Source: Granulosicoccus antarcticus IMCC3135 (GTDB taxonomy: Bacteria; Pseudomonadota; Gammaproteobacteria; Granulosicoccales; Granulosicoccaceae). Taken from it: DNA of 64,000 bases. The position numbers were made by a program, and so were the translations under genes. Positions 1 to 64,000 of this stretch are shown piece by piece (position 1 is the stretch's first letter; each line of letters starts with the position of its first letter). The stretch covers positions 3,096,501 to 3,160,500 of the forward strand of contig NZ_CP018632.1 of assembly GCF_002215215.1 (NCBI RefSeq). The letters are read 5' to 3'. Under the pieces are notes generated by a model that searched no databases, was not told the origin of the DNA, and saw only the letters and a program-made list of their open reading frames with translations.

Positions 1-95
1 ACCGGTTATCAATAGACGACTGCGAGAGGAGGGTGATGGCATGCTGCTTATCCGGTAAGGGCCTGAAGAGCGATTTTACCTCAACGTGCGGAAAG

Positions 96-115
96 CTCCG
101 TCCTTCAGGGCGGGG
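96..115 (+). other. GC-rich stem-loop before intron fragment
   Basis: Eight base pairs form a stem around a TTCA loop (104-107). The hairpin ends about eight bases before the first base of the group II intron-like sequence. Group IIC introns are known to insert just downstream of such stem-loops, and the right ends of IS200/IS605 elements also carry a very similar hairpin. The sequence does not decide between an intron target and an IS605 end remnant. Confidence 0.4.
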
Positions 116-123
116 ATGGATAG

Positions 124-400
124 GTGCGCCCGGCATGGGTGCAATCTTGGAGGTGAAAGTCCTGCCGGAAGCTGACCATAGCGAGCGAAGTAAAGCACAA
201 CTGTGCGAGGGTGACCAAGCGCGGGGAGAAAAAGGTGATGCGTGCAGCGCTTGCTGTGGCTGGGTGATAGGTGGTTGACCGCGAGTAGTCAGCTCTCGGG
301 GTCTGCCGTGGAGCTGATGGCAGAATTCGAGTCCGCTTCGGTCTGAGTAAGGGCGTTGTGGGGAGGGACGTCCTTGAGATTCGAGTGTGGGTAATTTGTA
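124..400 (+). ncRNA. Group II intron, 5' fragment
   Basis: The stretch begins GTGCGCCCGGCATGGGTGCA and continues with a GAGGTGAAAGTCCT block, the typical 5' end and early domain I of bacterial group II introns. No reverse transcriptase frame and no domain V/VI hairpin follow: from about 400 the sequence is unrelated and leads into the minus-strand GIY-YIG gene. I infer a truncated, non-mobile remnant; its right boundary is approximate. Confidence 0.5.
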
Positions 401-499
401 GGCTAGCTTTTGGCCAATCGTTGGCTGAAACTCCGGATCAATTGGCCGAGTCTCGATGAGCCTCGACTAGTCTGGCGGGTTCCAAGTTCGGACGGTTTG

Positions 500-1738
500 T
501 TAACCAAGAAGCCTGTCTGCCAAGTCCATGCAATGATAGCGCCTGTTATTACAAAGACCCTTTTTTATCAGGCGCAGATTGAACAAACGAATCGCGGTAA
601 GAACGGTTGGGTCTTTCAGTAGTTGGCAAGCTGCTTCATATCCCTGGACCTCCAGGTGAACCTGGTCAGAGCCCCCTGTTTCATATAGATAATTGCCCAT
701 TTGCAAGCTCCGGTGCTTTCTCTTCAGCGAGTCAAGTGACTTTCCGTGTTCAAGTTCCAGAGGCGAGCGAGCCAGGTGAAAACTAAACCACAAGACATTA
801 TCCTCATTGATCACCGTCAAGACTTCTTGCCAATAAACATTGATTCTTGAGTAAACGGTGACGTGCTTAGTGCTATATGTGGGTAGGCAGGAGCAGCTCC
901 AGAATGAGTATTCACTTTCTATCGGAACAGGCAAGCCCAGCTGCACATATCGTCGCAAGAATTCGGTTGACTCTTCTGCATAAGGCTTGGAGGCGAGTGT
1001 CTTGAATCTCTTCTGGTATTTCTGACGAAGAGTTTCGTCTTGGATTCTTGTACCTGTTAGCAGAGGGGCGTCATGTGTCTGAACCCATTCATCCTGTTCA
1101 GCTAATGGCATCACCAAATCAAAATCTGACACGCCTTTGGGAATGCTGGTCAGGGCAATGTTTCGCAATGTGAAGTCTTGGTCTTCCAGGCCACTGATGA
1201 CTGCCTTCTCTTCAGCGCTGAGTCTTGATTTTGGTACACGCTTGAAGCTGATATGACTGATGTCATTATGAATTATGCGATGTTGTACATAGCGTCGGGT
1301 GACATCTGTCGACTTGCCTGCATAAACTTCACCGTTGAGAAATCTCAGTACGTATATTCCGCATCGATTCTTTTTTCCGTAAATACCAGCTATCGATGCT
1401 CGTCCTTCAACATGACGGGCTCTGGGAAAGTAATAGCGTTCCTTCAGAAACGATTCCAGCTCCTGCATGAGTGGGTGTTCCGGTTGTCCATGAATCGGAG
1501 GGTGTGTACTTCTGGCTATTTTGAAAGCATACTCGCCTTTTGAGCAGTCGGATGCGTAAACCCGTCCCGCCAGTTGAGGTTTGTCCACAAGGACATTGTG
1601 ATACGGATGCGGCCAGATGTGTTCCCGATTCCAGTAATCGGACTTGTTTTGATCGCTTCCGGATGCTGGGTGGTTCTTATCAACGGGTGCTTGGTGTACA
1701 CCAGTTGTGTCATGTTGTTCATTGTTTGGGCAGCGCAA
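500..1738 (-). CDS. GIY-YIG nuclease domain protein
   Basis: The 412-aa product has a GIY-YIG nuclease core: GIY at residues 127-129 and a YAG variant of the second motif at 139-141, followed by arginines at 148-149. The region before it (about 40-110) and the long C-terminal half match nothing I recognise. GIY-YIG enzymes cut DNA with a single metal ion. In restriction and mobile elements they often supply the cleavage activity. The gene is transcribed away from the plus-strand membrane cassette that begins about 500 bp beyond its start, so it may belong to the same island without sharing the operon. I took the first ATG; the N-terminal 40 residues are low in recognisable structure, so a later start is possible. 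An endonuclease role in defence is inference. Confidence 0.65.
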   Translation of the reverse strand: MRCPNNEQHDTTGVHQAPVDKNHPASGSDQNKSDYWNREHIWPHPYHNVLVDKPQLAGRVYASDCSKGEYAFKIARSTHPPIHGQPEHPLMQELESFLKERYYFPRARHVEGRASIAGIYGKKNRCGIYVLRFLNGEVYAGKSTDVTRRYVQHRIIHNDISHISFKRVPKSRLSAEEKAVISGLEDQDFTLRNIALTSIPKGVSDFDLVMPLAEQDEWVQTHDAPLLTGTRIQDETLRQKYQKRFKTLASKPYAEESTEFLRRYVQLGLPVPIESEYSFWSCSCLPTYSTKHVTVYSRINVYWQEVLTVINEDNVLWFSFHLARSPLELEHGKSLDSLKRKHRSLQMGNYLYETGGSDQVHLEVQGYEAACQLLKDPTVLTAIRLFNLRLIKKGLCNNRRYHCMDLADRLLG

Positions 1739-2241
1739 GAAATGATGTCCCAGGAATGGCCGTTTTTGATTGTTCGATTACCAGCAATTTGCTCATGATG
1801 TTTTGCCTGCAGTTTCGGCCGTTCGGCTATCGAGTTGTCCAACGAGTGCTTGACGCAGCCTTGCAGCAGCCTTCGACATACAAAAGTGGCAGCTATCAGC
1901 AGTAGAGCGAACTCTATTTCTACATAAATTATCCGCAAGGAATTCGTCGCTCAAAATTTCGTGTGGCAATGAGTCCATCGTCCATCGTAGTGCGTTATAT
2001 TAGATGGTTCTGCTAGACCAGTAGACCTTGGGAATAATACCAACGCTGTTGATTGCCCGGCTTTAGGTACTTGTAATATGAGCATGATCTGGTGGAAAAT
2101 CACTGGTTCTGTATGACCTGGTCTGGTGAGTTTGAAGTTGGCTTGCCTCTGAATCAAGGTAGTCTGCAGTTCTAAGCGTAACCGCTCCCAGGCAGCTGGG
2201 GTGGTTTTAAGGAATCGTTCACCAAAGGATGGAAGGGCACT
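1739..2241. other. Intergenic region before the membrane-helicase cassette
   Basis: About 500 bases between the divergent GIY-YIG gene and the cassette. Short frames on both strands show no recognisable protein. It should hold promoters for both directions; the only candidate I can point to is listed separately. Confidence 0.4.
2049..2077 (+). promoter_or_regulatory. Possible sigma70-type promoter
   Basis: TTGATT (2049-2054) and TGTAAT (2072-2077) are separated by 17 bases, resembling -35 and -10 boxes. They lie about 165 bases before the first cassette gene. This is pattern matching only. Confidence 0.25.
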
Positions 2242-3663
2242 TTGCTAGGTACAATCAAAAAACTATGGAAACGGATTTTTCCCCCGCTTGGTGTGTCACA
2301 TGGTTCCGCTCCTTTTCCAGATATCGATAAAGATAGTCTCAGGCGTGAGTTGGAAGTCGTTGAGAAAGCAAAGGAGGAGGGGGTCAAGAACCTTCCTGAC
2401 AGCCACAGTGTCAGAGCTGCAAGCTACGAACAGACTATTGTCCAGGGTATCAGTAAGATTGCCAGCGACACCAGCCAGAAACTGACAGCGGTTTTGAAAT
2501 CACATGCGCAAACTGCCCAGCTAACCCCCGTACAGTTTGATCGAATAGCATTGAAGAATGCGGTTGTATCATACAAGACGGATGTCGAGGGGATTTTGGT
2601 CGGAGCTACTCCAGAAATTAATGCGAGTATGAGGCGCCTTGCTCAGCGTGAAACAGAGCTGAGTCGCTTCAGGAAGACACATGGTTTGCGACGACATGCC
2701 GAATATCCGGATAGCTCTCTGTTAACCTGGGCTGTTCTCGCAGCCATCATGGTGCTGGAATCCTTATTGAACGGTTATTTCTTTGCTCAAGGCTCCGCAA
2801 GTGGAATGCTTGGCGGCTTTGGACAGGCAGCAATGATCTCATTGGTTAATGTCTTATTGGCTGCAGCTGTTGCACTGCTGCCAGCACGACTTATACCGCA
2901 CAAAAATATTATTCTGAAGTTGGTAGGTGTGTTGGTTACTGCTGCATATTTCGTTGTGCTCGTAGTCGTACTTCTATTTCTGACCCAGTATCGTGATGCC
3001 TTCACCGCCGATCCTGACAAAGCGCTTCAGGTTGCTTTTCAGAATATTGAGGCTGGCAACTGGAAGCCAAGTGATATCAACTCCTATCTCTTCTTTGCGT
3101 TGACACTCTTGTTTGCTATCGGTGCTTTTGTGAAGGTTTTGTATTCAGATGACAGATATCTGGGATATGGCCGGATGACACGCAAAGTTGTGGCAGCCGA
3201 AGAACTGATCGCGGGCTATCAAGATGATCTTTCCAGTGCTATTCAACGAGAGAAGGATCTATGCCGTGAAAAAATTGAAGAGTTTGGTGAGAAAATCGAA
3301 TTCAACGTCAATAGCATTCATGATGCTGTGAAATCCCATAATAGGTTGTTATCACATTGGGAAAATTTCGGACAACATCTGGTTGCTTGCCATGATGCGC
3401 TTGTTGCCGACTATCGAATCGCTAACCGCAACGCTCGTAGTGATACTCCGCCAGATTGGTTCAAGGAAATCACACCTTTCGATATGGCTGCTTATCAACC
3501 GCAAGTTCAGGAATGCAGTTTGCCAGACGGGTTGCCAGAACACTTAGAGGAATACAAAGACTTTGAGGCTCGAGCGATTGAAGTTCTTAGTAAGACTCAT
3601 AACAATATGATTGAAGAAATGCATGCTCTTTTGTCACTTGATAATTATGGGAAAGTGTCATGA
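2242..3663 (+). CDS. Four-TM coiled-coil membrane protein of defence cassette
   Basis: First gene of the cassette, 473 aa, starting at TTG with GGAAGGG four bases upstream. The N-terminal 150 residues are polar and helical. Four hydrophobic segments follow at about 160-182, 194-216, 223-248 and 281-300, then a charged helical C-terminal region of about 170 residues. I recognise no family. The layout suggests an inner-membrane protein with two cytoplasmic helical domains around a four-helix core. The stop overlaps the start of the next gene (ATGA at 3660-3663), implying translational coupling and a shared complex. Its place ahead of a MotA/ExbB-like and MotB-like pair suggests an accessory subunit of that channel, which is inference. 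Confidence 0.75.
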   Translation: MLGTIKKLWKRIFPPLGVSHGSAPFPDIDKDSLRRELEVVEKAKEEGVKNLPDSHSVRAASYEQTIVQGISKIASDTSQKLTAVLKSHAQTAQLTPVQFDRIALKNAVVSYKTDVEGILVGATPEINASMRRLAQRETELSRFRKTHGLRRHAEYPDSSLLTWAVLAAIMVLESLLNGYFFAQGSASGMLGGFGQAAMISLVNVLLAAAVALLPARLIPHKNIILKLVGVLVTAAYFVVLVVVLLFLTQYRDAFTADPDKALQVAFQNIEAGNWKPSDINSYLFFALTLLFAIGAFVKVLYSDDRYLGYGRMTRKVVAAEELIAGYQDDLSSAIQREKDLCREKIEEFGEKIEFNVNSIHDAVKSHNRLLSHWENFGQHLVACHDALVADYRIANRNARSDTPPDWFKEITPFDMAAYQPQVQECSLPDGLPEHLEEYKDFEARAIEVLSKTHNNMIEEMHALLSLDNYGKVS

Positions 3664-4475
3664 GCGTACTGAGAAAAAAGTCCAAGGCTAAGAATGATCG
3701 TTTAGGTGTCTGGATCTTTGCAGTACTGGGAGTTGTTGGCTCAGCAGTAGCGGCTTTTCTTTGGTGGAATACTCAGAGCCAGGTCAAGTACGATGATGCT
3801 ACGGGTTGCCCAGCTACCGGGCCTTCCGCAAAAATGGTATTTCTGATTGATACCAGTGACCAGATCAGTCCGTTACAGCGACTTGATCTACGAAAACAGA
3901 TTGACAAGTACATTGAATCCGCGCCGACTTACGCCAAAATAGTTATCTATAGTCTGGTGCCGGACGAAGAGACCCATGTTGAAAAGGTATTTGATAGCTG
4001 TAAGCCGCGTGATGGAACCGCTGCGAACGCTCTGACCGAAAACGAGCGAATTCTCAAAAATGGGTGGCGTGAGAAATTTGCAGAGCCAATTAAAATCATT
4101 CTCAGTGACGCATTGGTGACGAAAAATTCTGATGAATCACCAATACTGGAAGCGCTTCAATACGTTTCAGTTGCTCAGATGGATGATTCTGATCTGGCTG
4201 GAGACGTTCAGCTAATCATTGGCTCTGATATGTTGCAAAACATGCCAGAGTACAGTCACTACCGTGATTCGCAAGATTTCAGCTTCTATGTCGAGCTTCC
4301 TTATAGTCAAAAGACAGCTCTTTCTTTACCGCCAATAGACGTCAAGCTGCTCTACATTGCCCGTACAGGCTACGAAACTGTGCAAAGCAGGAAACATGTG
4401 CTCTTCTGGGAGCAGTACTTTGCAAATGCCGGGGCGATGATCGACTCGGTAAAGATACTCCCAGCTGGCGGATAA
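3660..4475 (+). CDS. Membrane-anchored vWA-like protein of defence cassette
   Basis: A 271-aa protein with one N-terminal transmembrane segment at about 15-36 and a soluble domain of about 200 residues. The domain opens with a hydrophobic strand ending in D64-T-S66, like the first MIDAS strand of von Willebrand A domains. The rest of the DxSxS motif reads DTSDQ, so metal binding is uncertain. Later alternating strands (around KIVIYSLV and DVQLIIGSD) fit an alpha/beta Rossmann-like fold. The start overlaps the preceding stop by four bases and the next gene begins one base after this stop, so the three genes are tightly coupled. vWA domains usually mediate protein-protein contacts, here perhaps with the channel proteins. 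The family call is moderate. Confidence 0.7.
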   Translation: MSVLRKKSKAKNDRLGVWIFAVLGVVGSAVAAFLWWNTQSQVKYDDATGCPATGPSAKMVFLIDTSDQISPLQRLDLRKQIDKYIESAPTYAKIVIYSLVPDEETHVEKVFDSCKPRDGTAANALTENERILKNGWREKFAEPIKIILSDALVTKNSDESPILEALQYVSVAQMDDSDLAGDVQLIIGSDMLQNMPEYSHYRDSQDFSFYVELPYSQKTALSLPPIDVKLLYIARTGYETVQSRKHVLFWEQYFANAGAMIDSVKILPAGG

Positions 4476-4476
4476 C

Positions 4477-5676
4477 ATGGCAGATAGCTCGAGAAAGAAA
4501 GCTGTGAGGAGTGATATGGAAGACGCAAGGTCAATGGATCTGGCCAGAATCTTCCTCACGATATTTATACTCGGCTCACTTGTTGTTGCAGCCCCACTGC
4601 TCTTCCCATCCTTTGGTGTAAATCCATTGCTGAAGACTCTGGGTACGGTTATACCGATTGTTTTGATGGTCATTTTCATGAGAATCGGCAGGCACCGTGT
4701 GGAGGAGCAAGGATCTGTTGAAATAGAGCAGGTGGCTGATAGCTTGTACTTCATGGGCTTTATGTTCACGCTCGTTGCACTGCTGGTAGCGTTGCGTCAG
4801 ATCAGTTTTCCAGTTGACATGAGTGCAATCACATCTCGTTTTGGTATTGCCATGATCACCACGTTGGTTGGTTTACTGTTAAAGGTACTGTTGACTCAGT
4901 TCAAGCAGGTAGGCGGTGTTTCGCAGCGCCAGGCGCAAAACGATTTGCTTCGAGCCACAATACGTTTCACCAGAGCGCTGGACAGGAGTTCGGCTAATGT
5001 TGAAAAAACTGTCAACGACGCTGCTGCCAAAATGTTGGCTTTGGCGGAAGCCTCAATAACGGATATGACCGACTATGCGAAGAGTGCACAGGAGTCTGTA
5101 GCTGTTCAGGGAAAGTCTGCACTAAAACAAATGTCTGCACAAAGCAAGTCAGATATAGAAATGCTGGCAGCCTATTCCAAGTCGAACATTGAGGGAATAG
5201 TGGGTCAAGGGAAGGCAGGTATCGAGATGATGTCACGTCATAGTAAGGAGGCACAGATTCAAATGCTGGGTGATTCAGAGGCGGCATCAAAGGCTTTAGC
5301 GGAGGTTTCCAAGTCTAGTTCAGTTGCGAACAGTGAGTATATCACCCGGTTGAATATGCACTTGAGTGGTTTGCAGGGTGTGGTAGAAAAAACGAGTGAA
5401 CGCTTTGATGATTTAAGTAGCACTGTTGATGGTTCAATTCAGAAGCACAGTTTAGCTCTCGAACCGCTTGAGCGATTTGGGAGCTTTTTGGCAGGCAATA
5501 ACGATCTATTGTCAGACTTCCAGGGCACGTTGACGAGTGTTGTTGCTACAGGGAGTTTTCTCAACGAGAGTGTTGAGCGTTTGGAGGGTGCGGTTACTCA
5601 GTTACAAGGAAGTTTGAGTAATGCAGCGAGAGTTAACTCCTATATTCATCTTGGAGATGACGCAGATCAGTCATGA
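4477..5676 (+). CDS. MotA/ExbB/ZorA-like channel protein
   Basis: This 399-aa protein has four hydrophobic segments, at about 23-43, 51-70, 88-108 and 118-140. The last two match the MotA/TolQ/ExbB signature: a FMGFMFTLVALLVALR helix and a FGIAMITTLVGLL helix, which line the proton path in that superfamily. From residue 150 to the end runs a long helical tail with repeated K-S/x-I-E-M-type heptads. Long cytoplasmic tails are characteristic of ZorA in Zorya anti-phage systems, where the motor spans the inner membrane and a tail projects inward. Together with the next gene it should form an ion-driven stator-like complex. Overall identity to true ZorA could not be tested here, so ZorA-like is a structural inference. 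Confidence 0.75.
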   Translation: MADSSRKKAVRSDMEDARSMDLARIFLTIFILGSLVVAAPLLFPSFGVNPLLKTLGTVIPIVLMVIFMRIGRHRVEEQGSVEIEQVADSLYFMGFMFTLVALLVALRQISFPVDMSAITSRFGIAMITTLVGLLLKVLLTQFKQVGGVSQRQAQNDLLRATIRFTRALDRSSANVEKTVNDAAAKMLALAEASITDMTDYAKSAQESVAVQGKSALKQMSAQSKSDIEMLAAYSKSNIEGIVGQGKAGIEMMSRHSKEAQIQMLGDSEAASKALAEVSKSSSVANSEYITRLNMHLSGLQGVVEKTSERFDDLSSTVDGSIQKHSLALEPLERFGSFLAGNNDLLSDFQGTLTSVVATGSFLNESVERLEGAVTQLQGSLSNAARVNSYIHLGDDADQS

Positions 5677-5730
5677 TTTCAAGCTGTTGCAAAAAGACTC
5701 GAGGTAGATTCGTCGCAACCTGGAAAGATA

Positions 5731-5844
5731 ATGGGTATGGCCATTGTATTGCGCATTAATGGCATATTCGCTGAGATGAATATGTCAATACAACTAGATA
5801 GTACTGTCTCTGTTAACATGTTTGAGCTGCCACCACATGATTGA
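5731..5844 (+). CDS. Possible small ORF before the MotB-like gene
   Basis: A 37-aa frame begins at ATG with GGAAAG just upstream. Its stop overlaps the ATG at 5837, the preferred start of the next gene. It fills most of the 160-base gap between the channel gene and its partner. No homology is recognised; it may be a translational-coupling leader or chance. Confidence 0.2.
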   Translation: MGMAIVLRINGIFAEMNMSIQLDSTVSVNMFELPPHD

Positions 5845-6766
5845 TGCAGCAGAGCGGCGTTCATTTCTGTTTGGCATAACACTGACGGAAATTTTGGTTC
5901 TCTTTGTTTTTTTGCTTGCATTGTTGATTGGAGGCAATATGGAAAATAGACAAGCCGAAGCCTCAGCTAGGAAAAATTTGCCTGAGAAAGTCTTTGATCT
6001 GCAGGAAGAGCTGGTTGGTACACGCCAGAGAATGTTCGATACTGGCGAGCAAATGACGTTGCTGAAAAGTCAGTATCAGCAGATTGTAGATGAGAATGCG
6101 GCTCTCAAGGATATGGTCAAATCAGAGTCAGCTATACAGAAAAACCCTGAGCATGAGGCAGTGTTATCGGCTTTGACCCCACTGTTGAATCCAGAAACTG
6201 TCGAATTCTTGAAGGAGGTGACGGATACACTGAGGCAAGATTTGGGCGTGGAGTCTCTTGCAGAAAAGACTGATCTCTTGTCGGATTTACTGGACGCTAG
6301 TAAATCGAAAGTAGAAGCATGTACGGGTCTACTGTCTGAGGATAATCAGAATTTTGGTGAGTTTGAGATGGATATTCAGGAATGTACTGGAAGACTTCGG
6401 TATTTTGAAAGAACGTATGCTGAAGGTATTAGCGATGTTCCTCCACCTTGCTGGATATCCGTGAGTGGTAGATCTGAGAGTCTATTCTTTGTGAATATTG
6501 ACACAGAGGGGTTTGAGGTAGGCAAAGCCTGGGCGCCAGGTCGTCAAGAGGATGCTGCACAGGTCGTGGGCGCTTTGCCGATGATCGGGAAAAAGCTCGA
6601 TTCCCAGCAATTCCTTGCAGCCACAGAAGGTTTGTTTGAGCAGTCTCGGCAGCTAAAGTGCCGGCACGTAGTTGACGTGTATGACAAGATTGATAAGGAC
6701 AAAGAGTTATACAAGGCTCGAATGAAGATCATTGAGGCGAGGTTTTATAAGAACCTGCGAGGCTAA
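5837..6766 (+). CDS. MotB/ExbD/ZorB-like membrane protein
   Basis: I prefer the ATG at 5837 (309 aa); a TTG at 5822 is the alternative. A short basic N-terminus is followed by one transmembrane helix at about 10-35, then a coiled coil (about 45-105) and an extracytoplasmic C-terminal domain with a conserved-looking PPCW and CRHVVDVYD. One TM helix near the N-terminus followed by a periplasmic domain is the layout of MotB, ExbD and ZorB, the stator partner of MotA-like proteins. In those families an aspartate in the helix carries protons. Here the only acidic residue in the helix is Glu18, within LTEILVLF. I see no clear OmpA-type peptidoglycan motif, so the C-terminal domain may differ from canonical ZorB. 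Confidence 0.7.
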   Translation: MIDAAERRSFLFGITLTEILVLFVFLLALLIGGNMENRQAEASARKNLPEKVFDLQEELVGTRQRMFDTGEQMTLLKSQYQQIVDENAALKDMVKSESAIQKNPEHEAVLSALTPLLNPETVEFLKEVTDTLRQDLGVESLAEKTDLLSDLLDASKSKVEACTGLLSEDNQNFGEFEMDIQECTGRLRYFERTYAEGISDVPPPCWISVSGRSESLFFVNIDTEGFEVGKAWAPGRQEDAAQVVGALPMIGKKLDSQQFLAATEGLFEQSRQLKCRHVVDVYDKIDKDKELYKARMKIIEARFYKNLRG

Positions 6767-6965
6767 AATGGCAGGGCTTTGACTTGTTATTTGGCCGAAA
6801 TGTAGTAAAGCCAAATGCTCGTTGACGATCAATGGGTGACTTGTTTATGAAAACACGAGTCAAGGCATGGCCATGAACTATTCGACAGTGAGAGAGTGCA
6901 AGGTTAAACTCGGTTCTGTGAAATCACGAAGCTCCTGCAATGAGGCATGAGTCCTGAGAGCAAGT

Positions 6966-7193
6966 ATGAAGATGGGTATGGATATGGAACTGGTTATTAT
7001 CAAGCGAATAATTGACGTGCTTGATGGAGTCTTTGAAATCGTACCTAGACCTTCAATTTGCAAATACGTTACTAGATACTTTGCGCATAGTCTTTGGCTT
7101 CATATTTTGAACAACGCCCAGGAGCTAACAGACTCGTTGCCGGTCTCAACTCGAAGAACCGAGTCCATTCAGAATGTTGGAGTTCTGCAATGA
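6966..7193 (+). CDS. Possible small protein coupled to helicase gene
   Basis: A 75-aa frame (MKMGMDMELV start) with GAGAG a few bases before the ATG. It ends in a TGA overlapping the ATG at 7190 that I choose for the helicase (ATGA junction), the same coupling seen between other genes of the cassette. I recognise no domain. It lies in the only large gap of the cassette (6767-7189); the sequence before it (6767-6965) shows nothing clear. The alternative is that this region only carries an internal promoter. Confidence 0.3.
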   Translation: MKMGMDMELVIIKRIIDVLDGVFEIVPRPSICKYVTRYFAHSLWLHILNNAQELTDSLPVSTRRTESIQNVGVLQ

Positions 7194-10100
7194 ATAGCTC
7201 AGTTGAGATTACCTCGCTTGAGCGGGATCGCCTAAAAGGATTGTTTGCGTTCGGTCGTGGCCTTCTGGCCGCAAGCTCCAAGACGTTGACAGATATGCGA
7301 GCTCCCGGACTCGGTTGTTTTCTTGAATCTGAGCTATCAGAGCTCCGTGGTCTTAGCCTTGATCGTGAAGATGGAACTTGGTTAAAACTTGAGAGGCAGC
7401 AGCCTTCTCGACCGCCGAAGCCTGAGCAGTGTATTCGAGATTGGTTTGATGGAGGTATCGATGACCCTGTAAGCAAGCCCACACTAAAAACAGTATTGGT
7501 AATCGAAGTTCCTATAGAAGATGCATCGGATCTCTGTGAAGGTGGACTTGTCTCGATCGAAGATATTCACGAGCATGAAGTAAATGAGGTAACTGTTCGG
7601 CTCGCTATACGATTGGAGAATTTGCAAGAACTACTTGCGGAAATAAATGAATGGATTGCAACGGTTTGGGTAATATGGGCGGAAGATGAAAAAATAACAC
7701 GCGTATCTACTGCCGTATATGAGCAACTTTTTCGTCTTTATAATCAAATGCATGGAGGGACAGAGACGCCTCCTGAGTTGGTATGGGGTATGGGGATTGC
7801 AACTTGGCATCATGAGGGCGTCAGAATCAATAAACCTGTGCTCGAGCAACTAGTCGATCTGGAACTAGCCGATGACGGGGCGCTCCTGATTTCCCCGCGA
7901 GACGTTAATTTGGCATTGGATCTGCGACCGTTTCACGATATCGATTCCAATGCAGGTGCGCGAGCTCAAACGAATCTGGAAGAGCCCATGCGTGCGCTCG
8001 TGTCGAGTGAATCTGAGCCAATATCGCCGTTTGCTCCCGCGTATTGGGAGCCTTTGCTGGCACAGGCTGCCAGTTTACTTGCATCAGATGCGCGTTTCAT
8101 GAGTCGCGAGGAGCTGGGTGCAGGTGGGAATCTTGCTGGTTCCGGGGACTCGCTTGAAATAGTCTCCAGATGGGCGCTTTATGCTCGCCCGCGCACGACT
8201 GGAGCGCTAGAAGACGACCTCCGACGCCTTGGTGAAGAAGCCATGGATGCTTCCGGTGCTGTTGCCGAAGCGTTGTTTGGTTTCGTGCGTGATCCATCGT
8301 CGACAGTTGATGCTCCGGTCATGTCTCCGACAGTTCAGCGAATTGGTGGAGCGCAGACGAATGGCAATAATGATTGGGATGGTGAGGAAGGAGCCTCCGG
8401 GTCCGCTAGTCCAAAGGCTGTGCCACCAACTTATTTCTTTCCCCTGCCGTACAACGAAGAGCAGGGTCGCATTATTGATCAGCTTGAGAAACATCCTGTT
8501 GTCACAGTTACCGGGCCGCCGGGAACTGGTAAAACACATACGATTGCCAATATAGTTTCCCACTACATGTCTATTGGAAGACGTGTTTTGGTGACGGCAC
8601 GTACTGCGGAGGCGATCGCTGCTGTTCGAGAAAAACTACCTGAGGAACTAGCTGTATTAGTCATTGCATCGGTGGGATCAGATAGAGAGGGAACGCGGCA
8701 ACTGGAGGAGGCGGTCGAACGACTGTCTGATGAGGTTGTATCTCTTGATGAGGTGGCGGTGCGAGAAGAAGTTGATCGACTCGGAACAAACCTGCTCGCG
8801 ATAGATACCGAGGTTCAAGAGTTGGATTCAAAGCTTGCTGCAATAGCCAAGAAAAACCTTGATCCGCTGAAGTGGCAAGGTGATGAGCTGACGGCAATGG
8901 AGATTGTTGAACAGCTGAGGTTACATGCTCCTGAGCACGAATGGTTCGAAGACCGACCTAGCGTAATGGCGCCTTCGACCCTTGATGCTGTCGTAGAAGA
9001 AATTCGTCAAAGATTGCCTTCTATCGGTAATGATCTTGCTCATTTGGGAGTCGCGTTACCAGATTTGGCATTGTTGCCAAACGCCAAAATTCTAATAGAA
9101 CTACATACGAATGAGCAAGAAAGGCGAAAGCAGCCCGTTGTAGACCCAGCCTCCCAACCGACGATGGCGCTCGCTTCGGTTGATTCGGAGACGCAGGCCA
9201 GGCAAGTTCTGAAACTCCTTTGCGATGCTCAGGAGAGATTTTCCACTCTTACCCCATGGGTAGCAAATGCAATAGCGTATGGCTTAGACGCGCGTTGTCG
9301 TGGTGATAGAAGTAGTGATGTCATGTTGCCAGTGCTGGAGGCTAACCAGCGGCTTGAGGGCATTTCAGTGAGTGCATTGTTGTACGAGCTTGGTGAGACT
9401 ACGCAGGTAGAGTTCGAAGAGGCGATTGTCAAAGCCTGTAGAACCGGTAAGCCGTTATCGATGATACAACGCCTGTCAAACAAAGCACTCTCACAAACTA
9501 TTGAATCGATTCGATTGGAAGGGGCTGCGCCTACCAGTATCGATGATTGGAGAGATGTAAATAGCAGCTTACGAGCTGAAGCGATGCGACCCGATATTGA
9601 AGCTTTGTGGCGTGAGTCAGCGCATTACTTGTCTCTCCCGGCCTTACCTGAGTCGTTACCTGAAATGACTGGTATCGTCAGTGAATGTGCTAATTGGCAA
9701 GAAAGAATAGAGCGTGCTGCGGATAAGCTATTCACGGTTGTTGAAACGCTTGAATCGCTGTTTCCAGTGGGGCTCGATGTGCGTGGGAGATTTGCGGCAT
9801 TGGAGTTCGATACGCTGATTACGGCATTGGAAGCTAATCTAGGGAGGTCGACAGATCAGTCTTCGACTCTAGAGGAGTTCCTACACATGACGAAAAGTAC
9901 ATCAGGAGAGCTGGCAGAGCAACTGCAAATACTTTATGACATGATCGGCGAGGAGTCTGTTAGCGGCAATGATCTTGTTGTACAACGAAACCTGATTACT
10001 CACGAGGTTGCTCGGCTGAATGCTCTGCAACCTTCACTGGATAGGCTTGGTATCTTGCTAGACGCGCTTAGTAAGTCGGGTGCGTCTGTATGGACGAGCC

Positions 10101-12568
10101 GTCTAAAAGCTAACCCCGTAGAGGCTGAGGCTTTATTGCCAGGTAATTGGCGAGATAGTTGGGCTTGGGCAGAAATGACTGTTCGAATCGGTGAAATACT
10201 GTCACTAGGGAACGGCGATGATATTTTGGAGAAGAAGCGACTTTTAGCTGGTGACAGGCAGAAGCTGTTACGCAAGCTAATTCGTGCAAAAACACTGCTT
10301 GGTTTGAAGCCACGTATGAGCGATGAAGTGCGTTCGGCCCTGCATGCTTTTACCGCTGCCGTTCGTCGGCTTGGAAAAGGTACGGGGGCTAGTGCACCTA
10401 GATGGCGACGCGCCATGCGTGAGGAGGCCATGAAGGCTTCGGGTGCAGCCCCAGTTTGGATTATGCCTGAGTACAAAGTGTCCGAACAATTGCCTAGCGT
10501 GCCTTCTTCTTTCGACCTTGTTGTGCTTGATGAAGCGTCGCAATGCGATGTCACCTCACTTGCTTCACTAGCACGTGGTGCACGTTGTCTGATTGTTGGC
10601 GATGAGAAGCAAGTTAGTCCTTCATCAGTCGGCCTTCCTGTTCAGCGCATAGATACACTTCGAGCGGAATTTTTGTCATCTGTTCCTGCTCGAAATTTGA
10701 TTGACCAGGATACATCTATCTTCGATCTTGCAACGCAGATGTACCCTTCTAGCCACTTGATGTTGAAAGAGCACTTCCGTTGCGTGGAGCCTATTATCAG
10801 GTACTCATCTCGCTTCTATCAGGATAGGCTCGTGCCATTGCGAGTGCCGAAGGCATCTGAGCGTTTTGATCCTCCGCTTGTAGAGTTGCACGTGGCCGGG
10901 GCTTCTCGTGATGGTGTGACGAACTCGGCTGAGGCAGCTGTCATCGTCGATGAGATTGCAGCGATCGTACAAGACCCAAGTCATGCATGGCGGGGGATTG
11001 CTGTTATCTCGCTGCTCGGTCGAAAGCAGGCTGATCTCATTGAACGGCGTCTGATGGCGGATGAGCGAATTGGTACAGAGGCGATGAAGAGACATCGCAT
11101 TATATGCGGTGACGCTCGTACGCTTCAGGGACAGGAGCGTAGCGTTGTCTTTCTATCAATGGTAGCGGTTCCAGAATCCGTGCGTGCGCAAAGTAGCAAG
11201 GACATTCAACAGCGTATGAATGTAGCGATGAGTCGTGCATGTGATCGATTGTATCTTGCACGTTCTGTTTCAATGTCGGATTTGAAGCCCGGTGATATCA
11301 AAGCAGATGTGCTGAAGCATTTTCGTGATCCCATGCCGGAAGGGGGCTCCGCACGAGACAAAAGTGTAATCGAACTTTGCGAATCCGGTTTTGAACGTGA
11401 TGTTTGTCAACGTTTGATGGATGCGAACTATCGAACTCGAGCACAGGTGCGCGCAGGGCCGTTTAGAATCGATCTTGTGGTTGAGGGTGGGGATGATCGT
11501 CGGCTTGCTATTGAGCTAGATGGAGATCATTGGCACGGTCCAGATGTTTGGCATAGAGACATGCGTCGACAAGCCTCGCTTGAGAGGGCCGGGTGGACAT
11601 TCTGGCGTGTATTTGGGAGTCAATGGATTTCAAATAGGGATCATCATTGGAATGATCTTCTGGCAACGCTTGATAGGCTTGGTATACAGCCTATAGGGGC
11701 AAAAGCGAGCAATGAGGTGTTCAGCGAAACTCGACGATTTGTTGTAGATGGAGATAACGTAAGGCAGCGGGGAGTTGTCATAGATGATGACGTCGATATC
11801 GTTGATGACGTCGAAAAGTTGGAAGTTGTCGAGCCCATTGTGATATCTGATAGCGATTTTGACGTGATTGCCGAAGAAGCGCTTGACGACGAGTCCGCCG
11901 CTATTGATTCAAGTCTGGATGTTGTCGATGCTGCTCAAGAAACCGAGGGGCTGTTGGAAGCTGGTATTGGTTCTGAGAATATAAATACTGATAACCAGGT
12001 AAGCTCCGGTAATGATGAAGTGTTGGTAGAAGACGTTGCGAGGCCTACTGATGAAGATTCAGCATTCTATGACGACACCCATCGGCCAATTTTGCTAAAG
12101 AGGTTGTTGGAAATAGTAGATGCTGAAGGCCCGGTGGATAGAGAGCTATTAACTCGTAAAATTTCGGGAGAATATGGCTTCAAGCGTACAGGGAGTGTTA
12201 TTCGTGACACCGTACGGGATGCACTGGGTAGTCACCGTGCTATCACGGTGTGTACGGAAACCGAGCGCGAAACTATTTGGCCAGAAAATCAGTCACCGAC
12301 TGAAATAATTCCATGGGAATCAGGTGCGACAGGGAGTAGTGCCGATTGGGATCAACTTTGTGCTCCTGTCAGAGCCGGGCTGATTGCACATGTGCTCATT
12401 GATAGACCGCGGAATATTGGGCGCGCTGTACTCACTCTGATCGAACAGCGCAAATTGACTATGAAGTTAGCTTTAGAGATTGAAGCTTCTAGGGTCGTTG
12501 CGGAGCGTCATGTTGATCATTCTTCTATGGGTCCAGCGGTAGATTTATTTGATGGTATCGATGCCTAA
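7190..12568 (+). CDS. SF1 helicase fused to PD-(D/E)XK nuclease (Hhe-like)
   Basis: A 1792-aa protein from the ATG at 7190, which has GGAG seven bases upstream; a TTG at 7094 would add 32 residues. Superfamily 1 helicase motifs are clear: Walker A GPPGTGKT at 442, DEAS at about 1114, GDEKQ shortly after, then LKEHFRC, TLQGQE and NVAMSRA. They flank a long insertion of about 550 residues. After the helicase comes a DUF559/Vsr-like (REase_MTES_1575 type) nuclease fold with D1428 and E1442 in IELDGDHWH. An acidic linker (about 1510-1620) and a C-terminal helical domain like DUF3320 follow. This architecture resembles the DUF4011-helicase-Vsr proteins called Hhe, though the N-terminal 400 residues are not obviously DUF4011. 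It is probably the DNA-attacking effector of the membrane cassette; that pairing is inference. Confidence 0.85.
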   Translation: MNSSVEITSLERDRLKGLFAFGRGLLAASSKTLTDMRAPGLGCFLESELSELRGLSLDREDGTWLKLERQQPSRPPKPEQCIRDWFDGGIDDPVSKPTLKTVLVIEVPIEDASDLCEGGLVSIEDIHEHEVNEVTVRLAIRLENLQELLAEINEWIATVWVIWAEDEKITRVSTAVYEQLFRLYNQMHGGTETPPELVWGMGIATWHHEGVRINKPVLEQLVDLELADDGALLISPRDVNLALDLRPFHDIDSNAGARAQTNLEEPMRALVSSESEPISPFAPAYWEPLLAQAASLLASDARFMSREELGAGGNLAGSGDSLEIVSRWALYARPRTTGALEDDLRRLGEEAMDASGAVAEALFGFVRDPSSTVDAPVMSPTVQRIGGAQTNGNNDWDGEEGASGSASPKAVPPTYFFPLPYNEEQGRIIDQLEKHPVVTVTGPPGTGKTHTIANIVSHYMSIGRRVLVTARTAEAIAAVREKLPEELAVLVIASVGSDREGTRQLEEAVERLSDEVVSLDEVAVREEVDRLGTNLLAIDTEVQELDSKLAAIAKKNLDPLKWQGDELTAMEIVEQLRLHAPEHEWFEDRPSVMAPSTLDAVVEEIRQRLPSIGNDLAHLGVALPDLALLPNAKILIELHTNEQERRKQPVVDPASQPTMALASVDSETQARQVLKLLCDAQERFSTLTPWVANAIAYGLDARCRGDRSSDVMLPVLEANQRLEGISVSALLYELGETTQVEFEEAIVKACRTGKPLSMIQRLSNKALSQTIESIRLEGAAPTSIDDWRDVNSSLRAEAMRPDIEALWRESAHYLSLPALPESLPEMTGIVSECANWQERIERAADKLFTVVETLESLFPVGLDVRGRFAALEFDTLITALEANLGRSTDQSSTLEEFLHMTKSTSGELAEQLQILYDMIGEESVSGNDLVVQRNLITHEVARLNALQPSLDRLGILLDALSKSGASVWTSRLKANPVEAEALLPGNWRDSWAWAEMTVRIGEILSLGNGDDILEKKRLLAGDRQKLLRKLIRAKTLLGLKPRMSDEVRSALHAFTAAVRRLGKGTGASAPRWRRAMREEAMKASGAAPVWIMPEYKVSEQLPSVPSSFDLVVLDEASQCDVTSLASLARGARCLIVGDEKQVSPSSVGLPVQRIDTLRAEFLSSVPARNLIDQDTSIFDLATQMYPSSHLMLKEHFRCVEPIIRYSSRFYQDRLVPLRVPKASERFDPPLVELHVAGASRDGVTNSAEAAVIVDEIAAIVQDPSHAWRGIAVISLLGRKQADLIERRLMADERIGTEAMKRHRIICGDARTLQGQERSVVFLSMVAVPESVRAQSSKDIQQRMNVAMSRACDRLYLARSVSMSDLKPGDIKADVLKHFRDPMPEGGSARDKSVIELCESGFERDVCQRLMDANYRTRAQVRAGPFRIDLVVEGGDDRRLAIELDGDHWHGPDVWHRDMRRQASLERAGWTFWRVFGSQWISNRDHHWNDLLATLDRLGIQPIGAKASNEVFSETRRFVVDGDNVRQRGVVIDDDVDIVDDVEKLEVVEPIVISDSDFDVIAEEALDDESAAIDSSLDVVDAAQETEGLLEAGIGSENINTDNQVSSGNDEVLVEDVARPTDEDSAFYDDTHRPILLKRLLEIVDAEGPVDRELLTRKISGEYGFKRTGSVIRDTVRDALGSHRAITVCTETERETIWPENQSPTEIIPWESGATGSSADWDQLCAPVRAGLIAHVLIDRPRNIGRAVLTLIEQRKLTMKLALEIEASRVVAERHVDHSSMGPAVDLFDGIDA

Positions 12569-12722
12569 GATTAGGGGGTGTTGTTATCGAAATATTGCTA
12601 AACAGTCTCTTCTTACAATTGTTGCTCAACACAAAAATACAAGGGCAACATTGGCGCTTTGGCGATGAAATGTATCGACGGAGTTCGATGCGATGTTTTA
12701 TCGGCTAGGACAGATAGTCTGA

Positions 12723-12923
12723 CTAGCCATCGACTGGATTTCCTTGAGATAGAAACTTCCGAAATTCATCGGATATCCTGTCATTGTTTGTGACCCGTTC
12801 CCAGAAATTTCTGGCTAATGATTGAACCTGTTTTTGCATGGGTACGTTCCCATTCAGGCAATCAAGCCTGCTATGCTGGCAAGCCAGAAGAGCCATTGCG
12901 CGTCGGGACCGCGGGGTTACCAC
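12723..12923 (-). pseudogene. IS3-family orfB 5' remnant
   Basis: The start of this frame, VTPRSRRAMALLACQ, is spaced from the orfA end as in IS3 elements and resembles the beginning of an IS3 OrfB. It ends after 66 codons with no DDE catalytic core, so only the extreme 5' end of the transposase remains. It is part of the same decayed element as the adjoining orfA. Confidence 0.4.
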
Positions 12924-13180
12924 TTTTTTGTATTGATCTCCTTCATGACATCGACCTCCAGATCACGCTCTGCCAGTAGTTTCTTGAGGGGTTGGTACTC
13001 GTCACGCAGAGCCTTAAACTCTTTGACATCGTTGACTTGCATTCCGTCATATAGCCTTTGCCAACGATAGACTATTTGCTCAGTGATGCTGTGACTTCTG
13101 GGCGTAGCCGCGGCAGTCGTCTCGTTGGCTTCGCGTAGAATCTTGAGGATCTGCTCGTCTGAGTGTTGCTTCTTTTTCAT
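12917..13180 (-). pseudogene. IS3-family transposase OrfA remnant
   Basis: An 87-aa frame with the IS3 OrfA layout: an N-terminal helix-turn-helix (SDEQILKILREA and VYRWQRLYDGM), then the leucine-zipper stretch ending LLAERDLEVDVMKEINTKKW. The middle (TAAATPRSHSITEQI) departs from the usual HTH, suggesting compensated small indels. A complete OrfB is absent, so the element cannot move. It separates the helicase cassette from the restriction operon. Confidence 0.7.
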
Positions 13181-13374
13181 TCCCGTTTTACTCTGATTGG
13201 GGAAAACCTAACACGCTCCTTGGTCCAGTGCTAAAGGGGCACTCCACCAGTACAATTGGAAATGATGCGAAGAAGCTGTTGGTCAACCTGACTCTTTTCT
13301 ACTGTTTGAAGAATTAATTGAAAAGAGCCTGTGTCTCAGAACATCTATTTAGAAAGGCTATTTCGGTAGGGAGC

Positions 13375-14151
13375 CTACTCATTCAACAACAACTCCGCCA
13401 TCCCATCCAACTGCTGCTTAACCCCCCTCCACTCCGGCATCACCTGCCCAAGCAGCCGATAAAATCGCTCCCCATGATTATGTTCCTCGATATGACACAG
13501 TTCATGCAGGATCACATAGTCAATGCAGTCCCGAGGGGCCTTGACCAGGTGGGGGTTGAGCATCAGGGTGCCACGGGCTGAGCAGCTACCCCATTGTTTT
13601 TCCATGGACAGGATGCGAAATGCCGGTATCTCCTTGACCCATCGGGTTTGAGGCAGCAGGTGTTCCAGTCTTGTGGTGAAGACCTGTTGTGCGCGTATTC
13701 GATACCAGTCTTTTACTAGCTCTCTGACGCGATCAGGCTTGTCATCCTGAAATTTGGGAAGACTCACCAGTAACTTCCCTCGGGTCATTTTGACCTGCTC
13801 GGTAAGCTCGGGGTTTTCCTCTACCTTCAGGACATGGCGTCGACCAAGGTAGAATTGCATCTCGCCGCTGACATAACGGCGTGGTTGTACGTAGGTTTGT
13901 TGTTCGTTGAACGACTGCCGGCTGTCGTGTATCCACTTGGCTCGTTTCATCACGGCCTCATGGATAGCGGTTTTCTGGGCACCCTCGGGAGCGCTGACGA
14001 CAACCCGGCTATCGGGCGTTACCCGGATGGTGATCTTTCTGAGCTTGTCGCTGGCAATGGCTTTGCGTTCGACGCGGTAGGGAACATGCATATCCCCGTA
14101 GACAAAACCGTAATCCTCGAAGCATTCCGGCGCGCTACCGTCGTCTGTCAT
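13375..14151 (-). CDS. YgjP-like zinc metallopeptidase
   Basis: The 258-aa protein carries the DUF45/YgjP (WLM-related) signature: a conserved EKQWGSCS segment, then the zinc motif HELCH at 216-220 with a downstream H-N-H. The family contains predicted cytoplasmic zinc metallopeptidases that are frequent in type I restriction operons. Its start overlaps the hsdR stop by one base (TAATG at 14149-14153), so it is translated with hsdR. A role in turning over restriction subunits has been suggested for neighbours of this type, but nothing in the sequence proves it here. Nothing clear lies between its stop and the IS3 remnant. Confidence 0.85.
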   Translation of the reverse strand: MTDDGSAPECFEDYGFVYGDMHVPYRVERKAIASDKLRKITIRVTPDSRVVVSAPEGAQKTAIHEAVMKRAKWIHDSRQSFNEQQTYVQPRRYVSGEMQFYLGRRHVLKVEENPELTEQVKMTRGKLLVSLPKFQDDKPDRVRELVKDWYRIRAQQVFTTRLEHLLPQTRWVKEIPAFRILSMEKQWGSCSARGTLMLNPHLVKAPRDCIDYVILHELCHIEEHNHGERFYRLLGQVMPEWRGVKQQLDGMAELLLNE

Positions 14152-17100
14152 TAAGACTGGTACCCGGACAGCCCCAAGCGGGTAATCTGTATCACCTCGG
14201 CAATGATAGCTTGTGCTTTTTCCACGCCGATCTCCTGGAACAGCAATGGCAACAGTCCGACTCTTATCTGGTTCTCGATTTCCTGCGGGTTGATGGAGTT
14301 TTCAGCGACCGACTTGCGCACCACTTCGTCAATCTTTACCGAGAACTCGAAGCACTGGTCTTCGCTCAGCGGGGAGGGCTCGCCCAGTTGCATCAGGAAT
14401 AGCCCGTAGTAGGCCTGTACATGTCGCCTGACGCCCGGTTCAAGTTCTGCGAATCGTTCTGTAGGTAGTCCGTCTACCTCTCGTGCCTCTACCTGGCTTT
14501 CAAAGTCTGCGAAGAGCAGGTATTGCTTTACCGGTGCATCGAACATCTCTTTGGCTTCGGCGATGGCCTCTTGCAGTAACTTTGAAAAGTAGGCTTGCGC
14601 GTAGGGGTCGTCGGCCAGTTCCTGTTCAATCTTGCGAGTGACGCGGCCGGTGATTCGGTCACGGCGGTTGCGCGCCTCGTCGTCGCTGAGGGTTTCCGGG
14701 TTGGTGTCCTTGCCCAGATCGGTGACCAGATAGGCCCCTTCAGGTTCGTTGATGGCGACACCACCGATATGCTTGTCCAGCAAGGTACGGATACTGTCAG
14801 CATAGGCATCGTAGTCCACCGTTTCTTCGGCATCTTCACGCACCTGTTGTCGTAGCTGCGACATCATCTTCAAGGTGTCCTTGTACAGTTGGCGCTTGTC
14901 GTCGAAGCTCTTGTCATCGAAATAGGTGGCTGATTGCAGTGCCACCTTCATGCAGTTGGCAAAGGCGGTGAGGGCGTCGTAGAAGTCGTGACGCTGTTTC
15001 AGGTTGAGGTCAGTCAGTTGGCCATCGACTGTTTCGATTCGTGGGCTGAGGACCTGACGCAGGGCAGGCCCGTCCTGCCTGTTCTTGACGGCGGCAAAGA
15101 TGGCCCACAGATCGCTGTACAGTCCGGGCAGCTTCTTGTATTCCGTATCCATGCGATTATACAGGCCTTTCAGGTCATCGATGTCGAAGCCCTCCTGCGT
15201 GCGCTCGGCCAGATCCTGATATTTCTCGATAGTGGCATCCAGCTCTTTGAGAATGCCGCGGTAGTCAATCAGGTAGCCAAACTGCTTCTTGCTGTGCAGG
15301 CGGTTGACACGGGCAATGGCCTGGATCAGCGTGTGCTGCTTCAGGGGCTTGTCGATATAGAGCACCGTGTTTCTGGGCTCGTCAAAGCCGGTCAGCAGCT
15401 TGTCGACTACGATCATCAGGTCTGGGCCGTCTTCCCTGGCAAAGGCGGCAATAATGTCATCGGTATAGCGTTTCTCATCTTGCGCACCGACGGTGTTCTT
15501 CCACCAGTTCTGTACCTTATCTTTACTTTCCGTGTCGATGTCATCGTGACCCTCACGCGTGTCTGGCGGGGACATGGCTACCACCGAGGTCACTTTGCCT
15601 ATCTTGTCCAGAAGCTGCTTGTAGGCGATGGCAGAGGCCTTGGAATCGCAGGCGAGCTGCCCCTTCAGGCCTTGCTGCTTGAAATTCTGGAAGTGATCAG
15701 AGATGTCGTGAGCTATCAGCTCCAGGCGCCCTTCAACCTGATAGATCTGCCCTTTGCTTGAGAATTTGCGTTTCAGGTCCGTGCGCTGCTTGTCGGAGAG
15801 CTCATCGGTGATGCGATCGAACCAGGCATCGATGGCCTGATCATTGGTATTGAGCTCGGGGATGCGCTCTTCGTACAGCAGGGGCGTGACGGTGCCATCC
15901 TGCACCGCCTGCTGCATGGTGTAGGAGTGGATGATGGTGCCGAACTTGTTCTCGGTTTTATCATCCTTCAGGAGCGGCGTGCCGGTAAAGGCCACGAAGG
16001 CGGCTCTGGGCAGTACCTGCTTCATGCGAATATTATTCTCACCGCTCTGGCTGCGATGGCCCTCATCAATCAGTACCAGTATGTCAGCACTGTCGTTATA
16101 GCAGGCAGGCTGGTTCACGGCGGTGCCAAACTTGTTGATGATGGAAAAGATGATGCGCTCATTGCCTTTGCCGATTTGTTCGGCCAGACGTTTGCCAGTG
16201 GTGGCCATGGCCTCGGTTCTGTCCTTGTCTAGTACCGCGCCGCCCGAGACGAAGTTTCTGGCCAGCTGCTTTTCCAGGTCAACACGGTCGGTGACGACCA
16301 CGACCCGGCACTGGGAAAGTTCGGCCAGCCAGATCAGGGCCTTGGACAGAAACACCATGGTGAATGACTTGCCAGAACCGGTGGTGTGCCAAATGACGCC
16401 ACCATTGCGCGCACCTTTATCATCGAAGGTGGTGATGCGTTTAAGCAGGGCATTGATACCGAATACCTGCTGATAGCGGGCGACAATTCTGCCGGCCTTC
16501 TTGTCGAACAGCGTGAACAGACGCGTCATGTCCAGCAGGCGCTCAGGGCGGAGCAGGGAGGTCAGTAGACGGTCCTGATCGGTGACGATGCGCTGGCCGC
16601 CGCTCGTCAGGGTTTCATATTCCTTGCGAGCGCTTGGGGGGCGATGGTCGAACAGGGCAGTGAGCTGTGTGGGCGTCAGGGTCTGGTTCTTCAAGCGCAA
16701 GAACTCGGCTTCATCAATATCCTCCTCCTTCCACTTTGCCCAGAAGGTGCTCGATGTACCGCAAGTGGCGTATTTGCCTTCATGCCCGTTGATGGATAAC
16801 AGCAACTGGCTGTAGGCAAACAGATGCGGAATTTCATCGACTTTCTGATTGCGGATATTCTGGGAAATGCCTTCATCGACGGTCGGTTTGCCACTGAATG
16901 AGGAGTCGGGGCGTTTGGCTTCAATGACGACCCAGGGTAAACCATTGACGAAGCAGACGATATCGGGGATGCGCTTACCGGTGCCTTGCGCGTTCTCGAC
17001 TTCCATTTCCTCGGTGAAGTGGAAATGGTTTTCAGAAGGCGTTGTCCAGTCGATGATCTGAATGGTCGGGCTGGCTTTCTTGCCGTCGACAAACTCGGTG

Positions 17101-17420
17101 ACGCCGACCCCGAAGGTCAGCGCGTTGTAGAATTTCTCGTTGGCCGCCTTAAGCCCTTCGTTCATGGCCGGGGTAGCCAGCTCATGCACGATTTTGTCAA
17201 TGGCAGCCTCAGAGAGTGGCTGTTCCTTGCCCATGAAGGGGAAAGTCTTGCTTGCCAGTACCGAGCGCAGCACGGAGGGCAGAATCACCGATGAGCGGCT
17301 GCCGCGCATGGCCATGCAGACGTTGGGCGGGATAAACTGATAACCCAGTTGAGCAAGCAGCGCCAGCGCAGGAATCTTGGCACTGTGCTCTTCGTTGAAG
17401 TTAGCGATAGGGTCAGTCAC
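14151..17420 (-). CDS. hsdR: Type I restriction endonuclease R subunit
   Basis: This is the motor and nuclease subunit of the type I complex. The N-terminal PD-(D/E)XK domain shows PDIVCFVNG followed by VVIEAKRP. The SF2 translocase has Walker A TTGSGKS and a DEGH box (LIDEGHRSQ), and the GFDEPRNTVLYIDKPL and QAIARVNR motifs follow. HsdR translocates DNA using ATP and cleaves at a distance from unmethylated sites when bound to HsdM and HsdS. I place the start at GTG 17420, inside the overlap with the rhuM-like stop, because the protein then begins TDPIANFNEE; an upstream start at 17456 would add residues that run through that stop. About 1089 aa, full length for the family, with no lesion seen. 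Confidence 0.92.
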   Translation of the reverse strand: MTDPIANFNEEHSAKIPALALLAQLGYQFIPPNVCMAMRGSRSSVILPSVLRSVLASKTFPFMGKEQPLSEAAIDKIVHELATPAMNEGLKAANEKFYNALTFGVGVTEFVDGKKASPTIQIIDWTTPSENHFHFTEEMEVENAQGTGKRIPDIVCFVNGLPWVVIEAKRPDSSFSGKPTVDEGISQNIRNQKVDEIPHLFAYSQLLLSINGHEGKYATCGTSSTFWAKWKEEDIDEAEFLRLKNQTLTPTQLTALFDHRPPSARKEYETLTSGGQRIVTDQDRLLTSLLRPERLLDMTRLFTLFDKKAGRIVARYQQVFGINALLKRITTFDDKGARNGGVIWHTTGSGKSFTMVFLSKALIWLAELSQCRVVVVTDRVDLEKQLARNFVSGGAVLDKDRTEAMATTGKRLAEQIGKGNERIIFSIINKFGTAVNQPACYNDSADILVLIDEGHRSQSGENNIRMKQVLPRAAFVAFTGTPLLKDDKTENKFGTIIHSYTMQQAVQDGTVTPLLYEERIPELNTNDQAIDAWFDRITDELSDKQRTDLKRKFSSKGQIYQVEGRLELIAHDISDHFQNFKQQGLKGQLACDSKASAIAYKQLLDKIGKVTSVVAMSPPDTREGHDDIDTESKDKVQNWWKNTVGAQDEKRYTDDIIAAFAREDGPDLMIVVDKLLTGFDEPRNTVLYIDKPLKQHTLIQAIARVNRLHSKKQFGYLIDYRGILKELDATIEKYQDLAERTQEGFDIDDLKGLYNRMDTEYKKLPGLYSDLWAIFAAVKNRQDGPALRQVLSPRIETVDGQLTDLNLKQRHDFYDALTAFANCMKVALQSATYFDDKSFDDKRQLYKDTLKMMSQLRQQVREDAEETVDYDAYADSIRTLLDKHIGGVAINEPEGAYLVTDLGKDTNPETLSDDEARNRRDRITGRVTRKIEQELADDPYAQAYFSKLLQEAIAEAKEMFDAPVKQYLLFADFESQVEAREVDGLPTERFAELEPGVRRHVQAYYGLFLMQLGEPSPLSEDQCFEFSVKIDEVVRKSVAENSINPQEIENQIRVGLLPLLFQEIGVEKAQAIIAEVIQITRLGLSGYQS

Positions 17421-18453
17421 GGTTCTTCTCGTCGAGTAGGGCGCGTAGGGCAGCAATATTGGTTTGAGCGCCTTCGGCCTCTGTCAGGCGGCGGCGCTCC
17501 TCGGTATAGCGATCGAATTCAGATTTTGCCTTGTCGTCCGCCGCTTTTCTGGAAATGCTTCCCGCGTTCTCAAGCACGTCGCGATCATTGAAGCGCAGAA
17601 AGTCATCAAGCTTGCTTTGCCAGTCTTGCAAAAATACCTGCTTGCGTCGTAGAGTCTGATCTTCGGCAAAGTCTAGCCACATGGTCACGATACGATTCAG
17701 GGCCGCAATTTCGGCCTCGTTCAGATAGTTCTTGTCAATGGTTACATCCGTCTTGCGAATATCCTCATTCTTGAAACTGGTCAGTCCCATATCAGGCTTG
17801 TCGGCATCCACACGCTGAGCGATGAGTTCGGCAGCCGTCAGACCAGTACTGGCAAAATGCAGTTTGTTCTGAATGATCTGAAAGAAGCGAGTGGTGTCCT
17901 TGTTGCTCGGCGTGTAGTCCGCAGCGAGGGTGAAGATGTCTTTGACGCGCAGATAGACCCGACGTTCGCTGGCACGAATATCACGAATGCGTTCGAGCAT
18001 TTCGTCGAAGTAATCGGGCACCGCGGAATGACCAACGGGCGGATTCTTCAGGCGCTCGTCATCCATGACGAAGCCTTTGACGAGGTATTCTTCCAAGGTA
18101 CTGGTGGCCCAGCGGCGGAACTGGGTGCCGCGTGAGGAGCGTACCCGGTAGCCTACTGCCAGGATGACGGGCAGGCTGTAGTGGCTAACCTGCCGTTTTA
18201 CCTGCCTTTTGCCTTCGGTTTGAACTTGTAAGTAATTCTTACAAGTTGCAGCTTCGACCAACTCATCTTCATCGTAGACCGCACGAATGTGCTGGGTAAT
18301 GGCTTGTGGGGTGACGCCGTAGAGCTGGGCAATCAGTGCTTGTGATAACCAGAGAGTGTCTGACTCAAAGCGACACTCCACCCGTACTTCACCATCCTTG
18401 CTTTGAAACAGGATGAATTCGCCAACGGGTGGGGTGTCGTTGGGGGAGGTCAT
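17413..18453 (-). CDS. RhuM family protein
   Basis: The 346-aa protein matches the RhuM family: an N-terminal winged-helix-like part with LWLSQALIAQLYGVTPQAITQHI, a central SHYSLPVILAVGYRVRS and RRWATSTLEEYL, then a helical C-terminal half. RhuM proteins take their name from a Salmonella pathogenicity island gene but in most genomes they sit in type I restriction operons. The function is unknown; DNA binding is suggested by the helix-turn-helix. Here the gene lies between hsdS and hsdR and overlaps hsdR by a few bases, so it is part of the operon. A regulatory or accessory role is inference. Confidence 0.85.
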   Translation of the reverse strand: MTSPNDTPPVGEFILFQSKDGEVRVECRFESDTLWLSQALIAQLYGVTPQAITQHIRAVYDEDELVEAATCKNYLQVQTEGKRQVKRQVSHYSLPVILAVGYRVRSSRGTQFRRWATSTLEEYLVKGFVMDDERLKNPPVGHSAVPDYFDEMLERIRDIRASERRVYLRVKDIFTLAADYTPSNKDTTRFFQIIQNKLHFASTGLTAAELIAQRVDADKPDMGLTSFKNEDIRKTDVTIDKNYLNEAEIAALNRIVTMWLDFAEDQTLRRKQVFLQDWQSKLDDFLRFNDRDVLENAGSISRKAADDKAKSEFDRYTEERRRLTEAEGAQTNIAALRALLDEKNRD

Positions 18454-18486
18454 TGGGGGTGTAGGTGGCTGCTATTGAGGCTGGGG

Positions 18487-19800
18487 TTAGTCATCGACTT
18501 TGACCCGGCGTTTGCCTGTTAGCAGTTGTTGCATTAGTGCTTTTTTTTCCTGACGGAGACGAGCTAATTTTAATTCGATTTGATCTATTTTATTGTCAGC
18601 AGCACTGAGAGCCTGAGCAATTTTTCTTTGCTCAACTAACGACGGCATTGGAATGAAGCATTTGGCAACGTGTGATGGACCAAAATTCAATTGGGCAGAG
18701 CCCGTGATTTGCCTTCGGATTTGATTCTTGAACAATGATGACATAAGGAAATATCTGAGATACTCGATGCTCGCCGTTGCAATGCAGCTTGAATTGACTT
18801 TGAATCTCATCGTGCTTGTATTCATGCACAAAGGTAAATGAGATTTTTCTAAGAACGCAATTTTTTCATCAAATCGATCTACCGAAATTCCTGAGCACGC
18901 AATAACTAGGTCGCCATCTTCCGCTAGAAAGTGAGCATATGGTCCATAGCCTTCCTCTTCGGAAATATGCGTTCTTGTGTTTTCCAAATTGATTCGCGAC
19001 TTCTGAATGTTTGTTCCATTGAAGAGCTTGACGCCCGACTCGGTAAATTGATGATTTCTAACGCCTGGGCCTTCCTGAAACCAATAATGTTTAGCAATTC
19101 TTTGCAAGGCCCAATATTCGGGCAGTTTCCCCAGTTTTTTCTGAACGAAACCTTCTCTCACAGAGAAATCCCCCTCAAACCCCGCAAACCGCTTCTTCCC
19201 CGTCAACAACTGCTGCATCAGTGCTTTTTTCTGCTGCTTGCTGGCATCGATCAGTTTTTCAGTGGCGGCGATTGCGCGATCCCAGGTTTGCAGGATTTTG
19301 GCGATTTTGCGTTGTTCTGGGAGGGGTGGGGTTAGTAGTGGGATACGTTCCAATGATGCCTTGTTTAGCTTGAAGCGCCCTGCGCCTTGTCGACTGAGAA
19401 AACTAAATATATCCCGGTGCATAAAGTAGTAATAGAACCACTCTCTGGTGACAGTTTTAGATTCCGCTATTATGTGTGCATGATTGTTTACTGTGCACTT
19501 TCCGTCTACCAACTGTGTCATCGGTTGGTCCCTATATTTTAGGAAGTGATCACCGTCTTCACCAATAAGAACATAACTTCCGTCTTGCTCGTATGAGCCT
19601 ATATAGCCTTGAATCTTTGTAGGCCCGTAGTATGGAAACGGGCCCGGATTTATACCCCGTTCGCCTTCGTTGATTGGTCTGCGTAAGTTGTTTCTAATTT
19701 CGAGAACTTTGCCTATGAGATCAAAGGACCATTGTTCTGGCACAAACGCAACACGAGCCTGCATCAGTTCGAGTGCGCTGTATTCGTTTTCAGGAACCAT
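18487..19800 (-). CDS. hsdS: Type I restriction specificity subunit
   Basis: The S subunit recognises a bipartite DNA site and docks two M and R subunits. The 437-aa protein has two target-recognition domains, each followed by a coiled-coil spacer with a nearly identical motif: KKALMQQLLTGKKR in the middle and EKKALMQQLLTGKRR at the end. I start at ATG 19800, which overlaps the hsdM stop (19790-19792) in another frame; the longer frame to 19845 would read through the hsdM tail. The two repeated spacer helices give internal homology that can drive domain swapping with other S genes. A second, half-length S gene lies upstream of hsdM. Confidence 0.9.
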   Translation of the reverse strand: MVPENEYSALELMQARVAFVPEQWSFDLIGKVLEIRNNLRRPINEGERGINPGPFPYYGPTKIQGYIGSYEQDGSYVLIGEDGDHFLKYRDQPMTQLVDGKCTVNNHAHIIAESKTVTREWFYYYFMHRDIFSFLSRQGAGRFKLNKASLERIPLLTPPLPEQRKIAKILQTWDRAIAATEKLIDASKQQKKALMQQLLTGKKRFAGFEGDFSVREGFVQKKLGKLPEYWALQRIAKHYWFQEGPGVRNHQFTESGVKLFNGTNIQKSRINLENTRTHISEEEGYGPYAHFLAEDGDLVIACSGISVDRFDEKIAFLEKSHLPLCMNTSTMRFKVNSSCIATASIEYLRYFLMSSLFKNQIRRQITGSAQLNFGPSHVAKCFIPMPSLVEQRKIAQALSAADNKIDQIELKLARLRQEKKALMQQLLTGKRRVKVDD

Positions 19801-21310
19801 AACCCAACTCCTCCAAATACCCCGCCATCTCAACCTCCAACCCATCCAGCTCCTTCTGCAACGCCAACCGCTCCTTGCGTACTGCCATCAAGTCAATCTC
19901 TGCCTCCTCTTCAAACGTATCCACATACCGTGGGATATTCAGGTTGTAGTCATTCTCCTGAATCTCCTCAACTGTTGCCAGATACGCATACTTGTCCACG
20001 CTTTCACGAGCCTTGTAGGTATCAATAACCTTCTGGATATTCTCAGGCGTCAACACATTCTGATTCTTACCGGATTTGAACTCACGGCTGGCATCGATGA
20101 ACAGGACCTTTTCATCCGACTTGTCTTTCTTGAAGATCAATATGGCGGCTGGAATACCGGTGCCGAAGAACAGCTTTTCAGGCAAACCAATGACAGCATG
20201 CAGCAGGTTTTCATCGATCAGCTGCTTGCGAATCTTGCCTTCGCTGGAGGCGCGGAACAAGACGCCGTGTGGCACCACCACACCCATGCGGCCTGTCTTT
20301 GGCTTCAGGGTTTCTATCATGTGGGAGATAAAGGCATAGTCGCCTTTGGTCTTGGGCGGGATGCCTCGGCGGAAACGGCCCCATTTGTCATCGGCTGCAT
20401 CGTCATGCCCCCACTTATCCAGAGAAAATGGTGGGTTGGCGGTGACGATGTCAAAGTGCAGCAGGCCGCCGTCCTTGTCTTGCAGTTTGGGGTTTCTGAT
20501 GGTGTCGCCCCATTCAATGCGGTGATTGTCCTCGCCGTGCAGGAACATATTCATCTTGGCCAGTGACCAGGTGGAGCCGATGGCCTCCTGACCGAGCAGG
20601 GCATATTTGCGGGAACCGTTGAAGTTCTTCTGTACCTGCTTGCCGCACTTCATCAGCAGTGAGCCGGAGCCGCAAGCGGGGTCGCAGATCTGATCGCCTT
20701 CCTTGGGTTCCAGCAGGATGGACAGCAGGTCGGAGACTTCGGGCGGGGTATAGAACTCACCGGCCGATTTTCCGCTGCTGGCCGCAAAGTGCTTGATCAG
20801 ATATTCGTAGGCGTTGCCGATGACATCCAGCGAACCGACGCGGCTGGGGCGCAGGTCGAGGGTTTCCTTGCCGAAGTCTTCGAGCAGGTGGCGCAGGATA
20901 TCGTTCTTCTGTTTTTCATCACCGAGCTTGTCGGTGTTGAAGCTGATGTCCTGAAAGACGTTCTTCAGCTTGGTGCCGTTGGCCTCTTCAATGGCGTGCA
21001 GGGCTTCATCGATGCGTGTGCCATTACCCGGCGTGTGGCGCTCCTTGTACAGCACGGAGAAGGTGGCATCGCTGGGAATCTTGAACGATTGGCTTGCCAT
21101 CATGGCTGCAATCATCTCGGGGTTTTCCCCGAACTGTGTCGCCAGCTCTTCAGCCTTGTCCTTGTGCACATCGGAGATGTACTTCAGGAACAGCATGGTG
21201 AGCACGAAATCTTTGTAGATGGAGGGGTCTACGGTGCCGCGGAAGGTGTCGCAGGCACCCCAGACGGCCTTGTTGATCTGGTCCTGATTGATTTGTACGT
21301 CGACTGTCAT
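19790..21310 (-). CDS. hsdM: Type I restriction DNA methyltransferase
   Basis: The M subunit methylates adenine using SAM and protects host sites. The 506-aa protein has an N-terminal helical HsdM_N domain. The SAM-binding motif DPACGSGSLL begins at D210 and the catalytic NPPF is at 292-295, typical of N6-adenine methyltransferases. The C-terminal helices (NLNIPRYVDTFEEEAEID onward) contact the S subunit. Its start overlaps the upstream half-S gene stop (ATGA at 21307-21310) and its stop overlaps hsdS. Full length, no lesion. Confidence 0.93.
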   Translation of the reverse strand: MTVDVQINQDQINKAVWGACDTFRGTVDPSIYKDFVLTMLFLKYISDVHKDKAEELATQFGENPEMIAAMMASQSFKIPSDATFSVLYKERHTPGNGTRIDEALHAIEEANGTKLKNVFQDISFNTDKLGDEKQKNDILRHLLEDFGKETLDLRPSRVGSLDVIGNAYEYLIKHFAASSGKSAGEFYTPPEVSDLLSILLEPKEGDQICDPACGSGSLLMKCGKQVQKNFNGSRKYALLGQEAIGSTWSLAKMNMFLHGEDNHRIEWGDTIRNPKLQDKDGGLLHFDIVTANPPFSLDKWGHDDAADDKWGRFRRGIPPKTKGDYAFISHMIETLKPKTGRMGVVVPHGVLFRASSEGKIRKQLIDENLLHAVIGLPEKLFFGTGIPAAILIFKKDKSDEKVLFIDASREFKSGKNQNVLTPENIQKVIDTYKARESVDKYAYLATVEEIQENDYNLNIPRYVDTFEEEAEIDLMAVRKERLALQKELDGLEVEMAGYLEELGYGS

Positions 21311-21894
21311 GTGGATTGCTCTGTTGCCAACGACCAGGCGGTCGTCTGCGTAATTTTCTGATCGATTGTTGCCAGTTTTTGTCGCACGTGTTCTCGTTGT
21401 TTATGCAGGGCGACAAGCTGGGTTATTTTTGTCTGGACGTCGAGTGTCGGCAAGGGGATGTCCACGCTGCCCAGGTTATTTTCACTGATGAAGGCGATGC
21501 CGGTGCCTTCCTTCAGAGCGTGCAGGCGTTGCTGCACCTGTGGGGTGTTCAAGGCCCAGTGAAGGTAGTCAGCGGTGGTCTGTTGTGGGTCAGCGGTAAT
21601 GACCAGCAGGCCAAAGGTGGTGATGATGGGCTTGCCTGTCACTGTTTGCAGGATCGGACGATAGGCGAGCTGACGCTGGCCTCTGGCCATGAAGACGACA
21701 TCGTGTTCATTGACGTGATAACGAGGCACCTGTTTGCCGAGCTGGACGCAAGTCAATGTGCCTGTTTGCAGCTCGGCATTTTGCGTAAGGTCGCTGGCCT
21801 GTATGACCCGGGTGTCTCCAGTCTCATCATGTTCGATACGACCGCGGAAGGCGAAACCGTTTCGCAGGGTGGCAATGTCTGAGACCTTGGCCAC
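21307..21894 (-). CDS. Half-length type I specificity-like protein
   Basis: The 195-aa product resembles one target-recognition domain plus one spacer helix of HsdS: IATLRNGFAFRGR at the N-terminus, GSVDIPLPTLDVQTKITQLVALHKQRE near the end. It is the first gene of the operon and overlaps hsdM by four bases. Half-S proteins can dimerise to make a palindromic recognition unit. This one might form an alternative specificity with HsdM, or modulate the full-length HsdS downstream. Both are inference. The frame is intact, with a stop after a short hydrophilic tail, so it does not look like simple decay. Confidence 0.75.
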   Translation of the reverse strand: MAKVSDIATLRNGFAFRGRIEHDETGDTRVIQASDLTQNAELQTGTLTCVQLGKQVPRYHVNEHDVVFMARGQRQLAYRPILQTVTGKPIITTFGLLVITADPQQTTADYLHWALNTPQVQQRLHALKEGTGIAFISENNLGSVDIPLPTLDVQTKITQLVALHKQREHVRQKLATIDQKITQTTAWSLATEQST

Positions 21895-22426
21895 TACCGG
21901 TGACGCTCGGGTTCGATGAGGCTGGTGGCTTGGCTCAGGCTTGTGTCGGTTTCATCGCGTGGGTGGTTATGTTCTGACATGTTTGATCGGCTTGTCGCTT
22001 CTGCTTCCTGCAAGGACGAAGAAATACGGGATGGTCGCTTTTCACCACGGTTGCAAGAGTAGGGAAGGTGGGGGTAATTGTCAATTGCTTATTGATCCTA
22101 CTGCAATATAAATGAACAGGCTTGGTGATGATTTTAGCTGAATTTGCGGCGAGATATTCTGCAAATTGTGTCGCGAACAGCTTGTGGTTCCGGACGATTG
22201 TGGGATTAGGGCGTGACAATTGTGACCGAGAGGCAGGGTGAGGGGGTTATTGACGCCGGTTTGCTTCAGAGGCAATGTGCGCGAACGCCGTTGAACAATT
22301 GCGCGGTGTCAGTGCCCCGCGGTGCGTTTCCTCGGCGGGTGGTAGTGGTATCCAGTGATTCCTTCAGCAATGGGGCCATATGAAGACTTTCAGGTATAGA
22401 ATGCTCCATGACAAAGGGACAGGCAG
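21895..22426. other. Divergent intergenic region
   Basis: About 530 bases between the restriction operon (minus) and the AAA ATPase gene (plus). It contains an AT-rich core near 22080-22170 that likely holds the divergent promoters. I see no convincing gene here; a 94-codon minus frame (21935-22219) has no recognisable features. Confidence 0.4.
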
Positions 22427-23425
22427 ATGGCTAGTGCAAGCCAATTAAAGGCGTTGCTCGAATCGCACCTGAAAGGTGACGATGAGCGCTTCTATTCCGT
22501 GGCCATGCAAGTGGCCGCGCACGAAGCGAAGCGTGGGCATGGCAAACTCGCCGAAGAGTTGCGATCACTGGTTGATCGGACCAAGGAAGCACGAGGTGTT
22601 GAATCGCTGGAATCAGCGCAGGCGACGCCTATCAGCCGTCCACGAGGGGAGCTGGCAAATCTGCTGGCCGTGTCGTATCCGAAGGCTCGCATGGGCGATA
22701 TGGTATTGAGTGATGAACTGACCGTGCAGCTCAATCGTGTTGTTCGAGAACAACGACAAGCCTCCCGTATTCTCTCGCACGGCCTGACTCCTCGGCGAAA
22801 GCTACTGCTGATGGGACCACCCGGTACTGGCAAGACAATGACCGCTTCAGTGCTGGCAGGTGAGCTGGGGTTACCCCTGTTCCAAGTTCGCTTTGACGGT
22901 TTGATTACCAAATTCATGGGGGAGACAGCGGCCAAGTTACGGCAGATCTTCGATGCAACGGATCGAACCCGCGGTGTCTATTTCTTCGACGAATTCGATG
23001 CCATCGGTTCTCAGCGTGGTCCGGCCAATGACGTGGGTGAGGTTCGGCGCATTCTCAACAGCTTTCTGATGATGATTGAGCAGGACACTTCACACAGCCT
23101 TATCGTTGCGGCTACTAATCATCCTGAGATTCTGGATCACGCTCTGTTCCGTCGCTTTGATGATGTGCTGCACTATGACTTGCCGGACGAGGCTAATATC
23201 GCCTCAGTGCTCAAGTCACGCCTTGGGTCTATGGCTGCAAAAGGGGTGTCATGGAAGAGGCTGGCTACCTTAGCGCAGGGGCTAAGTTACGCAGAAGTGG
23301 TTCGCGCCAGTGATGAAGCCCTGAAAGTCGTTCTGATTGATGACCGTGAAGAGGTGTTGGAAAAAGACGTGAGGGATACCTTGGTAGAGCGGCAACGGAT
23401 AAAATCAAGACTCCAATCACGGTAA
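22427..23425 (+). CDS. AAA ATPase of ATPase-S8 peptidase pair
   Basis: The 332-aa protein is an AAA-family ATPase. Walker A GPPGTGKT begins at residue 130 and Walker B with the second acidic residue is in YFFDEFDAIG. Sensor-like AATNHPEILDHALFRRFDD and the arginine finger region follow. The first 100 residues are helical. ATPases of this type are usually encoded directly before a subtilisin-like S8 serine peptidase, a pair common in accessory islands, where the ATPase probably acts as regulator or unfoldase. Here the downstream partner is only a stub. It starts at ATG with GGGACAGG just upstream. It may therefore be an orphan that still folds but no longer has its protease. Confidence 0.85.
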   Translation: MASASQLKALLESHLKGDDERFYSVAMQVAAHEAKRGHGKLAEELRSLVDRTKEARGVESLESAQATPISRPRGELANLLAVSYPKARMGDMVLSDELTVQLNRVVREQRQASRILSHGLTPRRKLLLMGPPGTGKTMTASVLAGELGLPLFQVRFDGLITKFMGETAAKLRQIFDATDRTRGVYFFDEFDAIGSQRGPANDVGEVRRILNSFLMMIEQDTSHSLIVAATNHPEILDHALFRRFDDVLHYDLPDEANIASVLKSRLGSMAAKGVSWKRLATLAQGLSYAEVVRASDEALKVVLIDDREEVLEKDVRDTLVERQRIKSRLQSR

Positions 23426-23452
23426 CTCGAATCATGGAGATTCTCGAGTCGT

Positions 23453-23653
23453 ATGGCGACACAGGACGAGCGACGTAAACGGCATTTCATTCTCAGTGGT
23501 ACTTCTGAGGCAAGAGGATATAGGCCTCCAACAGGGGGCGGAGTGCGGTTACACGTTAGTACTTCGTTAGACCCATTCCCTCTGAGCGAGGGTTCTCGAC
23601 GTGCTATAGCTATGAATCGTATGAACTACGTTTCGGTGTCAAGCGACCTCTGA
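23453..23653 (+). pseudogene. S8 (subtilisin-like) peptidase N-terminal remnant
   Basis: A 66-codon frame starts 28 bases after the ATPase stop. It begins with a charged segment, then HFILSGTSEARGYRPPTGGG. Peptidases paired with this ATPase type commonly open with such a stretch, ending in a proline-glycine-rich linker. The rest of the protease, including any Asp-His-Ser catalytic motif, is missing. The remaining sequence up to the mcrB-like gene (23654-23859) shows no coding signal. I infer a deletion that removed nearly the whole peptidase; the match is from memory of the family. Confidence 0.45.
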
Positions 23654-23859
23654 TTCAACGGCGGACTTCCAGGCTCGAATCAAAAAAGCGGCACGGTAAT
23701 GAGGAGAAGCGTTCACAATCGGGGGAGGGTGATTCTGCGTGGTTACTGGGCGCGAGAAACCGCCACAAGGGCTCGCTCCATTACGGCACTAGTTGGTACC
23801 GGGTGTGCTGAGATCAAGCGCATGGTTGTTCAAATAAACTGGAATAATTGAAAATCCAC

Positions 23860-26241
23860 ATGGCTGACTATTTTACCCACGAGCATTTTAAACTGTTGAA
23901 CGAGTGGAAGGGGAAGAAGCGCGACAAAGCCAATCCCGATCAGAATCACGCGTATGAAGAGTTGAAAAACGCGTACGAGGTGACCAAAGCCTGGGCTGAT
24001 GAGTTGCAAACGAGGTTGTTCCCAACGGGCTATGTTGACGTTCGAAAACGCCCAACAAGCCGGGCGAACACCTTTTTTCCGTACAACTGGGCGCGTATCT
24101 ATCCATCGAAAGACTCTCCCAAAGCGTTGGCCTATACCGTGGGAATAGGGCATGATGATGGCTTTGTGGTGAAAATCGATACCGTACACATTAATGATGG
24201 TGATTCTGTTCGTGGAGAGTACTTGTCATTGCGTGGTAACTACGACAATACCTCCCCCTTTGTTGCCGTGCTTTCAGCCTCAGATGGGCTTGAAAAGACT
24301 TTCGCCGAGTTGGTCGATTGGAGCGTTGATAGCGTTCGAAAATTTTCTATTGACTATGATGAGTTGGCAAACAAACTACAGTTGGAGAAGCCACAAGGTG
24401 ATGAAGCATTACTCCAACATTTTGATGGCAAGCCTTCCTTCAAAACATTCCGAGCGTCTTGGACATCACAAGAATCAGCTGCTTTTTGCAAGCTAGCCAG
24501 AACCGTTCACGAGCTAGGTCTGGATTGGTGGCACATGGCAAGCGGCATCGAGGTGCGCTTCGGTCGCAAGAACCCCGATAGCGAACGAGCCGTTGGCGTT
24601 ATCGGTACCATTCGCGGTAGTCGCACCCGCACCATTACCTTGAGGCGCGAAATAGGTGAGTTGGCCAAACTGCATCGGGAGCCATTTGCCGACGAACTGA
24701 TTGAGACTATTGTTGGCGCATTGTCTGCTGAACCGGAGAACCTCGAAGACCTGCTTGTGACGGAAACCGGGCGCGAAGGTCTTTGGCCAGATCAGCTTCG
24801 GGATGACCCTGCGGAATCTGGTGTGGATTCGGATGGCAACTTGGATAGCGCGCAGGCTGATAGTCAGGCTCTCAATCGCATCTACTACGGTCCACCGGGA
24901 ACCGGAAAAACCTATCAGGTATCCAGACTGATTGAACGAGAGTATGTGCAGAAGATGTCTTTGGTCAGTGAAGATGAATGGCAAAGTCAATTCATCTCGG
25001 AAAATATTGCGAGCTTGACTTGGTGGGAAAGTGCAGCAGCAGCTCTCTATGACCTTGGAGGTTCAGCGCGTGTTGATGCATTGCTGAGTCATGCTTTCAT
25101 GCAAGCAGTTGCTGCGGCCAAGAGCGCCAACAAGAACGTTCGAAACACCATCTGGGGGGCCTTGCAATACCACACAGTTGAAACATCAGAAGTTGTCAAG
25201 ATGAGCAAGCGCATGGCACCTGCGGTGTTTGACAAGACAGCGGATTCAGTTTGGAGTTTTGCAGGGGAGTGGGAAGAGTCATGTGCAGATATCATTGAAA
25301 TGGTAAAGGCTTATCGTGCTGGCCCTCCTGCGGCAGGGTCTGTTCATCGATACAGCTTCGTCACTTTTCATCAGTCCTACGGGTATGAGGAATTTGTAGA
25401 AGGTTTGCGCCCTTTGCTGGATGACGACACTGAATCCGGTGCTATCAGATACGAGATAAGAACAGGTGTGTTTAAAGAGCTATGTCGTAAGGCGCGTCTT
25501 GCTCCCGCTCAGCGGTTTGCGATGGTCATTGACGAAATAAACAGAGGCAATATCAGCAAGATATTTGGCGAATTGATCACGCTGATAGAACCAGACAAGC
25601 GTGAGGGGGCGGAGAACGAAATATCCGTGATACTGCCTTACTCGGGTCATCATTTTTCGATTCCTCCCAATGTTGACATCATAGGCACAATGAACACAGC
25701 AGACAGATCTCTGGCTCTACTGGATACGGCTCTGCGAAGACGATTCGAGTTTGTCCCTGTGCTGCCGGATACGCGTGACGAAGAGGGAGCGCCTCTATTT
25801 GGTCTTTGCGTGAGCATGGATGAAAAGACTATCGATGTTCCTCGATTGCTTTCTGCCATCAATCAACGTGTGGAAGCGCTTTACGATCGTGAGCACTGTA
25901 TCGGTCATGCCTACTTTACCTCTCTTGCAAAAGTTCCTGATGGCGAAGAAAGGATGGTTGAGCTGTCTCGAGTGTTCAGGAATCGAATCTTGCCCTTGTT
26001 GGAAGAATATTTTTTTGAAGATTGGCAAAAAATACAGCTTGTGCTGGCTGATAACCAGAAACCTGAAGCGGTCCAGTTTGTGATTGAACAGCAGGAGCAT
26101 GAGCAAGACCTCAACCGCCTGTTTGGCAGCGACCACGGGCTTGATACCTATACCACCAAGCAGCGCTACATGATTCAGGATTCATCGTTTGCGAATCCGG
26201 ATGCCTATATCGGAATCTATCAAACGCTGCCAAGTAGATGA
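23860..26241 (+). CDS. mcrB: McrB-like GTPase/ATPase
   Basis: An McrB-family AAA+ protein, the NTP-driven motor of a type IV (modification-dependent) restriction system. Walker A GPPGTGKT lies near residue 344. Walker B is VIDEINRGNISKIFGELITLIEPDKR, followed by the McrB signature IGTMNTADRSLALLDTALRRRFEF. The first 330 residues precede the motor and probably form the DNA- or modified-base-binding part; they do not look like the short E. coli McrB reader. I chose ATG 23860; TTG 23848, with GGAATAA nearby, would add four residues. The stop overlaps the mcrC start by four bases. Gene symbol by family, not by orthology with E. coli. Confidence 0.88.
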   Translation: MADYFTHEHFKLLNEWKGKKRDKANPDQNHAYEELKNAYEVTKAWADELQTRLFPTGYVDVRKRPTSRANTFFPYNWARIYPSKDSPKALAYTVGIGHDDGFVVKIDTVHINDGDSVRGEYLSLRGNYDNTSPFVAVLSASDGLEKTFAELVDWSVDSVRKFSIDYDELANKLQLEKPQGDEALLQHFDGKPSFKTFRASWTSQESAAFCKLARTVHELGLDWWHMASGIEVRFGRKNPDSERAVGVIGTIRGSRTRTITLRREIGELAKLHREPFADELIETIVGALSAEPENLEDLLVTETGREGLWPDQLRDDPAESGVDSDGNLDSAQADSQALNRIYYGPPGTGKTYQVSRLIEREYVQKMSLVSEDEWQSQFISENIASLTWWESAAAALYDLGGSARVDALLSHAFMQAVAAAKSANKNVRNTIWGALQYHTVETSEVVKMSKRMAPAVFDKTADSVWSFAGEWEESCADIIEMVKAYRAGPPAAGSVHRYSFVTFHQSYGYEEFVEGLRPLLDDDTESGAIRYEIRTGVFKELCRKARLAPAQRFAMVIDEINRGNISKIFGELITLIEPDKREGAENEISVILPYSGHHFSIPPNVDIIGTMNTADRSLALLDTALRRRFEFVPVLPDTRDEEGAPLFGLCVSMDEKTIDVPRLLSAINQRVEALYDREHCIGHAYFTSLAKVPDGEERMVELSRVFRNRILPLLEEYFFEDWQKIQLVLADNQKPEAVQFVIEQQEHEQDLNRLFGSDHGLDTYTTKQRYMIQDSSFANPDAYIGIYQTLPSR

Positions 26242-27548
26242 GCGGCATTACCATTTTCGAGTTTGATGCTTTAACTGCTGATGGAGTGAACTTCACTGAG
26301 GCCGATGATGTACATCAGATTCCGCATAGCGTTCTGGCCTGGCTGGAGGAGCAATGCTTGCGAGCGGCTGAAGCGAGGCAGGGGCCCTGGCTGCGATGGT
26401 GTCAGCGAGGTGGGCGTCGTGCAATACAGGTGACCAGCTTTGTCGGTGTCATTCGTGCCCCGGACGGTTACCAGATTGAGGTGCTACCCAAGGTAGGTAA
26501 AAACATCGGAGGCGGGGTTGTTGAAGTACGCCAGTTACTGATAGACATGTTGTGCTGTCTGCCTGGTTTCAGGCATATTCAGACCGATAATGCGAAACTC
26601 GCTGCAGCGAAGATGCCGCTGTTGGAAGTCTTTGTTAGCGAATTTCTCCGTGCTGTTGAGAGAGTCGTCAAGCGAGGGCTTCGAAGTGACTACCGTCAGC
26701 GTCAAGACAATCTGTTCGCCTTGCGCGGCAAGCTCATGATGGCGCCGCATCTTAGGCAGAATCTTTACCGAGCAGACCGATTCCTCGTCGAGTTTGATGA
26801 ATTCTCAACTGATCGGCCAGAAAACAGACTGTTGCACGCCGCATTACGTCGAGTCTTGAAATTGACGAGAACTCAGACGAATCAGCAATTGGCAAGAGAG
26901 CTCGATTTTGTTTTTGCCGACGTCCCATTACCTAAACAGATTCGGAGCGACTTTCAACAAGTACGAGTGGATCGTGGCATGGGCTTCTACACCGATGCTC
27001 TGGCGTGGGCACGACTCATACTGGATGAAGAATCACCGCTAACAGGCTCTGGCCGCGACACGGCACCGTCATTGTTGTTTCCTATGGAGGCGGTTTTCGA
27101 AGCCTATGTGACCAAACACCTATCAAGGCAGTTGAATGCCTCGCTGACGCTGAAAACGCAAGCACGTAGTCATCATCTAGTGGAACACCGCGAACAAAAC
27201 TGGTTTCAATTGAAACCTGATTTCCTGGTTCGACAGTCAGGTAAAGACATACTGGTCCTTGATGCCAAATGGAAGTTGCTGGATAGAGGAAAGATGAACG
27301 GTTCGGAAAAATACGGGTTGTCCCAGAGTGACTTCTATCAACTGCAAGCCTATGGGGTGAGTTATCTGGATGGTGTCGGTGATGTTGTTCTGATTTATCC
27401 CAAAACAGATGAGTTCTCAGAGCCACTGTCAGTTTTCGATTTTCCAAAGAATATCGGTATGCGCCTTTGGGTTCTGCCATTTTGCTTGAAACAGCGTCGA
27501 TTGATGCTGCCGAGTGTGTCGGGCTTTGGTGGGCTGTTTGTTCTTTAG
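26238..27548 (+). CDS. mcrC: McrC-like nuclease subunit
   Basis: The 436-aa partner of the McrB-like protein. McrC stimulates McrB nucleotide hydrolysis and carries the endonuclease. The N-terminal half has McrC-type FVGVIRAPDGYQIEVLPKVGK and FDEFSTDRPENRLLHAALR. The C-terminal PD-(D/E)XK core shows KPDFLVRQSGKDILVLDAKWK, with D, D and K in catalytic spacing, followed by SDFYQLQAYG. The frame is complete and overlaps mcrB (ATGA), so the pair looks functional. Together they would cut DNA carrying modified bases; the actual target cannot be read from sequence. Confidence 0.92.
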   Translation: MSGITIFEFDALTADGVNFTEADDVHQIPHSVLAWLEEQCLRAAEARQGPWLRWCQRGGRRAIQVTSFVGVIRAPDGYQIEVLPKVGKNIGGGVVEVRQLLIDMLCCLPGFRHIQTDNAKLAAAKMPLLEVFVSEFLRAVERVVKRGLRSDYRQRQDNLFALRGKLMMAPHLRQNLYRADRFLVEFDEFSTDRPENRLLHAALRRVLKLTRTQTNQQLARELDFVFADVPLPKQIRSDFQQVRVDRGMGFYTDALAWARLILDEESPLTGSGRDTAPSLLFPMEAVFEAYVTKHLSRQLNASLTLKTQARSHHLVEHREQNWFQLKPDFLVRQSGKDILVLDAKWKLLDRGKMNGSEKYGLSQSDFYQLQAYGVSYLDGVGDVVLIYPKTDEFSEPLSVFDFPKNIGMRLWVLPFCLKQRRLMLPSVSGFGGLFVL

Positions 27549-28326
27549 GGGAGCGAGGGAAGCCAGGGGCGGGGTAGTTATCTGTAAGCTTCTGTCTTGG
27601 CGGCTATGTCTCATGTGTTCAACTTTAGCTGACTCTCGGTTGAAAACGTTCTGTGGCGGTGACTTGAAAGTAAGTTGGTCGCCAAGTTAGAAATAATTCG
27701 GGGGAGTTTTAGGCTCTTAAAAGATGAGGTGCTTCTCCTTCTCAGACAGTCTTGTATTCGCTCTTCGGAAGTCGTTTGGCGCGGACTCGGTTTATTCTGA
27801 TGCATTACGCAACCCCAATAAAAGCAGTGCCCCTGACCAGAGCTCGGATTTTCTTGGGGCTCATCAGAACGTGGACTAGGCATTGATCGAGAGAACGTCA
27901 TATAGCTAGAGCTGCCGGCGTATATTTGTACCAAAATGTGTCTGTTCAGCCCGCTGTAGCTCACCAACTGAGTATGAACACCTATTTTCACGGAGGAAAA
28001 TAACATTAAGTTGGCTCTACTTGCCGGGAGGCACCCCCTCAAACCATCGCCGCCCAATACTCTACAAACATGTCCCCCGGCAGGGGCTGTCGCAGCCGCC
28101 AAGACGACCTGAAGGGGGAGTTCCGATTAATGCTCGATGTAGCCGGAGGGACTTGCTTAGAAACACGGCATGGTTATTTCATTGGTTTTTTCCTGATCAA
28201 TCAGATGATCGAGAGGATGGGTCTTCTACGTTACTTGGGAAGCCACTATTACCAAGTCAGCAAATAGCTCATCCATTATCATGATCATCAGAAGTCACCC
28301 CCAATCACAACACGAGTCAAAAAAGG
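27549..28326. other. Intergenic stretch without a clear gene
   Basis: About 780 bases between mcrC and the Fn3 protein gene. Frames on both strands (for example 28070-28267 plus, 65 codons) have no recognisable domain. It marks the right edge of the defence island. Confidence 0.4.
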
Positions 28327-29949
28327 ATGAATTCAACAGGGCGCGTAAGGCATAGCGTTGTTCTCACCACCGGTATCCTACTGTCGGCAAGCGCGCTAGC
28401 AGACACTACAGCTCCCGGCAACCTTCGTTATGCCGTGTATTCCAATACGGCCGCTGAGCTCTTCTGGGATCGCGCCAGTACCGACGATGGCTATGTTAGC
28501 GGTTACGAGATCACTCGTAATGGTGAAGTGCTCGACATGCGTGATGGTCTGAGTCTGTTCATCACAGACCTTCAGCCGGGCACTGAGAACGTATTCGCCA
28601 TAACGTCCATCAGCAGCGTTGGTGAACGCTCAACCAGCGTCAGTGCGAGTATCGATACCGGTTCAGCGACACCGCCATTCAACTCGGCGGCACTAGCTGC
28701 ACCAACCGGTCTGCGCAGCAATCGTTATTCCTCGCAAGCCTTCGAGCTTTTCTGGGATCGTGTCGAGGGACAAGCCTACCAGTACGACGTGGAGATCAAT
28801 GGGACGGCTGCCGGTAGCACCGATGGCACCAGTTTCTTCGTTGGTGACGAGACGCTTTATCGAGATGAATCGGGTGAGTTGCAGGTCACGCTGGTTGCGC
28901 GCAATGCGGCAGGTGCGAGCTCGGCGCAAAGCCTGTTGGCACTCACGGCAGGCGATGGTAATGGGGTGCCGGATGATGGCGAGGATGAGCCACCAGTGGC
29001 TGGTGATGATGCCTTGCTCTCACTCGAAGGCGCCGGCAGTCTTCTTCAGGAACTCACCAGTCTGATGCGCAATAATGGGTTGACTGAGCATCTGGGTACC
29101 TTGATCTATCTCAACAGCATTGATGGAAACAACTACAGTTCTGTGGAGGTGCTTGAAAACACGAGTAATACGTTTTATACCTCCGATGCTCTGTATCGAC
29201 GTGAGTGTGTCGATGGTGGCAGCGTTAAACATCGCGTTGAATGGAGTTACCACCTCTTTTACAAACACAGCTACAACGTGAGCGATTGTCGATTTCCGGA
29301 TTATCGCCTGGTTTCCGGATTTGGCACATACACCAACGAGTACGACGGCTACGTCTATATCGGTAATCGCTGGACCGGTTATCGTGGGGAGTTCGATGCG
29401 CTGGTTGTCGAGCAAGGGGACACCCGCGAAACGATGACGGCATCGTTGATACAGAACAAGACCGCGCAAGGTCAGTTCCGTCCAGGCGATCCCGATAATG
29501 TGCGTCGGTATTTGCGTATCGAAGACGGGGAATACGATTATGAGCAGGGTGACGTCGAGGTTCAAGTGCGTGACTGGAGTCATCGCTTCAACCGCTACGA
29601 TCCGAATACGGGTGAGAATGCTTTCAATCGTCTGAACTCCACCTTCACTGTGAGCGCAAGCTGGACGGATGGGCAGACACTCGACATCGACGCGGTGTTT
29701 GATGGTCGCGGAGAAGAAGCCCCCTGGTTCGATAGCGGTCGCCTGCACATTGTCAGCGACAACGGTGACACGCTCGAAGTACTGGCCGGCACGGGCGATC
29801 CGGAGACCTATCAGTTGGTGTCCACCGTGAATGGCGTGACGGTCTCCGAGATACGTCGCTGGGATGTCAATGGCTGCGAGCTCGTCAACACGACTTGGCA
29901 GCAGGATCTTGAGCGGGAGCAGTGCGTGTTCATGCCTCCGCTGGGGTGA
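28327..29949 (+). CDS. Secreted protein with two Fn3-like domains
   Basis: A 540-aa protein with a signal peptide (about 1-26, hydrophobic TTGILLSASALA before ADTTAPGN). Two fibronectin type III-like modules follow, each with a matched strand: NTAAELFWDRASTDDGYVSGYEI near 35-60 and SQAFELFWDRVEGQAYQYDVEI near 138-160. A short acidic linker (about 220-232) leads to a C-terminal domain of about 300 residues that I do not recognise, containing a few cysteines (for example in RRECVDGG and SDCRFPD) that may pair. It is probably exported to the periplasm or surface. The start is the ATG directly after AAAAAAGG, a poorly spaced ribosome site. The IS1380 copy begins 38 bases after its stop, leaving the gene intact. 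Confidence 0.7.
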   Translation: MNSTGRVRHSVVLTTGILLSASALADTTAPGNLRYAVYSNTAAELFWDRASTDDGYVSGYEITRNGEVLDMRDGLSLFITDLQPGTENVFAITSISSVGERSTSVSASIDTGSATPPFNSAALAAPTGLRSNRYSSQAFELFWDRVEGQAYQYDVEINGTAAGSTDGTSFFVGDETLYRDESGELQVTLVARNAAGASSAQSLLALTAGDGNGVPDDGEDEPPVAGDDALLSLEGAGSLLQELTSLMRNNGLTEHLGTLIYLNSIDGNNYSSVEVLENTSNTFYTSDALYRRECVDGGSVKHRVEWSYHLFYKHSYNVSDCRFPDYRLVSGFGTYTNEYDGYVYIGNRWTGYRGEFDALVVEQGDTRETMTASLIQNKTAQGQFRPGDPDNVRRYLRIEDGEYDYEQGDVEVQVRDWSHRFNRYDPNTGENAFNRLNSTFTVSASWTDGQTLDIDAVFDGRGEEAPWFDSGRLHIVSDNGDTLEVLAGTGDPETYQLVSTVNGVTVSEIRRWDVNGCELVNTTWQQDLEREQCVFMPPLG

Positions 29950-29986
29950 GGGCATCCGGCCCTAAGGCAGGATGTGAGTGCACTAG

Positions 29987-31505
29987 CCTTGATGAGACAA
30001 TAATCAGGCAGCCCTTTGAAGGTTTGACTGCCATCTGATGAAGTTCTTCAGCACCGAGTCGTTGGCTCCCAAGTCCAGCACAGCCTTATCTGATACATTC
30101 AGCAGCAGCTCGGCGCGATGAATTAATCGTTGGCGTAAGGTGTTGATATGCTCGTACCGCAGTAGGGTTCGTCGCTTTTGAGTACGAGCTATTTTCACCC
30201 CATTAGCCGTGGCTTGCATGGAACGATTGATGTTAAAGGCCATCAAGTTCAACAGCTGCCAGGCGCTGTTGGCATGGTAGTTTTGAGTCGGAACCGCTGC
30301 GAAGGCAAAACCGGATTTCAGCTCTCCGTATACTTTCTCGTGAGTGCCGCGCCCGCTCATGAACTTCCACAAGGCCTTGCCGGATAGAGACTTATTGCTG
30401 GCCACCGCACTGTATTCGTAGTGACCGTCATCGGGATCGAACAGGTCAAGCTGGAAGTGCCTTGAGCGCTTATGGTTGACCAATCGGCGGTAAACAGTGA
30501 TCTTCTCGGTTCGCTTCCAGGGTTTGATACGGACCTTGGTTGTGAAAAAATCTACACCCGGCTCTGCCACCGTCCACCACCGGCGGTTCAGGATCCGTTG
30601 TTTGAGGCCTAGCCAATCATGCATCGGAGCCTTGCATAGCATATTCCACACGCTCCCGATCCAGCAATTCGAAGACATCTCTGCGAAAAAAGGCACCATC
30701 CATGCGCATTTCCCGAATCAACTTGCGGTTTGTGCTGCGCTGGCATTGATCCAGAATACTCTGGATAAAAGCGGGCGATGCTTTGCCATCATGAACGTTT
30801 CCTGGTCGGTTAAGCACGCCAAGCATCAAACTGCGGTTGGCCTCATAGGCACTGATTGGATAGTAGCTGGGTACTTTGCGCCGGTGCGGGTTGTATCCCC
30901 CGTTCGGCTCCTTCGGTTTGCAAGCCTGTGCAGAGTACCGATCCATCGATATGGATCGTCAGTCTAGGCAGATTCAGGGATCGGATCAGTCGACCCACCA
31001 GTTCTTCGTTCACGCGCCGAAGAGCTATCACTGAGCTGTTATCAAACTGTCCCATCCATCGAGCCACGCTGCGGGCACTGGGCAGTTGCTTCAATGAACA
31101 GAATTGCTCAACGATGGGATCGCCACGCAGACTATTGATGAAACGCAGTCGCCGACCGCCACTAAACAGCAAGGCCAGAAGGAGCAGAATCATGGTTACT
31201 TTGCCGTGGTCGGTGCCCGGCAAATGCTTGAGTGCATGTTGTCGAAGCAAGCTTGGCAAAAGCACTCGGCAACAACTAATGCGCAACAGCTCCAATCCTG
31301 CGTAACTGGAGAGTCGATCATCGGAGGCTCGAAACGTCAGATTGCCATTGATTCGACCCTGTGAATCTGTTCTCCATAATCTCACGGGAAGTGACCTCTT
31401 GATATTGGAATTTTTGAGCTTGGTAACCCAAGAATATCACTTGCCAGAGGCACTTCTCGTACTTACAACTGCATCAGATCGCTGTTACGTTTTGTCTCAT
31501 TAAGG
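29987..31505 (-). mobile_element. IS1380-family insertion sequence, complete ends
   Basis: A 1519-bp element bounded by 14-bp inverted repeats: CCTTGATGAGACAA at 29987-30000 and TTGTCTCATTAAGG at 31492-31505, 13 of 14 matching. It is flanked on both sides by CTAG (29983-29986 and 31506-31509), a 4-bp target duplication as expected for IS1380. The single transposase gene inside is broken, so the copy is not self-mobile but could be moved in trans. Confidence 0.8.
30004..31385 (-). pseudogene. IS1380 transposase, two frameshifts
   Basis: The DDE transposase is spread over three frames. The N-terminal part (31385 down to about 30920) includes LTIHIDGSVLCTGLQTEGAERG. The middle part (about 30930 to 30630) resumes with GGYNPHRRKVPSYYP and GNVHDGKA. 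The C-terminal part (about 30640 to 30004) includes HDWLGLKQRI and NSAWQLLNLMAFNINR. Joining the pieces gives a normal IS1380-length protein, so two indels near 30920 and 30630 inactivated it. Confidence 0.85.
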
Positions 31506-31674
31506 CTAGAAGCGAGGGGTTGCCTGATTGTTACAGGTCGCGCTTGATCGGCTTTGCAGGCATGCCACCCTGAATGAGGCGAAGCTTCGGCCGGCCGGGT
31601 TTTTTCTCGGCTCGGTCGGGGCGACGGGTATCTACCCGTTCACGACATGACCACTGCGTGAGGCCGGTTCAGGC

Positions 31675-32118
31675 TTAAGACATCAGCCCAGGTGGGTCGA
31701 ACACAAATCGCGCGTTCACCTTGTCAGTGGCCAGGTGTTGCTCACAGGCCGTACGAATGAAGTGGTAGCTTGACACTCCGATCTTGTGGGCAGTACCGAT
31801 GGTACTCAGTATCAGCGACCCGAATTGATCGCCCTGATAGGACTGGCTGGCAAAACTCAGTTTTCACCAGAACACGTATGAGCGCAGATACCGCTCAGCG
31901 ATATTGTTGCCCAATGGTATGCGGTGGATTCTCGCGACAGCAAGTGAATACACTGGCGTTTAGCTCGCCCATCGATTCGCAATCGCGCACCGCGTTTCAG
32001 GATCTGCTGAAAACCTTGCCTCAATCGGTTCATCAGCCGAAAGTAAACGGCCTCTTCGATCTTGCCTTCCTGCCACCGGTGTCGTGTCTGAATAACCGCA
32101 TGGGAAATCAGTAACAGC
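31675..32118 (-). pseudogene. IS66-family transposase C-terminal remnant
   Basis: Reading the minus strand from about 32118 gives ISHAVIQTRHRWQEGKIEEA and RLRQGFQQILKRGARLRID. After a frameshift near 31925 it continues IPLGNNIAERYLRSYVFW, a stop, then KLSFASQSYQGDQF and FDPPGLMS to the stop at 31675. These match the C-terminal DDE part of IS66 TnpC. The 5' part and tnpA/tnpB are absent. It lies in the 950-base gap between the IS1380 copy and the large Fn3 gene. Confidence 0.65.
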
Positions 32119-32458
32119 CGTCGCCCGATCCTGCCGTCGTTGCCGACACGTTCGTTAAGAGCAAGGATAGTGGATAGATGCTGCCCAAGGAGGAGAGGCG
32201 TAGGTTGACTTTGGTGTCAGCTGATATTTGCATGAATGAGTTGAAAAACGCGAGTATTTCGGGCGAATACAAGCATTTTCGTCTAGAGCAATGCGGCGTT
32301 TTCTTGTTACTTCGCGTGGGGCGAGGTGAAGGCCTCACTCGAATGGCTTGTGTTTCAGAAGTAGAGGCACTGAATTTGCACCGCATTTCGGAAGCCGGAT
32401 CCAAGGGTCTGATTCAGTCGACATCCCTGCATTGTCGGGGAGCAGCTATGAGAGCAGC

Positions 32459-35400
32459 ATGCGTCTACCTATACTCGTCATTCTGGCCTTTTTGGTCAGT
32501 CTATTTGCGTCTGGAGCTCAGGCCCTGACCTTGTCGGGGACGATATATGGGGGATCCTCGCCCCTGCCGAATGCCACTATCAATGTGTTCGGCTCATCAT
32601 CATCCACAGCGATTGAAAGTCAGAATAGCAGCGCTGAAGGAGGTTATTCATTCACGCTGGATCCAGGCACCTACCGACTTGCGATCGATCCTCCACCGGG
32701 TAGTGAATTTGGCGCTGCAAACGTCCCGAATATTACGCTGGATGGCAATGAGACTCGGAATGTCGCCTTGTTGGCGCAGTCCAATACACTCAGTGGCACG
32801 ATTACGTTACCTGATGGTACGCCGGTTGTCGGCGGAGAAATCACGATCTACAGGCAGAGTGCACCATACCCGGGAGGGACTCGAGTTGCCAAGGCGAGTA
32901 CCGATGAGAACGGTGGCTATTCGATTTCGTTGACGCCAGATGTCTACATCATCGGGGTGTATGCATCAAACTCAAATATACCAGGCGATGCGGGTGTTTA
33001 TAGCGTTAATCGCGTGGCGGAAAATCTGGATCTGTCGAGCGATCTGGAGAAAAATATAGTATTGCCGTACGTGACTGTGAGTGGAACCACGACCGATAGT
33101 AACGGCGTGCCGGTAGCGGATGTCGAGGTGGAAATCGAGTATACGAATACACCCAATTACGGTGTGTATGGTGTGGTAACGGTACGCTCGAACGAGCAGG
33201 GGGCCTACTCACTGCTCACTCCGGCTTACACATATGATGTTATGCTTCGCCACAGTGGCGTAGGTGGAGAATTTGGTACGACTGAGTATCAAGATGTAGA
33301 TTTGAACGCAGACACCACCCGTGATTTCGTTATCGAACGAGCTAATACACTTAGTGGCACGATTACGTTGCCTGATGGTACGCCGGTTGTCGGCGGGGAA
33401 ATCACGATCTACAGGCAGAGTGCACCATACCCGGGAGGGACTCGAGTTGCCAAGGCGAGTACCGATGAGAACGGTGGCTATTCGATTTCGTTGACGCCAG
33501 ATGTCTACATCATCGGGGTGTATGCATCAAACTCAAATATACCAGGCGATGCGGGTGTTTATAGCGTTAATCGCGTGGCGGAAAATCTGGATCTGTCGAG
33601 CGATCTGGAGAAAAATATAGTATTGCCGTACGTGACTGTGAGTGGAACCACGACCGATAGTAACGGCGTGCCGGTAGCGGATGTCGAGGTGGAAATCGAG
33701 TATACGAATACACCCAATTACGGTGTGTATGGTGTGGTAACGGTACGCTCGAACGAGCAGGGGGCCTACTCACTGCTCACTCCGGCTTACACATATGATG
33801 TTGTGCTTCGCCACAGTGGCGTAGGTGGAGAATTTGGTACGACTGAGTATCAAGATGTAGATTTGAACGCAGACACCACCCGTGATTTCGTTATCGAACG
33901 AGCTAATACACTTAGTGGCGCGATTACGTTGCCTGATGGCACGCCGGTTGTCGGTGGAGAAATCACGATCTACAGGCAGAGTGCACCATACCCAGGAGGG
34001 ACTCGAGTTGCTAAGGCGAGTACCGATGAGAACGGTGGCTATTCAATTTCGTTGACGCCAGACGTCTACATTATCGGGGTGTATGCATCAAACTCGAATA
34101 TACTAGGCGATGCGGGTGTTTATAGCGTTAATCGCGCGGCGGAAAATCTGGATCTGTCGAGCGATCTTGAGAAAAATATAGTATTGCCGTACGTGACTGT
34201 GAGTGGAACCACGACCGATAGTAACGGCGTGCCGGTGGCGGATGTCGAGGTGAAAGTAGGGTATGCAAATACACCCAATTACGGTGTGTATGGTGTGGTG
34301 ACGGCACGCTCGAACGATCAGGGTGCTTACACGTTTGTCACTCCAGCATACAGTTACGAGCTACTGATATCCCCTCCTGGTAACAGCGGATTTGCTACCG
34401 CGGCAATAGATGATGTGGACCTTACCCAAGACACGAAACAGGACGTCGTTCTCATTTTTGATGATGTGACGGAACCCGAGATCCTCGCCGGCCCATTTAT
34501 CAATGCGGTCAATGAGACGTCGGCTGTAGTCGAGTGGCAGACCGACGAGCCGACCACCGCCGAAGTCAGCATCGGAGGGGTGCGGGTAGCCCCGTCAGGG
34601 TATCGGCGTTTTCACAGTGTCCCTGTGTCCGGACTGACATCGGATACGGTCTATACGGCGTCTGTGTCGTCCGTCGATAAACATGGCAACGGTCCTGTTC
34701 AACGCAATTCTGATGAGTTTCGTACCAAGGTTTTGGCAGACTTGACAGCACCGACGTTCGTAGCAGGCCCGGTAGTTAGTGTAATGGGCCCCGATCGAGT
34801 AAATGTACAGTGGACAACCTCTGAGCCATCGACGAGCGAGCTGAGTTTCGGTGAGGTCGAACTGACACAGACCCGTTCGCTTGCCGGTTTGCGGAGCATC
34901 CACGAGATAGAGATCGACGGACTCCTTGCCGATACGCGCTACGGCATCAAGGTCTTTGCCTCGGATAGAAGTTCAAATGGACCAACGGAAAGCGAGGTGC
35001 TGAATTTTCAGACTCATGCTTTGCTTGATGCAGATGCACCTATCATTGTGGCTGGTCCGTTGCTGAGCGACATTACTGACACCGAAGCAACTATCATCTG
35101 GACGACCAATGAGCCTTCGGTAAGTGGTTTGACGCTCTACGATGGCGAGCACTATGAAGTTCATGGTGACGAGACCCTGACCTTGGAACATGAGATCCGT
35201 TTGACCGGTCTCGAGGCTGACTTTACATACGATTTCACCGTGTCGGCAACAGACGATTCTGGTAACGGCCCTACGTTGAGCGGTAAAAGACAGTTCCGCA
35301 CACAATCCGCGCCGGACGAGCAAGCACCAGTCCTGGCCGTTGCCGTCACCGTATTCGCCACAACGCATCATTCCACACAGGTTCGCTGGCGCCTTGATGA

Positions 35401-38400
35401 GCCCTCCATCGGTGTTGTCGAGTACGGATTGTCCCCGGGTGCTCTGACTATGTTCGCTGGAAAGGCCGCACTGAGCACGAATCAGGTGGTACACCTTTCG
35501 GACCTGCAGAAAAATACTCGCTATTACTTTCGCGTGCGATCGACTGATTCCAGCGGGAATGAGTGGGTTTCCGATGTCGACTCGTTCCAAACGCGGAACA
35601 AGCGAGATAAGCACAACCCAAGATTCACTGAAGTGCCGGTTGTGACCGGTCGAAACAAGAGTGCAGTGACGCTTGCCTGGTCCGGTAACGAGCCGACCAG
35701 CGCAGTGATCGAATACGAGGGAGAGACGGGATTGCTCCGTCATACTTTGCCAGAGCTTGCAGTCAATCATCAAGTGACCCTGGCAGGGCTCAAGGCCAAT
35801 CGAGAGTACCAGTTTGCGGTAGAGCTCTCTGACAGTCAGGGCAATGAGCTTGTTTTCAACAGCCGTGCCAGTGGTTTGCGTTCGCGCGCTCTTCCAGTTA
35901 CAGACAGCAGACTGTTAGACGATGAAGCGATTACCGGATTCTCCACCGCAACCGAGGCAGATTTGATTTCGCCGTTGTTTGTTGACGCACCATCCATAGT
36001 CGCAGCGTCTTCCGATCGTGTACTGCTTCGCTGGAGGACAGATGAGCCAAGTACCGCTGCATTGAATTTCGGTAAGGCAGGATTACCCGCCGACAGTGCA
36101 CTCGCTCGACTCGACTACCGCACTGAGCATTTGATGGTTCTTTCAAATCTACAGTCTGGAATAAGCTACGACCTGAGCATCGAGGCCGTTGATATGTCAG
36201 GCAACGTCAGTTCCACGTCTTTGAGCGGATTCACCTCGTCGGGGCAGGCAGATGATATGACTCCGGAACTCACGGAGCAGCCGTCAGTTGATTCGGTCTA
36301 TGACAGCGAGGCCACAATAAGTTGGCAGGCGGGGGAGTACTCGATTGCCACAGCCACCTGCACGAGTGCCATTGACGGGGCGAGTTGGAGCGCTTCTGCG
36401 CAAGAGTGGGCGATGGCCGGTCAGTTGACGGTTGATGGGCTGAGTTCTGGGAGTGATTACGAGTGCCATATTCGTCTGGTTGATCTCGCTGGGAATCAAC
36501 ATGTGAGTGAGAACGTATCGTTTGTCACCTCAGGTTTGTCGCCAGACGAAGACGGAGACGGGTTGACAAATGCTGAAGAGATTGTTATTGGCACTGACGC
36601 ATCCAATTCGGACAGTGATGGAGACGGTGTTGTCGACGGTATCGATCACTTCCCGCTGGATTCAGAAGAAAGTCGAGATACTGATAATGATGGAGAAGGT
36701 GACAACGCAGATATTGACGATGATGGTGATACGCTGCCAGACACCTACGAAATCGCTAACGGACTTCTACCGCTCGACTCTTCTGACGCTAGCGCTGACG
36801 CCGATGGTGACGGGTGGAGCAATCTGACTGAGTACTCGCAAGGGACCGAGGTTACTCAAGACGACAACCCTCCGGATATTATTGTGCCAGCGTACCTCGT
36901 GACAGAATCGACTGGCGCCATGACCGATGTAGACGTAGGGGTGGCAATGGCGATCGATGCTGCTGATGGTCCACTGTCAGTTGCGCTGGATAATTCAGGC
37001 CCTTATATACCTGGAAGACATGTCCTTACATGGTCTGCGGTTGACACAGCGGGTAACAGCAGCGAAGAGCAGCAGATTATTGATGTTTTACCAATCATCT
37101 CGTTCGGTGTTTCTCGTGAGGTTGGTGAAGGTAGTAGTACCTACATAGATGTGATGCTGAACGGACAACCTGTGAGTTACCCGGTCACCGTTGCCTTCGA
37201 CGTTCTTGGTACTGCCGTCGAGGGGGTGGATTACCAGCTCTCGAACGACAACCGGTTTTTTACGATAGAACAAGGGCTTGGAGCTCGAATAGGGATTGAA
37301 ACATTTGTCGACACTGAGCAGGAAGGTGATGAAGTAGTAGAGATAGTGTTTGGTGCTATCGAAAATGCAGTTTCGGGTGTAAATGATATCTACCAAATGA
37401 CCATTCGAGAGGAAAATCTTCCACCGAGTGTCAGCATAAGCTTTGAGCAAGCCGGTCGCGCAGTCAGCGTGGTGACCGCTACTGGTGGCATGGTGAACGT
37501 AACTGCATCGATAACGGATGGTAATCCCGGCGATAGCCACACTTTCGATTGGATGTTGACTGATGCTGATCTGCAGGGCGAAGGGATTGCCGGAGATGCA
37601 AGTTTCGTGTTTGATCCCTCTTTTCTGAATGAACGATTGTATCGACTGAACGTTCGAATTGTTGACAACGGTGAACCTGCTCTCGCGGCGGCTGGAGCTA
37701 ATGCCATTGTTGTGAAATCGGTAGCACCGGAACTTGCCGCAGTGTCTGATAGCGATGCCGATGGAATCGACGACTCTCTTGAGGGAATGGCAGACGATGA
37801 CGGTGATCGGATACCCGACTATCTTGATTCAGCCACAATTGCCAATTTGATGCCAGTGGCTATGAATGAGCGTTTATTGCAAGGCGAACCAGGCGTATCG
37901 TTGCGTTTGGGATTAGCTGCCTTTGCCGCAGGACAAACGGGTGCCAGGATTGGCGTTCGAACGCAAGATGAGGTACCTGATGAAGGAGAATCGGCATTGC
38001 CGGTTGCCGAGTCAGAGTTTGATTACCCAGGTGGCGTGTTCGATTTTGAGATAGCGGGAGTCGAGCCCGGTGCAGCCAGTTCCATCGTAATACCATTGGA
38101 TGCTGTCATTTCAGCGGGAGCGGAGTACAGGAAGTATTCCGTGACCAATGGTTGGAGCCGTTTCCTGGAAATTAATGGAAATCGGGTTAGTTCAGCTGCG
38201 GGTGGGGAGAGTTGTCCCGCACCAGGTGACATTGCTTTCACTCCCGGTTTGACGGCAGGGCATCGTTGTGTGCAACTTACCATTGTCGACGGTGGGCCTA
38301 ACGATGCTGATGGGGTAGCTGACGGTGTGGTACAGGATCCAGGTGGAGTGGCGGTGCCTGCATCGGTTGCTAATGAACCGGACGGCAGCGATGGAGGTGA

Positions 38401-39001
38401 TGTGATTGATGTGGATGACGTAGCGGATGTCACGGATACTCCGGATGTGCCAGATGTTCCGGATGTGCCGGATGTGCCGGATGTGCCGGATGTGCCGGAT
38501 GTGCCGGATGTGCCCGATGTGCCCGATGTGCCCGATGTGCCAGATGTGCCAGATGTGCCAGATGTGCCAGATGTGCCAGATGTGCCGGATGTGCCAGATG
38601 TGCCAGATGTGCCGAATGTGCCGAATGTGCCGAATGTGCCGAATGTGCCAGATGTGCCAGATGTGCCAGATGTGCCCGATGTGCCGAATGTGCCAGATGT
38701 GCCAGATGTGCCAGATGTGCCAGATGTGCCGGATGTGCCGGATGTGCCGGATGTGCCAGATGTGCCAGATGTGCCAGACGTGCCAGATGTGCCAGATGTG
38801 CCAGATGTGCCGGATGTCACCGCCGATACAAGCGTTCCTCCTATTGGCCCCAGTGCTGCGAACGAGGTAACGGAAGGTGGTGGCTCTGAAACTTCAAGCT
38901 CAATAGCCGTTGGAGGCGGCATGACGGGGTTTCTGATTTTATGGCTGCTTTTTGGACAACTTCTATGTCGGAGTTCGAAACTGCGCGCTGAAGTTCAGTA
39001 A
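32459..39001 (+). CDS. Large modular surface protein (CarboxypepD-like, Fn3, TSP3, Calx-beta)
   Basis: I start at ATG 32459, where a signal peptide begins (MRLPILVILAFLVSLFASGA), giving 2180 aa. Modules in order: about four carboxypeptidase regulatory-like beta domains, most of them inside three 561-bp tandem repeats; seven Fn3-like modules of about 90 residues, most carrying a W-x-T/A-x-E-P-T/S strand; a thrombospondin type 3 calcium-binding stretch of DxDxDG repeats near 36545-36840; an HYR-like segment; a Calx-beta-like domain (ISFGVSREVGEGSS) near 37090-37400; another short DxDxDG stretch; a DVP repeat tract; and a C-terminal GGG-TM-basic tail. It is a typical large exported adhesin or scaffold that is probably calcium-dependent. 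The tail resembles GlyGly-CTERM sorting signals processed by rhombosortase; that assignment is inference. Confidence 0.85.
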   Translation: MRLPILVILAFLVSLFASGAQALTLSGTIYGGSSPLPNATINVFGSSSSTAIESQNSSAEGGYSFTLDPGTYRLAIDPPPGSEFGAANVPNITLDGNETRNVALLAQSNTLSGTITLPDGTPVVGGEITIYRQSAPYPGGTRVAKASTDENGGYSISLTPDVYIIGVYASNSNIPGDAGVYSVNRVAENLDLSSDLEKNIVLPYVTVSGTTTDSNGVPVADVEVEIEYTNTPNYGVYGVVTVRSNEQGAYSLLTPAYTYDVMLRHSGVGGEFGTTEYQDVDLNADTTRDFVIERANTLSGTITLPDGTPVVGGEITIYRQSAPYPGGTRVAKASTDENGGYSISLTPDVYIIGVYASNSNIPGDAGVYSVNRVAENLDLSSDLEKNIVLPYVTVSGTTTDSNGVPVADVEVEIEYTNTPNYGVYGVVTVRSNEQGAYSLLTPAYTYDVVLRHSGVGGEFGTTEYQDVDLNADTTRDFVIERANTLSGAITLPDGTPVVGGEITIYRQSAPYPGGTRVAKASTDENGGYSISLTPDVYIIGVYASNSNILGDAGVYSVNRAAENLDLSSDLEKNIVLPYVTVSGTTTDSNGVPVADVEVKVGYANTPNYGVYGVVTARSNDQGAYTFVTPAYSYELLISPPGNSGFATAAIDDVDLTQDTKQDVVLIFDDVTEPEILAGPFINAVNETSAVVEWQTDEPTTAEVSIGGVRVAPSGYRRFHSVPVSGLTSDTVYTASVSSVDKHGNGPVQRNSDEFRTKVLADLTAPTFVAGPVVSVMGPDRVNVQWTTSEPSTSELSFGEVELTQTRSLAGLRSIHEIEIDGLLADTRYGIKVFASDRSSNGPTESEVLNFQTHALLDADAPIIVAGPLLSDITDTEATIIWTTNEPSVSGLTLYDGEHYEVHGDETLTLEHEIRLTGLEADFTYDFTVSATDDSGNGPTLSGKRQFRTQSAPDEQAPVLAVAVTVFATTHHSTQVRWRLDEPSIGVVEYGLSPGALTMFAGKAALSTNQVVHLSDLQKNTRYYFRVRSTDSSGNEWVSDVDSFQTRNKRDKHNPRFTEVPVVTGRNKSAVTLAWSGNEPTSAVIEYEGETGLLRHTLPELAVNHQVTLAGLKANREYQFAVELSDSQGNELVFNSRASGLRSRALPVTDSRLLDDEAITGFSTATEADLISPLFVDAPSIVAASSDRVLLRWRTDEPSTAALNFGKAGLPADSALARLDYRTEHLMVLSNLQSGISYDLSIEAVDMSGNVSSTSLSGFTSSGQADDMTPELTEQPSVDSVYDSEATISWQAGEYSIATATCTSAIDGASWSASAQEWAMAGQLTVDGLSSGSDYECHIRLVDLAGNQHVSENVSFVTSGLSPDEDGDGLTNAEEIVIGTDASNSDSDGDGVVDGIDHFPLDSEESRDTDNDGEGDNADIDDDGDTLPDTYEIANGLLPLDSSDASADADGDGWSNLTEYSQGTEVTQDDNPPDIIVPAYLVTESTGAMTDVDVGVAMAIDAADGPLSVALDNSGPYIPGRHVLTWSAVDTAGNSSEEQQIIDVLPIISFGVSREVGEGSSTYIDVMLNGQPVSYPVTVAFDVLGTAVEGVDYQLSNDNRFFTIEQGLGARIGIETFVDTEQEGDEVVEIVFGAIENAVSGVNDIYQMTIREENLPPSVSISFEQAGRAVSVVTATGGMVNVTASITDGNPGDSHTFDWMLTDADLQGEGIAGDASFVFDPSFLNERLYRLNVRIVDNGEPALAAAGANAIVVKSVAPELAAVSDSDADGIDDSLEGMADDDGDRIPDYLDSATIANLMPVAMNERLLQGEPGVSLRLGLAAFAAGQTGARIGVRTQDEVPDEGESALPVAESEFDYPGGVFDFEIAGVEPGAASSIVIPLDAVISAGAEYRKYSVTNGWSRFLEINGNRVSSAAGGESCPAPGDIAFTPGLTAGHRCVQLTIVDGGPNDADGVADGVVQDPGGVAVPASVANEPDGSDGGDVIDVDDVADVTDTPDVPDVPDVPDVPDVPDVPDVPDVPDVPDVPDVPDVPDVPDVPDVPDVPDVPDVPDVPNVPNVPNVPNVPDVPDVPDVPDVPNVPDVPDVPDVPDVPDVPDVPDVPDVPDVPDVPDVPDVPDVPDVTADTSVPPIGPSAANEVTEGGGSETSSSIAVGGGMTGFLILWLLFGQLLCRSSKLRAEVQ
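32783..34465 (+). repeat. Three tandem 561-bp in-frame repeats
   Basis: The units start at 32783, 33344 and 33905 (187 codons each), each opening with AATACACT-type sequence coding N-T-L-S-G. Copies 1 and 2 differ at only a few bases over the full unit. Copy 3 has more substitutions and diverges in its last third. Each unit encodes two regulatory-like beta domains. Near identity points to recent duplication or gene conversion. Confidence 0.95.
38444..38818 (+). repeat. DVP-coding 9-bp minisatellite
   Basis: About 41 uninterrupted units of GATGTGCCN, coding Asp-Val-Pro, with five Asn-Val-Pro variants. The third base of the proline codon alternates in blocks (CCG, CCC, CCA), showing local expansion of sub-blocks. 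The tract stays in frame whatever its unit number. It forms a rigid acidic stalk just before the C-terminal anchor. Long frames on the other strand and in another plus frame here are artefacts of the repeat. Confidence 0.97.
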
Positions 39002-39039
39002 CTCATGGCTTCCGAACGCGTCTGGCACCGCCACGACGC

Positions 39040-39110
39040 GTTCGGCCTGCGCTACGAAATCCGTCTAGATTGAAATTGAGGGCAATCAGGTTCAGCAACT
39101 GAGAGGCTCT
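39040..39110 (-). pseudogene. Possible IS1380 transposase scrap
   Basis: The minus strand reads S-Q-L-L-N-L-I-A-L-N-F-N, like the W-Q-L-L-N-L-M-A-F-N-I-N block near the C-terminus of IS1380 transposases. Only this short match survives beside the IS66 end. Confidence 0.25.
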
Positions 39111-39194
39111 GAGTATCACCCTATCTCTTGATCGACCCACTAGTGCTAGAAGGAAGGTAAGCGATCCATCACGCCCAGTCCTATCCTGTAACGA

Positions 39195-41459
39195 TTAAGG
39201 AGGATTTTTTTGTACAGGACTCGGTTGGCTGTGGTAAAGCGTCGCAGCCTGTTCCACGCTCAGCTGCCAGGGCAGTAACGCCTCGATGTCTTCCAGCGAC
39301 TGGGCATTGGGTATTTGCGCCAATACCGCTGTCATGTAATGCAACGGGTTGTGGTTACTGGCTTTTGCGCTTTCCAAAAGGCTGTAAATCATCGCACTTG
39401 AGGCTGCACCGGCCGGTGTATCTGAGAACATGAAATTTTTACGAGCCAACGCCACCGTTTTGGCCACGTGCTCGGTGAGTATGTTCGATATCGGCAATCG
39501 CCCGTCATCACAATAGCGACGCAGGCCAGCCTCGTGTTTGATCAGGTAGTTGAGCGCCGTGCGTGTCTTGGCGTGCCGCACCCCTAGTGTCTGAACCTGC
39601 TTCGCCCACTCCATGAACGTGTCCCAGATCGGCACCGCCTCTCGCTGACGTTTTTCCAATCGGTATTGGGGTGGCAACTCAAGGATTTCCTTCTCAAGTT
39701 TGTAGAGCTGCTTGTAGAAGGCGATAGCCTTCGTCGCTACCCACTCCTCGCTTGTTTCATTCTTCTTGCGTTTGGGGGCGTTGCGCCCGGCCTCGACAAA
39801 CTTACGTCTCGAATGTGAGTTATCAGGAGCACAAGATAATGACCACTATCTGGAGTCGTTTTTTATCACGAGCTGTGAAGAAAAGAACATCAGATTAGGA
39901 TGTAATTGAGTTTTTCACTCAAGATAAAAACCATCTTTTAGTGATACCGGAAAGATGAAAACACCTGGCTTCAAGCTCCATGCAGTTTTCTTCACTGACT
40001 CTATTCCTGCTGTTTCCCAGAACGAACCGACGCAACAGGTTTCCATTGTCAGGTTCGTCGTAATGTCTCTGCTAGTTGTACTGGCACTGGCATTACCTAC
40101 ATCACAACGGATGACGGTAGTATCTACGCCGATAGGAGAAGTGCCACTGAGCAACTATGCCTTGTCGCGTGGGGTGAGGTTTGATTGATGGCCTTTTTTA
40201 CTTTCCGCCGTTACACATCGCCCAAGAATGTTGGCGACGCCATCGCGGGACCAAGGCTGCCCTAGGGCGTTGAAAAACAGTATATTCTTGGGCTCACCTA
40301 AGCACACATGCTGCCATTGGTTCTGGTTTTATCTTGACGAAATTGCGAGTTATACGTTATTCACTAAGGCTTAAAGGCTTGTCACTCGTGATAAAAAACG
40401 ACTCCAGATAGTGGTCATTACAAAGGACGGTTACCAGTTCATTCTTGCTAACAATGGCATTGAAGCTCGGTGCCGCATCGACAACCAGATAGCCTTTGAA
40501 TTCTTCGAGTAGCATCGAAGCCACAGCCGAGCCCTTGGACACGTTGTAATCCAGTAGCACCACCGGTGTCTCTGGGGCACCACCGCGCCGGATCCACAAT
40601 GCACTACGACTACTAGCTGATCGTCCATCCTCCTTGAGCACCTGGATACCGGTGTCGTCGGACATGGCGATGTCGTAGGCGAAGAACACCTCCTGCATCA
40701 GGTTGTATAGCGGCTGGAGCAAGGAGGCCCTGTCGATCAACCAGCGGGCCAGCTTCGAGCGCGACAGATCCAGCCCCTCACGGGCCCAGATCTTCTCCTG
40801 GCGATACAGGGGCAAGCAATCCAGGAGTTTTGCCACCATGGTGTAGGCCAGAATCGAGGGGCTGGCCTGTGAGCCTGGCAAGGGTTGCAACGGCATCAAC
40901 GCGGTTTTTACGCCACACTCCTTGCATTCACAGGCGTACTTGATCTTCACGTGCTGGATGACAAACTGACGCGCCGGGATCACTCCGATCTGTTCGGTGA
41001 TTTCTTCTCCAATAGGCATCAGCTGGCCACCACACCTGCCATGGCGATGTTCCTCGTCCAGTTCGTGCGTGACACGGACACGCTCCAGATGATCGGGCAG
41101 CACACGACGTGGACGCGGCTTTGCCGGGTTGGCAGGCGGCGCTTTGTCAGGAGCGTCGGGATTGGCCGCATCGTCTGCATCGGTAGCCGAATCACTCACC
41201 GGCTCATCTGTATTGTCCAGCTCCTCCTCAAGCGTTGCTTGCATGGCCGCAAGCTCCGCCTCGTTGAATAAACTCAGATCAGCTTGACCGGGGTGCTTTT
41301 CCGAGGAACGCCCCAATGACGCTGGGCCAGTTGAGCAATCACCTGCTCCAGCTTGTCGATCATGCGTATTTTACCGGCAAGATCACGCTCGGCGACAATG
41401 AGCCTCTCGCGCAATTGCTCGATGTCATTGATGTCGCTTGGGGGAGGTAGGGTGTTCAC
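39195..41459 (-). pseudogene. tnpC: IS66 transposase TnpC, frameshifted and split
   Basis: The N-terminal piece (41459 to about 41310) ends in AQRHWGVPRKST. In another frame the protein resumes with GRSSEKHPGQADLSLFNEAE, so one indel lies near 41310. It then runs through the zinc-finger-like CECKECG part and the DDE core (MSDDTGIQVL, YLVVDAAPSF) until the nested element at about 40420. The C-terminal part resumes at about 39836 with NSHSRRKFVEAGRNAPKRK and ends with FMFSDTPAGAASSAMIYSLLE, the IS66 C-terminal signature. Frameshift plus insertion make it non-functional. Confidence 0.85.
39838..40419. mobile_element. 0.58-kb inverted-repeat element (MITE-like) in tnpC
   Basis: Two near-perfect inverted repeats of about 35 bp bound the insertion: one begins AATGACCACTATCTGGAGTC at 39838, its reverse complement ends at 40419. 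TA flanks each side (39836-39837 plus-strand side reads AT/TA; 40419-40420 reads TA), compatible with the TA duplication of IS630/Tc1-mariner-type elements. The interior has no transposase. A 77-codon frame (39955-40188) has one hydrophobic segment and no recognised family. It is non-autonomous and sits precisely inside the IS66 transposase gene. Confidence 0.65.
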
Positions 41460-41507
41460 GCAGACGACAATACTACAAGCCTGAACAGAAGTCAGACACT
41501 CACTTCC

Positions 41508-41867
41508 TCAGAAGTGACGTGCGTATATCTGTTCGCGATGCGGGCGCATTCCATTAAGGTCATACCCATCGAGCAGGTAGTCCAACTGCTCCTGATCCAG
41601 CTCGATAGTCTCGTCATCGCCAAACCAGTCGGGCCAGTGGAAGCGTTGATTCTCCACGCGTTTATACAACAGCCAGTAGCCGTTCAGATGCCAGATGAGT
41701 ATCTTGACACGGCGAGAACAGCGACTGACGAAGACATAGGCAGTCCGGTCAGCAGGGTTCTGATCAAGCTCGGCGGCAACCAGTTCTGATAAGCCATCTA
41801 TTTGCTTACGCATGTCGACGGGGTGGCGATACACCAGCACACGCTCGGGCAACCAACGCGCACTCAC
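41508..41867 (-). CDS. tnpB: IS66 accessory protein TnpB
   Basis: About 119 aa from the GTG at 41867, which overlaps the tnpA stop (GTGA). It carries the IS66 Orf2 signature: VYRHPVDMRKQIDGLSELV, YVFVSRCSRRVKILIWHLNGYWLLYKRVE and FHWPDW. IS66 transposition needs this small protein with TnpA and TnpC; its biochemical role is not known. The frame is intact, unlike tnpC. A longer frame to 41924 would only read into tnpA. Confidence 0.88.
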   Translation of the reverse strand: MSARWLPERVLVYRHPVDMRKQIDGLSELVAAELDQNPADRTAYVFVSRCSRRVKILIWHLNGYWLLYKRVENQRFHWPDWFGDDETIELDQEQLDYLLDGYDLNGMRPHREQIYARHF

Positions 41868-42220
41868 GATCGAGCCTCCCGAGTCAGGCGAATGATGGCT
41901 TCGATACCGACGCTGGCACTGCACTGCAGACGAACGTCCTGTCCTATGTGAAGAATCACATCTTCACAAACGTGTTGATCAAGCATGGCAGTGGCCTTTC
42001 GTTGCACCGGGCGAAAGGCTGACGCTTTCACCTCGCTCTTCTTGCTTCGTGGTGCACGGCGGGTACCAGCGAACTTATCACTACGTCGATAGTGTCGTGC
42101 AAATACAAATCGGGACAAGCCCTCGCGTTCGCAGAATGTGCTCTGCGTAAGTCCCGAGACAAGAAACTGGTCAATCCAGGCATCCCATTCGGCGGCGGTG
42201 AACTTGGGTGATGATGGCAT
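41864..42220 (-). CDS. tnpA: IS66 accessory protein TnpA
   Basis: A 118-aa protein with the IS66 TnpA layout: an N-terminal helix-turn-helix (WDAWIDQFLVSGLTQSTFCEREGLSRFVFARHYRR), then a basic linker and a C-terminal strand-rich end (DVRLQCSASVGIEAIIRLTREA). It is the first gene of the element, translationally coupled to tnpB, and probably binds DNA. The frame is intact. Confidence 0.82.
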   Translation of the reverse strand: MPSSPKFTAAEWDAWIDQFLVSGLTQSTFCEREGLSRFVFARHYRRSDKFAGTRRAPRSKKSEVKASAFRPVQRKATAMLDQHVCEDVILHIGQDVRLQCSASVGIEAIIRLTREARS

Positions 42221-42349
42221 AGCGGAAGATCCTGACGATGTGAGATGGAATCGTCAGGATCGGCATGTCGATTGGCCTTGTCACCATGGGCGCTATGGTG
42301 CGTTTACGAAGGAAGTAGTGCTCATGTTCTGCACAAGTTATTTTGTTAC

Positions 42350-42563
42350 AGGCTCTAACTTGCGCTCGATACTGAAAGTCGGAAGATGTGTAGAACGCGT
42401 ACAGAAAGTCGGGCAGGCTGGCGCTGGACTCGATGCGTGTCAAATAGCAATCACAGTAATTGGATACCGTGCCGGCATCCGGTGCTTCGGCGTAGGCTGC
42501 CAATAGCGAGCCTGCGGGAATGTCGCTGGGACCGGTACGGCGCGAAGCCATGCGGTGTCTCAT
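42350..42563 (-). pseudogene. MOSC-operon partner truncated by IS66
   Basis: The frame starts ATG at 42563, overlapping the MOSC stop (ATGA). It runs about 70 codons (SRRTGPSDIPAGSLLAAYAE, then LPDFLYAFYTSSDFQ) before entering the IS66 end near 42349. The pattern of an acidic-aromatic block followed by AFY-x-S-x-x-F recalls small uncharacterised proteins of the DUF2867 kind, but I am not sure. The rest of the gene is not found on the other side of the element. Confidence 0.5.
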
Positions 42564-43333
42564 GCCAACTCGACAACACTTCCAACAGAGAGCACACCGC
42601 CTTGCACCACCTCGGCATAGACACCCATATCCATATGGCTGTAGTGTTCGCGCAGTAGTCGGGGCGTTTTCATATCACGCTCACCGGTTTCCAGATTGAC
42701 CTCTGTTGCCGGGCATCGCCTCGTGCGCCTCACGATTTTCAGTCGAGCTGACCCCACGGTGATTTCCTGCCCCACCATGTCCAGTTCGGAAAAGGGCGAC
42801 AAGCCTGATAGTTGGACGTTACCTCGAAACCGTCTTGGATCGACAGCCTGACCGATGGCCTTTTCAAAGGCCTCCACACTGTCCTGGTTGATGATGGACA
42901 CCGCGTTCATCATCTCGACAGAATCCACCGACACATCCGTGAAACGGTGAGGGGAGGCCTCAAATAGTTGCGGACTCTCTTCATCTGGCAACGCAAGGTA
43001 CGCTTTCAGAAACTGACTGGCCTCTTGTTTGCCCGCATCAGTGCTGATGTCGAAACAGGCGCTGATATCGGCGGCTGTCAGAACAAGAATACCCGTGTCC
43101 TCGTCATACTCGGTGTCGAGCAGAGCCAGACTGGCATCCCGAGCGAGCATGTAGAATTTACCCTTGGGCAACGGCTTCGGGTTGGCAGGATCAAAGCCGC
43201 TGTTCGGGCGAGCGAAACCGAATTTTCGGTCGCTTGGAAAACCCTGGCCGGTGGCGAGTGTCACGCTGTCAAGCAGCTGGCCACTCAGGCCCTTTATTGG
43301 GAATCGGGTTAACGCTTCAATCTTTATTGCCAT
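42560..43333 (-). CDS. MOSC domain protein
   Basis: A 257-aa protein with an N-terminal MOSC_N-like beta barrel (IKIEALTRFPIKGLSGQLLD, then GFPSDRKFGFARP). The C-terminal MOSC domain includes VSIINQDSVEAFEKAIGQAVDPRRFRGNV and the ending RRCPATEVNLETGERD with the conserved cysteine. MOSC proteins bind or transfer sulfur from the molybdenum cofactor; free-standing ones such as YiiM or YcbX handle N-hydroxylated substrates. The substrate here is unknown. Its stop overlaps the start of a second gene now cut by IS66. Confidence 0.88.
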   Translation of the reverse strand: MAIKIEALTRFPIKGLSGQLLDSVTLATGQGFPSDRKFGFARPNSGFDPANPKPLPKGKFYMLARDASLALLDTEYDEDTGILVLTAADISACFDISTDAGKQEASQFLKAYLALPDEESPQLFEASPHRFTDVSVDSVEMMNAVSIINQDSVEAFEKAIGQAVDPRRFRGNVQLSGLSPFSELDMVGQEITVGSARLKIVRRTRRCPATEVNLETGERDMKTPRLLREHYSHMDMGVYAEVVQGGVLSVGSVVELA

Positions 43334-43560
43334 GGTAGACCGGTCGTTATCTTTACCAGGAGCAAGGGTATCCAGCCAGTAAAATTCAGGGCCGGAGCGG
43401 GTGACAGCAATCGATCTCTGCTGCCGGATGCGATGAGCATATCAGGCACACGCACAGAAGGGCTATCACATGGCTCCGAGTGCACCGCTACGTAGCTCTG
43501 CACTCCGACCTGTCTTCAAGCGATGAGGTTCTCTCATCGGTTCGTAGTATTGCGTCGCGT
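43334..43560. other. Intergenic gap with no visible gene
   Basis: The stretch between the MOSC start and the relic at 43561 shows no gene and no clear terminator. Confidence 0.35.
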
Positions 43561-43641
43561 CACAGCTCCTTGATAGTGGGCAAGCGCCAGTTGGAGTAGC
43601 CAACGAATTCGGACGTCTGTACTGCTTGAGGCTGCACCGGC
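43561..43641 (-). pseudogene. DUF1566 (Lcl-type) C-terminal scrap
   Basis: Directly after the stop of the upstream minus-strand gene the same strand reads FVGYSNWRLPTIKEL and then TGA. GYSxWRLPTxKEL is the hallmark of DUF1566/Lcl domains, but there it lies mid-domain and is followed by more sequence. Here nothing precedes or follows it, so it is a relic. Confidence 0.45.
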
Positions 43642-45600
43642 TTAACGATTCTTCTTGCGGGACTTCTTGGTGGCGGCACGCTGTTTCTTTTTTGTTTTGC
43701 TGTCCACGGGCTTGGGTTTGGTGGCTGAGGGGCCGGGAAGTTCGGGCGGAAAATCAGGCAAGTCGAATGGAAAACCTGTGCCCTCGCTGAGCGCGCTTTT
43801 GCCCATGCCAAACAGGTTTGGATTTTTCATGGCTGCCGCCATTCTGGTGGCCGCATCATCAGTCAGTATGCTCAGGCATCGGTCCGCATGCTCGGACTGA
43901 TAGGCTCGTTTGAGGAAGCTGAAAAAAGCCCGCGCATCGTCGATCATGTTGATCGCTTCGGAGGCTGGCATCATGACCTTCTGAGGGATAATCTCGTAGA
44001 GAATCTGCTCAAGATCTACGGGGCGCAGAGTAGCAACGGTGCAATCCAGGTAGTTGAATGAAAAGCTCATGATCAACGTAGAGACACTCGCAGCAACGTC
44101 GATGGCCTTGGCCTCTGGAGAGGCCTGGTACTTGTCCTGAAGTTCTGTGCTGAGTGCATCATGCAGCTCCCAATCCATTTCATCGCTTGTTCGCTCCATG
44201 GTAATGAGGCGTGCAAAGAGTGAATCAGAGGCTCCGTTTTCATGCATGACTTGTTCGTAGGGGAAAGGTGCTTCAAGCACGATTGTCATGGGGCCCGAGT
44301 CTGTCTGGAGGGTTTGCTCTATTCTTGTCGGTGAGGCGCCAGTGTGCGAGGCGATGAAATCCTTGTTCGATAATGCGTAGACCAGTGAGCGGGCAAGGGT
44401 GTTGAACAGCGTTATATCGCGTGGCGTTATGGGACGCATCGTCCGGCCTTCAGCGGGCGCCATCAGTACGGGGTAGGCCTTGGTATTGGCGACTTTCCAG
44501 CCATGGCTGGAGATATCCTTGCGTATGTCTGCCTCTATCTCTTTCGCCGGATCGAAAGACAGGAACGTGTGAGGGGGGGAGTCCGGTTCCACGCCTCTGC
44601 TCAGTGCATCGTCCATGAGCATGTAGCGCTCGTATTGGACGAGCTGATCGAACAGGAGGATGCCGAAGTGTTGACCCATCTGGCCGATGACCGATAGCGC
44701 TGCGTGCTTCACACCCATAGCCTCGATGCTGACACTGATCAGGCTTTGGTCGTGAGGAATCAGACTCCACGGCTTGGCGCGATACAACAGGGCGGCAGCG
44801 TCAAAGAATTCACCAATGGCCTCAGCACCGGCTCCGGTGGCGGAATACGTCATGGGTTTGCTCAGTGCCATGTCCTTTTGCATGATGGATTGCAGTCTTG
44901 CGAGCTCAGGTGTTGGTGCGCACTCAAAATGGATGGATGGGAATGACGCCTTGAGAATTTCGATGTGTCTGGCATCGCTCATACGAATATGCGAAGGGGC
45001 TCCTGCTGGCCCGATAGCAGGCTCGTTGATCGCCATTTCGAGTTCTTGTGGCAGATCGAGTTCCAGATTCTCCGGGCCCATCAGCTCTATCCTGATGACC
45101 TGGCCAATGTCATTCAGCCACATGAACATCTGAGGACGATAGGGAGCTCCCGGTTCGTCCGTGATGAAGCGAGGGGCGTCAATCAGGCCCCCGATCCACT
45201 CCCGCTTGCGGCCTATCGAGGAGATGCTTGCTGAGCCGCTCTTGTCACTCTGGACCAGTGATAACGGTGTGGGTTCCTGGCGGCTTGTGTCAGGGGATTC
45301 CACTTTTTCCAGAAGTTCAGGGGAAACATTCCATTTCGTGCCGGCATAACTCAAGAGAGTGACCGTCTTTTTGTTGGGTTTGATAACAATCGCCTCTACC
45401 GGCTCGCCGTGCTTGTCCTCGAAGCAGACCCGGTCGCCAGGCTTGAACCGAGCCATATGCGCAGCTCGACTGTCTGCCTGTTGCTGCTTGGCCCGTTCGA
45501 CGATGTAGACATTGATGAGCGATAGATCATGTTCTGTACAGTCGTCGAGAAGCGACTGTATGGCGCTCAGATGTGCAGGTAGTTCAGGTAGTAATGCCAT
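43642..45600 (-). CDS. Uncharacterised 652-aa protein
   Basis: The N-terminus is helical, then residues about 50-95 form a small KOW/Tudor-like beta barrel (FKPGDRVCFEDKHGEPVEAI). From about 140 a domain opens GGLIDAPRFITDEPGAPYRP, resembling DUF6930/DUF7309-type proteins, a match from memory. The C-terminal half (DEMDWELHDALSTELQDKY onward) is helical and ends in a strongly basic tail (KKKQRAATKKSRKKNR) that could bind nucleic acid. There is no signal peptide or TM segment, so it is cytoplasmic. It is not in an obvious operon. The function is unknown. Confidence 0.65.
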   Translation of the reverse strand: MALLPELPAHLSAIQSLLDDCTEHDLSLINVYIVERAKQQQADSRAAHMARFKPGDRVCFEDKHGEPVEAIVIKPNKKTVTLLSYAGTKWNVSPELLEKVESPDTSRQEPTPLSLVQSDKSGSASISSIGRKREWIGGLIDAPRFITDEPGAPYRPQMFMWLNDIGQVIRIELMGPENLELDLPQELEMAINEPAIGPAGAPSHIRMSDARHIEILKASFPSIHFECAPTPELARLQSIMQKDMALSKPMTYSATGAGAEAIGEFFDAAALLYRAKPWSLIPHDQSLISVSIEAMGVKHAALSVIGQMGQHFGILLFDQLVQYERYMLMDDALSRGVEPDSPPHTFLSFDPAKEIEADIRKDISSHGWKVANTKAYPVLMAPAEGRTMRPITPRDITLFNTLARSLVYALSNKDFIASHTGASPTRIEQTLQTDSGPMTIVLEAPFPYEQVMHENGASDSLFARLITMERTSDEMDWELHDALSTELQDKYQASPEAKAIDVAASVSTLIMSFSFNYLDCTVATLRPVDLEQILYEIIPQKVMMPASEAINMIDDARAFFSFLKRAYQSEHADRCLSILTDDAATRMAAAMKNPNLFGMGKSALSEGTGFPFDLPDFPPELPGPSATKPKPVDSKTKKKQRAATKKSRKKNR

Positions 45601-46009
45601 GGGGGAAGCTTGATTAGAATGACGCTACCGACAAGGATACAGGCGATGAGACGAGAACTGAAGTGCTCACTTGGTTCACATCGTCTCACCTGGCAACTGT
45701 GGAATTTTCAGAGGGTAGTGGACTGATGCAGGTCGAGTTCACGCTGGGGAAGCCGACTGCTGGCGAGGCACACACCGAATCAGGGGTGATATTTCCTGAG
45801 ATTTGAGGCGTTTGTTGTCTGATTTTCGATCGCCCTCTGATGCTGGCGCGACGCAGCTTTTGCGCTGAGTGTGATGTACTTCATGGATTTGAACTCGTGC
45901 TGCACTACTGCTGTATACACGACAATAGTGTCAGGTCGCACGCGAGTAGAATGCATGCTGAATCTGAAATGGCTTTAATAGCCTCCAGGTAACAAAGGAT
46001 TGCTTCACT
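45601..46009. other. Intergenic region, nothing recognised
   Basis: About 410 bases between divergent genes. It presumably contains promoters for both but I see no convincing boxes, RNA or small gene. Confidence 0.35.
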
Positions 46010-46363
46010 ATGCCCTTATATGATCCACCAAAGCAGTGGCGCCCTTTCTACCACCGGTGCGGCAAGTTGCCGGCTGATGGTATTGACGTTCACTATCTCG
46101 GCAACGAGTTTTTGAACCGACCACCTTGCTGGGTGATGACGATCAGCCGGGAAGCAACCGAGTCTGATCTGGAAGAGAATCACAAACTGGAAGAGGTGGG
46201 CGAGTCGATCTGGATGGTGGCTGCGGAGATTACCCATTGCCCCTACTGTGGCGAACATCTGCCAGTGCCGGATGTGGAAGATCACGACCTGGAAGTGGAT
46301 CTGGACGAAACCGAGCACGCCGGTCATGATGCGTTCGGAGCGTTTTCGCTTCTGAACATGTAG
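46010..46363 (+). CDS. Small protein with CPYCG zinc-ribbon half
   Basis: A 117-aa protein starting at ATG with AAAGGA 12 bases upstream. It contains HRCGKLP near the N-terminus, RPPCWVMTISREATESD, and a CPYCG knuckle near residue 83 before an acidic tail. The two Cys-containing loops may bind zinc. No family is recognised. It lies just ahead of the RidA-amidase chimera. Confidence 0.6.
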   Translation: MPLYDPPKQWRPFYHRCGKLPADGIDVHYLGNEFLNRPPCWVMTISREATESDLEENHKLEEVGESIWMVAAEITHCPYCGEHLPVPDVEDHDLEVDLDETEHAGHDAFGAFSLLNM

Positions 46364-46365
46364 TC

Positions 46366-46809
46366 GTGGTCGGTCTCGAAGAACTGGGCTTGAGCCTGCC
46401 TTTGCCGCCCAAGCCGATCGGCAACTACCTGCCGGCTGTGGTAGACGGCGACATGCTTTATGTATCGAGAACGCTGGGCACCATACGCGACGAAAACGAC
46501 AATGACATCGTGCCTATCAAGGGCAAGCTGGGATCTGATCTCACCATAGAGCAGGGCTACCAATCGGCCAGGTACATGGCGCCGAGCATTGCGGCATTGG
46601 AGGCCGATGATGAATACTTCAAACAGATCAACCTGCTGACACTCAGAAATACCATGCTTGGCAATTTCCTGGGGACCCCGGGTGTGAGCCTGCCTGTTGG
46701 CAAGGATGGGCAGGGTTTGCCCGTTGGTATGCTGGTATCGGCTGCGATGGATCGTGACGATCAATTATCGCGTATTGCAAGGGTGATACAGAATGTGATT
46801 GAAAGGTAG
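46366..46809 (+). pseudogene. RidA-amidase chimera (two gene ends fused)
   Basis: The 147-aa frame starts GTG two bases after the previous stop. Residues 1 to about 68 match the N-terminal part of RidA/YjgF proteins: LGLSLPLPPKPIGNYLPAVV, then GKLGSDLTIEQGYQSAR. From about 69 (APSIAALEADDEYFKQINLL, RNTMLGNFLGTPGVSLPVG, GLPVGMLVSAAM) the sequence is the C-terminus of an amidase-signature enzyme. Neither part has its catalytic core: RidA lacks its conserved arginine region and the amidase lacks the Ser-cisSer-Lys triad. An in-frame deletion joining two genes is the simplest explanation. It may still be translated. Confidence 0.7.
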
Positions 46810-46866
46810 GTGGTTATCTCCTGTTGGATAAGCTGAAACACGAGAGCATTTACCGGGCTAATTACG

Positions 46867-49800
46867 TTAGCCGGGCACTGTCAACGAGCCTTCAAGGGCT
46901 TCGCTGATAGCACAAAGCAGGTCTGAGCGCGAAACAGGTTTTGAGAGTTGGAGGTTGCCACCACCTACCATTTCATCAGCAACGCAGAAGTCGGAATAGC
47001 CAGACATGGTAATGACCGGCAGTTCGGGGCAACGCTTACGCAGAATGGTCGCCAGATCAACACCATTCATGCGGCCGGGCATCATGACGTCAGTCAATAG
47101 CAGATCGAAATCTTGATTGCTCTCAATTATAATGAGGGCCTGATCCGCTGTGTCGGCCGTTGTCACCGCATAACCGGCGCTGCTAAGCATGGCTTCGAGT
47201 ACATCCAGAACTTCAGCAGTATCTTCGACGAGCAGAATACGTTGGCCTGTCGGTTCAAGCGCTTTTCCCACTGAATATTTCGGCTCTGCGTCAACTGCTG
47301 TTGTGCTGGCCGGAAAGAAAAGTTCAAAAGTCGTGCCTTTGCCAGTCTCGGAAGTGACCGCCGCTCCACCTTTCGACTGTTCCATGAATCCCTGGATCAT
47401 CGACAGGCCCAGCCCCGATCCTTGCCCCGGAGCTTTGGTGGTGAAGAAGGGTTCAAAAATTCTCGAGAGATTTTCTGCGGCGATCCCATGCCCAGTATCG
47501 GTGACTGATAACACCACATAAGGACCTGTTTGAATCGTGTCTGGATAATCAGAGGTGCTTTCAGTTATGTCGACACCAGTAGTGGTAATGGTTAGTGTAC
47601 CGCCATCGGGCATCGCATCACGGGCATTCAGGATCAGGTTCAACAGTGCACTTTCTGTCGCACCTACGTCCACTTCGATCGGCCAAAGCTCTTCTGTGAG
47701 GGTGGTTTCCACGGAAATGTTGGTGGCAATGGTACGCACAGTCCAATCACGCGTCTCTCTCACCATCTCGTTTACGTCAACCCTGCGCGGCTGCAGTGGA
47801 GCCTTGCGGGCGAAGGCGAGCATGGAGCGCGTCAGGTCTGCGCCACGGCTGGCCGCACCGATACTGGCATCGATATGTTCGAGGTGAACTTCGTTGGAAA
47901 TATTGTCGCGCAGTAACTCTTGTCGGCTGAGGATGACGGCGAGAAGGTTGTTGAAATCGTGGGCTACACCGCCGGTAAGCTGACCGACCATGCTGAGGCG
48001 ATCGTAGTGCTCCACCCGCGAGCGATCGCGTTCATGCTCCGTTACATCCTCGATGACAAGCACGGTACCGATCTCAGGTGATGCCTTGCGCGGCAGTGAT
48101 GTGCTTGCCAGCCGAACACTGCGCATCTCCTCAGTAGCGGCACCCGACATAAGAAACACGCCGACTGCCTGGTGGTCTTTTGACAATGCTCTGTTGACCG
48201 GGTTCTCCACACCAACCAGTGCTTGCGTCTGGCCGGCATTGAAGAACAAGACATCACTGGGCCAGTTGATCGGTGTGGAGCTGTCATCGATCCCGATCAT
48301 CTCTCTGGCCACCGGGTTGGCGAATACGATTTCCCCATTCCGGTTCATGCCCAGAATACCGCTTTGAGCGGCGTCCATTACGGCGCGCAACTGGCTGGTT
48401 GCGTTGAGTGTTTCGGCAGTTCGGTCTTCGGCGTGATTGCGCAAGGTTTCCGCTTCCCTGCGTGCTCGTTCCGCTTCGTCGTGGGCCAGTTTCGCTTCAC
48501 CATGTGCGGCCTTTGCACGGCGGCGCGCCCGATCGCTCATGATCAGCGCCGAACCAAAGGCAAGGATGAGCATTGCTGCGGCTAACAGCCCTGCGATGGC
48601 GATTCGTTGGCGACCGGCAGTCCAGAAAACTGGCGCACCAAAGTATTTCTGCCTCAAAGTGGCGTAATCATCAGATAGCAGATAGCTGCCAATTGCCGTA
48701 TTCAGACGTTCTCGAACCTTGCCTAGTCCAAAGCGCAGAAGAATTCCTCGTTCTGAGCGGTAGAGTTCGGGAGTAAGTTCCAGTATCTCTGCTGATAATT
48801 CCCGCCGCTCAGCACTCGCTGAAGTGTAACCTTTGGTTTTCAGAACGACGTCGATGCTTCTATCAAGCAGGGCATCCAGAAGGTAGTCTCCCGGTTCGAA
48901 CGTGATAACATCCAGAGTCTTGTCTTTGAGCGCCATCCTGTGGCCGAATGTGCCTCCCAGGACACCCACCTTGTGTCCGGAAATATCGCCAAGAGACAGA
49001 GTTTCCTCACGTTCATTGCGGCGCACAGTTGCAGTAACGAGAAGCTCTTCCGTGGGCAGGGTGTGGTCAGCCAGTCCGCGGGAGTCGGTCGGAAGCGCGA
49101 ATAATGGGATCAGATCTACGCCAGACGCATTCGGCCCTTGAGTCATGTCCGCAAAACTTATGACCTCGAAGCGGTAGTTCAGACCCGCTCGCTCTGCCAG
49201 TTTCTGGAACAGTTCAATGGCGAACCCGGTGTACTCTTCATCCTCTTCCAGAAGAAAGTACGGTGCGAATTCCAGACCTTCAACGATTTGTGGAATTCCA
49301 ACCTTCAGGACTTCCGGTTCAGGCTCGAAATGTTCCATCAGGTACCTTCTGCGCAATTCCGGCAGGGAGCCATCCGCCTCCATCCTGTTGATAGCGGTAT
49401 TGATCGACGGCAGTAAATCAGCGTGGGAGTTGTGAAGGGCAACCACTCGCTGAACTTCTGCGACAGGCTCGCTGATCGGCAAGATCAGGTGGTCCAGACC
49501 TGCTCTGTAGGTCCACGTCTGGACTGAGTCTTCGGGGAATATGACAGCATCGATGTCCTGTGCCAGGAGTGCGAGCAATCCTTCGCCAGGGCTTGATATC
49601 GGAACCTCTATCTGATGTTTCAGATACTCGTCGACTCCTGTGGGTCTTCCCGGCAGCACGGATACCCTCAGTGAGCCGTCGAGCGAAGTATCCAGATCGT
49701 CCAGACGCGAACTCAGGCCGAAGAGAGCATAGCGTGATGTACCGACGGACTGGGAAAAGACGTTGCTCTGGTTGAAAATCGCTAAATCTGGAGCGCCTGC

Positions 49801-50091
49801 AAGCATATCCGTCTCACCGGAAATCTGGGCGTCGACCAATGCGGTTATGTTGTCGAAAATCTGGATTTGTACATTGCGCCCAATCTGCTTACCAAGCAAT
49901 CTGGCAAACTCGACAGAGTAACCGGTATATTCACCGTTGCTTCCGATCTCGAAAACAGGTGGGGCGAGAGTCCATCCTATCTTGAGCGTGGCTTCGGAAT
50001 CTGAGCGGGCGTTTGTCACCCATAAAGTGGCTGCTACGAGAATTACCATCGCTGCTATAGCACGAAAAGTGATGGGTTCCATTCTAGCCAT
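46867..50091 (-). CDS. Hybrid histidine kinase with two periplasmic SBP domains
   Basis: From ATG 50091 the protein has a signal/TM segment (VILVAATLWVT). Two tandem SBP_bac_3 solute-binding domains follow (LKIGWTLAPPVFEIGSNGEY and LKVGIPQIVEGLEFAPYFLL), each with its YTGY/YTGF ligand-loop feature. Then come a TM helix (IAIAGLLAAAMLILAFGSAL), a coiled coil, a PAS domain, HisKA with the phospho-histidine in LTGGVAHDFNNLLAV, HATPase with LSVTDTGHGI and GQGSGLGLSMIQG, and a receiver with the aspartate in LLLTDVMMPG. It should sense small solutes such as amino acids and relay phosphate to an unidentified partner. A TTG at 50118 would add nine residues. Very similar kinase and receiver modules occur in the kinase at 50921. 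Confidence 0.9.
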   Translation of the reverse strand: MARMEPITFRAIAAMVILVAATLWVTNARSDSEATLKIGWTLAPPVFEIGSNGEYTGYSVEFARLLGKQIGRNVQIQIFDNITALVDAQISGETDMLAGAPDLAIFNQSNVFSQSVGTSRYALFGLSSRLDDLDTSLDGSLRVSVLPGRPTGVDEYLKHQIEVPISSPGEGLLALLAQDIDAVIFPEDSVQTWTYRAGLDHLILPISEPVAEVQRVVALHNSHADLLPSINTAINRMEADGSLPELRRRYLMEHFEPEPEVLKVGIPQIVEGLEFAPYFLLEEDEEYTGFAIELFQKLAERAGLNYRFEVISFADMTQGPNASGVDLIPLFALPTDSRGLADHTLPTEELLVTATVRRNEREETLSLGDISGHKVGVLGGTFGHRMALKDKTLDVITFEPGDYLLDALLDRSIDVVLKTKGYTSASAERRELSAEILELTPELYRSERGILLRFGLGKVRERLNTAIGSYLLSDDYATLRQKYFGAPVFWTAGRQRIAIAGLLAAAMLILAFGSALIMSDRARRRAKAAHGEAKLAHDEAERARREAETLRNHAEDRTAETLNATSQLRAVMDAAQSGILGMNRNGEIVFANPVAREMIGIDDSSTPINWPSDVLFFNAGQTQALVGVENPVNRALSKDHQAVGVFLMSGAATEEMRSVRLASTSLPRKASPEIGTVLVIEDVTEHERDRSRVEHYDRLSMVGQLTGGVAHDFNNLLAVILSRQELLRDNISNEVHLEHIDASIGAASRGADLTRSMLAFARKAPLQPRRVDVNEMVRETRDWTVRTIATNISVETTLTEELWPIEVDVGATESALLNLILNARDAMPDGGTLTITTTGVDITESTSDYPDTIQTGPYVVLSVTDTGHGIAAENLSRIFEPFFTTKAPGQGSGLGLSMIQGFMEQSKGGAAVTSETGKGTTFELFFPASTTAVDAEPKYSVGKALEPTGQRILLVEDTAEVLDVLEAMLSSAGYAVTTADTADQALIIIESNQDFDLLLTDVMMPGRMNGVDLATILRKRCPELPVITMSGYSDFCVADEMVGGGNLQLSKPVSRSDLLCAISEALEGSLTVPG

Positions 50092-50252
50092 TGTGTTGCG
50101 ATCAAACCTCAGTAGCAATACCTGCAGAGCTAGACTTATTATACTGTGGGCACAACGTGTTAGTGCCGAGAGAAGGCTCGATCACGCTTTCTTGAGGTAA
50201 CTTTCGCAATCATGCTTGCAGTATAGTTCTTTCCTCTCTGCGCACTGTTGCA

Positions 50253-50759
50253 CTAAAACTGAGCAAGTAAATCAGGGTGATAATCATCTGTCGTTATCTT
50301 GATTTTATGCTGTTCCATTCTGGTATCAAGAAGCCTGGACATGGCTGCCAGATTATCCAGGGTGATGGTGTTGTCATCCAGTTCGTATAGCTGCCTTGAG
50401 CCCTTATACATGAAGTTCATGATAATCATCGCATCCACATTATTGTCTTCTATCAGTGGTTCGATTTTGCGCTGTTTGCGGTAGATGCGATTGAGCTGTT
50501 TTTTCAGATTCCATACATAGACCACCTCATTCATGAACGCATTATCTCGACAGTGATAAATCACGTAAGCAGCTATCAAGGCTGCAAGCACGACACCGAT
50601 GAGGTTCAAGATGAAATGGGATTCCTCCGGCGTGCTGAACCAGCTAATGAGCAGGCTCGAACAGACAATTGAGACGATCATCATTTGGACGACGATCGCT
50701 GCAAATATTATCTTGTAGTGCTTGCTGTAGCGTTGTTTGTCAATGGCTCTGAGCTTCAT
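50253..50759 (-). CDS. Two-TM protein of unknown function
   Basis: A 168-aa protein with two hydrophobic helices (IIFAAIVVQMMIVSIVCSSL and LIGVVLAALIAAYVIYHCR) and a charged helical cytoplasmic tail of about 90 residues. It lies between two hybrid kinases, upstream of the start of the first and divergent from the second. No family recognised; a link to the kinases is only positional. Confidence 0.65.
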   Translation of the reverse strand: MKLRAIDKQRYSKHYKIIFAAIVVQMMIVSIVCSSLLISWFSTPEESHFILNLIGVVLAALIAAYVIYHCRDNAFMNEVVYVWNLKKQLNRIYRKQRKIEPLIEDNNVDAMIIMNFMYKGSRQLYELDDNTITLDNLAAMSRLLDTRMEQHKIKITTDDYHPDLLAQF

Positions 50760-50920
50760 TCAATAGTCCGGATTAGGGTTACTTGAATTTTAACGAAAAT
50801 GTGTCCCGTGCGCAGGGGTTACAGTCTGGGTGGATTCACTTGCAGTGCCTCTGGTTTTAGGGAAAATGGCACTCGTGCTGGACTGCAAAAAGTTAAGATG
50901 AGTGTAATCATCACATTCCA

Positions 50921-53506
50921 GTGTGTGCTTCGGAAACCAAGCGAGATTCTCAATTGACAGGACCAATTCTGATTTCAATCATCCAGAGCATGATCGCGCT
51001 GCTGCTTGCCGGTGCGCTGCTCTTTCCGTTGTTTTCTCGCCCCCATTTCGAACAGAACACAACGACCAGGGTTCTGATCGGCTTGATTTTCGGGATAACC
51101 TATGTAGCGCTGTCTCTCAACAGCCTCGTGTTGAATGACGGTGGAGTGCTGAATGCCTCGGCGGGGGTGCTGATCTTTGCTGCGTATCTGGGCGGGCCAG
51201 TCGCCGGTGCTATGGTCCTGACGGTTTCGCTGGCTATTCGAGCTGGTTTGGGTGGAGATATGCTCATCCTAGGTCTGGTCATGCAAGCGATATGCGTGTT
51301 TGCCGGTTTGTTGCTGCGTATGATCAGACCTTTTTCAATATGGCCACAGCTGCCCAATCGTATTCTGTTTTACGCCCTTGGCGTTTTTCTCGTGATGCAT
51401 TGCTCAGGCGTCATTCTGGCCATTCTCCTGGATTTGGCGGCTATCACCCCGATTGCTTCTGAATTCGTCGTCTTTATATTGGCAGGACTACTGTCGGTGA
51501 CAGTTACGTGGGCTGTTATTCAACAAAGCTGGCGGCTGGCCTCTATAGAACGGGAGAACGGTGCACTGCTGCGACAATTGCAACTGATATTCAAAAATTG
51601 CGGAATTGGGGTGTTGTACTACAACGGGCGTAGTGGACGGCTCGACTTTGACCCGAGTTTCAGGAAACTCTACGGCCTATCGGAGAACGAGGTGCTTGAA
51701 CCTTACACTCTCATTTCGCGCCTGGTACATGCCGAAGACCGCGAGGCGGTAAAAGTGCACATTTCGAATGCCATCTACGGCAGCGGAACACATGGCAGCC
51801 AGCTGTTTCGGACCTGTAGCGACGATGATCAGTTGCGCCATATACGATCAACCTGGCAGGCCGAGAGCGAGACACCAGAAGGCTTGCGAAACCTCATCGG
51901 ACTGCACATTGATGTAACCGATGTCACCACTGCACAGCAACAACGAATCGAGGCTCAGCAACAGATCGCAGCCATTGCCGAAAACTTGCCGGGTGTCATC
52001 TTTCAGTTGATCTGGCAGAACTGTAGCGTGAAGGAGCTGACGTATATCAGCTCAAAATCCGTCGATTTGTGGGGGCTGACGCAAGAGGCGGTGCATCAGG
52101 CCCCCTGTGAGAGTCTTGCAGCTCATTTTGAGGCAGGCGAGGCAGAAAAGGTCAGTAGGGCTATCAATGATGCCGCGAGCAACGGCGGACGTGGTTCCAC
52201 ACGCGTCTGGATGCGGGGCCGGAGCGAAAAAAGGATCAGAGTCGAGCTACAGGTGCAAGCCATGGACCTTGGTAATGGAACTCACCTTGTCAACGGTATC
52301 TACGTAGATATCACGAGTGAATCGGCCGCGCAGGAAGAGGCCGATCTACAGGCGGCACTTGCCCGACAATCTCAGAAGAACGAGAGTATCGGTCGGCTTA
52401 CCGGCGGTGTTGCGCATGATTTCAATAACATCCTGGCTATCATTCTGAGTAACCTTGAACTGCTTCGGGATACGGTTGAAAGCGATAGTCAGAGAGCAAT
52501 GATAGATGCCGGAATCGGCGCGAGCCATCGAGGGGCCGGTCTGACCCGAAGTATGCTGTCTTTCGCACGAACGGCAAGTCTTGATCCTGAAGCTCTGGAC
52601 CTGAACACGGTTGTGCGCCATGCCAAGAACTGGATGCACCGCGCCATGCCGGAGTCCGTCGAGGTGGAGATGTCCCTGTTAGCAGGGCTCTGGCCTGTCA
52701 GGCTTGATGCATCATTACTTGAAAGTGCGTTGTTGAACCTGATCGTGAATGCGCGTGATGCCATGCACAATCACGGCAAGCTGACGATCGAGACTGCAAA
52801 CGTACGTATCGACCAATCCTTTATCGACACGCGAAATGAGACGATTTCACCGGGTCGCTACGTCATGCTGGCGGTAAGCGACACCGGCTCTGGGATTGAG
52901 GCGGACACTCTGGAATGTATGTTTGATCCTTTTTACACGACAAAGGCGCCAGGAGAGGGCTCAGGCATAGGCCTGTCGATGATACAAGGCTTCGTCAAGC
53001 AATCCCTGGGGACTATTCGGGTCTATACCGAGCTGGGAATGGGCACATCCTTCAAGATCTATTTCCCCGTCTGTGACACCGCACCCGTGATCAAGCACAA
53101 AAAGATTGACGAAGTGTCGTCGCACGAGTGCAGTGGCGCTCGCATTCTGTTGGTTGAGGACGATGAAAACATTCGCGAGGTTCAACTGGCCATGCTTGAG
53201 AGAGGAGGGTATCGGGTTGTCACGGCCAATAGTGGTGATGCTGCGCTGGATATTTTCAACGCTGACTCAGCGTTCGATTTGATAGTAACCGACATTGTCA
53301 TGCCTGGAGAGCTGCAAGGCACAACTCTGGCCAGTAAGGTCCGTGAAACCAACCTGCAGATTCCCTTTATTTTCATGTCTGGCTATGCAGCCGAAGCGAC
53401 CGTACATGGGAATGGCCTGAGACCGAAAGATATTCGTTTGATGAAGCCGGTGCCCATGTCCAGTTTGCTGAATTCAGTGGCCGCTGCGCTCAAACTCCGT
53501 GATTAA
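50921..53506 (+). CDS. Membrane PAS hybrid histidine kinase
   Basis: The 861-aa product begins at GTG (a TTG at 50951 is an alternative). About six TM helices fill residues 15-205 and resemble the 5TMR/LYT class of sensor regions (LVLNDGGVLNASAGVLIFAA, YLGGPVAGAM). Two PAS-like domains follow (about 215-340 and 350-475). HisKA has LTGGVAHDFNNILAII, HATPase has VSDTGSGI and GEGSGIGLSMIQG, and the C-terminal receiver has IVTDIVMPG. There is no output domain, so it must pass phosphate to a separate protein. The catalytic modules are clearly related to the kinase on the other strand at 46867. Confidence 0.88.
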   Translation: MCASETKRDSQLTGPILISIIQSMIALLLAGALLFPLFSRPHFEQNTTTRVLIGLIFGITYVALSLNSLVLNDGGVLNASAGVLIFAAYLGGPVAGAMVLTVSLAIRAGLGGDMLILGLVMQAICVFAGLLLRMIRPFSIWPQLPNRILFYALGVFLVMHCSGVILAILLDLAAITPIASEFVVFILAGLLSVTVTWAVIQQSWRLASIERENGALLRQLQLIFKNCGIGVLYYNGRSGRLDFDPSFRKLYGLSENEVLEPYTLISRLVHAEDREAVKVHISNAIYGSGTHGSQLFRTCSDDDQLRHIRSTWQAESETPEGLRNLIGLHIDVTDVTTAQQQRIEAQQQIAAIAENLPGVIFQLIWQNCSVKELTYISSKSVDLWGLTQEAVHQAPCESLAAHFEAGEAEKVSRAINDAASNGGRGSTRVWMRGRSEKRIRVELQVQAMDLGNGTHLVNGIYVDITSESAAQEEADLQAALARQSQKNESIGRLTGGVAHDFNNILAIILSNLELLRDTVESDSQRAMIDAGIGASHRGAGLTRSMLSFARTASLDPEALDLNTVVRHAKNWMHRAMPESVEVEMSLLAGLWPVRLDASLLESALLNLIVNARDAMHNHGKLTIETANVRIDQSFIDTRNETISPGRYVMLAVSDTGSGIEADTLECMFDPFYTTKAPGEGSGIGLSMIQGFVKQSLGTIRVYTELGMGTSFKIYFPVCDTAPVIKHKKIDEVSSHECSGARILLVEDDENIREVQLAMLERGGYRVVTANSGDAALDIFNADSAFDLIVTDIVMPGELQGTTLASKVRETNLQIPFIFMSGYAAEATVHGNGLRPKDIRLMKPVPMSSLLNSVAAALKLRD

Positions 53507-53583
53507 CTTGGCAGTATCGACAATGGGTCTTTTAGTGTGGGTGGCTGTGTAACCAGCAGGGTCAGGAGTATAATCTTGAGGCC

Positions 53584-54399
53584 ATGTCTGCGAGCAAGTC
53601 CATGAGCATTGAAAAGCACGACCAGTCCGACAATACAGTCAGTGAAACACCTGAACAACTGGCGCAATACCGGCACGCTTTTGAACAGCGCCTGGCAGAT
53701 ATCAATCAGCGTATCGAACAGGTCTGCGCCCGTTCAGGCCGCGCAAGAGGCGATGTGCGCCTGTTGCCGGTGAGCAAGACGGTAGATACCAGTCGCTTGC
53801 GCCAGGCCGTCAGTGCCGGTTGCCACCAGCTTGGCGAGAACAAGGTACAAGAGGCCATGGATAAGGCACAGGAACTCAGCGACCTGCCTGTTCAGTGGTC
53901 CATCATCGGTCATTTGCAAACCAACAAGGCCAAGTATGTGGCTCGTTTTGCCCATGAAGTCCAGTCGCTTGACTCCCTGAAACTGGCGGAAACGCTGGAC
54001 AGGCGTTTGCAGCTGGAAGGTCGGGCACTGGATGTCTATGTACAGGTCAACAGCTCGGGGGAGGCCAGTAAGTACGGCCTGGCGCCAGATGATGTCCCGA
54101 AGTTCATGACCTCACTGAGCCCCTTCAGCAGTTTGCGCGTGCGCGGCCTGATGACTTTAGCTGTTTTCTCTGCCGACGATGTAACCGTGCGCGAGTGCTT
54201 CGTTCGTATGCGGACGTTAAGGGGTCGCTTGCGAGAGGAGCTCCCGGACCCGAGCTTATGCCAGGAGCTGTCCATGGGCATGTCAGGTGATTTTGAAATC
54301 GCTATCGAAGAAGGTTCTACCTGCGTACGCGTGGGCCAAGCGCTGTTTGGACCTCGCGCCTTGCCGGATAGCTACTACTGGCCTGGCGAAACCAAATAA
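53584..54399 (+). CDS. yggS: PLP homeostasis protein YggS
   Basis: A member of the COG0325/PLPBP family, which binds pyridoxal phosphate and balances B6 vitamers and amino-acid metabolism without known catalysis. The 271-aa protein is an alanine-racemase-like barrel with the PLP lysine in LLPVSKT, LGENKVQEAM, WSIIGHLQTNKAKYV, the MGMSGDFEIAIEEGSTCVRV block and the C-terminal FGPR. It has about 35 extra N-terminal residues compared with the usual form; the start could be the second ATG (53602). The gap to pdxY is 38 bases, so the two probably form an operon. Confidence 0.93.
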   Translation: MSASKSMSIEKHDQSDNTVSETPEQLAQYRHAFEQRLADINQRIEQVCARSGRARGDVRLLPVSKTVDTSRLRQAVSAGCHQLGENKVQEAMDKAQELSDLPVQWSIIGHLQTNKAKYVARFAHEVQSLDSLKLAETLDRRLQLEGRALDVYVQVNSSGEASKYGLAPDDVPKFMTSLSPFSSLRVRGLMTLAVFSADDVTVRECFVRMRTLRGRLREELPDPSLCQELSMGMSGDFEIAIEEGSTCVRVGQALFGPRALPDSYYWPGETK

Positions 54400-54437
54400 G
54401 AAGAAATATTCCAGAAAAAACAAGGCAGCGAAATCCT

Positions 54438-55253
54438 ATGGATACCTACACTCAATCAGCACAACCGGTTATCGTGTCTATCCAGTCACAACTGGTGTAT
54501 GGCTGTGCGGGTAACAACGCCGCCATGCCACTATTGCAGAAACTCGGTGCCACGGTCTACGCGGTGCCCACGGTGCTGTTGTCTAACACGCCTCATTATC
54601 CAACGATAGGTGGAATCGACATGGCCTCTGATATCGTCGAGGAGCTGTTGAGCCGCTTGCTTGACCGTGTTCCGGCCACCGGGCTAACAGCCATTCTCAC
54701 AGGTTACATTCGAGATGCGGCAACCGTCACCGTCGTTGCGAATTTCATTGATCGTATTCGTAAAGAAAATCCTGGCATCATCGTACTGGCGGACCCGGTG
54801 ATGGGCGATACCGATCTTGGTTTGTTCATACCCGAAGAGGTGGCGCATTGTGTGAAGAGCCAGTTGCTCAGCCGGGCAGATATCTGCACTCCCAACTTGT
54901 TTGAAGCGCGCTTCATCATCGGAGAGGATGAGGTGGAGCCTCAGGATTTGCAGGTTGCTCTGCGGGCAGCCGGGGCTGGTATCAGTGTGATAACCGGGCT
55001 TGGTCTTGAGCAGGGCGCAAGCGAGGTACAGACAGTCGCCTGTCAGGGCGCTCAGCGCTGGAGTACCAGTACACCGCGGCTGGATATAAGGCCTACGGGC
55101 ACTGGTGATTTACTCGCTGCCGCCTTCTTGTTTCACTGGCTGGCTACACGCGATGTGTCGATGGCATTGCAACAGTCTGTGGACAACGTATATTCCATCA
55201 TGCGGCAAGCCGCAGACATGAGCCTGCAGGAGCTTGAACCAGCGCGCCTATAG
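54438..55253 (+). CDS. pdxY: Pyridoxal kinase
   Basis: A ribokinase-fold pyridoxal kinase that phosphorylates pyridoxal to PLP. The 271-aa protein has the PdxY/PdxK features: VSIQSQLVYGCAGNNAA at the N-terminus, PTVLLSNTPHYPTIGG, LADPVMGD, TPNLFEARFI and the ATP/anion-hole motif PTGTGDLLAA. It starts at ATG with AAGG upstream. Coupled with yggS, it makes a small B6 salvage unit. The start of a GGDEF gene follows after about 160 bases. Confidence 0.93.
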   Translation: MDTYTQSAQPVIVSIQSQLVYGCAGNNAAMPLLQKLGATVYAVPTVLLSNTPHYPTIGGIDMASDIVEELLSRLLDRVPATGLTAILTGYIRDAATVTVVANFIDRIRKENPGIIVLADPVMGDTDLGLFIPEEVAHCVKSQLLSRADICTPNLFEARFIIGEDEVEPQDLQVALRAAGAGISVITGLGLEQGASEVQTVACQGAQRWSTSTPRLDIRPTGTGDLLAAAFLFHWLATRDVSMALQQSVDNVYSIMRQAADMSLQELEPARL

Positions 55254-55414
55254 AGAGGACTTTCTGATCAAGGACCCTGTATAGGGACCTGTGAGCAATT
55301 GTGAAAAAACTGGGTATTGAGTCGATTGTTGGCCGATGAAACATCAAGAAGCTGTAGGCGCAGCCGCTGTTTCATGGACCAGGGGGTGTATTGCCCCAGC
55401 CCGTATCATGGACA

Positions 55415-57301
55415 ATGAATTCGAGGACAATCAAACGGATAAGCCGGTCTCGCTACTGCCTATGGCTCGTATGGTTTCTGATTTGCCTTGCCCCTGTGGG
55501 TCATCCCTTGGCGGATATTGGCGGATATGCTGATCCTCTTGAGCCGCCGGTCAGTGTTCTTGAGGACCCGACCGGCGAGTTGACGATTGCTGACATCGTC
55601 GCTGCCGATGAGCAGTTCTCAACCAGTATCGGGGCATCATTCAATTTTGGTTTTACCCGTTCGGCCTACTGGTTTGCCACGCAACTCGAACGGCCCGCAA
55701 ACGGCAACTCCCTGTTTCTGAAAATATCGTATCCACTGCTGGATCAGATTGATTTGTATCTGCGTTCGGATGATGGCAGAAATAAACAGTTTGCAGCCGG
55801 GGATAGTTTTGAGTTCGACACACGGCAGGTAAATCACCGAGCCTTCATATTTCCGATATTCTTTGAGCCCGGTGAGCAGACTCTACAGGTATATCTGCGA
55901 GTAAAAACCACAAGCGCCATGCAGGTGCCCATCAGCGTGTGGGACCCCGAGGCCTTTCATAGTGAAAGTTATGATGAGCAGATAGTACTGGGTCTCTACT
56001 ATGGTCTGCTGCTAGCCATCATGGTGTCCAATATCATGCTGGCACTGTCTGTCAGAGAGCCGGTTTATGCTTACTACTCGGCATACATAATGTTCTATGG
56101 CGGGTTTCAGCTCTGTCTGAATGGGCTGGCTTTCGAATACCTGTGGCCCACCTCTACCTACCTTGCGCAAAAAGGGACGGTCATGTTCATGGCTCTCAGT
56201 GCGGTCATGGCAACAGCCTTCTCAGCAGAAATACTGGAGATAAAGAAGGAGTCTGGGCGTCTACGAGCGTGTTTCATCGCCTTTGGCCTGATCAATATGG
56301 GGTCGGTCTTGCTTTGTATTGCGTTGCCGTACTCCATTGCCATACAACTTCAGACGCTGTTGACGACAGCAGGCACGATCCTGTTTTTCTGTGCCGGTAT
56401 GATGCAGCTTCGTCGTGGGGTCGCAGCTGCTCGCTACTATCTGTTTGCCTGGACCATGTTTTTGCTGGGTATCTTCATCTATAGTTTGAAGACCTACGCT
56501 GTGCTACCAGAGAACGTTTTCACCGAATATGCCATCCAGGTGGGGTCCGCTATGGAGACTCTATTGCTGTCTTTTGCTATTGCGCACCGATTCAAGGTCT
56601 TGCGAGAAGACAAATTGCGCTTGCAGAGTGAGTCCACCGAGCTGTTGGAGACTCGAGTTTCAGAAAGGACACTGGAGCTGGAGCAAACGCTGCTGGAGTT
56701 GTCGACCGTGAATTCGCGTCTGGAAAAACTCAGCATTGTAGATCCCTTGAGTGGTCTTTTCAATCGAGCGTATTTCAATGGCAACTTTGACAGGATGTGG
56801 AAGCTGGCACAAGAAGAGCAGAGGAGCATGGCGATGCTCATGATCGACATAGATCACTTCAAGCAGGTCAATGACAAGCATGGTCATCTGGTCGGCGACA
56901 ACGTTATCAGCGTTGTCAGCAAGCTGATTTCTGACACAGTGTCTCGAAAAGAGGATTTTGTTGTCCGATACGGTGGCGAAGAATTCGCTGTGGTATTACC
57001 TGATACAGATTTACAGATGGCAACGGTATTGGCCGAAAAAATTCGTGTCGCGGTCAATGAATTTGTCAGCGAGCTGGAAGCTGTGAGCCGGGTTGGTCGC
57101 ATCAGTGTGAGTATTGGCGTTGCCGGCGGTATTCCAGCGGCTGCTGATTCGGAAGCTGGTAGTGAGACCTTGTTGTCACAGGCAGATAGTGCACTTTATG
57201 ATGCTAAAAATCAGGGCAGGAATCGTGTGTGCCGGGCACCCGACAGCCATTCGCAGGAACCGTTTAATGATCCAGACTTTCGCAAGGTGCACCTGGGCTA
57301 A
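55415..57301 (+). CDS. 7TM-DISM diguanylate cyclase
   Basis: From ATG 55415 the protein has a signal peptide and a periplasmic 7TMR-DISMED2-like domain (about 25-185: RSAYWFATQLERP, SYPLLDQIDLYL, FPIFFEPGEQTLQVYLRVKT). Seven TM helices (about 185-380), a coiled coil, and a GGDEF domain follow. The active site is GGEEF at 520-524, with an intact RxxD inhibitory site (RKED) five residues before it, so c-di-GMP production with feedback inhibition is expected. The ligand of the periplasmic domain is unknown. A TTG at 55391 would add eight residues. Confidence 0.88.
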   Translation: MNSRTIKRISRSRYCLWLVWFLICLAPVGHPLADIGGYADPLEPPVSVLEDPTGELTIADIVAADEQFSTSIGASFNFGFTRSAYWFATQLERPANGNSLFLKISYPLLDQIDLYLRSDDGRNKQFAAGDSFEFDTRQVNHRAFIFPIFFEPGEQTLQVYLRVKTTSAMQVPISVWDPEAFHSESYDEQIVLGLYYGLLLAIMVSNIMLALSVREPVYAYYSAYIMFYGGFQLCLNGLAFEYLWPTSTYLAQKGTVMFMALSAVMATAFSAEILEIKKESGRLRACFIAFGLINMGSVLLCIALPYSIAIQLQTLLTTAGTILFFCAGMMQLRRGVAAARYYLFAWTMFLLGIFIYSLKTYAVLPENVFTEYAIQVGSAMETLLLSFAIAHRFKVLREDKLRLQSESTELLETRVSERTLELEQTLLELSTVNSRLEKLSIVDPLSGLFNRAYFNGNFDRMWKLAQEEQRSMAMLMIDIDHFKQVNDKHGHLVGDNVISVVSKLISDTVSRKEDFVVRYGGEEFAVVLPDTDLQMATVLAEKIRVAVNEFVSELEAVSRVGRISVSIGVAGGIPAAADSEAGSETLLSQADSALYDAKNQGRNRVCRAPDSHSQEPFNDPDFRKVHLG

Positions 57302-57575
57302 AGGCGGTCCCTAGCGAGTCGTCTACCTCCGGATTCAGCCTCGGCCATGTCTTCTGCTACATCCTCTATGGAGGGCTCATGTTTTCACGATGTCTGATGC
57401 CATGCAAGCACGGTAGAGGATGAGCTGCTTGCTGGCGTGGTGATATGCATTCATCAATGAACTCAAAAATATGAATTTCTATATTTGTTCCAAAAGAAGA
57501 TAAGATTAGTGTACAGATAGGTTGGGAAAGTAGCTCGATACCCTGATTCGTGCAGTGCCTGGAGAGAGATTACGC
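57302..57575. other. Upstream region of sox operon
   Basis: About 275 bases with an AT-rich patch near 57465-57520 (AATATGAATTTCTATATTTG) that probably contains the sox promoter. No operator is recognised. Confidence 0.35.
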
Positions 57576-58046
57576 ATGTTCTTACGAGTCCCCGGAATGG
57601 TTGGTACAACCATGGGTATTGCGATGATTATCACCACCACATTAGCATTGGCTGACGTGACTTTACCTGATGAGGTGGTGGTGGAGAACCTGAGAATCGA
57701 GAAATCACTCTCAGGCTCACCCGGTGATGCTGCACAGGGGCGCAAGACGTTTGCCGATCGCAGTCTGGGCAATTGTCTTGCTTGCCACCTCAATTCAGAT
57801 CTGAGTGATGAGTTGTTCCACGGCAATGTCGGGCCCTCGCTAGACGGCGTTGCCACACGCTGGAAGCCGGAACAGCTGCGTACCATCGTCGTGAATGCCA
57901 AGAAAGTCTTCACTGAACGCACCATTATGCCAGGGTTCTACTCACTGGACGTCGGGGAAGACGTGCGTGAGGATCTCATCGGTAAAACCATCCTCACGGC
58001 TCAGCAAGTTGAGGATGTTGTGGCGTATCTGAACACCCTTGAATAG
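57576..58046 (+). CDS. soxX: Sulfur oxidation cytochrome c SoxX
   Basis: I start at ATG 57576, with GGAGAG nine bases upstream. The 156-aa protein has a Sec signal peptide (MVGTTMGIAMIITTTLALA) and a class I cytochrome c fold with one heme site C67-L-A-C70-H71. The distal methionine is probably in IMPGFYSLD. SoxX pairs with SoxA in the periplasm to attach thiosulfate to the SoxY cysteine, passing electrons to cytochromes. First gene of soxXYZAB, all on the plus strand. Confidence 0.93.
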   Translation: MFLRVPGMVGTTMGIAMIITTTLALADVTLPDEVVVENLRIEKSLSGSPGDAAQGRKTFADRSLGNCLACHLNSDLSDELFHGNVGPSLDGVATRWKPEQLRTIVVNAKKVFTERTIMPGFYSLDVGEDVREDLIGKTILTAQQVEDVVAYLNTLE

Positions 58047-58082
58047 CTTTGATCTCATGGATATTCTGGAGTATATTAATCA

Positions 58083-58538
58083 ATGAGCATTAGTAGACGA
58101 AGTTTACTGAGCACCTCTGCCGGCCTTCTGCTTGCCGGTTTTTTTGGCACGAGTACTCGCGCCTTTGCCAGTGTGGAGGATGTCGAAAAAGCGATAGCGG
58201 ACTTCTCTGGAGGCATAAGCCCGACAGATTCCGGCGTACTAAACCTGACAACGCCCGAGATCGCAGAAAACGGTAATAGTGTGCCGGTTTCCGTGTTTGT
58301 TGATAGTCCAATGAGCCCGGATTCCTACGTTGAGTCGATAATCATTCTGGCTGAAGATAACCCGCATGCTGATGTCATCACTTTCCACTTCACACCCGCA
58401 AGCGGTGTGGCAAGTGCCTCTACGCGTATTCGGCTTGCCAGAACTCAAAGTGTCATGGCTCTGGCAAAGATGAGTGACGGATCCATTCATTCTGCAAGGA
58501 ATGAAATCAAAGTCACGATCGGAGGCTGCGGCGGGTAA
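58083..58538 (+). CDS. soxY: Thiosulfate carrier SoxY
   Basis: A 151-aa Tat-exported protein (SISRRSLLSTSAGLLLAGFF) ending in the carrier motif GGCGG, with the sulfur-carrying cysteine at 149. SoxY binds SoxZ; the swinging C-terminal arm carries sulfur intermediates between the Sox enzymes. The Ig-like core is visible as IAENGNSVPVSVFVDSPM and VITFHFTP. The upstream GGAG is 11 bases away. Gene order and spacing fit an operon with soxX and soxZ. Confidence 0.95.
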   Translation: MSISRRSLLSTSAGLLLAGFFGTSTRAFASVEDVEKAIADFSGGISPTDSGVLNLTTPEIAENGNSVPVSVFVDSPMSPDSYVESIIILAEDNPHADVITFHFTPASGVASASTRIRLARTQSVMALAKMSDGSIHSARNEIKVTIGGCGG

Positions 58539-58591
58539 CGCTCGATCCCGTTCCCGATCTCGTCTACATTTGAAAAGAACCAGAGGCAGTT

Positions 58592-58918
58592 ATGGCAATC
58601 GCAAAACCCCGCATGAAAATTCCCAAGAGTGCCGCAGCAGGCGACATCATCACGATCAAGACCTTGGTGAGTCATGCGATGGAATCTGGTCAGCGAAAGG
58701 ATCTGGACGGTGAAGTCATACCGCGCATGATCATCAATAAATTCTCGTGCGAATTTAATGGCAATCCTGTTTTTTCCTGTGATATGCACTCTGCAGTTTC
58801 AGCCAACCCCTATTTTGAATTCTCTGCCAGGATTGAGGAGGCAGGCACATTCAAGATGACCTGGGTCGATGACAACGGAGTCGTTATCGAAGCTGAACAA
58901 GATATAGCGCTCAGGTAG
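58592..58918 (+). CDS. soxZ: SoxY partner SoxZ
   Basis: A 108-aa Ig-like protein matching SoxZ: KIPKSAAAGDIITIKTLVSHAMESGQRKD, then INKFSCEFNGNPVFS and FEFSARIEEAGTFKMTWVDD. It forms the SoxYZ heterodimer. It has no signal peptide of its own and is likely exported with SoxY through Tat. AGAGG lies seven bases before the ATG. Confidence 0.95.
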   Translation: MAIAKPRMKIPKSAAAGDIITIKTLVSHAMESGQRKDLDGEVIPRMIINKFSCEFNGNPVFSCDMHSAVSANPYFEFSARIEEAGTFKMTWVDDNGVVIEAEQDIALR

Positions 58919-58963
58919 TCATGCTGTGAGAGACCACTACAAGAAAGTCCCAGAAGGCAGAAG

Positions 58964-59845
58964 GTGCGAAATCGGAGTTTTGACTTGAAGAATTTGACGC
59001 TAGCAATCGCACTCGTTGCCGCCGGTGTAATGGCTTTTTTTTCCATGTTTGTTGCCGCAGCGCCAGTTGATGAAGAATTGATTATCGATGGTGAATTCAA
59101 TATGATCACGCGCACCGCATCACCTGAAGGCCACCCATTGTCGGAGGTCACATCAGGCTGGCTCTACCGGACTGATGAGACGCGAGACCAGCAAGCTGAT
59201 TCTTTTGAAAATCCGGGTATGTTGGCTGTGGAAGAGGGGGAGGTTTTTTGGAATACCGTTGATGGCAGCGCCGGTAAATCCTGTGCGTCTTGCCATGATG
59301 ATGCAGCGACATCAATGAAAGGCGTGGGTGCCAAATACCCTGTCTGGGATGTAGCCTCATCAAAACCTATCAATATCGAACAGCGTATCAACCTGTGTCG
59401 GATCGACAATATGGGTGCCCAAGCCTGGGAGTTTGACGAACAAGGTCAGAAACCACTGGCTGCTTACATCAAGAATCAGTCTCTGGGGCTGCCTGTTTCC
59501 ATGAAGTTGGATGAAGGGGATATGCAGAAATGGTGGGAAAAAGGCAAGGAGACGTATTACTCCCGTATGGGGCAGCTCGATTTTTCGTGTGCCAACTGTC
59601 ATGAGCAATACAACGGCAGTTATATTCGTGCTGATCACCTGAGTCAGGGCAATGCGAATGGCTTTCCGACTTTCCGTCAGAAGCAGGGAACGCTTGTATC
59701 GTTGCATAGCCGGTTCCAAGGATGTATCAGGGATACGCGTGCTGAAATACCCGAGGCATTTTCCGATGACATGATGGCGCTGGAAGTCTATGTCACCTGG
59801 CGTGGAACTGGCCTGTCAGTAGAAACACCAGCGGTTCGACAGTAG
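58964..59845 (+). CDS. soxA: Diheme L-cysteine S-thiosulfotransferase SoxA
   Basis: A 293-aa protein from GTG (AGAAGG six bases upstream) with a signal peptide (LALVAAGVMAFFSMFVAAAP). Two heme-binding motifs are present, C107-A-S-C-H and C209-A-N-C-H. The persulfide heme-ligand cysteine is in FQGC254IRD. This is the diheme form, unlike mono-heme SoxA of some bacteria. With SoxX it joins thiosulfate to SoxY. Confidence 0.93.
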   Translation: MRNRSFDLKNLTLAIALVAAGVMAFFSMFVAAAPVDEELIIDGEFNMITRTASPEGHPLSEVTSGWLYRTDETRDQQADSFENPGMLAVEEGEVFWNTVDGSAGKSCASCHDDAATSMKGVGAKYPVWDVASSKPINIEQRINLCRIDNMGAQAWEFDEQGQKPLAAYIKNQSLGLPVSMKLDEGDMQKWWEKGKETYYSRMGQLDFSCANCHEQYNGSYIRADHLSQGNANGFPTFRQKQGTLVSLHSRFQGCIRDTRAEIPEAFSDDMMALEVYVTWRGTGLSVETPAVRQ

Positions 59846-59863
59846 CTTCTCTGGATACTCGCC

Positions 59864-61558
59864 ATGCATTCTCGTAGAGATTTCCTTCAGTTTGCTGCAG
59901 TGATAGCGGCAATGAGCGGATTCTCAGGTGGGTTGACGCGGGTTGCAGCACGGCAAAGAGTAACTCAGGATGATCTGTTGTCATTCGATAGCAAGGGGCA
60001 GGTTACCTTGCTGCATATTACCGATATGCATGCGCAGCTGATGCCCATGTATTACCGGCCACCGTCCCAGAACATCGGTGTCGGTAGCTATTCCGGCATA
60101 CCACCTCACGTTGTAGGGGAGGATTTTCTAAAGCATTTCGGGCTGGAGCGAGATAGCGCACTTGCCTATGCACACACCATGGTCGACTACGTCGATATGG
60201 CCAGAAGCTACGGCCGGCTGGGTGGGCTTGATAACACTGCAACTCTGGTTAATGCCATACGTGCAGAGCGCGGTGATGACAAGGTATTGCTTCTGGATGG
60301 CGGGGACACTTGGCAAGGCTCCTACACCACGTTGAAAACAGAGGCACAAGACATGGCCGAGTGTATGAGTCTGCTTAAACCTGATGCCATGGTGGGGCAC
60401 TGGGAGTTCACCCTCGGTGAAAAACGTGTTCTTGAATTAATCGATAGTCTGGATTATCCCTTCCTTGCCGGCAATATTGTCGATAACGACTGGGAAGAAC
60501 CCGTTTTCGAAAGTACCGCTTTCTACGACAAGGGAGGGGTGCGAGTAGCGGTTATCGGGCAGGCCATGCCATACACGCCCATTGCCAATCCTCGCTGGAT
60601 GTTCCCGCAATGGTCCTTTGGATTGCGAACCGAGCTTCTGCAGGTAAACGTTGATAAGGCGCGCAGTGATGGAGCCCAGCTTGTGGTGCTGCTGTCGCAC
60701 AACGGGTTTGATGTTGATCGAAAACTCTCAACGGTTGTCAGTGGTATCGATGTGATTCTCACCGGACATACCCACGATGCCATTCCAAAGGCCATCAAGA
60801 TAGACAACACACTGATTCTGGCATCAGGCTCACATGGCAAGTTTCTGGGTCGAATTGATCTTAAGGTGAAGAATGGCAAGGTGGCGGACTATAGTTCCAA
60901 GCTCATTCCCGTGTTGTCCGACGTCATAAGACCTGACGTCAGCATGAGTCAGATGATTGCCAAGGTACGAGCACCCTATGAATCGGAATTGAAGCGGGTT
61001 ATTGGTAAAACAGATTCACTGCTTTACCGTCGTGGCAATTTCAATGGAACCTGGGATGATCTTATCTGTCGGGGCATGATGGAAGAGCGCGATGCCGAGT
61101 TGTCGTTCAGCCCCGGATTCAGATGGGGAACGACGGTGCTACCTGGTGATGAGATTACGATAGAGGATCTCTACACACAAACTGCCATGAGCTACCCCTC
61201 TGTTTATCGTCTTGAATTTACAGGTGCACAGATTCATGAAGTACTGGAGGATGTGTGTGACAACCTGTTCAACAAGGACCCCTTTCTGCAGCAAGGTGGG
61301 GATATGGTGCGCGTAGGTGGCATGGGCTACACCTGTGAGCCTGAAGGTTCGATGGGTTCGCGTATCAGTAATATGACGCAGCTATCCACCGGAGAACCTA
61401 TTGACCCTGCCAGGAAGTACGTTGTAGCGGGGTGGGGCTCTGTCAATGAAGAAGTCGAGGGGCCGGCCATCTATGATGTGATGGAGAACTACATCAGTAA
61501 GCAGGATGTCGTCACCATAGAGAAAAATGATGCTGTGAAGCTCATTGGCGGCTATTAG
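59864..61558 (+). CDS. soxB: Dimanganese thiohydrolase SoxB
   Basis: A 564-aa Tat-exported protein (SRRDFLQFAAVIAAM). It is a 5'-nucleotidase-like metallophosphatase: LLHITDMHAQLMP, LLDGGDTWQGS, VGHWEFT (in the place of the usual GNHE), VVLLSHNGFDVD and GHTHD, plus the C-terminal nucleotidase domain (LEFTGAQIHEVLED). SoxB hydrolyses sulfate from SoxY-bound thiosulfonate. It is the last gene of the cluster; no soxCD follows within the window. The intergenic stretch after it (61559-61800) separates it from the convergent SulP gene; no clear terminator is seen. Confidence 0.95.
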   Translation: MHSRRDFLQFAAVIAAMSGFSGGLTRVAARQRVTQDDLLSFDSKGQVTLLHITDMHAQLMPMYYRPPSQNIGVGSYSGIPPHVVGEDFLKHFGLERDSALAYAHTMVDYVDMARSYGRLGGLDNTATLVNAIRAERGDDKVLLLDGGDTWQGSYTTLKTEAQDMAECMSLLKPDAMVGHWEFTLGEKRVLELIDSLDYPFLAGNIVDNDWEEPVFESTAFYDKGGVRVAVIGQAMPYTPIANPRWMFPQWSFGLRTELLQVNVDKARSDGAQLVVLLSHNGFDVDRKLSTVVSGIDVILTGHTHDAIPKAIKIDNTLILASGSHGKFLGRIDLKVKNGKVADYSSKLIPVLSDVIRPDVSMSQMIAKVRAPYESELKRVIGKTDSLLYRRGNFNGTWDDLICRGMMEERDAELSFSPGFRWGTTVLPGDEITIEDLYTQTAMSYPSVYRLEFTGAQIHEVLEDVCDNLFNKDPFLQQGGDMVRVGGMGYTCEPEGSMGSRISNMTQLSTGEPIDPARKYVVAGWGSVNEEVEGPAIYDVMENYISKQDVVTIEKNDAVKLIGGY

Positions 61559-61800
61559 CTATTTGTGACCATTCGGGAGGGCTTGTTGAAAACTACCGTG
61601 CGCAGTAGTGCTGATTGCAGGGTAGTGCTGATTAAGCGATGATTGGTAAGTTGATTGAGATGCGTGAACGGTGGTCGTGAGATAGCCTGGGCTTGACTGA
61701 ATCAGATCAGAACTTCGATTATCAGGGTGCCGCGATGTCATGCCATGAAGAGTCTGCCGGGTGATCTGCCCCGCCAGTTTGGATTACTGGAAAAACAGAT

Positions 61801-63726
61801 TTATTTATCCTGCTTCTCCCCAATTACTCCGTTCTCTTCATCGGGCTTTGGAACCAGTATGATTTCCTGTTTTCTTGTCCGTGGTAATTCAACTGGCTCT
61901 TGCCATCGATGTTCGGCCAGAGCTGTGTCTGTCACATCTATATCATCTGGTTTCTTCCCTGCTGCCTGTTGATGTTTCAAAAAAGCTTTTATCGCAGGCT
62001 TGAGTGTCTGGAATAAGTGATTCTTGCCCCGTTCACGTCGATTTTCGACAAAGTCATCGTTGAAGAAATGTCCCAAGTGACGCCGCAAACGCGCGACATA
62101 CACTGAAACTCCCATCTCTGCCAGTTCCCGGCGCAATTCATCGAACTTTCTAAGACCCGTTGCATCAACGATGTTGATGGCACTGGCATCCAGTACCAGC
62201 CATTCCACAGGTGTATTCTGTGCATTCACGATGGCTCGCACCCGCGATTTCATGAAGTCGGCGTTGTAGAAAACCAGGTTGGATTCAAAGCGGTAGAGCA
62301 GTAGTCCCGGGATAGTTCTGGCATCCGGGTAGTCGGCAATATTATGAAAACCCTTTTGTCCTTTGACTCTTCCCAGTACCGCATCGTTGGGGCGAGACTC
62401 TACCGAAAGCAACCAGATCAGCGACAAGGCGACAGCCAGCAATACACCGGGTAGAACGCCCAGTATCAGTACTCCCAAAGTGGTCACGAGAGACAACAGG
62501 AATTCACGATAGCTCATTCGATACAACTGCCGTAGATCCGCCAGGTCAATCAAACCAATCGCCGAGACCAGAATGACCGCTGCAAGAGCTGTGGTCGGCA
62601 CGTAGGCCAGTGGTGCAGTCAGGTATATCAATACCAACATCATGACCCCACCTGCCACCAGGCCCACCATCTGGGTTTTGCCTCCCATGGCGTTGTTGAC
62701 GGCTGTACGCGAGTCCGCACCGGTTACAGGAAAGCCTTGTGCCAGACCCGATGCAAGGTTGCAGGCACCAAAACCAATCAGCTCCTGATTGGCATTGACT
62801 TCATAGCCATTGCGGCGAGCAAAGCTCTTGGCCGTCAAGACACCGCTGGTAAAACTGACCAGTACAAGTCCTGCCGCAGCTCCGAAGATATCGTTGAAGA
62901 CTGCGAAATTGAAGTGTAGTAGTACGATGGAGGGCAGACCGGCAGGTACATTTCCCAGCACCTCCACACCGTGTTCTTCCAAGCCCAGTCCCCTTACCAG
63001 CAGAATGCTGAGTCCTACCACAACGAAGGCGGCGGGCAGGCGTGGCAGAAAGCGCAGAATAAGGACCAGAACCACGAGTGTACCTACACCCAGTGCCGCG
63101 GTTGGCCAATGGCTTTGCTCTACGTGCTGAAAAAACTCCATGCTCCTTGGTAGAAAGTCCTTTTCACTGGCAGGATAACCGAGCAACTTGTGTAGCTGCC
63201 CTACCATGATGAGTAAGGCGATACCGTTCAGATAGCCTGTGAGTATGGGTTGCGAGAGAAAGTTTGCCATGAAGCCAAGCCTGATCACACCCGCAAGAAG
63301 AAAGAGCAGGCCGCTCATGATCGTTAATCCGAACAACAGTGTTGCATAGCGTTCCGGATCACCACCAGCCAGAGGCCCCAGTGTCGTGGCAATCAGAATG
63401 CAAGTGGCTGCATCTGGCCCTGTCATCAATTGGCGTGAGGAGCCGAACAGGGCGTAGGCGAAGAGCGGGAAAATTGCGGAATACATGCCAACCACGGGTG
63501 GTACGCCCGCCAGTTCCGCGTAGGCGATTCCGACGGGAAGCGCAATTGCAGCGACCGACAATCCGGCTGCCAGATCATGGAGCAGCCAAGATGGCCGATA
63601 GCCCGACAGGGCGAGAAGGCCAGGAGCGACTGCCTGGATCAGACGGCGGAGTCTGCGCTGTGTGTGGCCAGCAGCCATATACCAAGGCCTCCTGTCGTGT
63701 GATATCGGTTTCATCAACGATAGCAC
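61801..63726 (-). CDS. SulP family anion transporter with STAS domain
   Basis: A 641-aa inner-membrane transporter. The SulP core begins near residue 40 with DLAAGLSVAAIALPVGIAYAELAGVPPVVGMYSAIFPLFAYALFGSS, with about 12-14 TM helices to about 440 (VTGADSRTAVNNAMGGKTQMVGL is the family signature). The C-terminal STAS domain (LVFYNADFMKSRVRAI, LVLDASAINIVDATGLRKFDEL) lies at about 480-590, with a charged tail ending EKQDK. It could move sulfate or bicarbonate. Its convergent position beside the sox operon, which makes sulfate, suggests sulfate, but SulP proteins in marine bacteria often carry bicarbonate. The start may be a later Met (63711 or 63672). Confidence 0.9.
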   Translation of the reverse strand: MLSLMKPISHDRRPWYMAAGHTQRRLRRLIQAVAPGLLALSGYRPSWLLHDLAAGLSVAAIALPVGIAYAELAGVPPVVGMYSAIFPLFAYALFGSSRQLMTGPDAATCILIATTLGPLAGGDPERYATLLFGLTIMSGLLFLLAGVIRLGFMANFLSQPILTGYLNGIALLIMVGQLHKLLGYPASEKDFLPRSMEFFQHVEQSHWPTAALGVGTLVVLVLILRFLPRLPAAFVVVGLSILLVRGLGLEEHGVEVLGNVPAGLPSIVLLHFNFAVFNDIFGAAAGLVLVSFTSGVLTAKSFARRNGYEVNANQELIGFGACNLASGLAQGFPVTGADSRTAVNNAMGGKTQMVGLVAGGVMMLVLIYLTAPLAYVPTTALAAVILVSAIGLIDLADLRQLYRMSYREFLLSLVTTLGVLILGVLPGVLLAVALSLIWLLSVESRPNDAVLGRVKGQKGFHNIADYPDARTIPGLLLYRFESNLVFYNADFMKSRVRAIVNAQNTPVEWLVLDASAINIVDATGLRKFDELRRELAEMGVSVYVARLRRHLGHFFNDDFVENRRERGKNHLFQTLKPAIKAFLKHQQAAGKKPDDIDVTDTALAEHRWQEPVELPRTRKQEIILVPKPDEENGVIGEKQDK

Positions 63727-63849
63727 TGATGTTGGCAGCGATCGGTATTTTCAGGTGGAATGAAGGATCTTGAGTGGGCACGTTCACTATTGTCTTGCGT
63801 TATTCGCAGAGCAATAGTGGACGTGCTACTCAGGTTACGCTGTTCAGCT

Positions 63850-64000
63850 TCAGCCGATCAACTCATCACTCTTGTCGTCTGTTTCACCGTAGCGTTTGAG
63901 TGTCGCTGGCCGGGTGCCTTCATAGACGCGATCAAGGTTTTTTGCAATCTTGTCATTCTCCCGCTCGAACAGACAATCGCCATGCTTGTCGGATGCCACG
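63850..64000 (-). CDS. C-terminal fragment of a gene cut by window edge
   Basis: The minus strand reads an open frame from the window edge to a TGA at 63850-63852: GDCLFERENDKIAKNLDRVY, TRPATLKRYGETDDKSDELIG. It is charged and hydrophilic, and I recognise no family. The rest lies outside the window. Confidence 0.4.
   Translation of the reverse strand, partial: VASDKHGDCLFERENDKIAKNLDRVYEGTRPATLKRYGETDDKSDELIG

What the first reader, a model, noticed from the sequence alone, without database searches (positions are those of the whole stretch)
2242..12568. Zorya-like membrane motor joined to an SF1 helicase-nuclease, with two extra membrane proteins
Five plus-strand genes, three of them overlapping or nearly touching, encode a four-TM coiled-coil protein, an anchored vWA-like protein, a MotA/ExbB-like channel with a long tail, a MotB-like partner and a 1792-aa helicase with a DUF559-type nuclease. 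Established: Zorya types use ZorA/ZorB motors with effectors ZorC/D, ZorE or ZorF/G, and Hhe is a stand-alone helicase-nuclease. Neither includes the first two genes, and I know of no system with this combination. The defence-island setting supports an anti-phage role.
Basis: partly seen in the sequence, partly recalled or inferred. Interest (0 to 1): 0.88.

Follow-up and report, generated by a model that had tools for sequence, protein, structure and literature searches.

The report
Membrane motor module with periplasmic nuclease
Four of the five genes form a recurring bacterial membrane-motor module, related to the Zorya antiviral motor, which in several other bacteria is fused to or sits beside DNA-cutting enzymes predicted to work outside the inner membrane; the big helicase next door is probably only a neighbour.

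Summary
The five genes are real, but probably not one system. Genes 1-4 (4-TM protein, anchored vWA protein, MotA/ZorA-like channel, MotB/ZorB-like partner) form a conserved module: 35 complete copies in one order among 48 loci scanned, on alphaproteobacterial plasmids and in Pseudomonadota genomes. The helicase looks separate: no module gene lies near seven relatives of it, and in a 398-genome sample no other genome has gene 1 and a close helicase.

The surprise is the partner. In three genomes the ZorB-like subunit is fused to a staphylococcal-type nuclease (SNase), in a fourth to an HNH (GmrSD_C) domain, beyond the TM and hence predicted periplasmic. Thirteen copies have a separate SNase gene within 1.3 kb. 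SNase lies at the module in 9 of 26 genomes, 0.11 expected; in the 12 genomes fetched after I noticed this, 2, of one genus, 0.04 expected. Relative L005 has an intact Endonuclease I gene beside gene 1; the window keeps a broken remnant. Fifteen of 35 copies showed no such nuclease.

Best reading: Zorya-like motor with periplasmic nuclease against incoming DNA. Defence is untested.

The parts
2242..3663 (+). Gene 1 (P1): 473 aa, long N- and C-terminal helical parts around about four TM segments; defining protein of the module; no Pfam or NCBIfam family above cut-off
   Evidence: homologues in 10 of 397 other genomes of a phylum sample and 24 plasmid records
3660..4475 (+). Gene 2 (P2): N-terminal TM anchor plus vWA domain, predicted periplasmic; Cys50 and Cys114 invariant in the 58 aligned sequences
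4477..5676 (+). Gene 3 (P3): MotA/TolQ/ZorA-like channel (four TM segments by eye) with long C-terminal coiled-coil tail
5837..6766 (+). Gene 4 (P4): MotB/ZorB-like partner; single TM with Glu18 invariant in 24 of 24 aligned; this copy has an alternative C-terminal domain and no OmpA match
1538..1866 (-). Broken remnant of an Endonuclease I gene, divergent from gene 1: frame change and a missing middle part (residues 111-236 of the L005 protein have no match)
   Evidence: tblastn; intact gene at the same place in L005:6632-7405(-), PF04231 E 1.3e-35
518..1429 (-). GIY-YIG-like protein region; a relative also lies near the module in L005 (1231-2235)
   Evidence: 28% identity, E 1.6e-34; Pfam GIY-YIG E 0.005, under cut-off
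7190..12568 (+). Gene 5 (P5): SF1 helicase with MTES_1575 nuclease and DUF3320; judged a neighbouring defence gene, not part of the module

Best explanation
Genes 1-4 encode a membrane complex built on a proton-motor-like pair (P3 channel, P4 partner reaching into the periplasm), with a 4-TM protein (P1) and an anchored periplasmic vWA protein (P2). Its effector is a nuclease on the periplasmic side: either fused to the far end of P4 or exported as a separate SNase or Endonuclease I. Envelope disturbance, as when a phage injects DNA, would be sensed through the wall-bound P4, the motor would act, and DNA crossing the periplasm would be cut; host DNA is spared because it is not there. Shown: the module, its order, the fusions, the SNase neighbourhood, conserved nuclease residues. 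Inferred: topology (from homology and hydrophobic segments), motor activity, activation, antiviral purpose. In this window the nuclease gene is broken, so this copy may be inactive, or use a nuclease encoded elsewhere, or another effector.
For: 35 complete four-gene modules (one a near-twin) in one order among the 48 loci scanned. P4 fused to SNase in L038, L056, L062 (PF00565 E 2.3e-13, 3.4e-13, 3.5e-5) and to GmrSD_C HNH in L037 (2.3e-11), each after an OmpA-like stretch (over the Pfam cut-off in L037 and L038, under it in L056 and L062). The L037 and L038 genomes are of one family and two genera, so the nuclease type differs at the same place. Thirteen copies (one the near-twin) have a separate SNase within 1.3 kb, on either side and strand. 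SNase at or in the module in 9 of 26 genomes (7 of 21 genera), counted by eye, against 0.11 expected for 56 SNase copies; in the 12 genomes fetched after the pattern was noticed, 2 against 0.04 expected. A hydrophobic stretch precedes the SNase domain in all 13 separate SNases (crude test). Arg, Glu, Arg columns of the active site are present in 16 of 16 aligned SNase domains (by eye; residue roles recalled). P4 matches PADLOC ZorB (PDLC00609 9 of 24, PDLC00641 4 of 24, best 1.7e-33). Defence genes beside some copies: PD-Lambda-1 in L016, GmrSD_N and McrBC-like genes (by eye) in L005, R-M in the window.
Against: No nuclease of the tested kinds was found beside 15 of 35 complete modules, although only SNase, EndoI, HNH and GmrSD profiles built from one to six sequences were used. 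The main SNase count was made partly on the loci in which I noticed the pattern; the 2 later cases are of one genus (by genus 1 case, P 0.04). Several copies lie among metabolic genes (L011, L015, L057, L115, L116), and enrichment of defence genes was not tested. Channel homology of P3 is weak (hhalign E 0.002 to ZorA, 0.009 to MotA, 0.025 to ExbB, against 0.017 to the unrelated P1, all at low probability) and its structure model failed (pLDDT 47). The window's own P4 has no OmpA, ZorB or nuclease match and its EndoI is broken. P1-P2 were found without P3-P4 in 10 loci (L129 is cut at the contig end), so part of the module has another life. No phage data.
Confidence: 0.55

Rival explanations
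1. DNA processing rather than defence: the motor and exported nuclease handle DNA at the cell surface, for uptake, nutrient use, or control of conjugation and transformation.
For: SNases and Endonuclease I are often exported DNA degraders (recalled); many copies lie on plasmids; one P1-P2 pair stands before a TraG/VirD4-like gene (L042, by eye); several copies lie among metabolic genes.
Against: Patchy presence (P1 in 10 of 397 other genomes; 15 of 385, and 24 of 397, in samples centred on a positive genome), ZorB relationship and defence genes beside some copies.
Confidence: 0.23
2. Envelope-maintenance motor of the Tol/Ton kind; nearby nucleases are incidental.
For: 15 of 35 modules lack a detected nuclease; some lie in ordinary chromosomal surroundings.
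Against: Four fusions of P4 to nucleases of two types and SNase placement above chance are hard to explain as incidental; distribution is sparse, unlike a housekeeping system.
Confidence: 0.13
3. One reading: motor joined to the SF1 helicase-nuclease as cytosolic effector.
For: Same strand, helicase directly downstream in the window; a second, distant PDC-S37 helicase lies 3.1 kb downstream of a module in L033/L034; L005 has GmrSD_N in the downstream place, so a cytosolic effector slot is conceivable.
Against: 423-bp gap holding a weak terminator-like site (1 found, 0.4 expected by shuffling) and a weak promoter-like site (1 found, 0.8 expected); no overlap of gene 1 and close helicase in other genomes of the sample; no module gene around seven helicase relatives.
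Confidence: 0.09

Closest known systems
Zorya (ZorAB motor with ZorC/D, ZorE or ZorF/G)
   Same: MotA-like channel with long cytoplasmic tail plus MotB-like partner, with an OmpA domain in 7 of 10 aligned copies; P4 members match ZorB profiles; modular effectors (PMC11890865, passages read).
   Different: Two extra conserved proteins (P1, P2); no ZorC/D/E/F/G among the five window proteins; Glu where the known motors have Asp in the P4 TM (comparison recalled); nuclease predicted on the periplasmic side.
SNIPE (membrane-bound DUF4041/GIY-YIG nuclease; PD-Lambda-1 by domain make-up, recalled)
   Same: Membrane-tethered nuclease cutting phage DNA during injection (PMC13190303, passages read); a PD-Lambda-1 gene stands beside a module in L016.
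   Different: SNIPE is one protein with a cytoplasmic nuclease and no motor.
Hhe / PDC-S37 / ProA-type helicase-nucleases
   Same: Gene 5 lies nearest these (PDC-S37 E 1.3e-59; ProA 1.1e-67, far under the curated cut-off).
   Different: No evidence here that they need the motor; gene 5 does not reach the curated cut-offs of Hhe and ProA.
MotAB, TolQR, ExbBD
   Same: Motor-pair architecture.
   Different: No specific match; the window P3 is under the MotA_ExbB cut-off.

Membership tests
Zorya | ZorA: MotA/ExbB-like channel with long C-terminal tail | tested here: inconclusive
   Architecture fits; the window P3 has no PADLOC hit; relative L035 P3 6.3e-5, mainly over the tail; MotA_ExbB 11 of 24 at E<=5
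Zorya | ZorB: single TM with acidic residue and PG-binding OmpA domain | tested here: inconclusive
   Family: OmpA in 7 of 10, ZorB profiles up to 1.7e-33, GxTxxE in 35 of 35 complete copies. Window copy: no OmpA and no ZorB hit
Zorya | Effector ZorC/D, ZorE or ZorF/G | tested here: not met
   No such PADLOC family among the five window proteins; flanks of the other copies were not scanned for them
Hhe / ProA (gene 5) | Match over the curated family cut-off; DUF4011 domain for Hhe | tested here: not met
   Hhe 132 bits against a cut-off of 2000, ProA 228.6 against 1500; no DUF4011 in Pfam at E<=1
vWA domain (gene 2) | vWA fold | tested here: met
vWA domain (gene 2) | Canonical MIDAS DxSxS | tested here: not met
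   D64 x S/T D67; no conserved Ser at +4; S189-D190 invariant
Periplasmic-nuclease motor (this proposal) | Nuclease on the periplasmic side | not testable with these tools
   Inferred from TM and OmpA order in P4 and from hydrophobic N-termini of SNases

The most novel reading that the evidence does not exclude
A Zorya-related rotary motor whose effector faces outward: a nuclease carried on or beside the wall-anchored partner destroys phage or plasmid DNA while it crosses the periplasm, telling self from non-self by compartment alone, with interchangeable nucleases (SNase, HNH, Endonuclease I) and in some lineages a second, cytosolic effector downstream.
Probability: 0.4. Interest if true: 0.92.

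Novelty: new variant of a known kind. Interest (0 to 1): 0.73.

Why it matters
The Zorya effectors described in the paper passages read act in the cytosol. A motor with its nuclease on the other side of the membrane would be a different way to stop injected DNA and would let one ask directly what such motors do: sense, pull or activate. The module also gives a possible role to two protein families (P1, P2) with no named family in the libraries searched, and offers a ready test strain, Rhizobium johnstonii 3841, whose plasmid pRL11 carries the module with an SNase gene.

Tried and rejected
The five-gene reading was tested by neighbourhood and co-occurrence and lowered. A structure model of P3 from three sequences failed (pLDDT 47) and was not used. 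PDB sequence searches with P1-P4 profiles gave coiled-coil or chance matches (for P3 60 of 606 were listed). Single-sequence protein searches with P1 and P3 found two relatives each besides the window itself; plasmid tblastn found the distant ones. The window's P4 has no plasmid match and P1 no phage match. The L125 SNase is weak (7e-7 locally, not listed by Pfam in that genome) and is not among the 13. In one search the SNase alignment took wrong pieces for some proteins; it was redone. The chance estimates assume random placement and ignore clustering; two genera contribute two genomes each to the nine; the first 14 genomes are the set in which the pattern was noticed, and one search gives the later 12 apart. 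One search also grouped ABC-type ATPases in 7 loci (a common family, set aside) and the window helicase with the L033/L034 helicase. Literature searches for the combination found nothing describing it: 11 of 11 listed; 14 of 14; 15 of 18; 20 of 43; 15 of 180; none; 1; 15 of 104; none. Of these papers I saw listings only, except passages of PMC11890865, PMC12505986 and PMC13190303; the Nature Zorya structure paper is not held.

Full report
What is there. The five ORFs stand as described, in the 7.78-Mb single-contig genome G000. The genus is probably Granulosicoccus: the nearest relative L005 is an uncultured Granulosicoccus contig of 392,731 bases, and a contig of that length with the same match belongs to G012, listed as same genus. 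Genes 1-3 touch or overlap, gene 4 follows after 160 bp, and the helicase ATG comes 423 bp later. The island downstream holds type I R-M genes and an IetA-like gene.

The module. The closest relatives of P1 and P3 lie on only two other contigs. One of these, L005, shows the same four genes in order, followed by a GmrSD_N gene and not by the helicase. Plasmid tblastn then found P1 in 24 records, from Rhizobium, Sinorhizobium, Microvirga, Paracoccus and Tistrella, and P3 in 11; the eight records read all show P1-P2-P3-P4. Genome searches with a P1 profile found it in 10 of 397 other genomes of the phylum sample, 15 of 385 of the class of G388 and 24 of 397 of its order; the last two samples are centred on a positive genome, and the counts include P1 without the rest. 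Scanning 48 loci (47 plus the window; L130 extends L033, and L034 is a near-twin of L033) gave 35 complete modules, one cut by a contig end, ten P1-P2 pairs without P3-P4 (one, L129, at a contig end), one weak P1 alone, and the L033 extension. P2 has 277 homologues at E<=1e-3 among 7995 scored candidates.

What the proteins are. P2 is a membrane-anchored vWA protein with two invariant cysteines and no canonical MIDAS. P3 has the layout of a MotA/ZorA channel with a coiled-coil tail of very different lengths; MotA_ExbB is the Pfam family most often matched, in 11 of 24 channel parts, but weakly. P4 has one TM with the motif GxTxxE in 35 of 35 complete copies. Its periplasmic part is OmpA-like in 7 of 10 aligned members and matches ZorB profiles. 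The window, L005, L039 and L059 share another C-terminal domain (profile of the first two: E 1.9e-12 and 1.8e-9 to the last two; L061 by eye). P1 has no named family, apart from a coiled-coil match to the ZorA2 tail at E 0.0034.

The nuclease. Among recurring neighbours the SNase family stood out, in 11 of the first 31 loci. Reading the P4 sequences showed that it is also fused to P4: L038, L056 and L062 end in SNase and L037 ends in GmrSD_C HNH. The L037 and L038 genomes are of one family and two genera, so the nuclease type differs at the same point. Of 35 complete modules, 13 have a separate SNase within 1.3 kb and one more (L125) a weak one; three have fused SNase, one fused HNH, one an intact Endonuclease I and one (the window) its remnant; in 15 none was found. 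In the 26 genomes with complete modules (twin left out) there are 56 SNase copies; 9 genomes, 7 of 21 genera, have one within 3 kb of or inside the module, where 0.11 are expected by chance (the nine counted by eye). Since the pattern was noticed in part of this set, the 12 genomes fetched later were counted apart: 2, both of one genus, against 0.04 expected, P 0.0009, or 0.04 if counted as one event. The SNase domains keep the R, E and R columns of the active site in 16 of 16 (by eye; roles recalled), and the separate ones begin with signal-like hydrophobic stretches. Because fused P4 runs TM, coil, OmpA-like part, nuclease, the nuclease should be periplasmic. This is inference and not measured.

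The helicase. Gene 5 is an SF1 helicase with an MTES_1575 nuclease, nearest PDC-S37 in PADLOC and ProA in NCBIfam, far below the curated score of the latter. Relatives lie on 45 plasmid records. Of five read, four are annotated: beside BREX genes (L030), with a Wadjet-type DUF4194 gene some kilobases away (L032), a restriction enzyme gene (L029) and a GIY-YIG gene (L028); L031 has no annotation. Profiles of P1-P4 find nothing in these five stretches or in two shorter ones from other genomes. In the phylum sample two other genomes have it at E<=1e-60, neither with P1. It is therefore most likely a neighbour. The counter-hint is L033/L034, where a distant PDC-S37 helicase lies 3.1 kb from a module; UvrD-type helicases also lie 5-7 kb from the modules of L009 and L010.

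How it may work. In the published Zorya model the PG-bound ZorB senses wall damage and the ZorA tail recruits a cytosolic nuclease (PMC11890865, passages). Here the same kind of motor would sit with its nuclease on the outer face of the membrane. SNIPE shows that cutting phage DNA during injection protects cells, though its nuclease is cytoplasmic (PMC13190303, passages). I find the combination of motor and outward nuclease likely, the antiviral purpose probable but open, and DNA uptake or transfer control the main rival.

The window's copy. It has lost the Endonuclease I that L005 keeps at the same place. Two other places in the genome match Endonuclease I and one matches SNase, all far away. 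Whether the module still works here is unknown.

Noticed in passing
L040, L041, L042, L063, L064, L065, L126-L129: P1-P2 pairs found without the motor pair (L129 is cut at the contig end); in L042 the pair is followed by a TraG/VirD4-like gene, in L040/L041 it lies near tat-like genes, both judged by eye.
   Followed up: partly
L016:17911-19386: A PD-Lambda-1 (DUF4041) gene stands next to the SNase and module on a Sinorhizobium fredii plasmid, a known kind of anti-phage nuclease beside the proposed one.
   Followed up: partly
L008:352-2782: Another genome of the genus has a ZorA-like 558-aa protein (hhalign to ZorA E 6.4e-5) and a 233-aa single-TM partner, distinct from this module.
   Followed up: no
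window 22427-26241: IetA-like AAA gene (E 3.5e-75) followed by a 797-aa protein with a restriction-enzyme-like match in its C-terminal half.
   Followed up: no
window 17416-18453: PDC-S05 family gene inside the type I restriction-modification cluster (E 2.3e-160).
   Followed up: no
L038:13089-13511, L061:12939-15563: Cas2-like and Cas10-like proteins stand just downstream of two modules, judged by eye from their sequences.
   Followed up: no
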